A model generated the notes under the pieces. It was not told where the DNA came from and made no database searches. It saw only the letters and a program-made list of their open reading frames with translations. From Amycolatopsis cihanbeyliensis (GTDB lineage: Bacteria > Actinomycetota > Actinomycetes > Mycobacteriales > Pseudonocardiaceae), in NCBI RefSeq assembly GCF_006715045.1, contig NZ_VFML01000001.1, positions 3,316,501-3,380,500 on the forward strand: DNA of 64,000 nt, written 5' to 3'. A program made the position numbers and the translations under genes. Within the stretch, counting starts at the first letter, position 1; each line of letters opens with the position of its first letter. Positions 1 through 64,000 of the stretch are shown here, piece after piece.

Positions 1-3000
1 GTCCACCGCGGGAGCCTCGCCGGTTCCCGCCCCCGCCAGCACCCCGTCCACGGCCGTGACCAGCTCGCGCAGCCGGTCGCGGTCCCGCGCGGAGAGCACG
101 AACACCCTGCGGGCCGCCCCCGCCGGTGCCGCGCCCGCTTCCCGCGGGTACTCCTCGAGCACCAGGTGGGCATTGGCGCCGCCCGCGCCGAACGCGCTCA
201 CCCCGGCGCGCAGCGGCCCGGGCGCCGACCAGGGCGCTCGTTCCCGCTGCACCCGCAACGGTACCGAGTCCCAGTCGATCTTCGGGTTCAGCGTCTCGGC
301 GTGCAGCGAGGGCACCAGCTCCCGGTGCCGCAGCTGTAGCAGCACCTTGGTCACGGCGGCCACCCCGGCCGCGGACTCCAGGTGGCCGAGGTTGGACTTG
401 ACCGAGCCGAGCGCGATCGGCCGCGCGTCCGCCCGCCGGTCGCCGAAGGCCCGGACCAGGCCGGCCATCTCGGTCGGGTCGCCGAGTGCGGTGCCGGTGC
501 CGTGCGCCTCCAGGTAGGAGATCGAGGCCGGGTCGGTGCCCGCGTCCCGCAGCGCGGTGCGGATCAGCTCGCCCTGCGCGTTCGGGTTGGGCACGGCGAA
601 CCCGCCGGTCTTGCCGCCGTGGTTGAGGGCGCCGCCGCGGATCACGCCGAGGATCCGGTCCCCGTCCCGCTCCGCAAGGGCCAGCGGTTTCAGCAGCAGC
701 GCGCCCACGCCCTCACCGGGGACCATCCCGTCGCCGCCGGCGCCGAAGCTGCGGCACCGCCCGTCGGTTGAGGTGAACCCGCCGGTCGCGAGCTGCACGT
801 ACTTGCGCGGGTGTGGGGTGAGGTTCACCCCGCCTGCCAGTGCGTAGTCCACCTGGCCGTGCCGCAGCGCCTCGCAGGCGAGGTGGATCGCCGAGAGCGA
901 GGAGGAGCACATGGTGTCCACGGCAAGGCTCGGCCCGGTGAAGTCGAAGAAGTAGGACAGCCGGTTCGCGATGGAGGCGTAGCCCATCCCGCCCGCCAGC
1001 CCGTCCTCGGTCTCGAAGAGCTGGTAGTGCCCGTACATCACGCCGACGTAGACGCCCACGGCGTGCGGGCGCAGCCGGGCCCGCGGATAGCCCGCGTCCT
1101 CGAGGGTGTGCCAGGCGGTCTGCAGCAGCAGCCGCTCCTGCGGGTCGGTGAACTCGGCCTCCCGCAAGGACATCTGGAAGAACCGCGGGTCGAACTCGTC
1201 GATGCCGTCCAGGAAGCCGCCCCACCCGCTGACCGGCGTCCCGTCCACCTCGGGCATCGAGTGCCGGTCCCAGCGGTCCGCGGGAACCTCGGTGACGCAC
1301 TCCTTGCCCGCGCGCAGGTTCGCCCAGAACTGCTCCACGTCCGCGGCCATCGGGTACCGGCCGGCCATGCCGACGACCGCGATCCCGTCCCGTTCCGCGG
1401 TCGTGCCCGGCGGCGCCTCGGCGACGGCGGGTTCCGGGCGCCGGGCAGGCTCGGCCGGGGGCGCGGTGGCCGCCGCCACCGGCTCCGGAGCCTCCGGGGC
1501 CCGCTGCCGGTCCGGCAGCAACGCGGCCCGCAACGCGTCCGCGTGCTGCTCCAGCAGGAAGTCCACCAGCTCGCCGATGGTCGGGTACTCGAACAGCAGG
1601 GTGGCCGGCAGCGAACCCACCTCGGCCGAGAGCAGGTCGATCACCCTGGCCGAGGTGAGCGAGTCGACCCCGAAGTTCTCGTAGGTCTCGCCCGCGGACA
1701 GCCGGTCCTCGGGGACCTGGAGCACCTCGCGGAAGGCACCCCGCACGTAGCCGAACACCGCCTCGCGCAGCGACTCGGCTTCCACCGGGGGTGTGGCGGG
1801 CGCGGTCCGTGCCGCCGACGCCGGGGTGCCCCACTCGGCGACCACCAGATGCTGGGTACCGTCCTCGTCCGCGGGAACCGGCAGCACGCGGCCGAACCCG
1901 GCCCGCCGCAGCGCCTGCCGCCAACCGTCGCCGGACAGCAGCGGGGATCCGGGCAGCCGCAGGTGCTCGTCGGTGTTCAGCCACCAGCCGTCCAGCAGGC
2001 CGAAGGTGAGGGTGGCGGTGAGCACGTTCGCGGTGGCCTCGTTGAGCACCAGCCAGCCGCCCTCGCGCAGCAGCGAACCCACGTTGCCCAGGGTGGCCAG
2101 CAGGTCCCCGGTGGCGTGCAGCACGTTGGCCGCGATCACCACGTCGAACCCGCCGGCGGGGAAACCCTGCGGCTCGGGGTCACTACCGATGTCCAGGGTC
2201 CGGAACTCGAGGTACGGGTGCCGCTCGGCGAACTGGGCGCGACCGTGCTGCAGGAAGGCACCGGAGATGTCGGTGTAGACATAGCGCAGGTCCGGCGCGA
2301 ACCCGGCGATCTCGGGAAGCACCCCGGCCGTGGTGCCACCGGTACCGGCCCCGATCTCCACAATGGACACCTGACCGCTTCCGGTGTCCCGCTCGACCCG
2401 GCTGCGCACGGCGGAGGACACCAGGTGGTTGGCCCGGTCCACCACCGGGCTGCCCTGGTAGGCGCCCTCGACCAGTTCGGTGGAGCCGCCGGGGAACATC
2501 ACCTCGGTGGCCCGGACCCGGCCGCTCATCACCTCGAACAGCTTGTGCAGGCAGGGCCGCAGCAGCCGGTCGAAGCGGTTCAGCGCGGGGGTGTTCGCGC
2601 ACAGCTCGACCAGCTCGGCCTCCGGGTCGCCGGTGACCTGCCCGGCCACCGCCTCCCGCTCGTCGCCGCCGGTCTCCGCCAGGTACCCCCGCAGGGTGAG
2701 CATGCGCAGCAGCTCGGCGAGCAGGCGGCGGTACTTCGGCAGCACACCGAGCCGCTCGGCCAGCGCGCCGGTGGTCCACCGCTGCCCGGCAGCGGTGAAC
2801 ACCCCCTGCTCGGTCAGCATCCGCCACAGCCAGTCCAGCATGATCCGCTCGAGGCGGCTGCCGTCCGCCTCGGTGAGCAGCCGCGGCACCGGCGGCAACC
2901 CGGCAGGCTCGGCCAGCTCGGCGAACACCGGGGGTTCGGCCGCCTCGCCCGCGGCGGTGAAGTCCACCCCCGCGGACTCCAGCACCTGCCTGCTGGCCTT

Positions 3001-6000
3001 GGTGACCACGAGCTGGCGCTGCCCGCCGGCGAGCACCCGCTCGATCGCGGCCATCCCCTCCGCCGGGTCCAGCGAGTAGATGCCCTGCCTGGCGAGGCGC
3101 TCGCGGTAATGGTCCCGCGCCACCACGCCGACGGTGCCCCAGTAACCCCAGTTGACCACCCGGACGGTCGCGGTGGAGTGCTCGTCCAGGAAGTGCGCGA
3201 AGGCGTCCTCGAAGGTACTGCCAGCGGCGTAGTTGCTCTGGCCCGCGCTGCCGGACAGCGCCACGGCCGAGGAGAAGAACAGCACGAAGTCCAGTGGCAG
3301 CGAGCCGGTCGCCGCGTGCAACGCCACGCTGACCCTGGTCTTGGCTTCCAGCGCCGACCGGAAGGTGGCCTCGTCCATCCTGGCCAGCGACTGGTCGTGC
3401 AGGACGATCGTGGAGTGCACCACGCCGTGCAGCGGGCCCCGCTCGGTGATCCGCCGCACCACCTCGCGCAGCGCGGCGGGGTCGCCCGCGTCGGCCCGCT
3501 CGTACCGGACGAACCGGCCTTCCGGGTCGATCTCGCGCAGCCGCTGCCGCCGGTCTTCGCCCAGCTCGCCGCGGCCGACAAGGACCACGCTCGCGCCGAA
3601 GGTGCCGACCAGCCAGGCGGTGAGCTCCAGCCCGATCCCGCCCGCGCCGCCCAGGATCAGGTAGCTGCCGCCGGAACGGACGCGCGCACGGGCACCGTCC
3701 TCGGCCGCCGCGGCCGGGACGAGGTCGCGCCGGTACAGCGTGCCCCCGCGCAGGGCGAGTGGCCCGCCGGTGTCCCCGCCGCCGGTGACCAGCCGGGCGG
3801 CCCGGCCGGGTTCGGTACCCGCGGTGAGGTCGAGCAGGCCGACCCGCCAGCGCGGGTACTCCTGCGCCAGGGACAGGGTCAGCCCGTGCAGGCTGGCCGC
3901 GAACGGGTCGCGCACCGGCTCCCCGGTCACCGCGCAGGCGTCCTCGGTCACCACGGTCAGCCGCACCGGCCGCGCCGAGGCCCCGGCCGCCAGCAGGTTC
4001 TTGACCAGACCGAACAGGGCCAGCACCCCGCGCCGCTGGCCGGTCTCCAGCGCGTCCGGGTCGTCGGCGCGGCGCGCGGGGGCGGGGGTGCCGAGGAAGA
4101 ACACGCTGCCGGGTACGCCCTCCAGCGAGCCGGCCTGCTCCGGGGACACGATCAGCGGGCCGCCGCCGATCTCCGCGGCCACCGCGCGGGCGAGCTCGCC
4201 CTCCGGCTCGGCCGCGACGATCCACACCGGACCCTGCCGCTCGCCGGCCGGATCCGGGGTGGGCACCGGTCGCCAGCGCGGGGCGAACAGCAGGCCGTCC
4301 AGCTCCGCCCGCTCCGACCGCTCCACCGGTTCCACCGGAGCGGGCGCGGGGGTGCCGGCGCCGCCCGCGGGGCGCAGGGCCACGTCCCGCAGCCGCACGC
4401 AGATCCGGCCACCCTCGTCGGCGAGGTCGATCTGGTACCGGTCCGCCCCGCTGGGCCGCACCCGCGCGTAACCCACCGCACCGGGGGTGTGCCGGACCTC
4501 CACGGCGGCCACCGCGAACGGCACCATCGCCGCCGACTCCCGGTCCCGCAGCACCCCGAAGGTGTGCAGCGCGCCGTCCAGCAACGCGGGCGCGAGCACG
4601 CACCCGGCCAGTTCGGGGATCTCCGGGGTGCGCAGGAGGGCCAGCGCCCCGCCCTCGCCGAAGGCCACCCACTCGAGGCCGCGCAGCGCGGGCCCGTACT
4701 CCGATCCGGCCGCGGCGAGGTCGGCGTACAGCCGCTGCCCCTCCTGCCGGTGCGGGTACTCCCCGGCAGGGCGACCCAGGTCGATCCGCTCGTCGGCGGT
4801 CTCGGCCAGGGCTTCGATCCGGCCCTCGGCGAAAGTGGTGTCCGTGCCGAGCAGGCTGAACCGCAGGCCACGGTCCTCCTCCTGGTGCAGCCGCAGCCGG
4901 ACGGCGGGCTCGGTGCCGGTGAGCGGGCGCAGCCAGCGGACGTCCCGCAGCACCAGCCGCTCGCCCATACCGGCGGCCACCGCCGCCGCGCGGGCCAGTT
5001 CCAGCACGGCGACCCCGGGCAGCAGGGTGCTGCCGCCGATCCGGTGGTCGGCGAGCACCGGGTGCGCCGGGTCCAGTTCCGGGGCGAAGGCCAGGCCACC
5101 CGCCACGCTGCCGGCCGGATCGATCGCGCCGAGCAGCGGGTGGGTGCGCACCGCCCCGCCGGGTTGCGGCGCGGGCGCGGGCCGCCACAGCGTGGCCTCG
5201 TCGGTGATCCAGCAGCGCATGCGCTCGAACGGGTAACCGGGCAGCGGGATCCGCCGCGCGGCCCGCTCCTCCGGCCAGTCCACGGTGGACCCTTCGGTCC
5301 ACGCCCTTGCCAGCTCGGCGGGACTCGTCCCGGGTGCCGGGCGCTCGCCGCCCCGCCGGGCGCGGCCGGACACGGTGCCGGTCCACCCGTGCTCACCGGG
5401 CTCACCGGTGCGGGCGAACTCGCGCAGCCGCGCGACCAGCGCGGGCAGCGAGTCGGCGACGACGGCCAGCCGCTCGGGCAGCGGCTCCCGCCCCGCCCGC
5501 AGGGTGTGCGCGACATCGGCGGGATCGGCCTCGGCACCGTCCAGTGCCTCGGCGAAGGTCCCGGCCAGCACCCGCAGCCGCTCGGCCGTCTTGGCGGAGA
5601 ACGGGAACACCCGCTCGGCCGCCGCGGCCGCCCGCCCGCGCGGCTCGGCCCGGTACTCCTCGACGATCAGGTGCGCGTTCGCCCCGCCCGCGCCGAACGA
5701 GCTGATCCCCGCGCGCAGCGACCCTTCCGCCCGCCAGGGCGCGGACTCCCGCTGCACGGCGAACGGGGAACCGGTCCAGTCGATGTTCGGGTTCGGCGTC
5801 TCGGCGTGCAGCGAGGGCACCAGCGTCCGATGCTCGAGCTGCACCAGCACCTTCGCCAGCGCGGCCATTCCCGCGGCCGACTCGAGGTGACCGAGGTTGG
5901 ACTTCACCGAGCCGATCGGCAGGCCACCCTCGGGCAGCCCGGTTCCGGCGAAGGCGCGGGTCAGCCCGCGGATCTCCACCGGGTCGCCGAGCGAGGTGCC

Positions 6001-9000
6001 CGTACCGTGAGCCTCCACATAGGACAGTGAGCCGAGGTCGACCCCAGCGGACTCGGCCGCCTGCCCGATCAGGTCGCCCTGGGCAACCGGGTTGGGTACG
6101 GTGAAACCGTTGGTCTTCCCACCGTGGTTGATGCTGCTGCCGAGGATGGTGGCGTGGACGTGGTCACCGTCGCGCAGCGCGGCACTCAACGGTTTGAGCA
6201 GCACCGCGCCCACGCCCTCGCCCGGAACGTAGCCGTCCCCGCCCTCGCCGAAGCTGCGGCACCGCCCGTCGCTCGAGGTGAACTGGCCCTGGCCGAGGAA
6301 GCGGTACTTGTACGGGTGGACGTGCAGGTTGACCCCGCCCGCGATGGCGAGTTCGGCGTCCCCGGAACGCAGGTCCTTGATCGCGAGGTGGATCGCCGAC
6401 AGCGCCGAGGAACACATGGTGTCCACCGCGACACTCGGCCCGCTCAGCCCGAGGGTATAGGAGACCCGGTTGGAGATCGCGGCGTAGGAGGAGGCCGCGA
6501 TCCGGCCGTCCTGCCCCTCGTAGAGCTGGTAGAGGGTGTACATCGCGCCCACGTACACCCCGGCCCTGAGCTGTTGCAGGGCCTGCCTGGTGTAACCCGC
6601 GTCCTCCATCGCGTGCCAGGTGGTCTGCAGGAACAGCCGCTCCTGCGGGTCGATGATCTCGGCCTCGCGCGGGGAGATCCCGAAGAACAGCGGGTCGAAG
6701 GTCTCCACCCCGTCCAGGAAGCTGCCCCAGCGGCTGTAGGCGGCGGACTGGTCGGCCGGGGTGGCGTCCTCGTAGTCCCGCCAGTCCCAGCGCTCCGGCG
6801 GGATCTCGGTGATCAGGTCGCGGCCCGCGCTGAGGTTGGCCCAGAACTCGTCCAGCGTGTCCGATTCGGCGAACCGCACGCTCACCCCGATGATCGCGAT
6901 CGGCTCGGTGTCCCCGGCTCCGGCGGCCGGTTCGGTGCGCGCGGGCGGCGCGGGCTCGGGGTCCGGCCCCGCCTGCGGTGCCGGCTCCGACTCCGGCTCC
7001 GGTACCGGCCGCGTTTCCGCCTCGGCAGCGGTGACCGTGTCCGGGTAGCGCTCGGCGAAGTAGCCCGCCAGCGAGCGCAGGTCCTGGTACTCGAAGAACA
7101 GCGTCTTCGGCAGTGGGCCGAAATGCTCCTCCAGTTGCCGGGTCATGTCCATGATCAGGATCGAGTCGATGCCGTAGGACTCGAAGGCGACCTCGGGCTC
7201 GATCTCCTCGACGGTCATGCCGAACACCTCGGCGAGCACCGGCCGCAGGTACTCCTCGGCCGCCCGCGCCGGATCCGCGGACCGGATGGGTCGCGGGGCC
7301 GGGCCGGGCGCGGTCTCGGCGGCCGGTTCCGGCGCCCGCGGTCCGGCCGCCGTGTTCGCCAGCAGCTCGGCCACCTTGCCCTGCTCACCCTGGGCGATCA
7401 GCACATGGTCCCGGCCGCTGGAGACCGCGGCGTCGAAGGCGGCCAGCCCGGCGCTGGTCGGCAACGCCCGCAGCCCGGCCCGCCGCACCATCCGCGCCTG
7501 CGCGGCATCGTCCATGTCCATCCGGATACCGCCCTCGGCCCACAGCGACCACAGCAGGGACAGCGTGTGCCCGGAGCGCCTGCCCTCCAGCCGCCGCGCC
7601 TCCCGCCAGGCTGCGAAGTGGTCGAGGAACCGGTTGGCGTAGGCGTAGTCGGCCTGGCCCGGCGATCCGGCCGCGCCGGACATGGAGGAGAACAGGATGA
7701 AGAAGTCCAGCGGCTCGTCGGCGGTGGCGCGGTCCAGCTCGACGGTGCCGCGGACCTTGGGAGCCAGCACCTCGGCCAGCTCGGAATCCGCTTTGGTCAG
7801 CAGGAACCCGTCCCTGGTCACCCCGGCCAGGTGCAGCACCCCGTGCAGCGCGCCGTGCGACTCGCGTACCCGCCGGACGAGATCCTCGGCGGCTCCCCGC
7901 TCGCCGAGGGCGGCGGGGAGGTACTCCACGTCGATCCCCTGCCTGCGCAGGGCGTGCAGCCGCGGCTGCACGTCCACGTTCGACGAACGTCCACTGAGGA
8001 CGAATCGGGCCCTGCCCTTGGTGGCGAGGTGCGCGACGAGGAGCTGACCGATCCCGCCGAGCCCGCCGGTCACCAGGTAGGTGCCCCCGTCCCGCAGCGC
8101 GGGCCCGAGGCCGTCGCGGTCGAAGGACTCGACCGGCTCCCAGCGCGGTACCCGGCGGCCGCCGGTGTCATGGCTGACCGCGAACTCGTGCTCCGGCGCG
8201 GCGAGCTCGGCGGCCAGCAGCGCGGACAGTTCCCCGGAAGCGGTGTCCGGGACCCCGACCACCGAGACGCGGAAGTCGGGCTGCTCGTTCGCGATCGCCT
8301 TCGCCATCCCGTCCAGCGCGGCTTCCAGCGCATCGTCCAGGGTCTCCCGCCGCGGGGACAGCCACAGCAGCCGCACGGGCCTGCGGGTCGCGCCCTCGGC
8401 GGCACCGGACCAGCCGCGGAAGACCGTGGCCAGCCGCCGCACCGCCGCCTCCAGCGGGCCCGTGCCGGTGGTGGAGGTGCCGTCCCACACCAGGGTGATC
8501 GGGTCCCGCCCGGCGGCGTGCAGCTCGGCGAACAGCTCGCGCCAGTCCTCCTCGGCGTCCGGGCGCAGCCGGCGGTCCCGGCCCGAGCCGGATGCGGTGG
8601 CCGCGGGCCGCACCGTGTACAACTCGGCCGGATCGAGCTCGGCGGCCAGCCGGGGGTCGGTACCGAGCAGCACAACGGTGTCCCGGGTGCCTTCGGCGCG
8701 CTCCGGCAGCGGCGCCGGGTGCCAGACCTGCCCGAAGGCCACGGTCCGCGGGTTCGCCGCGCCGGAGCCGGGATTCAGGGCGTGCTCCCCGTGCACGGCC
8801 CTGGTCATCAGGCCGCGCATGCGCAGCAGCACCCGGCCGTCGTCGTCCAGCAGGGTCAGCTCGTGCCCGTGTGCCTTCCCCGCGCGAGCCCCGGTGTCCA
8901 CTTCGGACGGAACGGCGTGCACCCAGGCACGGCGCGGCAGTGGGCGCACGATCTCCAGCGCGGTCAGTGCGAACGGCAGCCTGCGCATGCCGTCCCCCGC

Positions 9001-10107
9001 CGGGTCCGCCGCGGTCCACAGCGCGGCCTGCAACATCCCGTCCAGCAGCGAGGGGTGCAGGGTGAAGGTCTCCGCGGGCAGCTCGACCGACGCGGGCACC
9101 TCCAACCTGGCCAGCACCTCCCGGTCCCCGCGCAGCACCGAACCGATCGGCTGGAAGCTGGGCCCGTAACCGCCGCCGAGCCGGTCGAACAGCTCGTAGC
9201 ACTCCCGATCGGTGAGCGCCTGCTGGCAGCGCTGCCGGATGGCCGCGATGTCCACCACCTCGGCGAGGTCGGCCTCGTCGGGTTCGCCGAACAGCAGGGT
9301 TCCCGCCGAGCACAGCTCGCCGTCCGGACCCGTGCCGGACCGCAGCTCGTAGGACATACCGTCCGGGGTGGACGCCAGCCGTAGCCGTACGTCCACCGGG
9401 TCGGCGGCGACGATCACCGGGCGGGACCACAGCACGTTGCCGATCCCGCGCACGGTGCCGTACCCGGCTCGGGTGGCGGTCGCGGTGGCCAGCTCCAGCG
9501 CGACCACCGCGGGCAGCACCTTCAGCTCGCCGATGGCGTGGTCGCGCAGGAAGAACTCCTGCCCGGTGAGGGTCACCGCGTACTCCCTGCGCCCGGACTG
9601 CACGCCCTGCGCGGCCAGCGGATGCGCGACCGGTGCCACCGGGCGGGCCGGCTCGCTGACCCAGAACCGCTTGGTGTCGAACGGCGCGGTCGGCAGGGAC
9701 AGCCGCGCTGGCCGCGGCGCGGGATGCAGCGCCCGCCAGTCCACCCGTGCCCCGCGCACCCACAGCCGGGCCAGCTCCTCGGGTTCCCGTTCGGCCGGGT
9801 CGGTGATCTCGGCGCCCTCGGCGTTCTCGATGTTCTCGGCGTCCGTGCCTGCGGTGCCGCGCGGCACCGCGCCCTCGGCCAGCCGCTGCCGCAGCTCCGC
9901 CACCGAGCGCGCCACCACGGCCAGCCGCTCGCGCAGGGCCTCCCTGCCGACCTGCAGGGTGTAGGCGACGCGGCGAAGGTCGGCTTCCGGGTGCTCGGCC
10001 AGCCACTCGAGCACCCGCTCGACGTAGCGGTCCAGCGGGGCCGGGCCCGCCGCGGACAGCACGACGACCTGCGGCCCGGCGTCTGTCATCCCTGTTGTCC
10101 CTGTCAC
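1..10107 (-). CDS. Trans-AT PKS, KirAIV-like (partial, runs off left edge): DH-KR-ACP / KS-DH-KR-MT-ACP / KS
   Basis: This gene continues beyond base 1; 3,369 codons are visible. It begins with the KS-flanking subdomain that belongs to the KS ending the upstream protein (residues 1-165, ending LPTAPFDTKRFW). A DH-like domain follows (His190 in DHAIGELKVLP, Asp356 in LHPSLLDGMLQ), then KR (GGLGGIG near 695, FSSMSG, catalytic Tyr821 in ADYAYANRF) and ACP (Ser982 in GIDSI). Next come KS (about 1068-1483, Cys1232 in TMCSSAL), DH (His1688 in DHRIGGSTLLPG, Asp1844 in LLDGALH), KR (GGAGGIG near 2154, Tyr2293 in SNYAAGS), C-methyltransferase (EIGAGTGG near 2585), ACP (Ser2816 in GVDSL) and KS (about 2910-3316, Cys3067 in TMCSSSL). 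There is no AT domain, so extender units must come in trans. Predicted chemistry is a CH=CH unit, then CH=C(CH3). The GTG start overlaps the upstream stop as GTGA; an in-frame ATG lies 6 codons later (10089). Domains were read directly from the minus strand; the kirromycin assignment is inference. Confidence 0.93.
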   Translation of the reverse strand, partial: MTGTTGMTDAGPQVVVLSAAGPAPLDRYVERVLEWLAEHPEADLRRVAYTLQVGREALRERLAVVARSVAELRQRLAEGAVPRGTAGTDAENIENAEGAEITDPAEREPEELARLWVRGARVDWRALHPAPRPARLSLPTAPFDTKRFWVSEPARPVAPVAHPLAAQGVQSGRREYAVTLTGQEFFLRDHAIGELKVLPAVVALELATATATRAGYGTVRGIGNVLWSRPVIVAADPVDVRLRLASTPDGMSYELRSGTGPDGELCSAGTLLFGEPDEADLAEVVDIAAIRQRCQQALTDRECYELFDRLGGGYGPSFQPIGSVLRGDREVLARLEVPASVELPAETFTLHPSLLDGMLQAALWTAADPAGDGMRRLPFALTALEIVRPLPRRAWVHAVPSEVDTGARAGKAHGHELTLLDDDGRVLLRMRGLMTRAVHGEHALNPGSGAANPRTVAFGQVWHPAPLPERAEGTRDTVVLLGTDPRLAAELDPAELYTVRPAATASGSGRDRRLRPDAEEDWRELFAELHAAGRDPITLVWDGTSTTGTGPLEAAVRRLATVFRGWSGAAEGATRRPVRLLWLSPRRETLDDALEAALDGMAKAIANEQPDFRVSVVGVPDTASGELSALLAAELAAPEHEFAVSHDTGGRRVPRWEPVESFDRDGLGPALRDGGTYLVTGGLGGIGQLLVAHLATKGRARFVLSGRSSNVDVQPRLHALRRQGIDVEYLPAALGERGAAEDLVRRVRESHGALHGVLHLAGVTRDGFLLTKADSELAEVLAPKVRGTVELDRATADEPLDFFILFSSMSGAAGSPGQADYAYANRFLDHFAAWREARRLEGRRSGHTLSLLWSLWAEGGIRMDMDDAAQARMVRRAGLRALPTSAGLAAFDAAVSSGRDHVLIAQGEQGKVAELLANTAAGPRAPEPAAETAPGPAPRPIRSADPARAAEEYLRPVLAEVFGMTVEEIEPEVAFESYGIDSILIMDMTRQLEEHFGPLPKTLFFEYQDLRSLAGYFAERYPDTVTAAEAETRPVPEPESEPAPQAGPDPEPAPPARTEPAAGAGDTEPIAIIGVSVRFAESDTLDEFWANLSAGRDLITEIPPERWDWRDYEDATPADQSAAYSRWGSFLDGVETFDPLFFGISPREAEIIDPQERLFLQTTWHAMEDAGYTRQALQQLRAGVYVGAMYTLYQLYEGQDGRIAASSYAAISNRVSYTLGLSGPSVAVDTMCSSALSAIHLAIKDLRSGDAELAIAGGVNLHVHPYKYRFLGQGQFTSSDGRCRSFGEGGDGYVPGEGVGAVLLKPLSAALRDGDHVHATILGSSINHGGKTNGFTVPNPVAQGDLIGQAAESAGVDLGSLSYVEAHGTGTSLGDPVEIRGLTRAFAGTGLPEGGLPIGSVKSNLGHLESAAGMAALAKVLVQLEHRTLVPSLHAETPNPNIDWTGSPFAVQRESAPWRAEGSLRAGISSFGAGGANAHLIVEEYRAEPRGRAAAAAERVFPFSAKTAERLRVLAGTFAEALDGAEADPADVAHTLRAGREPLPERLAVVADSLPALVARLREFARTGEPGEHGWTGTVSGRARRGGERPAPGTSPAELARAWTEGSTVDWPEERAARRIPLPGYPFERMRCWITDEATLWRPAPAPQPGGAVRTHPLLGAIDPAGSVAGGLAFAPELDPAHPVLADHRIGGSTLLPGVAVLELARAAAVAAGMGERLVLRDVRWLRPLTGTEPAVRLRLHQEEDRGLRFSLLGTDTTFAEGRIEALAETADERIDLGRPAGEYPHRQEGQRLYADLAAAGSEYGPALRGLEWVAFGEGGALALLRTPEIPELAGCVLAPALLDGALHTFGVLRDRESAAMVPFAVAAVEVRHTPGAVGYARVRPSGADRYQIDLADEGGRICVRLRDVALRPAGGAGTPAPAPVEPVERSERAELDGLLFAPRWRPVPTPDPAGERQGPVWIVAAEPEGELARAVAAEIGGGPLIVSPEQAGSLEGVPGSVFFLGTPAPARRADDPDALETGQRRGVLALFGLVKNLLAAGASARPVRLTVVTEDACAVTGEPVRDPFAASLHGLTLSLAQEYPRWRVGLLDLTAGTEPGRAARLVTGGGDTGGPLALRGGTLYRRDLVPAAAAEDGARARVRSGGSYLILGGAGGIGLELTAWLVGTFGASVVLVGRGELGEDRRQRLREIDPEGRFVRYERADAGDPAALREVVRRITERGPLHGVVHSTIVLHDQSLARMDEATFRSALEAKTRVSVALHAATGSLPLDFVLFFSSAVALSGSAGQSNYAAGSTFEDAFAHFLDEHSTATVRVVNWGYWGTVGVVARDHYRERLARQGIYSLDPAEGMAAIERVLAGGQRQLVVTKASRQVLESAGVDFTAAGEAAEPPVFAELAEPAGLPPVPRLLTEADGSRLERIMLDWLWRMLTEQGVFTAAGQRWTTGALAERLGVLPKYRRLLAELLRMLTLRGYLAETGGDEREAVAGQVTGDPEAELVELCANTPALNRFDRLLRPCLHKLFEVMSGRVRATEVMFPGGSTELVEGAYQGSPVVDRANHLVSSAVRSRVERDTGSGQVSIVEIGAGTGGTTAGVLPEIAGFAPDLRYVYTDISGAFLQHGRAQFAERHPYLEFRTLDIGSDPEPQGFPAGGFDVVIAANVLHATGDLLATLGNVGSLLREGGWLVLNEATANVLTATLTFGLLDGWWLNTDEHLRLPGSPLLSGDGWRQALRRAGFGRVLPVPADEDGTQHLVVAEWGTPASAARTAPATPPVEAESLREAVFGYVRGAFREVLQVPEDRLSAGETYENFGVDSLTSARVIDLLSAEVGSLPATLLFEYPTIGELVDFLLEQHADALRAALLPDRQRAPEAPEPVAAATAPPAEPARRPEPAVAEAPPGTTAERDGIAVVGMAGRYPMAADVEQFWANLRAGKECVTEVPADRWDRHSMPEVDGTPVSGWGGFLDGIDEFDPRFFQMSLREAEFTDPQERLLLQTAWHTLEDAGYPRARLRPHAVGVYVGVMYGHYQLFETEDGLAGGMGYASIANRLSYFFDFTGPSLAVDTMCSSSLSAIHLACEALRHGQVDYALAGGVNLTPHPRKYVQLATGGFTSTDGRCRSFGAGGDGMVPGEGVGALLLKPLALAERDGDRILGVIRGGALNHGGKTGGFAVPNPNAQGELIRTALRDAGTDPASISYLEAHGTGTALGDPTEMAGLVRAFGDRRADARPIALGSVKSNLGHLESAAGVAAVTKVLLQLRHRELVPSLHAETLNPKIDWDSVPLRVQRERAPWSAPGPLRAGVSAFGAGGANAHLVLEEYPREAGAAPAGAARRVFVLSARDRDRLRELVTAVDGVLAGAGTGEAPAVD

Positions 10108-13100
10108 GCTGCGGATGCCTCCTCGAGCACGACGTGCACGTTGCTGCCACCCATGCCGAACGAGCTGACCCCGGCGCGCCGCGGCCAGTCCGCCGCGGTG
10201 CCGTCCCGCCGGGGCTGCCACGGGGTCGTCTTCTGCTGGAACTCCAGCGGGGTGCCGGTCAGATCGATCATCGGGTTGGGCTGGGCGAGGTGCACCAGCC
10301 CCGGCAGGGTCCGGTGCCGCATGGCCAGCAGCACCTTGAGCACACCCGCGACACCGGCGGAGGCCTCGAGGTGCCCGATGTTGCTCTTCACCGAGCCGAG
10401 CGCGATCCGGGCTGCCTCGGGGGGCAGGCTCCAGCGGTCGAGCAGCCTGCCGAACGCCTCCTTCAGCCCGTCCACCTCGATCGGGTCGCCGAGCTGGGTT
10501 CCGGTGCCGTGCGCCTCGACGTAGCCGATCGAGGCCGGGGACACCTCGGCCGCCTCGTGCGCCCGCACCACCACATCGCTCTGCGCCCGGGGGCTCGGCG
10601 CGGTCAGCGACTGGGTGCGGCCGTCGTGGTTCTCCGCCGACCCGATGAGCACGCCGTGCACCGGGTCGCCGTCGGCGCGCGCCCGGTCCAGCCGCTTGAG
10701 CAGCAGCAGCGCGACCCCCTCGCCGCGGCCGTACCCGTCGGCCCGCTCGTCGAAGGTCTTGCAGCGGCCGTCCGGGCTGAGCATCCCGGCGCGCTGCAAC
10801 CCGACGAAGCCGTACGGGGACAGCAGCAGGTTCGCCCCACCGGCCAGCGCCGTCTCGCAGTCGCCCGCCTGCAGTGCCCGCGCGGCGCGGTGAATGGCGA
10901 CCAGCGAGCTGGAACAGGCGGTGTCGTAGGTGGCGCTCTGCCCGTGGAAGTCGAACAGGTAGGAGATCCGGTTGGCGGCGACCGAGGCCACGTTGCCGAT
11001 CAGGAAGTGGTCGTCGGCCTCCCGCTCGTAACCGAGCAGGCTGAAGTAGTCGGCGCCGCTGAGCCCGACGAACACGCCGGTACGGGAACCGGACAGCTCC
11101 GCCGGCGGGTAGCCCGCGTCCTGCATCGCCTGGTGCGCGGCCTGCAGCAGCAGCCGGTGCTGCGGATCCATCTGCGCGGCTTCCCGCGGCGAGATGCGGA
11201 ACAACCCGGCGTCGAAACCCTCCACGTCCCGCAGGTAGGCGCCGGGGAAGGCGTCCGGCGCGCCCGCGGCGTGCTCGGCGAACAGCGACCGGGAGAACCC
11301 GCGCTGCAGCGGGTACGGCCGGATCAGGTCCCGGCCCGCGGCCAGGTGTGCCCAGAACTCCTCGAGCGTGTCGGAGTCGGGCAGGCTGCCGCCGACGCCG
11401 ATGATCGCCACCGGCGGGTACCCCGCGGCGGCGGGCGGTGCGGGCGCCGCCGGGGTCGTGCGGGCCGCGCCGTGTTTGCCCACCAGGTGCGCGGTCAGCT
11501 CGCGCAGGGTCGGGTACCCGTAGAAGGTCGTCGGCGGCACCTCGATGCCGAACCGTTCCCGCAGGCCCACGCTGAGCCGGGTGAACCGGATCGAGTCGAA
11601 GCCGTAGTCCCCGAGCGGGGTGTCCACGGCCAGCTCGGCAGGCTCCGCCCCGGCGATCTCCGCGACCAGCTCGCGCAGCCCCGCGCCGAGGGAGTCCGTG
11701 CGGTCCGGCGGTTCGGGTGCGGGCGCGGGCTCGGGCGCTAGGTCGATGCCGAAGCGGCCCACGATCTCGTCCAGTGCCCGGTCCCGCAGCGGTGCCAGGT
11801 CGATCTTGGCGTTCGGGGTCTGCGGGAACGCCGCCAGCGGCAGCAGCCGGGCCGGGATCATGTACCCGGGCAACCATTCGGCGAGCCGCTCCCGCAGCAA
11901 CGCCTCCAGGTCCGGACGCGGCTCGGTGACCGTGACGAACCCGACAAGGCCCTCGTGCCCGGCGAAGTCCTCGCGCAGCAACACCCGCGCCTCGTCGACC
12001 AGCCCGGTGCGGCGCAGCGCGGACTCCACCTCGCCCGGCTCGATCCGGTAACCGCGCAGCTTCACCTGCCGGTCCGCCCTGCCGAGCAACTCCACGCTGC
12101 CGTCCTGGCGGAACCGCCCGAGGTCCCCGGTGCGGAACATCCGCGCACCGGAGCGCGGATCGGTGACGAACCGCTCCGCGGTGAGCTCCGGCCGCCCGAG
12201 GTAGCCGCGGGCCAGCCCGTCCCCGCCGATCCACAGCTCGCCCGCGGCCCCGAACGGCACCGGGTGGCCGTGCTCGTCCCGCAGGTGGAAGGTGGTGTTC
12301 GCGATCGGCGTCCCGACGGTGACCGGCGCGCCGGGACGGACCCTGCTGATCGAGGACCAGATCGTGGTCTCGGTCGGGCCGTACATGTTCCACACCTCGG
12401 CGCAGCGGCTGAGCAGTTGCTCGGCGAGTTCGGCAGGCAACGCCTCGCCACCGCAGAGGATCTTGCCCGCCAGCGGCCGGTCCCAGCCCGCGGCCAGCAG
12501 CATCCGCCAGGTGGCGGGGGTGGCCTGCACGATGGTGGCGGCGGAGGCGGCAAGGTGTCCGGCGAGCGCCACCCCGTCCCGCGCCAGCCAGGCGGGCACG
12601 ATCTCCACGGTGCCGCCGCGGGTCAGCGGCAGCAGCAGTTCCAGCGCGGCGATGTCGAACCCGACCGTGGTGAGCGCGAGGATATGGTCGCGCTCGGTGC
12701 AGCCGGGCTCACGCGCCATCGAGGTCAGGAAGTTCACCAGGCTGTCGTGCCCGATCTGCACACCCTTGGGGCGACCGGTCGAGCCGGAGGTGTAGAGCAC
12801 GTAGGCCAGCTCACCGTGCCGGTCGTCCGGTAGCGGGTGCGGCGGGGCCGCCCAGTCGATCCGGTCCAGTGTGGACTGGGTGAGCACCGTGCCGATTCCG
12901 GCGTCGGTACGGATGAACTCGCGCCGCTGCTCGGGGAACTCCGGGTCGAGCGGCACGTAGGCGCATCCCGCGCGCAGCACCGCGAGCAGCGCGACCACCA
13001 GGTCGGCCCTGCGGTCCACGGAGATCCCGATCAGCGAGCCCGGCGTGTGCCCCTCGGCCCGCAGCCACCCGGCCAGCAGCTCCACCCTCCTGGCCAGTTC

Positions 13101-14686
13101 ACGATAGTCCACACTGGACTCGGCGTCCACGATCGCGGTCTTGTCCGGGGTGCGCTCGGCCCGGTCCAGCACCAGGTCCGCCGCGGTGACCCCGGCGGGG
13201 TAGCCGGCATCGGTGGCGTTCACCCGCTCCAGCAGCGTGCGCTCGGCCGGGGTGTGCGGGTCGATCGCAGCCGGCTCCGCGTCCGGGTCCACGGCGGTGA
13301 GCCCGGCGACGAGCTCGCGGTACTGCTCGGCGAGCCGGGCCGCCGTACCGGGATCGAACAGCTCGGGGTCGTACTTGAAGTGGATCAGTGCCTGGCGGTC
13401 CCGCACCACGAACTCGACGACCAGGTCGCCCTCGCCCTCCTGGGTCAGCGGAAGGGCCTCGGTGAACAGGGTCTGTTCCCGCGCCATGTCGAGGTCCCTG
13501 CCGACCCCCTGCTGCAGGTAGAAGCCGATGGTGAACTCGGTGTCCGTGCGGCTGGCCCGGCGCAGGTCGTCCACCACGGCGGCGTAGGGGTAGGCGCTGT
13601 GGTCCTCGGCCGCCAGCAGTTCCTCGTGGATGCCCTGGAACAGCTCGCGGCAGGTCTGCCCGCGCGGGCAGGCGGTGCGCAGCACCACCGGGTTGATCAG
13701 GTAGCCGACGGTGCGGTCGAACCGGTGCGCGGCGCGGCCGTCGGTCGGCACCAGCACGCTGATGTCCCGCTGCCCGCTGTGCCGGTGCAGCAGCAGGACG
13801 AACGCGCCGAACACGATGCTGAACGGGGTCAGACCCAGCTCCGCGGCCCGGGTGCGCACCGCGGTCAGGGTGGCCTCGTCCACGTCCAGTTGCAGGCTCT
13901 CCCCGGCATAGCTGGGCGGGCCGGTCCGGCGGCGGTCGGCGATCGCGTCCACCACCGGGGCGCTCGCGGCCCCTTCCAGCTTGCGCAGCCAGAACTCCCG
14001 GTGCCGGTCCGCCTCCGGCCCGGCGAGCAGTTCCCGTTGCCAGTACACGAACTCCCGGTACGGTGTCGCCGGCTCGGCCGGCGGGACGGCGCCGCTCGCG
14101 GTGAGGCCGTCGTAGGCGGCGAGGATGTCCCGCAGCAGCAGGTGGCTGGACACCCCGTCGGTGATCAGGTGGTGGAACACCAGCAGCAGCACCGGTTGCG
14201 CGGGCGTGCGCAGGAAGTAGGCCCGGTACAGCGGCTCGGTCTCCAGGTCGAACGGGGTGCGCACGAGCTGCCGGACCCGGTCCGGCAGCTCCGGCTCGGC
14301 GACCGCCGTGAGGTCCAGTTCGGTGACGGTGAGCCCGCGCTCGGCGACCACCTGCACCGGCCCCTCCCGGTCCAGCCGCAGGTTGACGCGCAGGCTCGGG
14401 TAGCGGCGCACCACCGTGTCCAGCGCCCGCTCCAGCAGGGTGAGGTCCACGTCCGGCCGCAGCCGCAGGGCGAGCGGCAGGTTGTAGGACACGGTGCCGG
14501 GGGCGTTCTGGTGGATGGCCCACAGCGCGGCCTGCCCGCGGGTGAGCGGGTACTCCTTCGGCTCCTCCGGTTCCTGCTCCTGTTCCTGCTCCGCCATGGT
14601 GAGCAGTTCCCGCAGCAGCGGCGCGGCCTCCTCCTCGGTCACCGCGCCCGCGGCCACGCCTTCCAGCAGGTCCCGCAACGAGTTCG

Positions 14687-14690
<4 letters not shown>
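10104..14690 (-). CDS. NRPS-PKS hybrid, KirAIII-like: C-A(Gly)-PCP-KS
   Basis: This 1,528-aa protein inserts an amino acid into the polyketide. Residues 1-35 form a two-helix N-terminal docking element (motif GAVTEEEA). A condensation domain follows with HHLITDG at 173-179. The adenylation domain covers about 500-1000 (LYTSGSTGRPKG near 630, YGPTETT, GYRIEPGEVE, NAKID lysine). The carrier protein has its serine in GFDSIRF near 1030, and the KS covers about 1092-1528 (TACSSSL, EAHGTGT, NIGHLEA). Aligned by eye to the PheA pocket, the specificity residues read D-I-L-Q-L-G-M-I-W plus the invariant Lys, a pattern typical of glycine-activating domains. The protein stops right after the KS core; its flanking subdomain is on the next protein. 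The ATG overlaps the upstream stop (ATGA) and the stop overlaps the next start (GTGA), so translational coupling is likely. Confidence 0.95.
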
Positions 14691-27865
<13,175 letters not shown>

Positions 27866-27886
27866 GAACACTCCAAACTCCGATGG

Positions 27887-33856
<5,970 letters not shown>

Positions 33857-34085
33857 ACGCGACCCCCATCACAAACGGAATCGATCACCAATACAATGAT
33901 GATCCTTGCCTGCTGACATTAACGTCCGCAGGCGCCTTTTCTTCCTACCATATGAACATAGTCGCCTCAAGGAGGCGCCGTTGACCCCAGGCGGACGTGG
34001 TTATTTCTGCCGGCGCCGGTACGGGCAAAAATCCACCGGCGCCAAGCAGGATCAATCGCGTACGACGACGCTGTCCTCGCCTACT
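33857..34085. other. Intergenic region between the methyltransferase and first PKS gene, with two hairpins
   Basis: This 229-bp stretch is visibly AT-richer than its neighbours. It has a 9-bp perfect inverted repeat (GGCGCCGGT 34012-34020 with ACCGGCGCC 34035-34043, 14-nt loop) about 40 nt after the methyltransferase stop. A small hairpin CGCCTC-AAG-GAGGCG lies at 33963-33977. Neither is followed by a U-run on the minus strand. I saw no convincing -35/-10 pair for the PKS gene, so read-through from the promoter at 35,100 remains possible. Confidence 0.5.
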
Positions 34086-35048
34086 TCACGCAGTTTTTAC
34101 CGCAACGTGGTGACGGTAACTTTCGACCGGAAGGTGCCGGCCGTGCGGCAGTACACCGAGCTTGCGAAGCAGCTTGATGTACCCGCTGTCCTGGTAACCC
34201 GCGAAGACCCCGCCGAAGATCACCGTCCGCGAGTGCTCGGCGATGCGCCGGGTCAGCGGCGGCAGCCGCTTGTCGGCGAACGTCTTGCGGAAGTGGCTTC
34301 CGGGGGCGAGCCTACGCCGGATACCCGCTCTGACCTCAGCGGATATATCCCGCTCGTGGATCCAGTCGAGCCCGGGCAGGTCCCGCTTGAGCCGCGTCAT
34401 CAGCTCGTAGCGCTGCCTCGTGAACACGTCGATGTGCGCGAGATAGCCGCCCGGCTTCAGGACCCGCATCGCTTCTTCGAAGAATGTGCGCAGGTCAGGA
34501 TAGGTGTGGGAACTCTCGATGTTGATCAGGACGTCGAACTGGGCGCCCTCGAAGGGCAGCTCTTCGGCGTCGCCCTGCACGTAGCGCAGCCGATCACCCC
34601 TGCCCAGAGTGGCGTTCGCCCGCTTGACAGCGAGCGGAGAAAGATCCAGACCAACCAGGTTGCTGCCGTCGCCGAGCAGGCGGGACAGGAAGTTCAGCCC
34701 CTCGCCGCTGCCGCAGCCGACCTCGAGCACCGACTTTTCCGAGTACTCGGAAAAGCCCAGCGGGATATCCTTGAGAGCGAGAAAGTAAAGTTGCTCGGAG
34801 ATACCGTCCGTTTCGAAATCGGTGAACCCCGGTATCAGCTTCTCGATCTCGGCGGCAACCTCCTCGTCATACATCCCCCAGTTCCATATGTCACCCTTGC
34901 TGGATCCGAGTGCGGCCATATCGTAGACCGAGGAGGTATTCCCCTTCAGCCGACTGCTACGGGAGCCTTCGACCGGCACGTCCCCGCTCGACGCGTTGAT
35001 CTCGTTAAGCCCCTCGGTGAATTCACCGATGGCTTTTGGCGCACCCAT
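34086..35048 (-). CDS. SAM-dependent class I methyltransferase, probable tailoring enzyme
   Basis: This protein of about 320 aa carries the Rossmann-fold SAM motif EVGCGSGEG, a second-strand acidic site (LVGLDLS), QGDAEELPF (motif II) and a MRVLKPGGYL post-motif, typical of small-molecule O-, N- or C-methyltransferases. It is co-directional with and just upstream of the PKS genes, so the best guess is a tailoring enzyme for the antibiotic; kirromycin-class compounds carry O-methyl and sometimes N-methyl groups. The site of methylation cannot be told from the sequence. Start ATG 35048 has AAAGGG six bases upstream; a GTG two codons earlier (35054) is the alternative. A good -35/-10 pair lies 48-76 bases before the start. 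The gene uses more AT-ending codons than the PKS genes, which hints at separate acquisition. Confidence 0.85.
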   Translation of the reverse strand: MGAPKAIGEFTEGLNEINASSGDVPVEGSRSSRLKGNTSSVYDMAALGSSKGDIWNWGMYDEEVAAEIEKLIPGFTDFETDGISEQLYFLALKDIPLGFSEYSEKSVLEVGCGSGEGLNFLSRLLGDGSNLVGLDLSPLAVKRANATLGRGDRLRYVQGDAEELPFEGAQFDVLINIESSHTYPDLRTFFEEAMRVLKPGGYLAHIDVFTRQRYELMTRLKRDLPGLDWIHERDISAEVRAGIRRRLAPGSHFRKTFADKRLPPLTRRIAEHSRTVIFGGVFAGYQDSGYIKLLRKLGVLPHGRHLPVESYRHHVAVKTA

Positions 35049-35095
35049 CGCCACCCTTTCTCTGCCCCCAGGTTCGGCAGAATCGCCTCATTTGG

Positions 35096-35124
35096 ATGTT
35101 AGCGGCGGCCATCCGGTATGACAA
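35096..35124 (-). promoter_or_regulatory. Promoter for the methyltransferase gene, possibly for the whole PKS operon
   Basis: On the minus strand TTGTCA (35124-35119) is followed by a 17-bp spacer and TAACAT (35101-35096), a good match to an actinobacterial housekeeping sigma promoter. Transcription would start near 35,089, about 40 nt before the ATG. Confidence 0.6.
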
Positions 35125-35498
35125 CCCGCCGTTAGTGACCCGCCGACAACCAGACGAGTGAACAAATGCCCGATATGTTCTCCGATTCCGTTATGACCAC
35201 CCGAGATGTCGCCGTGTGTGACCACGCTCCCACGCTACCCCCGGGACCGTGATGTGATCGGACTCTCAAGTCCCACCACCCGCCCCGGCACGACGGTTAG
35301 CCCGCGAAACGCACTCCCGGCCGGCCCGCCGACTACGGTTAGCCCGCTAAACGCACCTCCCGGGGACGGCTTGGGTACGGTTTGCCCGCTGAACGCACCA
35401 CGGGGTGGAACCGGGGACGCCTTGTCCAGGTCATAGGTGCGGCCGACCGGCCGGCACATGCGATAGTGCGTGAGCCGTACGACGAGAGGGGCAGCCCG
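35125..35498. other. Divergent intergenic region with three dyad repeats
   Basis: This stretch separates the minus-strand methyltransferase and the plus-strand WXG100 gene. It contains the first cluster of the 42-bp repeat (listed separately). I see no further gene and no strong plus-strand -35/-10 pair. Confidence 0.5.
35293..35400 (+). repeat. 42-bp tandem repeat cluster 1 (three dyads, 42-bp spacing)
   Basis: Three copies of a dyad with consensus GGTTAGCCCGCTAAACGCAC start at 35295, 35337 and 35379, exactly 42 bp apart. Copy 2 is a perfect match. The core is a near-perfect inverted repeat, GGTTAGC-CC-GCTAAAC. It lies 100-200 bp before the WXG100 gene. Confidence 0.85.
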
Positions 35499-35819
35499 AT
35501 GAGCGGCGGATTCACGGTCAACGAGGACGAGTTGCGCACCTACGCGGGAAAGCTGGCCGACCAGAAGGGCACCGCAGGCGATATCGCCGGCCTGGTCGAC
35601 ACGGCGGACGTCGGTGACGAGTCCTGGGGCGTTGTCGGGATCTTCGTCAAGGGCAAGTACACCGAGATGCTGGGGGACCTGAAGGATCTGTGCACCGACC
35701 TGCAGAACGGGCTGCAGAGCGGCTCGGACAAGTTCACCCAGGCCGCGGACGGCTACCGGCAGCACGAGGACGCCGTCGTCCAGCTGCTCGACGGCCTGAA
35801 GGTGCAGATCGACAACTGA
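35499..35819 (+). CDS. WXG100/EspC-like type VII secretion substrate
   Basis: This small, almost entirely helical protein has 106 aa, the size expected of ESX (type VII) secretion substrates or chaperones. A W-G-x-x-G turn (SWGVVG, about residue 45) sits between two predicted helices, as in WXG100 proteins. No signal peptide or membrane segment is seen. The ATG at 35499 follows GAGAGGGG at a good distance; longer in-frame starts upstream read through the repeat region and have no ribosome site. It is the first gene of a four-gene plus-strand cassette; the next gene starts 34 nt after its stop. No ESX ATPase or EccB-E gene is in the window, so the secretion machine must be elsewhere. Confidence 0.8.
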   Translation: MSGGFTVNEDELRTYAGKLADQKGTAGDIAGLVDTADVGDESWGVVGIFVKGKYTEMLGDLKDLCTDLQNGLQSGSDKFTQAADGYRQHEDAVVQLLDGLKVQIDN

Positions 35820-35853
35820 CCCACCGGGTGAGGGCGAGGGACGGGGCAAGGAC

Positions 35854-36990
35854 ATGGCCGAGCAAGAGCACGCAGCCGGTGGGGTCACCATCAAGACCGG
35901 CGAGAAGGACCTCGGTACGAAGGCCACAGAGGCCGTGCCGCTCTACGGCAACGTGGTCAAGACCTTCGACGCCGGCTCCAAACTCACCGACGGCGCGACC
36001 GGCTCCGAGGTCGGCGCCCTGGTGGGTGAGGGCTCCGGATTCATCCAGTCGCTGGCGGGGGCCGGGCTCGGGATCGCCACCGACCCGATCGGCTGGCTGG
36101 TCGGCCAGGGGCTCAACTTCCTGATCAGCGTGGTCCAGCCGCTGGAGGACGCGATCCACTTCGTCAGCGGCGACGGTCCCGCGCTCGCCCAGGCCGCGGA
36201 GAACTTCGACGCGATCGGCAAGGGCGTCATCGAGCTGCGGAAGACCTTCGAGGAGGAGCTGAAGAACTCGTTGCAGACCTGGGGTGGTGATGCCGCGGAG
36301 GCCGCGGGCACCAGGTTGGGTGAGTTCGCCAAGGGCATCGACGGGGTGGCCGGGCAAGCCGGCGAGGTGTCCCAGCTACTGCAGATGTCCAGCATGGTGA
36401 TGACCGTCATCGAGGAGTTCATCAAGGCGCTGCTCACCGAGTTCGTCACCTGGTTGATCATGATCTGGATCCCGGCGCTGGCCGCGGCCGTGCCCTCCTT
36501 CGGCGCCTCGACCGCCGCCGCGGGCACCGCCACCACGGCGAAGGCGGCGTCCGCCGGCAGCAGGGTCAGCAGGACGATCGCCAAGCTGCGCAAGCTGCTG
36601 GACGACATCATGGCCTTCCTGCGCAGCCTGCGGACGAGGATGGGCAACGTCCGCACCGCTTTCAAGCAGGCCATGGACACCAAGCGCATGCAGCGCGGGC
36701 TGGCCGACCTGGAGCTGCAGGGCGTGGGCGGGTCGCCGCTCGCGAAGCCGGTACAGAAGCTTTACGGCTCGGACGGGATGATCGGCGGCCGGGTGCAGGA
36801 CGGCTTCGGCAGGTCGATGGTGAACCAGGTCGGGGACACCGCCGCGGCACAGGTGGGGGCAGGCACCGGCACGAACGCGGGCGTGGACAAGGCGGCCCGC
36901 AACTACAGCAACCTGCAGAAGGGCGAGGAGTACGACGAGACCGGCGCCGACCAGTCCAAGGAAGAGACGGAAGGCTACCTGGACATCTGA
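35854..36990 (+). CDS. Helical WXG-motif protein, probable type VII secretion-associated
   Basis: This 378-aa protein is alanine- and glycine-rich at the start and strongly helical in the middle. The TWGGDAAEAA turn around residue 145 resembles the WXG turn of ESX substrates, and the helices on both sides could form the WXG100 hairpin. A hydrophobic stretch (about 190-215, FVTWLIMIWIPALAAAV) is long enough to be a membrane segment. The second half is basic and helical, then becomes Gly/Ala-rich and ends acidic (EETEGYLDI). No toxin domain is recognised at the C-terminus. ATG 35854 is preceded by AAGGAC. Its position right after the WXG100-like gene suggests the two are partners. Confidence 0.75.
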   Translation: MAEQEHAAGGVTIKTGEKDLGTKATEAVPLYGNVVKTFDAGSKLTDGATGSEVGALVGEGSGFIQSLAGAGLGIATDPIGWLVGQGLNFLISVVQPLEDAIHFVSGDGPALAQAAENFDAIGKGVIELRKTFEEELKNSLQTWGGDAAEAAGTRLGEFAKGIDGVAGQAGEVSQLLQMSSMVMTVIEEFIKALLTEFVTWLIMIWIPALAAAVPSFGASTAAAGTATTAKAASAGSRVSRTIAKLRKLLDDIMAFLRSLRTRMGNVRTAFKQAMDTKRMQRGLADLELQGVGGSPLAKPVQKLYGSDGMIGGRVQDGFGRSMVNQVGDTAAAQVGAGTGTNAGVDKAARNYSNLQKGEEYDETGADQSKEETEGYLDI

Positions 36991-37053
36991 GCTTGTTGTT
37001 CAACCTGGTTGCCCGAGAACCGCTGTTCGAGCCACAACCGGATAGGGAAGGTC

Positions 37054-37941
37054 ATGACGGACAGTTGGCAGTTCGACCTGGGACTACTGGTTGCCATCCT
37101 GGTGGCGATCGTGCTGCTGGTTCTCTGGCTCCGGCGCCGGTCGGACAAGCGCGGACGCGACCGGCGCCTGGCGGGGCTGCGGGCGGTCGCCGGGCAGGTG
37201 GGTGGTCAGGTCCGCACGGGCGTGTCCGAGTCGACGCCGCGATCGGCGGCACTGCGCCCCCCGTTCGTGGACCGGGTCGACGGGGGCTGGATCGACACCA
37301 TGTCCACGGTGACCAAGCCCGCCTACGAGTACGCGTTGGATGTCGTGCGGGGCCGCTGGCCGGTGCGGGCCGCCCAGGCCCACTACCAGAAGGCGCCCGT
37401 CACCACCCCTGGTCCGGTGATCATGGCGGAGTACCGGATCGAGATCGCGATCTCGGACTGCCCTCCGCTGAAGGTGTCGCCGGTCGACCGGGGCGAGCAG
37501 GAGTTGCGGCACGGTCCCGGCCAGTGGTCACCGGTGTCGCTGCCGCAGCCGTTCTCCGACCGGCTGCACGCGTTCGCCGACGATCAGCGATTCGCCTCGG
37601 CCGCGCTGAACCAGGACAGCCTGGACTGGCTGGCGCACTACGCGGGCCAGTTCGGCACGCCCCTGGCGATCGAACGGGACGTGCTGCACATGACCTGGCC
37701 CGGCGAGATCGACCCGAACCGAATCATGCACCAGGTCGACTTCCTGGTCGGGTTCCTCGACCGCACCCCGTTGCGGCCGGGAAACCCGCTGGCCGCGTAC
37801 GGCCCGGCTGGGAACAGCCCAGCCGCGCAGGCAGCACCGGGCGGGCAGGAATGGCGGCGGCACCTCACCCCGGCTCGCCTCTACCAACTGGCCGGTTTCT
37901 CCGCTTTCGTTATTCTCGTCATCGTGATGTTCGTCACCTAG
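37054..37941 (+). CDS. Two-ended membrane protein of unknown function
   Basis: This 295-aa protein has one membrane helix near the N-terminus (LGLLVAILVAIVLLVLWL, about 8-25) followed by an Arg/Lys-rich stretch, a long soluble domain of about 220 aa with no recognised family, and a second membrane helix at the very C-terminus (LAGFSAFVILVIVMFV). The central domain would face one side, held at both ends. ATG 37054 has GGGAAGG 2-8 nt upstream; a longer reading frame from 37009 lacks such a site. It is the third gene of the cassette. I cannot assign a function. Confidence 0.75.
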   Translation: MTDSWQFDLGLLVAILVAIVLLVLWLRRRSDKRGRDRRLAGLRAVAGQVGGQVRTGVSESTPRSAALRPPFVDRVDGGWIDTMSTVTKPAYEYALDVVRGRWPVRAAQAHYQKAPVTTPGPVIMAEYRIEIAISDCPPLKVSPVDRGEQELRHGPGQWSPVSLPQPFSDRLHAFADDQRFASAALNQDSLDWLAHYAGQFGTPLAIERDVLHMTWPGEIDPNRIMHQVDFLVGFLDRTPLRPGNPLAAYGPAGNSPAAQAAPGGQEWRRHLTPARLYQLAGFSAFVILVIVMFVT

Positions 37942-37966
37942 CACGGCGTGACAGGGTCGGCCGGGC

Positions 37967-38773
37967 ATGAGCTTCCTGGACTACCTGCCCGGGCTCATCG
38001 TCGCCGGCTACCTGGTCATGGGCGTGCTGCTCCGGGCAGGCGGCAAGCTCAGGGCGAAACGACCGGCGGCGCCGGCCGACCGGGTTCCGATTCCGCCGCC
38101 ACGCGGTGTGACACTGGCACCGGTCGCTTCGGGCCAGGTCACCGGCGACGCGGGCCGCATCCGTACCTGGGCCAGGGTGTCCACCTGGGCCGCGGTGCTC
38201 GTCGGGCTCGCCACCACGACCACCTGGCTCGTCGTCGCGCTTGACCCGAGCGACTTCGTCGTGCTCGGCGCGATCCTGCTGGGGCTGGTCGTCTTCTCGC
38301 TGGTGCTGGCCGCCGCGCTCGGCACGGAGTCCGGTGCCAGGAAGTTCCTCGGCACCATGGTGACCATGGTCCTCGCGGCCGACTTCTGGTTCCTGCTGCT
38401 CAGCCCGTTGCTGTACCTGCTCGGGCTGACGAGAGATATCAGCATTCACGTCACCGCCGTCTTCGAGTCCAGCAGCGTACGGAGCGTCACCGACTCCACG
38501 ACCGTGCAGGGGACCTATCTCCTGGACGGCGCGACCCACCACGCCGACATCTGGTGGACGGGGTGGGGCTGGCGGCCGGCCGAGGGCGAGACCATCAGCG
38601 CCGGGGTGTCTCCCGCCTGGCCGCACCAGATCTACGCGGACACGGTCGGGGCATGGTTCATGGTCGGCATGGCGGTGCTGGTCCCGGTGTTCGTCGGGCT
38701 CATCTACGTCGGGAGCGCCCGCGGGATCAGGCGCCTTCGCCGCCGCGGCCACCCCACCACGACCCGACCGTGA
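37967..38773 (+). CDS. Polytopic membrane protein of unknown function
   Basis: This 268-aa protein has about five hydrophobic segments (near residues 5-23, 72-92, 95-117, 128-150 and 230-252). A loop between the fourth and fifth segments contains WWTGWGW and could be extracytoplasmic. The C-terminus is short and basic. It is the last gene of the four-gene cassette, 25 nt after the previous stop. Its stop codon touches the second repeat cluster. No family is recognised. Confidence 0.75.
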   Translation: MSFLDYLPGLIVAGYLVMGVLLRAGGKLRAKRPAAPADRVPIPPPRGVTLAPVASGQVTGDAGRIRTWARVSTWAAVLVGLATTTTWLVVALDPSDFVVLGAILLGLVVFSLVLAAALGTESGARKFLGTMVTMVLAADFWFLLLSPLLYLLGLTRDISIHVTAVFESSSVRSVTDSTTVQGTYLLDGATHHADIWWTGWGWRPAEGETISAGVSPAWPHQIYADTVGAWFMVGMAVLVPVFVGLIYVGSARGIRRLRRRGHPTTTRP

Positions 38774-38843
38774 ACTACGGTTAGCCCGCTAAACGCACTT
38801 CCAGGCGGCCCACTGACTACGGTTAGCCCGCTAAACGCACTTC
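38773..38843 (+). repeat. 42-bp tandem repeat cluster 2 (two dyads)
   Basis: Two perfect copies of GGTTAGCCCGCTAAACGCAC start at 38779 and 38821, exactly 42 bp apart and in the same orientation as cluster 1. The cluster lies between the ends of the convergent membrane-protein gene and rpoC. Confidence 0.88.
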
Positions 38844-38857
38844 GGGGGGGCATGAAG

Positions 38858-38885
38858 AGAGCCCCCGGCCGGGGCCGGGGGCTCT
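38858..38885 (-). terminator. rpoC terminator-like hairpin
   Basis: A 13-bp perfect GC-rich inverted repeat (arms AGAGCCCCCGGCC and GGCCGGGGGCTCT, 2-nt centre) starts 19 nt after the rpoC stop. There is no U-run, so termination strength is uncertain; it could also serve the convergent plus-strand cassette. Confidence 0.65.
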
Positions 38886-38904
38886 GCGGGCTGGGGCTAC
38901 GCGA

Positions 38905-42819
<3,915 letters not shown>

Positions 42820-42863
42820 GTCGTTGCATCCCCTTGGGGTTGAGTCGGGCTAGGGGTCGGCTA

Positions 42864-42902
42864 CCTGAGTGGGGGCACGCGGGAGGTGTGCCCCCACTCA
42901 GG
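42864..42902 (-). promoter_or_regulatory. Strong hairpin in the rpoB-rpoC spacer
   Basis: A 15-bp perfect inverted repeat (CCTGAGTGGGGGCAC / GTGCCCCCACTCAGG, 9-nt loop) begins 9 nt after the rpoB stop. No U-run follows on the minus strand, so partial attenuation or RNA processing between rpoB and rpoC is more likely than full termination. Confidence 0.7.
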
Positions 42903-42910
42903 CGGCTGGG

Positions 42911-46414
<3,504 letters not shown>

Positions 46415-46450
46415 GATGCGTCCTTCCGGGGACATAGCGGTTGCGCAGCC

Positions 46451-46480
46451 GCGTTAGCAACTGATAACACGAGCTGTCAA
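46451..46480 (-). promoter_or_regulatory. rpoB promoter
   Basis: On the minus strand a perfect TTGACA (46480-46475) is separated by 18 bp from TAACGC (46456-46451). Transcription would begin near 46,444, giving a leader of about 30 nt to the TTG start. Confidence 0.65.
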
Positions 46481-47241
46481 GGGTGCGGTGGTGCCGACCA
46501 TCGTAACTACCGTGTCAGGGCAGCATGAAAGTGGGCAGCGCAAAGAAGCAGTCTAGCCCCGAAGACAGCATCTGTCGAGGGGGCTCGCCAGACGGCGCCC
46601 AGCCTCGATGGCTCGTCTTCCGGCCCGCCTCCCGCATGAGCGATGCCGCTGGCAGTAAGCGTGACCTCCATGCGTCCGGGAGTCAAGCGTCCACGCGCCG
46701 TACCCGCCCGGTTGGACCAGTAGCGCTACTTCAGTCGGCGGCCCACAACCGGTGTCGTGCCTCGTCCGCCGCCTCGCGCAGCCGGTCCGCGGTGAGCTAC
46801 CGGGCCCGGGCACGGCCACGAAGGCCCACTCGCCTGGCGCGCCGACCGGGTAGGTGAGCCACCGGCCGCCGTCGACGGTCGGCGAAGGCCGGCGGGACGG
46901 GCGCCGGGCGGGTGCGCGCGGCCGCGGGGCGCCACCCGGGTTGGCCGGCACCGACACCGCGGGGGACGGCGAGCGCGACACCGATACCGGAAATGTGGCG
47001 AATATCACTCACAAGTCGAGTCGGAGTGCCAGGCGAGCGTCCGCTCGACATGTTCGTACCGGGCGGTCAGTTCCGCGTGTCCCGAGGTACGAAACGGCAG
47101 GTCGGCGAACAGTTTCTCCGGGCCGCGACCATTTTCGTCGTGATGACCGCGAATTCAGCGGCTATGCGCACCACGGGGCACGGCTTCACGACGGCGCACA
47201 CGGTTTTCACCCGAACAATTGCCACCCGAACAAACCCATTG
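46481..47241. other. Intergenic region upstream of rpoB, possible decayed gene
   Basis: About 760 bp with no intact convincing gene. On the minus strand two protein-like pieces in different frames stand out: GRWLTYPVGAPGEWAFVAV (about 46,805-46,870) and then LTADRLREAADEARHRLWAA ending in a stop near 46,680-46,740. Read together with one frameshift they look like the C-terminus of a former protein. The part near 47,050-47,240 is less GC-rich and I see nothing in it. Confidence 0.35.
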
Positions 47242-48327
47242 TCAGGAGCAGGAAGGGAGTTCCTCGTTCGGGTCGGGCTCCGGTTGCTGGGTGTAGGTGT
47301 CCAGGCCGGTGATCTTCCACTGATCGTCCCGCAGTTCGGTGGTCACCGACAGCTGCGAGCCACCCGCCGAGCTCTTGTCCTGGTCGGTCCTGGTGGAGGT
47401 CTGGTCCACGAAGACGAGCACCTTCGCCCGGTCCCCGTCGAGCATGATCACCCCGGCCCTGGTGACCTTGGTGGTCACCACCATCTTCTGTTCCGGCGCG
47501 AGCCGCTTCACCTCGGCGAACTGCCGCTGGTACTGGCCGCACACCTCGTCGTTGACCAGCAGGTCCTTCGCCGCCTGCTCGGTCTTGGCGATGTCGTTGA
47601 AGTCGTAGGAGAACAGCTTCTCGACCGCCGCGCTGACTTCCTGCTCGACCTGCGCGGTGCGCGCCACGTCCACCAGCGCCGTGTTGTTGGTCGCGGCGCT
47701 CACCTGGTTGCCCTCGATCCGGAAGTACACGGCCAGCGCGGAGAACGCCAGCGCCGCCACGATCAGCAGCGCGGCGACCCGGTACAGCGACCGGCGCGAC
47801 CGGGCCGGCTTCGCCGCGGGCTCGGCACCGTCCCCGGACTCCTCCTCCGCCGAGTCCTCCTCGCGACTCTCGCTCTGCTCGGCCTGCTCGGCTTCCTCCG
47901 TGGAGGAGGGTTTGGGCACGCCCTCGTCCCTGGCCTTGCGGCGCGGACTCGGCCGTGGCCGCTCGCGGGCGGGTTCCGGTTCCCCGGTGAGCGCGTCCAC
48001 CCGCTCGACCTCGGATCGCGCGGCCTCGCCCCCGGTGTCGCCCTCGGCGTCGCGTCCGGTCTCGGTATCGGCCTCGGTATCGGGCTCGGTATCGGGCTCG
48101 GTATCGGGCTCGGTATCGGGCTCGGCCTCCGGCTCCGGTTCGCCCGCCGGCTGCTCCGCAGGCGGCTGCTCGGTGGGCGGCTGGCCCTCGGCCTCCTGCT
48201 CGTCCTCGGCCGGATGGGGGCGGGGACGCGGGCTCGAGCCGGCACCAGGCTTGTTCAGCCCGGCGACACGGGGCCTGCGCGACGGCCCGCTCCCCGGACG
48301 GGGCTTGCGACGGGAGGATGACAACAC
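47242..48327 (-). CDS. Mce-associated membrane protein (long acidic N-terminus)
   Basis: This protein of about 361 aa has a long, low-complexity, acidic and proline-rich cytoplasmic region (1-180) containing a PDTE repeat. One membrane helix follows (VAALLIVAALAFSALAVYF, about 185-203), then an extracytoplasmic domain of about 150 aa with the Mce-associated pattern (ALVDVARTAQVEQEVSAAVEKLFSYDF, 2 fragments; ending in WKITGLDTYTQQ). Such proteins accompany Mce lipid importers and are thought to stabilise the complex. GTG 48327 and TTG 48324 are both possible starts; GGAG is 3 or 6 nt upstream respectively, favouring TTG. It is the last gene of the mce operon. Confidence 0.85.
   Translation of the reverse strand: MLSSSRRKPRPGSGPSRRPRVAGLNKPGAGSSPRPRPHPAEDEQEAEGQPPTEQPPAEQPAGEPEPEAEPDTEPDTEPDTEPDTEADTETGRDAEGDTGGEAARSEVERVDALTGEPEPARERPRPSPRRKARDEGVPKPSSTEEAEQAEQSESREEDSAEEESGDGAEPAAKPARSRRSLYRVAALLIVAALAFSALAVYFRIEGNQVSAATNNTALVDVARTAQVEQEVSAAVEKLFSYDFNDIAKTEQAAKDLLVNDEVCGQYQRQFAEVKRLAPEQKMVVTTKVTRAGVIMLDGDRAKVLVFVDQTSTRTDQDKSSAGGSQLSVTTELRDDQWKITGLDTYTQQPEPDPNEELPSCS
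48063..48125 (-). repeat. 12-bp in-frame tandem repeat encoding PDTE units
   Basis: About five head-to-tail copies of a 12-bp unit (plus strand GTATCGGGCTCG) encode repeated Pro-Asp-Thr-Glu in the disordered N-terminus of the Mce-associated protein. Copy number is likely to vary by slippage without changing frame. Confidence 0.85.
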
Positions 48328-48382
48328 TGGCTCCGATCTGACTGTTGCTGCGCTTGCGAACGCCCGCGGTCGCCGGGCTCGC

Positions 48383-49144
48383 CTACTGTCCCGCGCCGAT
48401 CACCGGCACCTGGCTGATCCCGGAGACCTTCCACGCCTGGTCGCCGTCCTCGTCGACCCTGGTCATCTCGACCTCGACCCGCATCGGCTTGACGCTGGTC
48501 TGGTCGCCCTTCTTCACCTCGACCTGGATGGCGGCGAGGAAGCGCGCCTTGCCCTCGTGGTTGTTCAGCTCGTCCACCGCGAGGTCGAGCACCGTGGTGT
48601 TGGCGACCGTCTTGGCCTCCAGCATCTGCTTCTTGTTCGCCTCGCGGGCGTTGTCGATCTGCTCGGCGAGCTCGTCGGTCGACACGGCGATCGACCGGTC
48701 GAAGAACTGGTCGGGCTTGTTGTAGTCCAGCTCGGTGAATGCCTTCACCGCGGAACTGCCCACCCGGATCACTTCCTCGCGGGCCTGGGCGAGGTCGATG
48801 TTGTCGTCGGCGGCCGCCGTCCACCACTGGACGCCGAACACACCGGCGGTCACCAGTGCCGCCACGGCCAGCGCACCCGCGGCGAACACCAGGCGCCTGG
48901 GCAGCCTGTCACCACGCGCGGCACCGGACTCGCCGTCCTCCGTGGCGCCCTCGGTGTCCTCAGTGCCGTCGATGTCCTCGGTGCCGTCGGCATCCCCGGA
49001 GCCCGTGCTGTCCTCGGCGGACTCCGTGGACACCGACTCCTCGGTGGACTCGGTGTCGTCGGTTGGCTCGGGGCCGCGGTCCTCGCTGCTCTCGGCAGCA
49101 GCCTCGTCCTCGGCCTGCTCGGGCCGCTGCTCGTCGGAACTCAT
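48383..49144 (-). CDS. Mce-associated membrane protein
   Basis: This 253-aa protein has an acidic, Glu/Ser/Thr-rich cytoplasmic N-terminus (1-80), one membrane helix (LVFAAGALAVAALVTAGVFG, about 84-103) and an extracytoplasmic domain with the Mam pattern (AREEVIRVGSSAVKAFTELDY ... WKVSGISQVPV). It lies 36 nt after mceF and 55 nt before the second Mce-associated gene. It probably sits beside the MceA-F tube in the envelope. The ATG is preceded by GGAG at 4 nt. Confidence 0.88.
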   Translation of the reverse strand: MSSDEQRPEQAEDEAAAESSEDRGPEPTDDTESTEESVSTESAEDSTGSGDADGTEDIDGTEDTEGATEDGESGAARGDRLPRRLVFAAGALAVAALVTAGVFGVQWWTAAADDNIDLAQAREEVIRVGSSAVKAFTELDYNKPDQFFDRSIAVSTDELAEQIDNAREANKKQMLEAKTVANTTVLDLAVDELNNHEGKARFLAAIQVEVKKGDQTSVKPMRVEVEMTRVDEDGDQAWKVSGISQVPVIGAGQ

Positions 49145-49180
49145 GAAACTCCAGAGTAGGTAAGCGGTGTCAGATGACTG

Positions 49181-50464
49181 TCAACCCGGCAACCCGAGCA
49201 GCCTGGGTAGGCCCATTCGGGTGAGCGCGGGGCCACCGGCGGGGCCGGGTACACCGCGCAGCGAAGCGAGCTGCTCTGCCGACCGGTTCTTGTTCGCCTC
49301 CACCTGCTCGTCGGTCGGCAACTGGGGGACGCCGTGGTACGGCGCGTTCTGCGAGCCGCGCACGCTGATCGGGCTGCCCTTCGGCTCGGCACAGTAGGCC
49401 TCGCGGTCCGGCGGGCGGGGCTCGGTGTTCGAGCCGGCCCGGTAGCCGCCCTGCTCGCCTTCCATCTCGGCCTGCGCCCTCGGGTAGCCCTTGGTGCAGG
49501 TGGGCGGGTCGAAGAAGTTCAGCGCCAGCCCCAGGTGCGCGGTCCCGTCCCCGGGTGCGACGGTCTGCGCGCCCACGCTGAGCAGCGGGTAGGTCACCAG
49601 CATCTGCTCCAGCCCGTCCTGCCGGGGCTCGATCAGGTTCGAGGTGGTGAGCAGGTTCGCCAGCAGCGCGCCGAGGCCGGGCCCCGACTCGGCGATCACC
49701 TCGCTGACCTGGTTGGCCACCTGCGGGGTGATGCTGATCAGCTCACGGATGTCGGCATCGGAGCTCTTCAGCGTCTCGCTCAGCTTGTTCAGGTCGCTGC
49801 TGAACGACTTCATCGAGCCGGCCAGCTCGTTCTGCGTGCGCAGCACGGTCCCGCCCTGCTCGATCAGGGTGACCGTCTCCGGCAGGTACTCCTGCGCGCT
49901 CCGGGTGAAGGACCGCGCGGTGTCCATCAGGATCTGCAGGTCCCGCCCGGTGCCGGAGAAGGCGTCGTAGGACTCGTCGACCACGGTGCGCAGCGAGTCG
50001 GTCGGCACCGAGGCGGCCAGACTGTCCAGGTCCTCGACCACCTCGGCGGTGCTGACCGGGGTCTTGGTCTTCTCCGCCGGGATCACCGAGCCATCGGCGA
50101 GGAACGGCGCGCCGGGCGAGACCGGCTGCAGGTCCACGTACTGCTCCCCGACCGCGGACCGGTTGGCGACCACGGCACGCAGGTCGGTCGGCACCGGCGG
50201 GGCATCCGGTTCGATGTCCAGCGCGGCTTCCAGGCCGCTCTCGGTCAGCCGAAGCTCGCCGACCCTGCCGATGTTGTACCCGCGGTAGGTCACCTCGGCG
50301 TTGGAGAAGATCCCGCCGGACTCGTCGAGCTGCAGCCGGACGGTGTACCCGCCGGCCCCGAACGCCCGCTCCACGTCGGTGAACCGGATCAACGCGTACA
50401 CCACGGCCACCACCGAGATGACCGCGAAGGCGACGAGCTGGAGTCTCGTCCTGCGCACCAACAT
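49181..50464 (-). CDS. mceF: MCE family protein MceF
   Basis: This 427-aa protein is the sixth MCE protein. One N-terminal membrane helix (LVAFAVISVVAVVYALI) is followed by the MCE/MlaD domain (residues 35-115: GIFSNAEVTYRGYNIGRVGEL, in two strands) and a long helical region that forms the lipid-conducting tube with MceA-E. A Pro/Gly-rich C-terminal tail is typical for MceF. The start overlaps the mceE stop (TGATG), as expected in a tightly coupled mce operon. Confidence 0.93.
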   Translation of the reverse strand: MLVRRTRLQLVAFAVISVVAVVYALIRFTDVERAFGAGGYTVRLQLDESGGIFSNAEVTYRGYNIGRVGELRLTESGLEAALDIEPDAPPVPTDLRAVVANRSAVGEQYVDLQPVSPGAPFLADGSVIPAEKTKTPVSTAEVVEDLDSLAASVPTDSLRTVVDESYDAFSGTGRDLQILMDTARSFTRSAQEYLPETVTLIEQGGTVLRTQNELAGSMKSFSSDLNKLSETLKSSDADIRELISITPQVANQVSEVIAESGPGLGALLANLLTTSNLIEPRQDGLEQMLVTYPLLSVGAQTVAPGDGTAHLGLALNFFDPPTCTKGYPRAQAEMEGEQGGYRAGSNTEPRPPDREAYCAEPKGSPISVRGSQNAPYHGVPQLPTDEQVEANKNRSAEQLASLRGVPGPAGGPALTRMGLPRLLGLPG

Positions 50465-51687
50465 CAGCCAGCACCCCCGGCCAACACATCGAAGATCCCG
50501 GCGACACCGGCCTGTCGCTGTTGCGGCTGCCGCGGTTGGTCGCCCTGGCCCTGCTGCGGGGACTGCGTACCGGCGGCCGGGGCCTCGTCACCGGGCAGTG
50601 GCAACGGTGGCGGGGCGCCGGGCTGCTCGCCCTCCTGGCTGGGCACCAGGTCACCGATGATCGGCAGCTTGTTGCGGCTGCGGCCCAGATTGGCCATGAC
50701 CTCGGCGAGGTTGAGGTCGATCTTGGCGTAGAGGTTGAAGTAGTCGCCCTTCACGCCCTCCACCGCGGCATCGTTGAACGGGAAGGTGAACAGCACCTCG
50801 AGGGCCTTGGGCAGGTCCGAACCGGCCTCACCCAGCTTGCGCAGGGTGGGCAACAGCGCCTGCAGGTTGGCCACCAGGTCCTCCTGGCTGCGGTTGACCG
50901 TGTCCACCGCGACGGCCGAGAGGTCCTCGAGCGCCTGCAACATGGTGACCAGCTGGCCGCGCTGCTGCTCGAGCACCTGCAGGCCGGGGCCGAGGTTGTC
51001 GATCGCACCCGCGATCGTGTCCCGCTGCCGGTTCAGCGTGCTGGCAAGCCGGTTCAGCCCGTCCAGCGCGCTGGTGATCGAGTCCGACTGCTCGTCCAGG
51101 CCGCTGACCAGCTCCTCGGCGTGGTCCAGCAGTGCCTTGATGCTCTGCTCGTTGCCCTCGGTGACATTGTTCAGTTCCTTGGTGATGGTGTTCAGCTGCT
51201 CCACGCCGCCGCCGTTGAGCAGCATGGACAGCGCGCCGAGCACCTCCTCGACCTCGACGTTGCGGTTGGTTCGCTCGATCGGGATCCGCGCCCCGCCCTC
51301 GAGCTTGCCCGCCGCCTCCTGCTCCGGGGGCGGGGTGAGCTCGATGTACTTCTCCCCGAGCAGGCTGGACTGGCGCAGGTTCGCCAGCGCGTTGGCCGGC
51401 AGGTCGACCTGGTCGTTGACCAGCAGGGTCACCTCGGCGGTCCAACCGCCGTCGGTGAGCCCGATGCGGTCCACCCTGCCGACCGGCACCTCGTTCACCT
51501 TGACCCCGGCCTGCGGCACCAGGTCCAGTACGTTCCGGAACTCGACCGTGACCTGGTAGGGGTTCTCGCCGAGGTCGGCGCCGCCGGGCAGCGGGATGTC
51601 GTAGATCCCGGTGAAGTCACCGCAACCGCTCACGGCCAGCAGACCGCCCGCGCACAGCAGCGCGGCCACCTTGCGCCGCAAGGCCAT
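50464..51687 (-). CDS. mceE: MCE family lipoprotein MceE
   Basis: This protein of about 407 aa has a lipoprotein signal peptide with the lipobox LAVSGC at about residues 17-22, the hallmark of the fifth mce gene (LprK-like). The MCE domain follows (NPYQVTVEFRNVLDLVPQAG), then a long helical domain and a Gln/Pro-rich tail. It would be anchored by lipidated Cys and contribute to the transport tube. Start ATG 51687 overlaps the mceD stop; GTG 51690, one codon earlier, has the better-spaced GGAGG. Confidence 0.94.
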   Translation of the reverse strand: MALRRKVAALLCAGGLLAVSGCGDFTGIYDIPLPGGADLGENPYQVTVEFRNVLDLVPQAGVKVNEVPVGRVDRIGLTDGGWTAEVTLLVNDQVDLPANALANLRQSSLLGEKYIELTPPPEQEAAGKLEGGARIPIERTNRNVEVEEVLGALSMLLNGGGVEQLNTITKELNNVTEGNEQSIKALLDHAEELVSGLDEQSDSITSALDGLNRLASTLNRQRDTIAGAIDNLGPGLQVLEQQRGQLVTMLQALEDLSAVAVDTVNRSQEDLVANLQALLPTLRKLGEAGSDLPKALEVLFTFPFNDAAVEGVKGDYFNLYAKIDLNLAEVMANLGRSRNKLPIIGDLVPSQEGEQPGAPPPLPLPGDEAPAAGTQSPQQGQGDQPRQPQQRQAGVAGIFDVLAGGAG

Positions 51688-52886
51688 CACTGACCACCTC
51701 CCTGTGGCGTGCCGTAGAGCGCGCCCGCGATCGGCAGCGGCAGCGGGGGCAGCTCACGGTGCTCCAGCGCGTAGATGGTCTGCGCCACCGAGGGCAGCGG
51801 GACAAGGCCGTCCAGTACCGGCGCCAGGGCGCCGCAGGTGTCGCCGAGGAAGTCCAGCGCCTCCGGGGTCTGCTTGAGCAGGTTGCAGATCATCACGACC
51901 GGCGGCTGGGTGAGCTCGTTCAGGTTGGCCCGCGCGTCCAGGGTCCCGGACGAGGCGTTGTAGCTGTTGACGATGTTGCCCAGCGCGACCGGGGCGACGT
52001 CCAGGATCTCGGCCAGCGAGGCCCGCTGCTCGACCAGCACCCGGGTGACACTCGCCAGTTTGTCCACATTGGACTTCACCTTGGCGCGGTTGTCCTCGAT
52101 GAACTGGCGCACCGAGCCCAGCGTGGTGCCGAGCTGGCGCACGGTGGTGGCCAGGTTCTCCCGCTCGCTGGCGAGGAACCCGCTGACGTCGGCGAGCTGC
52201 CGCTCGAACTGCCGCACCTGGCCGTCGCTCTGCGCCAGGGTGGTGGAGAAGTCGCCGAGGTTCTGGATGGTGGCGAACAGGTCCTGCGAGTTGCCGGACA
52301 GGGTGCCCGCGGCCTGCCCGAGCTTCTTGATGGTGTCGTGCAGCTGCTTGCCGTTGCCTTCGAAGTTCTCCGCCAGGGTGTCCAGCAGCCTGGAGAGCGA
52401 ACCGTCCTTGTTCGCCCCTTCCGGGCCCAAGGACTCGCTCACCCGGCTCAGGCTGGCGTAGAGCTCGTCCACCTCGAGCGGGACCGCGGTGCGCTCCATC
52501 GGGATGACCGTGCCCTCGGCCATGGTCGGCCCACCGGTGTAGGCCGGGGTGAACTGCACGTACCGGTCGGAGACGAGGGAGGGCGCGACGATCACCGCCC
52601 GCGCGCCGGCGGGCACATCCACCGCGCGGTCGTACTCCAGCTCCACCTTGACCCGGTCGCCGAGCGGCTGGACATCGGTGATCTCGCCGGTCTTCACGCC
52701 CAGCACCCGGACGTCGTTGCCCGCGTAAAGGCCGACCGTGGTGGGGAAGAAGGCGGTGGCGTGCTTGGTGTTGGCGTCCCGCAGGGTCCACCACAGGCCG
52801 CCGGCCACCACGAGGAGGAGCACGCAGGCGATGGCCAGCCAGCGGTAGAGACTCTGCCCGAAGTGGGTGTCACTCATGGTAACCAT
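51687..52886 (-). CDS. mceD: MCE family protein MceD
   Basis: This protein of about 399 aa has one N-terminal membrane helix (LAIACVLLLVVAGGLWWTL), the MCE domain (VGLYAGNDVRVLGVKTGEIT) and a long helical region with repeated LA-x-x-x-L heptads. It is a subunit of the Mce lipid-import complex. Two in-frame ATGs exist (52886, 52877); the second has GGATGG about 5 nt upstream. Unlike the other mce genes, it is separated from the previous gene by 163 bp containing a hairpin, so its expression could be partly independent. Confidence 0.93.
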   Translation of the reverse strand: MVTMSDTHFGQSLYRWLAIACVLLLVVAGGLWWTLRDANTKHATAFFPTTVGLYAGNDVRVLGVKTGEITDVQPLGDRVKVELEYDRAVDVPAGARAVIVAPSLVSDRYVQFTPAYTGGPTMAEGTVIPMERTAVPLEVDELYASLSRVSESLGPEGANKDGSLSRLLDTLAENFEGNGKQLHDTIKKLGQAAGTLSGNSQDLFATIQNLGDFSTTLAQSDGQVRQFERQLADVSGFLASERENLATTVRQLGTTLGSVRQFIEDNRAKVKSNVDKLASVTRVLVEQRASLAEILDVAPVALGNIVNSYNASSGTLDARANLNELTQPPVVMICNLLKQTPEALDFLGDTCGALAPVLDGLVPLPSVAQTIYALEHRELPPLPLPIAGALYGTPQGGGQ

Positions 52887-53049
52887 CCCGAATGACCGTT
52901 GTGCACGTTCACCGGTTCACCGACCGTCCGCCCCTCGCCCGCATCCGGCCGCCACGAGCCGCCCCTACTGCGGCGGAAACGCATGCCGCGGCGGGGGCCC
53001 TTCTCCGCAAGCTCCGGGCGGCCCCCGTCGGCCGAATTGTGCACAACGT
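52887..53049. other. Spacer inside the mce operon with hairpin and GTGCAC palindromes
   Basis: This 163-bp gap is unusual in an operon whose other mce genes overlap. It has an 8-bp GC stem (CGGGGGCC 52992-52999 / GGCCCCCG 53020-53027) and GTTGTGCAC near one end with GTGCACAAC near the other. No gene is seen. Attenuation, processing or a regulator site are possible. Confidence 0.45.
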
Positions 53050-54036
53050 TCATGGCGCGTTACACCCCTCCTCGTTCAGTGGCCCGACCGAGGGCAGCAG
53101 CAGGCCGCAGATGTAGTTGTCGAACCAGCGCCCGTTGCCGATGGTGTTGTTGAACATCCGCAGGAACGGGGCGTACTGCTCGAGTCCCTGACCGAGGGCG
53201 TCCTGGTTGCGCTGCAGCATCGTGGTGAGCCGATCGAGCTGGGTGAGCACCGGCTGCAACTGCTCGTTGTTGTCGTCGATCAGCCCTCGCAGTTCGGTGG
53301 AAAGGGTCTGCGTCCCCTGCAGCAGGGTGCTGATCGCCTGCTTGCGCCGGGAGATCTCCTCCAGCAGCTTGTTCCCGTCCTCGATCAGCCGCTTGACCTG
53401 CGCGTCCCGGTCGGCGAGTGTCCCGCTGATCTCCCGGGTGTTGGCCAGCAGCTTGGCCAGCTTGTTGTCCCGCTTGGCGATGGTCTCGGAAAGCTGGGAC
53501 AGCCCGGTGAGCGCGCCGCGCACGTCGTCCGGAGTGTCGGACAGCGTCTCGGAGAGCACGTCGAAGCTCTGCGCGAGTTGCCCGGTGTCGATCTCGTCCA
53601 CCGTGGTGGACAGCCCGCGGAACGCCTCGAGCACGTCGTAGGGCGCGGTGGTGCGCTCCAGCGGGATCGTCTCGTCCGGGCGGAGCGGCCCCTGCCCCAC
53701 CGGGTCCAGCGCGAGGTACTTCTGCCCCAGCAACGTCTTGATCTTGATCATCGCGTTGGTGCGGTCGCCGAGCCAGGCGTCCTTCACCTGGAAGGAGACC
53801 CGGACCCGGTCGCCGTTCAGCTCGATGTCGGAGACCTTGCCGACCTTGATCCCGGCGACCCGCACCTCGTCGTCCGGTTGCAGGCCGGCCGCCTCGCTGA
53901 AGTCCGCGGTGTAGGTGGTGCCGGAGCCGATCAGCGGCAGGTCGTCGGAGTTCAACGCGGCGACCATGCCGAGCACGATCAGGGTGATGCCGACCAGGGC
54001 GATCGGGATGGGGTTACGTTTCTGGAAGGACTTCAT
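53050..54036 (-). CDS. mceC: MCE family protein MceC
   Basis: This 328-aa protein has one N-terminal membrane helix (PIALVGITLIVLGMVAAL), the MCE domain (AAGLQPDDEVRVAGIKVGKV) and a helical C-terminal tube-forming region. The start ATG 54036 has GGAAGGA just upstream and overlaps the mceB stop as ATGA; longer reading frames upstream encode out-of-frame mceB sequence and were rejected. It has the short C-terminus typical of MceB/C. Confidence 0.93.
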   Translation of the reverse strand: MKSFQKRNPIPIALVGITLIVLGMVAALNSDDLPLIGSGTTYTADFSEAAGLQPDDEVRVAGIKVGKVSDIELNGDRVRVSFQVKDAWLGDRTNAMIKIKTLLGQKYLALDPVGQGPLRPDETIPLERTTAPYDVLEAFRGLSTTVDEIDTGQLAQSFDVLSETLSDTPDDVRGALTGLSQLSETIAKRDNKLAKLLANTREISGTLADRDAQVKRLIEDGNKLLEEISRRKQAISTLLQGTQTLSTELRGLIDDNNEQLQPVLTQLDRLTTMLQRNQDALGQGLEQYAPFLRMFNNTIGNGRWFDNYICGLLLPSVGPLNEEGCNAP

Positions 54037-55061
54037 GCGCCGCACCTCTCCCTGGTGGTGGGCAGCACCGGCAGGTTGATCGGCTCGTTGATCAGCGGCG
54101 GCAGCGCGATACTGCCCTCCGCCGAGCACAGGTAGAAGTTGAACCACGAGCCGTAGTCGGCGGTGCGCGCCATGCTGGCGGCCTTCTCCGGGAGGAACTG
54201 GATGAAGTGCTCGACCAGCGGTTCCTCCTTGTTCAGGTTGCCGACCAGGGTGCCCAGCGCGTCGATGTCCTGCTTGAGTGGCTCCCGCGCCTCCGACAGC
54301 AGGCCCGCCGTGGTGTTGGCAAGGCCGCCGAGCGCGTCGATCGCGTCCCCGATCGGTTCGCGGTCCTGGGCGAGGCCGGATACCAGCTGCTGCAGCCTGC
54401 TGATCAGGTCGGTCAGCTGCGGGGTACGGGCGTTCACCGTGTCCAGCACACCGTTCAGGTTGTCGATCAGCTCGCCGATCACCTGGTCCTTCTGCGCGAT
54501 CTTGGTGGTCAGCGACGCGGTGTGCGCGAGCAGGCTCTCCACCGTGCCGCCCTCGCCCTGCAGCACCTGGATGATCTGGCGCGAAAGGGTGTTCACGTCC
54601 TCCGGGGACAGGGCGGTGAACAGCGGCTTGAACCCGTTGAACAGCTCGGTCAGGTCGAGCGCCGGCGTGGTGCGCTCGATCGGGATGTTGCCGCCGGGCT
54701 CGAGGAGTTCGTTCGGGTCGCCCTCCCCCTGGCCGAGCGCGAGGTAGCGCTGGCCGACCAGGTTGCGGAACTTGATCGAGGCGGTCACCCCCACGGGCAG
54801 CTTGCGGCCCGCGTCCACGGCGAACTCCACCTCGGCCTGGCGCCGGTCCACGATCCGCACATCCTCGACCTGGCCCACCCGCACGCCCGCGATCCGCACG
54901 TCGTCGTTGCGCAGCAGCAGGGTCGCATCGGAGAACCGGGCGGTGTAGCTCCTGGTGTCGCTCAGGTTCAGGTTGGCGATGCTGATCCCGAGTACCGCGG
55001 TGAACAGCACGGTGACCACGATGAAGACGGTGAGCTTGAGCAGCGGCGCCGCGATCTTCAC
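54033..55061 (-). CDS. mceB: MCE family protein MceB
   Basis: This 342-aa protein has an N-terminal membrane helix (LLKLTVFIVVTVLFTAVLG), the MCE domain (ATLLLRNDDVRIAGVRVGQV) and a long helical region ending in a conserved Cys-containing segment (FYLC). It is a subunit of the Mce complex. The GTG start overlaps the mceA stop (GTGA). Confidence 0.93.
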   Translation of the reverse strand: MKIAAPLLKLTVFIVVTVLFTAVLGISIANLNLSDTRSYTARFSDATLLLRNDDVRIAGVRVGQVEDVRIVDRRQAEVEFAVDAGRKLPVGVTASIKFRNLVGQRYLALGQGEGDPNELLEPGGNIPIERTTPALDLTELFNGFKPLFTALSPEDVNTLSRQIIQVLQGEGGTVESLLAHTASLTTKIAQKDQVIGELIDNLNGVLDTVNARTPQLTDLISRLQQLVSGLAQDREPIGDAIDALGGLANTTAGLLSEAREPLKQDIDALGTLVGNLNKEEPLVEHFIQFLPEKAASMARTADYGSWFNFYLCSAEGSIALPPLINEPINLPVLPTTRERCGA

Positions 55062-56386
55062 TCGAAGCTCACCTCCGCTCCGCGATACAGCGGCCCGACC
55101 AGCAGGCCGCTCCAGCCGGGTACCTCGGCCGGGTCCATCCCGACCTGCGGCCCGACCAGCTGGGAAAGGAAATCGTGCTCGGCCGGAGTGTAGGCAGGGC
55201 TACCGGCCACCGCGCCGCCCCCGCCTGCGACCTTCTCCGCGTTGGCAGGCGGCAGCAGGCCGTCGTTCACCGAGCGGGCGACGGGCGGCTGGGAGGTGCC
55301 GTCCTTGATCGGGCCCTCCGGCGGGTGCTGCGGGAACGGCTGCGGGTACTCGTCCATCGCGTAGCAACGCGGACCGCGCTTGTCGTTGAACTCCGGCTCG
55401 TCCTGGCCGGCCTTGTACGGCCCTCGGGTGTTGGTGATCTCCAGGGTGGCGTGCAGGCCCGGCTTGTCGGTGCCCTTGCCGAAGACGGTGTTCAGCTTGG
55501 GCACCAGGTCGGCCATCTGCCCGATCACGCACGGGTACTCGGGCGCGTACTTGGCGAGCAGCTCCGCGGTCGGCCGGGCCGAGTCGCCGAGCCGGATTAG
55601 GTTCTCCGCGTTGGCGGAAAGGAAGGACCGCAGGTCGGTGGAGGCCTGGGTGAGGTTGCCGTACAGCGCCTGCAGGTTGCCCCGCTGGTCGACCACGGTC
55701 TGCGAGGTGGTGGTCAGGTTGTCCAGGGTCTGCACCAGGTCGGGTGCGGCGTCGCTGAGGTTGTGCGAGAAGTCCGCCAGCTCGCGCAGGTTGTCCTGCA
55801 ACTCGGGCACGTGCGGGTTCAGCTCACCGAGGTAGCGGCCCAGCTCGGACAGCGTCTGGCCGAGCGGTTTGCCGCGGCCCTGCAGGGAGGTGGAGATCGC
55901 GGACAGGGTGCTGGACAGCTTCTGCGGCTGCACCGCCTGCAGCACCGGCAGCAGGTGCTCGAACGCCTGGGACAGCTCCACCGCGGCCGAGCTGCGGTCC
56001 TGCGGGATCACGTCCCCGTCGGTGAGCCGCTGGTCCGCGGGGTCGTCCGGGATCCGCAGCGCGACGTACCGCTCGCCGAACAGCGTCTTCGGCAGGAACC
56101 TCGCCGACACGTTCTGCGGGATCAGGTCCGCGGACTCCGGTTCCAGCCGCAGGGTGAGCTCGGCCCCGGTGGGGGTGGCGGCGACGTCGTACACGGTGCC
56201 GACGATCAGCCCGCGCACCTTGACGTCGGACTGCCGGTCGAGCTGGTTGCCCACCTTGTCCGCCCGCAGCTTGACGGTGACGAACTCGGTGAAGGCCTTG
56301 TTGTACATTGCGACGCTGAGCGAGACCAGGCCCACCATCACGATCACGAAGCCGAGGCCGAGCAGCCGGCGGGTGAAGGTTCTCAT
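55058..56386 (-). CDS. mceA: MCE family protein MceA
   Basis: This 442-aa protein is the first MCE subunit. It has an N-terminal membrane helix (LLGLGFVIVMVGLVSLSVA), the MCE domain (NQLDRQSDVKVRGLIVGTVY), a helical region and a long Pro/Gly-rich C-terminus ending near PLYRGAEVSFE, as in other MceA proteins. ATG 56386 follows GGAGGGA. It begins 67 nt after yrbEB. MceA-F together form the lipid-conducting assembly between membrane permease and outer envelope. Confidence 0.93.
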   Translation of the reverse strand: MRTFTRRLLGLGFVIVMVGLVSLSVAMYNKAFTEFVTVKLRADKVGNQLDRQSDVKVRGLIVGTVYDVAATPTGAELTLRLEPESADLIPQNVSARFLPKTLFGERYVALRIPDDPADQRLTDGDVIPQDRSSAAVELSQAFEHLLPVLQAVQPQKLSSTLSAISTSLQGRGKPLGQTLSELGRYLGELNPHVPELQDNLRELADFSHNLSDAAPDLVQTLDNLTTTSQTVVDQRGNLQALYGNLTQASTDLRSFLSANAENLIRLGDSARPTAELLAKYAPEYPCVIGQMADLVPKLNTVFGKGTDKPGLHATLEITNTRGPYKAGQDEPEFNDKRGPRCYAMDEYPQPFPQHPPEGPIKDGTSQPPVARSVNDGLLPPANAEKVAGGGGAVAGSPAYTPAEHDFLSQLVGPQVGMDPAEVPGWSGLLVGPLYRGAEVSFE

Positions 56387-56453
56387 GCTCGTCCCTCCGC
56401 GGCTCCGCGCGCGCCGTGGCCGGCCGGCCTGCCGCGACTCAACACCGAGGTCC

Positions 56454-57302
56454 TCATCCCGCGATCCTCACCGTCGTCGTGGTACCCCAGATGGCGAAGC
56501 CGATGAAGAAGTTCACGATCGCGACCGTGACGATCGTGGTGCGCACCGCCCTACCGACCGCGACGCCGACGCCGGCCGGGCCACCGCTGGCGCGGTACCC
56601 GTAGTAGCAGTGCGACAGGATGATGAACACCGCGAAGATCAGCACCTTCGCGAAAGATATGAACACATCCTGTGGGGGTAAGAACAAATTGAAGTAATGG
56701 TCGTATGTTCCCGCCGACTGGCCGTAGAAATACACCGTGACGACCCGTGATCCGAAATAGGAGACCACGAGGCCGATGATGTACAGCGGGATCACCGCGA
56801 TGAAACCGGCGATGATCCGGGTGGTCACCAGGTACGGCAGGCTGGGTACGCCCATCACCTCGAGCGCGTCGATCTCCTCGGAGATGCGCATCGCGCCGAG
56901 CTGCGCGGTGAAGCCAGCGCCGACGGTCGCGGACAGGGCGAGCCCGGCGACCAGCGGCGCGATCTCCCGCGTGTTGATGTAGGCGGAGGCGAATCCGGCG
57001 AACGCGGCCGTGCCGATCTGGTCCAGCGCGGCATACCCCTGCAGGCCGACGACGATGCCGGTGAACACGGTGAGGCCGACCATCACACCGACCGTGCCGC
57101 CGATCACGGCGAGGGCGCCGGAGCCGAAGCTGACCTCGGCCAGCAACCGCATGGTCTCCCGCAGGTAGCGGCGGACCGCGCGGGGCACCCAGGCCAGTGC
57201 CTTGACATAGAAGGCGAGCTGGTCGCCGAGCTGGTCCAGGATGCCCAGCGGGGCGTCCACCGCCCTGCGGGCCCGCCTGCCGATCGAAGTGAGGAGGGTC
57301 AT
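56454..57302 (-). CDS. yrbEB: Mce permease YrbEB (MlaE family)
   Basis: This 282-aa integral membrane protein has about five hydrophobic segments and the MlaE signature EEIDALEVMGVPSLPYLV (about 140-157), which contacts the ATPase. It is one half of the permease pair that drives Mce lipid uptake with MceG. It starts 4 nt after the yrbEA stop. A short stretch near 56,640-56,770 is AT-richer than its surroundings. Confidence 0.94.
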   Translation of the reverse strand: MTLLTSIGRRARRAVDAPLGILDQLGDQLAFYVKALAWVPRAVRRYLRETMRLLAEVSFGSGALAVIGGTVGVMVGLTVFTGIVVGLQGYAALDQIGTAAFAGFASAYINTREIAPLVAGLALSATVGAGFTAQLGAMRISEEIDALEVMGVPSLPYLVTTRIIAGFIAVIPLYIIGLVVSYFGSRVVTVYFYGQSAGTYDHYFNLFLPPQDVFISFAKVLIFAVFIILSHCYYGYRASGGPAGVGVAVGRAVRTTIVTVAIVNFFIGFAIWGTTTTVRIAG

Positions 57303-57306
57303 GCGA

Positions 57307-58101
57307 TCAACTCCCCTTCGGCGGCACGATCTGCAGGTACAGCAACGTGAGGATGAAGTTCACGAAGAACAGCAGCAGGAAGGTGATCACCACGGACTGG
57401 TTCACCGCGTCGCCGACCCCCTTCGGTCCCGGCGGCGGGTTCAGCCCGCGGTAGGCGGCGACGATCCCGGCGATGAAACCGAAGATCACCGCCTTGATCT
57501 CACTGATCCACAGGTCCGGCAGCTGGGCGAGCGCGGAGAAGCTGGCCAGGTAGGCACCGGGGGTCCCACCCTGCAGCACCACGTTGAAGAAGTAGCCGCC
57601 GAGCACGCCGATCACGCTGACCACGCCGTTGAGCAGGACGGCGACCAGCATGCAGGCCAGCACCCTCGGCACGATCAGCCGCTGCACCGCGGAGACGCCG
57701 AGCACCTCCATGGCGTCGATCTCCTCGCGGATCGTGCGCGCGCCGATGTCCGCGCAGAGCGCGGAGCCGCCGGCCCCGGCGACCAGCAGCGCGGTCACGA
57801 TCGGCGCGGCCTGCTGGATGATCGCCAGCACGCTGGCCGCGCCGATGAACGACTCGGCACCGAGCTGGGTGATCAGCGACCCGAGTTGCAGCGCGACCAG
57901 GGCACCGAACGGGATGGACACCAGCGCGGTCGGCAGGATGGTGACGCTCGCGATGAACCAGGACTGCTGGATGAACTCCCGTACCTGGAACGGTCGCTGG
58001 AACATTCCGCGCGCGACGTCGAGGCCGAGAGCGAACAGCTTCCCGGTCTCACGCAGCATTCCGATACCGGGAATTTTGGCCGGAGTGGCCGCTGAGCTCA
58101 T
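57307..58101 (-). CDS. yrbEA: Mce permease YrbEA (MlaE family)
   Basis: This 264-aa integral membrane protein of the MlaE family has the coupling motif REEIDAMEVLGVSAVQRLIV (about 125-144) and about five membrane segments. It pairs with YrbEB as the permease of the Mce importer. The ATG overlaps the mceG stop (ATGA). Confidence 0.94.
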   Translation of the reverse strand: MSSAATPAKIPGIGMLRETGKLFALGLDVARGMFQRPFQVREFIQQSWFIASVTILPTALVSIPFGALVALQLGSLITQLGAESFIGAASVLAIIQQAAPIVTALLVAGAGGSALCADIGARTIREEIDAMEVLGVSAVQRLIVPRVLACMLVAVLLNGVVSVIGVLGGYFFNVVLQGGTPGAYLASFSALAQLPDLWISEIKAVIFGFIAGIVAAYRGLNPPPGPKGVGDAVNQSVVITFLLLFFVNFILTLLYLQIVPPKGS

Positions 58102-59306
58102 GAGCCACCCTGGCCGGAATCTGGTGGCCGCATCCGGGAGTTACCGCTCGGTCTGGGCCTGGTCGGACCGTCACCCGGCTCGCGCCAGCCCGAGTCGGGC
58201 AGGTCGGCGACCTGCTGGGCGGGCAGTTCCCCGGACTGGTGGCCGTGCCCCGGGGTGGGCAGCGGCTGGGTGGCCTGGTGCCCCGCGCCGACCAGGTGAT
58301 GCGGGCGGACGCCGTAGTGTCGCTGCTCCTCGGGGCTGAGCGACTCGATGATGCCTTCCTGCGCGGCGGGCGGCAGGGTGTGCAGGATCTTCATCACCCG
58401 GTCCTTGCGGCGGCGGACGCCCATCCGCTCCGGCATCCCGGGGGTCGGCTCGATCTGCGGCACGATGCCGCGCACATCCTCGCCTGACCCGTCGTGGTGC
58501 CCGGCGTCGGCCTGTGCCTGCTCGCGGGCCATCTGCGCGGAGTCCTTCTCCTCGGACATCCCGATCGGACCGATCCGCCTACCGTTCAGGAACTGTTCCA
58601 CCACCGGCTCGTCACTGGTGAGCAGCACCTCGCGCGGGCCGAACATCACCAGTTCCTTGCGGAACAGCATGCCGAGGTTGTCCGGAACCGTGCGGGCGAC
58701 GTTGATGTTGTGCGTCACGATCAGGATGGTGGCGTCGATCTGCGAGTTCAGGTCGATCAGCAACTGGGAGAGGTACGCCGTGCGCACGGGATCCAGCCCG
58801 GAGTCCGGCTCGTCGCACAGGATGATCTCCGGGTCCAGCACCAGGGCCCGCGCCAGCCCGGCACGCTTGCGCATCCCGCCGGAGATCTCTCCTGGCAGTT
58901 TTGTCTCCGCACCGGACAAACCGGTCATCTCCAGCTTTTCCAGCACGATCCGCTTGATTTCGGACTCGGATTTCTTGGTGTGCTCGCGCAGCGGGAAGGC
59001 GACGTTGTCGTAGAGGTTCATCGAGCCGAACAGCGCGCCGTCCTGGAACAGCACCCCGAACAGCTTCCGCGTGTCGTAGAGCTTGCGCTCGGAGCAGGTG
59101 ACGATGTCCACCCCGTTGACCATGCAGCGGCCGTGGTCGGGCTTGAGCAGTCCGATCATCGACTTGAGGAAGACGGACTTACCGGTGCCCGAGGGACCGA
59201 GCATGACCGACACTTCGCCCGGCGGAAGTGTCAGCGTCACATCCCGCCAGATGGCCTGCTTGCCGAAGGACTTGGACAGACCCTCGATGACCACCTCGGC
59301 ACCCAT
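58098..59306 (-). CDS. mceG: ABC transporter ATPase MceG (Mkl-like)
   Basis: This ATPase of about 402 aa powers Mce lipid import. It has Walker A GPSGTGKS, the signature ISGGMRKR and Walker B IILCDEPDSGLD, and then a C-terminal extension of about 150 aa that is Pro/Gln-rich, as in MceG/Mkl proteins. ATG 59306 is preceded by GGGAGG; a TTG six codons earlier is less likely. In mycobacteria the homologue mkl also lies between rplJL and rpoB but apart from mce genes; here it heads the complete mce operon, which strongly ties it to YrbEAB and MceA-F. Confidence 0.94.
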   Translation of the reverse strand: MGAEVVIEGLSKSFGKQAIWRDVTLTLPPGEVSVMLGPSGTGKSVFLKSMIGLLKPDHGRCMVNGVDIVTCSERKLYDTRKLFGVLFQDGALFGSMNLYDNVAFPLREHTKKSESEIKRIVLEKLEMTGLSGAETKLPGEISGGMRKRAGLARALVLDPEIILCDEPDSGLDPVRTAYLSQLLIDLNSQIDATILIVTHNINVARTVPDNLGMLFRKELVMFGPREVLLTSDEPVVEQFLNGRRIGPIGMSEEKDSAQMAREQAQADAGHHDGSGEDVRGIVPQIEPTPGMPERMGVRRRKDRVMKILHTLPPAAQEGIIESLSPEEQRHYGVRPHHLVGAGHQATQPLPTPGHGHQSGELPAQQVADLPDSGWREPGDGPTRPRPSGNSRMRPPDSGQGGS

Positions 59307-59554
59307 CGCACCTCCCGGAGACAAGTTCGGTGTCGACTTCCCACACCCGGCTGGTTCACCCGGTGTCGCAGCAGGTCACGGCACGCTCCGATACCCGTGT
59401 CAACCAGGTGCAACGAGCTGAGTGCGAACAGGTTACTCACCAGTTTTCCCGCTGACCACAGACGGGGCGGTGTCGGTGCCCGGGTTGTGACCTACTCCGG
59501 CGACCGCAGCACCGTAGCCCAGATGGACTCCCGGCGCAGCCCCCGGAAAGCACA

Positions 59555-59584
59555 AGGCGGGCACCCGGATCCGGATGCCCGCCT
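59555..59584 (-). terminator. rplL terminator
   Basis: A 9-bp inverted repeat (AGGCGGGCA / TGCCCGCCT) with a nested CCGG-AT-CCGG stem lies 22 nt after the rplL stop. It separates rplJL from the mce operon. Confidence 0.7.
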
Positions 59585-59606
59585 CGTCGGTTGCGCTGAG
59601 CGCGAG

Positions 59607-59996
59607 TTACTTGATGGAGATCGAGGCCCCGGCCTCCTCCAGCTTGGCCTTGGCGGCCTCGGCGGCCTCCTTGTCGACCTTCTCCAGCAGCGGCTTCGGC
59701 ACGCCCTCGACCATCTCCTTGGCCTCCTTCAGGCCGAGGCCGGAGACGACCTCGCGGACGACCTTGATGACCTGGATCTTCTTGTCGCCTGCGCCCTCGA
59801 GCACGACGTCGAACTCGTCCTGCTCCTCCTCGGCCTCGGCCTCGGCCGCGCCGCCCGCTGCCGGGGCGACCACGGCGGCCGGGGCGGCCGCGGTGACGTC
59901 GAAGGTCTCCTCGAACTTCTTCACGAAGTCCGACAGCTCGAGCAGCGTCAGCTCCTTGAACGCATCGAGCAGTTCGTCGGTGCTCATCTTCGCCAT
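59607..59996 (-). CDS. rplL: 50S ribosomal protein L7/L12
   Basis: This 129-aa ribosomal stalk protein recruits translational GTPases. It has the N-terminal dimerisation domain ([20 protein letters not shown]), an Ala/Glu-rich hinge and the C-terminal domain ([20 protein letters not shown]). It lies 47 nt after rplJ in the normal L10 operon. Length and sequence are standard. Confidence 0.99.
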
Positions 59997-60043
59997 GGTG
60001 GCGTTCCTTCCTTGTTGGTCGGCTCTGGTGGGTGTGGTGTGAC

Positions 60044-60580
60044 TCAGCTCTCGGCCGGTGCGTCACCGGACTGGCGCTTGTCCTCCAGCGCGGCGGCCAG
60101 GCGGGCGACCTGGGACGCGGGCTCGTTGAACATCGCGGCTGCCTGGGACAACTTCGCCTTGAACGCGCCCGCTGCCTTGGACAGCAGCACCTCGCGGCTC
60201 TCCAGATCGGCGAGCTTCTGGATCTCCTCGACGGTGATCGGGCGGCCATCCATGTAGCCGCCCTTGATCACCAGGGCGTTGTTCTCCTTCGCGAAGTCCT
60301 TCAGCACCTTCGCGGCCTCGACCGGGTCATCCTCGACGAAGGTGATCGCGGTCGGGCCGATGAAGAGGTCATCCATCCCCTCGATGCCCGCGTCCTCCAC
60401 GGCACGCTTGACGAGGGTGTTCTTCGCGACCCGGTACTTGGCACTCGAGCCGAGGGCGCGGCGCAGCTTGCCGAGCTGGGACACCGAAAGGCCGGTGTAC
60501 TCGGTGACGACGGTTGCCGAGGCATTGCGGAACCGGTCCGCGATCTCGGCGACGGCCGCCACCTTGTCGGGCTTCGCCAT
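60044..60580 (-). CDS. rplJ: 50S ribosomal protein L10
   Basis: This 178-aa protein is the base of the ribosomal stalk to which L7/L12 dimers bind. It has the conserved N-terminus ([20 protein letters not shown]) and the C-terminal helix for L7/L12. ATG 60580 follows GAGAGGAGG. It is first in the rplJ-rplL operon, behind a structured leader with an attenuator. Confidence 0.99.
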
Positions 60581-60632
60581 GGCCGCCTCCTCTCTTGGCT
60601 AAGGACCGCCGGCGAAGGGAGCCAGAGACGAC

Positions 60633-60665
60633 AAAACGCCCCGGCGCAGCAGGCGCGGGGCGTTG
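60633..60665 (-). terminator. Attenuator hairpin upstream of rplJ
   Basis: On the minus strand the stem CGCCCCG/CGGGGCG (60662-60656 with 60643-60637) is extended by inner pairs and followed by a run of four T. This intrinsic terminator lies about 55 nt before rplJ and would act together with the L10 leader. Confidence 0.7.
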
Positions 60666-60800
60666 GAACGCGCGTGATCCTGACACGCGCGGGCGTGGCC
60701 TCGTTCCTCCTGCGCGGGCCGCCCCGCCGTGCTGCGGGACCTTCGTTCCCGGCGCCTGGTGGCGCCGGGAAGACCAGCGGTCTTCGGTAGAACCGCCGCC
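60640..60800 (-). ncRNA. Ribosomal protein L10 leader
   Basis: The minus-strand sequence between a likely -10 box and rplJ contains the elements of actinobacterial L10 leaders: ACCGAAGACCGCTGGTCTTC, a perfect hairpin CCGGCGCC-ACCA-GGCGCCGG, then CAGGAGGAACGAGG and a terminator stem. L10 (with L12) is known to bind such leaders to repress its own operon. Confidence 0.75.
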
Positions 60801-60801
60801 C

Positions 60802-60807
60802 AGCATA
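60802..60807 (-). promoter_or_regulatory. Putative -10 box of the rplJ-rplL promoter
   Basis: TATGCT on the minus strand lies just before the L10 leader. No clear -35 box is seen in the G-rich sequence upstream. Confidence 0.45.
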
Positions 60808-60843
60808 CGCGACCCCGCCGCACCCCGACCCCCACCCCTCCCG

Positions 60844-60945
60844 AACTACGTTTCGCGGGCGAACCGTGGTCAGCGGGATCCCGGAAAGTGCGTTTCGCGG
60901 GCTAACCGCACTCCTCGGGGTACATTTCGCGGGCTAACCGTCGCC
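60844..60945 (-). repeat. 42-bp tandem repeat cluster 3 (three dyads, inverted)
   Basis: Three dyads in the orientation opposite to clusters 1 and 2. Their AACC ends are at 60862, 60904 and 60936, spaced 42 and 32 bp. The variant core TTCGCCCGCGAA keeps its symmetry through paired changes. It lies between divergent rplJ and a membrane-protein gene. Confidence 0.8.
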
Positions 60946-60977
60946 CGGGGACCACGATCCGTACCAAAGCAGGCATC

Positions 60978-61883
60978 ATGGGTCACGTGGCCGAGCAGCG
61001 ACCGGACGAGCAGCCGGGCCCGGAGGGGCAGCCGGCAGGCGATCCCACGCCGGCGGGCGACCTCGAACCCGCACGGCGAGCCGGCCCGCCGGCGCCGGTG
61101 GCGATGGACCCCGAGCAGTTCCGCCAGTTCCAGCAGTTTCAGCAGTTCCAGGACTTCCTGCGCTACCAGGAGGCGCAGCAGCAGGCTGGCACGCTGGTAC
61201 CGGACCAGGGGCAGGGCAGGCCGCCGGTGCCCCCGCCACCGCCGGGGCAACTCGTCCCCACCGAGCCACCGGAACACCGGCGGCCGCAGGTGCCACGATG
61301 GGTGCGCTGGCTCGGCAAGAAGCTCATCGGCTGGCTGATCTTCTTCCTCCTCCTCGCGCTGGCCCTGACCTGGGCGTACAACTACCTCTTCGGCAGCGAC
61401 GACGAGGGGCTGCCTGCGCACGAGATGGGTGGCGGCACCTACAAGACCAACGAGATCCTGTCCTCGCAGCCGTACGAGGCGGTGCGCCAGGTCTACGACG
61501 CGATCGCGCAGGAGGACCCCAGGACCGGCAAACCGCTGGTCGACCAGGCCTGCGGCCGGTTCGCCGAGGCGACCCAGGCGCAGTTCGCGGCGAACATGGG
61601 GTATCCCGACTGCCGCCAGGCCGTGCTCGCCCTGCACGAGCAGGTCACCCACGTGAACAACTACGCCGAGTCGATGCCCTCGCACCGGAGCGAGCCCATC
61701 CGCGAGAACACCGTGCGGATCAGTTCCTGCGCGGACAGCTGGGACGGTATCCACGGGGGTCCCGCACTCGGCGCGTTCACCCTGACGAAGGTGGAGAAGG
61801 GCCAGTGGCTGATCACGGGCCACCGGACGGAACCACGACCCTGCCCGGCGCCCACCGACACGGCCCCCACGCCGACCAGCTAG
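60978..61883 (+). CDS. Membrane protein with glutamine-rich N-terminus, unknown function
   Basis: This protein of about 301 aa has a Pro/Gly-rich N-terminus, a Phe-Gln repeat (FRQFQQFQQFQDF, about 48-60), one membrane helix (LIGWLIFFLLLALALTWAY, about 115-133) and an extracytoplasmic domain of about 150 aa. That domain has paired cysteines (DQACGRF, YPDCRQA, SSCADSW) and ends in WLITGHRTE. Its shape resembles the Mce-associated/NTF2-like membrane proteins, but I cannot assign it. GTG 60987 is an alternative start. It is encoded on the opposite strand between rplA and rplJ, close to repeat cluster 3. Confidence 0.8.
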   Translation: MGHVAEQRPDEQPGPEGQPAGDPTPAGDLEPARRAGPPAPVAMDPEQFRQFQQFQQFQDFLRYQEAQQQAGTLVPDQGQGRPPVPPPPPGQLVPTEPPEHRRPQVPRWVRWLGKKLIGWLIFFLLLALALTWAYNYLFGSDDEGLPAHEMGGGTYKTNEILSSQPYEAVRQVYDAIAQEDPRTGKPLVDQACGRFAEATQAQFAANMGYPDCRQAVLALHEQVTHVNNYAESMPSHRSEPIRENTVRISSCADSWDGIHGGPALGAFTLTKVEKGQWLITGHRTEPRPCPAPTDTAPTPTS

Positions 61884-62009
61884 TTACCACAGGGTCGACG
61901 GGCTCGGCCGGAAGGCGAAGGCGCGTGCGCCGGCGGCCAACCCGCGGATGCCCAGGGCAAACACGTGCGCGTGGACGGCAAACACACCGGTTCCGGCCCT
62001 CATGTAGAA

Positions 62010-62053
62010 AGTGACCCCGTTCCTTGCCATTGTTCGCAAGGAACGGGGTCACT
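62010..62053 (-). terminator. Terminator of the nusG-rplK-rplA operon
   Basis: An 18-bp perfect inverted repeat (arms 62010-62027 and 62036-62053, 8-nt loop) lies 25 nt after the rplA stop. On the minus strand it is followed by TTTC. It can also end transcription of the convergent plus-strand gene. Confidence 0.9.
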
Positions 62054-62077
62054 CGTAGCGATTCGCCTGGGGCCGGG

Positions 62078-62797
62078 TCAGGCGGGGACGTCCTCGGCCA
62101 GCAGGTTGCGGGTGCGGGCCGGGTCGACCGGGATGCCGGGACCCATGGTGGTGGAGAAGGTCACCTTTTGCAGGTAACGACCCTTCGCCGCGGACGGCTT
62201 GGCCCGCAGCACCTCGTCGAGTGCGGCGGCGTAGTTCTCCACCAGCTTCTCCGGGTCGAAGGAGACCTTCCCGATCGCCAGGTGCAGGTTCGCCTGCTTG
62301 TCGACGCGGAAGCTGACCTTGCCGCCCTTGATCTCGCTGACGGCCTTGGCCACCGCGGGGGTCACGGTGCCGGTCTTCGGGTTCGGCATCAGGCCACGCG
62401 GGCCGAGGACCCTGGCGATCCGCCCGACCTTGGCCATCTGGTCCGGAGTCGCGATCGCGGCGTCGAATTCGAGCCAGCCACCCTGGATGCGCTCGATCAA
62501 CTCATCGGTGCCGACCGCGTCCGCGCCGGCGGCCTCGGCCTCGGCGGCCTTGTCGCCGGTGGCGAAGACAATGACGCGGACGGTCTTACCGGTGCCGTGC
62601 GGCAGGTTCACGGTGCCGCGGACCATCTGGTCGGCCTTGCGTGGATCCACGCCGAGCCGCATGGCGACCTCGACGGTGGCGTCCAGCTTGACCTTGGACG
62701 TCTCCTGGGCGAGCTTCGCGGCGTCCAGCGGCGCGTACAGCCGCTGCTTGTCGATCAGCTCGGCGGCCTGACGGTAGGCCTTGCTGCGCTTGGTCAT
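62078..62797 (-). CDS. rplA: 50S ribosomal protein L1
   Basis: This 239-aa protein binds 23S rRNA at the L1 stalk and moves E-site tRNA. It has the conserved [34 protein letters not shown] and FSTTMGPGI. The sequence is full length and standard. It follows rplK by 80 nt and ends at a strong terminator. Confidence 0.99.
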
Positions 62798-62877
62798 GCT
62801 CTGTCCTTACTACGTGAACGGATCAGTTGTGGTCCGAGCCAGCGCCTGGCTCTGCCACGGGTCGCACCGCGACCTGA

Positions 62878-63309
62878 TCACTCGATGGTGAGGCCCATCG
62901 AGCGGGCGGTGCCGGCGATGATCTTGACGGCCTGGTCCGGGTCGTCGGCGTTGAGGTCGGTCCTCTTGGTCTCGGCGATCTCCCGGAGCTGGTCCCAGGT
63001 CACCTTGCCGACCTTGCTCTTGTGCGGCTCGCCGCTGCCCTTGTCCACGCCGGCCGCCTTCAGCAGCAGCTTCGCGGCGGGCGGGGTCTTGAGCTTGAAG
63101 TCGAACGAGCGGTCCTCGAACACGGAGATCTCGACCGGCACCACGTTGCCGCGCTGCGACTCGGTCGCGGCGTTGTAGGCCTTGCAGAACTCCATGATGT
63201 TGACGCCGTGCTGACCCAACGCCGGGCCGACCGGCGGTGCCGGGTTCGCGGCCCCCGCCTGGATCTGCAGCTTGATGATCGCTGCAAGCTTCTTCTTCTT
63301 GGGTGGCAT
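62878..63309 (-). CDS. rplK: 50S ribosomal protein L11
   Basis: This 143-aa protein forms the GTPase-associated centre together with 23S rRNA and is the thiopeptide-antibiotic site. The proline-rich N-terminus ([19 protein letters not shown]) and the C-terminal RNA-binding domain ([10 protein letters not shown]) are conserved. It follows nusG by 74 nt. Confidence 0.99.
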
Positions 63310-63383
63310 TCGTCGTTCCTATTCAGTATTACGCGTCCCCGCGCACCTGCCAGTACGCGCGGGGCTGCCGATCCGGAGACCGG

Positions 63384-64000
<617 letters not shown>

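Follow-up and report, generated by a model that had tools for sequence, protein, structure and literature searches.

The window analysed here is a stretch of 64,000 nucleotides from the Amycolatopsis cihanbeyliensis chromosome, of which positions 1-35054 are occupied by four minus-strand PKS/NRPS genes and one methyltransferase gene (Table 1). No integrated AT domain is found within the window. The loader of the KirAI-like protein matches TIGR04098 (175.4 bits against a cut-off of 100), which assigns it to the LnmK-family acyltransferases/decarboxylases. The A domain of the KirAIII-like protein carries the glycine-like code DILQLGMIWK, as read by eye, and this glycine NRPS module has trans-AT PKS modules before and after it, a feature that marks an elfamycin line. 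Among the 120 matches listed for this protein, 40 others are end-to-end homologues with 51-68% identity. The KirAIV-like gene, whose likely start is a GTG codon overlapping the stop of the KirAIII-like gene, extends leftward past the window edge to C1:3306964.

Table 1. Features of the window and their positions
Feature	Coordinates	Strand	Basis
KirAIV-like PKS, N-terminal part: DH-KR-ACP / KS-DH-KR-MT-ACP / KS (start of module 9)	1..10107	-	
KirAIII-like NRPS/PKS: C-A-PCP-KS, glycine-like code	10104..14690	-	domain scan, code
KirAII-like trans-AT PKS: DH-ACP-KR / KS-KR-MT-ACP / KS-KR-ACP / KS-ACP	14687..27871	-	domain scan
KirAI-like trans-AT PKS: LnmK-type loader-ACP / KS-KR-ACP / KS	27887..33856	-	domain scan; loader TIGR04098
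SAM methyltransferase resembling KirM in size, class and position	34086..35054	-	
Right flank of insert, four small genes; homology with the cluster-less sister species G175 resumes at 35290	35290..38773	+	
rpoC, right-hand housekeeping border	38905..42819	-	
rpoB	42911..46435	-	

The KirM-like methyltransferase, which would carry out C-20 O-methylation, has homologues beside or within the clusters of genomes G216 (68%), G150 (57%) and G162 (54%). The first-pass annotation had listed the modules of the window accurately, including the missing integrated AT and the glycine-like code. Its further claim that every reduction and methylation step is rightly placed is subject to two limits. Module 1 itself lacks a DH, though the diene requires dehydration. 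Module 9, which begins with the KS at the left window edge, is KS-ACP without KR or MT in all four clusters scanned (ACP matches below 46 bits, A matches below 60 bits and minor open frames were omitted), whereas the kirromycin skeleton calls for reduction and a methyl group there.

The complete line and its relatives

The remainder of the cluster is found on the same chromosome, to the left of the window and no more than 44 kb from it. The genes there encode a second NRPS, a Dieckmann cyclase of the NcmC type, both a discrete AT and an AT-AT-ER protein, and, as oxidative enzymes, a PhyH oxygenase and two P450s. The second NRPS (C-A-PCP) has the code DIIQLGVIWK, and the code given for AurB is DTLQLGVIWK (PMC9361827); its substrate is thus probably beta-alanine. 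A terminal NRPS of this type together with a KirHI/NcmC-type Dieckmann cyclase is again characteristic of elfamycin clusters, with the caution that Table 1 of PMC9361827 gives the Dieckmann cyclase as aurX/kirHII, not aurHI/kirHI. Both KirCI- and KirCII-type ATs are present, and the single AT, with GHSMG and VASH motifs, is predicted to be specific for ethylmalonyl units. The beta-alanine-type NRPS and discrete ATs anticipated by the first-pass annotation therefore exist, while the aspartate decarboxylase (KirD/AurD type) it also expected is not in the cluster; the sole panD found is at C1:4700067, 1.35 Mb away, and the product does not demand this gene of the cluster. Transporter, regulator, PPTase, panD and CCR genes were not found in the insert, which counts against the biosynthetic reading; in its favour, a CCR for ethylmalonyl-CoA is encoded elsewhere in the genome.

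A tree was built from 56 KS domains of four clusters, with no kir KS among them; at each position from KS1 to KS13 it shows a clade to which every cluster contributes one domain. KS orthology with three other elfamycin clusters thus extends over 13 of 14 positions, KS14 being degenerate in two of the comparison clusters. Since each of these clades holds one member per cluster, a chance match, which the first-pass annotation had called unlikely from the length of the match, is excluded. The assignment to a kirromycin-type trans-AT line is also sustained by the second NRPS, AT-AT-ER protein and discrete AT to the left, and by the grouping of the KSs with elfamycin-type KSs. Furthermore, the last two ATs have motifs in both copies in G216, one is a relic in A. 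cihanbeyliensis (the last cis-AT of its line) and both are relics in two Streptomyces. These states offer a comparative series for the conversion of cis-AT into trans-AT modules.

The comparison with kirromycin and aurodox drew on published papers and individual S. collinus proteins rather than kir/aur cluster DNA. As described in PMC5818483, the kirromycin cluster of S. collinus Tu 365 shares with the present one the glycine and beta-alanine NRPSs, trans-AT PKSs, one AT-bearing PKS, KirCI/KirCII-type ATs, a KirHI-type cyclase, KirM, KirHVI and two P450 types. It differs in having panD (kirD), CCR (kirN), PPTase (kirP), transporters and regulators, and in lacking the sugar-type genes that the A. 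cihanbeyliensis cluster adds (PMC5818483). The clusters of G150 and G162, in which no match to a second NRPS or Dieckmann cyclase was found, look like the phenelfamycin kind.

Insertion beside a single, altered tuf

The insert of about 79 kb (C1:3272630-3351790) lies between rpoC and rpsL-rpsG-fusA-tuf, with tuf 4 kb past the left end of the cluster. It falls between YbaB-like and ESX-like genes, which are separated by 79,160 bp here and by 236 bp in the sister species G175; the four small genes of the right flank give weak ESX/WXG-type matches or none. A second Amycolatopsis, G216, carries this cluster in the corresponding gap (annotated except for some 21 kb separating its M gene from the YbaB-like gene), and again an A375T EF-Tu. 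A close KirAIII homologue occurs only in A. cihanbeyliensis among 150 genomes of the family (22 pass E<=1e-150, the remaining 21 at <=49% identity), and in two of 80 genomes of the genus, A. cihanbeyliensis and G216. G238 (47%) and G141 (41%) also pass in the genus survey and were treated as other lines. The host had been guessed to be one of the Pseudonocardiaceae, the family to which Amycolatopsis belongs. Kirromycin-like clusters outside Streptomyces have already been published for Saccharopolyspora NFXS83 (PMC10145562).

The A. cihanbeyliensis genome contains one EF-Tu gene, and it encodes Thr at E. coli position 375 (A375T, an established kirromycin-resistance substitution) as well as a further change within the RQVGVPY loop. 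All 23 cluster-less Amycolatopsis examined have Ala375, and none has A375T. Kirromycin selects for the A375T change, which is recessive when a sensitive EF-Tu copy is present (PMC5485169), and no sensitive EF-Tu stands beside the A375T copy in this genome. These residues suggest that A. cihanbeyliensis is protected by target change. A375T is not needed everywhere, since the main tuf keeps Ala375 in eight of 15 named cluster-bearing genomes, two of these eight being without a second EF-Tu. S. collinus is said to possess a sensitive EF-Tu, and a resistant one is reported for N. lactamdurans (PMC6804068).

Neither the elfamycin class nor the logic of A375T is new: EF-Tu A375T has served to find elfamycin producers, and phenelfamycin-type clusters with EF-Tu inside show the same linkage (Yarlagadda 2020, via PMC8625390). 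The Amycolatopsis arrangement is new. The phenelfamycin-type clusters are from Streptomyces and lie between tuf and rpsJ, as the cluster does in two Streptomyces compared here, whereas that of A. cihanbeyliensis lies between rpoC and rpsL. Berninamycin clusters are similarly those of a translation inhibitor bordered by rpsL, rpsG, fusA and tuf, but encode a thiopeptide, with the EF-Tu gene duplicated in the genome (PMC9290621).

There is about an even chance that the site is a general insertion hot spot, with the nearness of tuf meaningless and A375T a separate adaptation. Among 20 congeners measured, 19 have an rpoC-rpsL gap of between 4.8 and 35.4 kb, in 13 of the 15 named cluster-bearing genomes no single contig carries both the KirAIII homologue and tuf, and the junctions of A. 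cihanbeyliensis and G216 lie on different sides of the YbaB-like gene. However, the five widest congener gaps retrieved contained no KS, A, C, KR or AT domain, and the cluster flanks opposite sides of rpsL-rpsG-fusA-tuf in the two Amycolatopsis and the two Streptomyces. It is tentatively proposed, as a possibility falling short of probable, that elfamycin clusters repeatedly reach the neighbourhood of tuf in unrelated lineages, from either side of rpsL-rpsG-fusA-tuf. Selection would there hold the cluster next to a resistance allele that is recessive and present in single copy, a linkage otherwise broken by recombination with sensitive tuf, so that both are inherited as one block.

Product and proposed biosynthesis

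The cluster encodes two glycosyltransferases and two macrolide-sugar-type O-methyltransferases, a combination of sugar transfer and sugar O-methylation that marks the efrotomycin family and is conserved in G216. The sugar-type enzymes include TylE/MycE-like (E 1.7e-87 to 8ia9), MycF-like (E 1.4e-73) and EryCIII-like proteins. Efrotomycin is a glycosylated elfamycin with methylated deoxysugars, and it carries three sugar O-methyl groups; the two sugar O-methyltransferases found thus count against an efrotomycin-like product. The gene order HI-B-methyltransferase-CI-P450 equals that listed for the aurodox cluster of S. goldiniensis (HI, B, M*, CI, OII), where Table 1 names no sugar genes and includes aurD, aurN, aurT and aurR (PMC9361827). 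Aurodox biosynthesis has been expressed heterologously in S. coelicolor M1152 (PMC9361827). The methyltransferase gene between B and CI occupies the position of aurM*, and N-methylation is tentatively assigned to it from this position. Together, the glycosyltransferases, sugar O-methyltransferases and AurM*-placed methyltransferase suggest an efrotomycin-like product. The kirromycin-type reading of the first-pass annotation is right in kind, a glycosylated and N-methylated compound being more likely than plain kirromycin.

It is unlikely that the product is of kirromycin/aurodox type without sugars and that the sugar genes belong to another pathway. The NDP-sugar pathway in the insert is indeed incomplete, with a single epimerase/reductase-family gene found, but five sugar-type genes keep the same order in G216 between the CII-type AT and rpsL and fall within the segment absent from G175.

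The efrotomycin-like product would be built as follows. The LnmK-type decarboxylating loader would start the chain, five PKS modules would make the goldinonic-acid half, and the NRPS module would add glycine, followed by nine further PKS modules and addition of beta-alanine by the second NRPS. The NcmC/KirHI-type Dieckmann cyclase would free the chain as a pyridone, with discrete ATs loading those modules in which no AT is functional. Oxygenases and methyltransferases may then provide hydroxylation, the tetrahydrofuran, the C-20 O-methyl and the pyridone N-methyl, and the two glycosyltransferases and two sugar O-methyltransferases may append methylated deoxysugars. Self-protection would come from the A375T and loop changes in the sole EF-Tu.

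Like the efrotomycin family, this cluster has an Amycolatopsis host (PMC8532670). Identity with A. lactamdurans, producer of efrotomycin and cephamycin, was set aside on one gene only: no cephamycin-type lysine 6-aminotransferase was found in A. cihanbeyliensis (the best TIGR03251 score was 153.1 bits, the cut-off being 520.8).

History of tuf and significance

Arrival of the resistant tuf with the cluster by horizontal transfer is improbable: although tuf is more diverged from G175 (dS 0.203, dN 0.050) than fusA (0.112, 0.013) or rpoB (0.111, 0.007), and the raised synonymous change makes partial recombination possible, it is sister to the Ala375 tuf of G175 (support 100/97) apart from that of G216, and the genes that separate it from the cluster (rpsL, rpsG, fusA) show little divergence. 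In 397 tuf codons, 19 replacements are A. cihanbeyliensis-derived against eight in G175, which looks like fast change in a native gene.

As a whole, gene content, domain order, KS orthology, insertion site and the single tuf with its residues are very probably best explained by an elfamycin (kirromycin/efrotomycin-type) cluster self-protected by EF-Tu target change. For the efrotomycin family (A. lactamdurans; UK-69,753) the literature searched yielded no gene cluster, and the locus is a candidate for it. It is also an example from nature of an antibiotic, its target and a resistance change linked on one chromosome. With a sister species that has an empty site and a sensitive-type tuf, the order of the insertion, A375T and the further EF-Tu change becomes testable. 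If the proposed linkage is true, cluster and tuf would be co-inherited within a part of the chromosome that is among its most conserved.

The cluster between rpsL and rpoC

The genome of Amycolatopsis cihanbeyliensis (7,435,439 bases, two contigs) carries an elfamycin-type insert, and the window (C1:3316501-3380500) holds its right-hand part. The insert has rpsL, rpsG, fusA, tuf and the S10 operon as left neighbours, and rpoC and rpoB as right neighbours. Homology to the cluster-less sister species G175 (identity 98.9% for rpoB, 98.5% for rpoC and 97.3% for fusA) ends at 3272630 (6823146 in G175) and starts again at 3351790 (6823382), leaving 79,160 bp between the two ends versus 236 bp in the sister. 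The rpsL-rpoC gap is 83.8 kb here and 4,953 bp in G175; across the congeners examined, G175 among them, it was measured in 19 of 20 and spans 4.8-35.4 kb, the fetched contig of the twentieth (G181) stopping short of rpoC.

In the second cluster-bearing Amycolatopsis, G216, the cluster has the same gene content and order and stops short of rpsL-rpsG-fusA-tuf; rpoC is found 30 kb past the other end. Since G216 carries a YbaB-like gene towards rpoC and this genome has it towards rpsL, the insert junctions differ, and the shared placement may reflect one insertion or two. Streptomyces sp. NBRC 110611 (G150) and S. sulphureus (G162) were chosen for inspection because they alone among 15 cluster-bearing genomes have tuf and a KirAIII homologue on one contig; both have the cluster flanked by rpsJ and tuf, and the fetched stretches gave no separate hit for the second NRPS or the Dieckmann cyclase. 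Berninamycin clusters are described with rpsL-rpsG-fusA-tuf as border (PMC9290621). No elfamycin cluster between rpoC and rpsL, and no efrotomycin-type gene cluster, was found in the literature searched, which included few subscription papers.

Copies of a short repeat whose core is an inverted repeat (like GGTTAGCCCGCTAAACGCACT) flank the ESX-like genes in the window and also occur where the insert ends on the right; G175 has them too. Right of rpoB lies an Mce/Mla-type import operon with two permease genes of the MlaE type, several genes for MlaD/Mce proteins and one for an ABC ATPase. Each contig has, towards one of its ends, other large PKS genes (open frames 2,104-7,853 aa), perhaps one cluster split by assembly.

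Features of the insert and related loci (G000, this genome; rows from the KirAIV-like remainder to the epimerase/reductase gene run leftward in order)
Feature	Location	Strand	Content
KirAI-like PKS	window	-	loader-ACP / KS-KR-ACP / KS
KirAII-like PKS	window	-	DH-ACP-KR / KS-KR-MT-ACP / KS-KR-ACP / KS-ACP
KirAIII-like NRPS/PKS	window 10104-14690	-	C-A-PCP-KS
KirAIV-like PKS, first part	window	-	DH-KR-ACP / KS-DH-KR-MT-ACP / KS...
Methyltransferase	window, left 35 kb	-	
KirAIV-like, remainder	left of window	-	modules 9-11 + a KS
KirAV-like		-	DH-ACP-KR / KS-DH-KR-ACP
KirAVI-like		-	KS-AT-DH-KR-ACP / KS-relic AT-ACP
300-aa protein		-	NcmC-type Dieckmann cyclase (structure match)
Second NRPS		-	C-A-PCP
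370-aa protein		-	Methyltransf_2
AT-AT-ER protein		-	
Two P450s		-	heme-cysteine motif in both
PhyH protein		-	
Discrete AT		+	
Glycosyltransferase		-	EryCIII-like
Second glycosyltransferase		+	
O-methyltransferase		+	TylF family
O-methyltransferase		-	MycE type
Epimerase/reductase-family gene		+	
Inverted-repeat-core repeats	window 35290-35398, 38774-38851		
Mce/Mla-type operon	window 48383-59324	-	
Other large PKS genes	G000:C1:4150-65896, G000:C2:2401-26612		
rpsJ; tuf of G150	142263-142565; 225203		
rpsJ; tuf of G162	205660-205962; 295833		
KirAVI-like of G150 (L178-L179)	G150:C5:156124-164079		
TylF-like gene of G216 (L192)	G216:C1:2039520-2040293		

Assembly line and likely product

The left 35 kb of the window comprise five minus-strand genes (four PKS/NRPS and one methyltransferase), whose domains bear out those listed in the first-pass annotation, which had proposed a kirromycin-type trans-AT PKS/NRPS line. 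Of the stretch fetched leftward (L005-L007), about 44 kb are part of the insert and contain the KirAV- and KirAVI-like proteins, second NRPS and discrete ATs that it had predicted there, the last as a discrete AT and an AT-AT-ER protein. The aspartate decarboxylase expected in the cluster lies elsewhere: no panD, CCR, transporter, regulator or PPTase gene was found within the insert, and the single panD copy and a CCR gene (616.9 bits) are located outside it.

In a tree of 14 KS domains from each of four clusters (this one, G216, G150 and G162), every position from KS1 to KS13 forms one clade with one member per cluster, and KS14 of G150 and G162 falls on long, degenerate branches. All four clusters share one KS/KR/MT order, with some calls for ACP and DH under the set limits in one cluster or another. 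The C-A-PCP-KS protein has 40 other end-to-end homologues among 120 matches listed (51-68% identical, with 97% or more of the query covered), the best among them from A. magusensis; a GTDB contig scan gave 15 (L009-L022, L027) among 80 loci kept.

Set against the kirromycin/aurodox skeleton, modules 1-5 agree with the goldinonic half, module 6 accounts for glycine, and the KR/DH/MT set of modules 7, 8 and 10-15 fits what is required. The earlier view that every reduction and methylation is rightly placed has two limits: module 1 has no DH, and module 9 is KS-ACP in all four clusters scanned where the skeleton requires reduction and a methyl. Being common to all four, the bare module 9 is a trait of this kind of cluster. 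The A-domain codes, read by eye, are DILQLGMIWK for the first A domain and DIIQLGVIWK for the second; the latter equals the AurB motif DTLQLGVIWK (PMC9361827) at 8/10 positions.

By family assignment, the loader is an LnmK-type acyltransferase/decarboxylase (TIGR04098, cut-off 100: 175.4 bits here, 195.9 in G216, 180.6 in G150 and 190.1 in G162; LnmK structure, E=5e-6); no paper naming both LnmK and kirromycin was found in the literature searched. Of the two ATs in the KirAVI-like protein, the first keeps GHSQG and YASH, and the second has lost the GHSxG motif and its centre; the motifs occur in both ATs of G216 and in neither of G150 and G162. In the G150 protein the last KS has lost DTACSS as well, and neither AT has GHSxG. 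The AT-AT-ER protein has GTSLG in its first AT. The 300-aa protein, without Pfam match, matches cyclase structure 6e6t (E=6.6e-50) and has an S. collinus homologue, P0249 (62% identity). Pyridone closure and kirromycin release are attributed to KirHI (PMC5818483), whereas Table 1 of PMC9361827 gives the Dieckmann cyclase label to aurX/kirHII.

The MycE-type O-methyltransferase matches TylE structure 8ia9 (E=1.7e-87) and the TylF-family one MycF structure 4xvz (E=1.4e-73); TylE and MycF are enzymes of 6-deoxyallose-type sugars in macrolides. The 370-aa methyltransferase gene, between the second NRPS and AT-AT-ER genes, matches by listed gene order the position of aurM* in the aurodox cluster, between aurB and aurCI (PMC9361827, Table 1). 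Between its M and AI genes, G216 carries one more methyltransferase gene that is TylF-like (45% to ours). The line almost certainly belongs to the elfamycin class. Sugar and methyl gene content together with the Amycolatopsis host suggests a product of the efrotomycin family; the product is probably glycosylated and, with somewhat less assurance, N-methylated.

EF-Tu and probable self-protection

The genome encodes one EF-Tu, the other 11 matches showing at most 35% identity. It has Thr at the E. coli 375 position (query 418 aligned to 392 of 1ob2) and the loop RQVNVPY in place of RQVGVPY, which we take to be G126N. The main tuf of cluster-less congeners encodes Ala375 in 23/23, two of which (G141, G179) also possess a second, divergent EF-Tu. 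Ours is the one exception to Ala among the 120 nearest EF-Tus listed, the other 119 all having it; G216, outside that listing, has Thr375. In 15 named cluster-bearing genomes, the main tuf has Thr375 in seven and Ala in eight; in all seven Thr375 tufs a Val of that loop is replaced by Ser, and two also have the Asn. A second divergent EF-Tu accompanies six of the eight Ala375 tufs and four of the seven Thr375 ones, the Ala375 carriers without it being Micromonospora rubida (L115) and Saccharopolyspora NFXS83 (L103), the latter already known for a kirromycin-like cluster (PMC10145562).

In the tuf tree, our sequence is sister to G175 (100/97), G216 stands apart and seven Streptomyces form one group (93/89), so the simplest reading is that Thr375 arose three times. 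Replacements derived on our branch number 19 in 397 codons of tuf (8 on that of G175), 12 in 699 of fusA, 7 in 1174 of rpoB and 8 in 1304 of rpoC; synonymous change in tuf is likewise raised.

N. lactamdurans and S. cinnamoneus are described as having a resistant EF-Tu (PMC6804068). Yarlagadda et al. 2020, as told in PMC8625390, found elfamycin producers via A375T, and in three Streptomyces the cluster itself contained EF-Tu. In Salmonella, A375T was kirromycin-selected and is recessive to a sensitive copy (PMC5485169), in keeping with the single tuf of this strain. A375T very likely serves as self-protection here; that selection maintains the linkage of cluster and tuf is less likely than not. 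The main value of the finding lies in the place and the target, more than in the assembly line.
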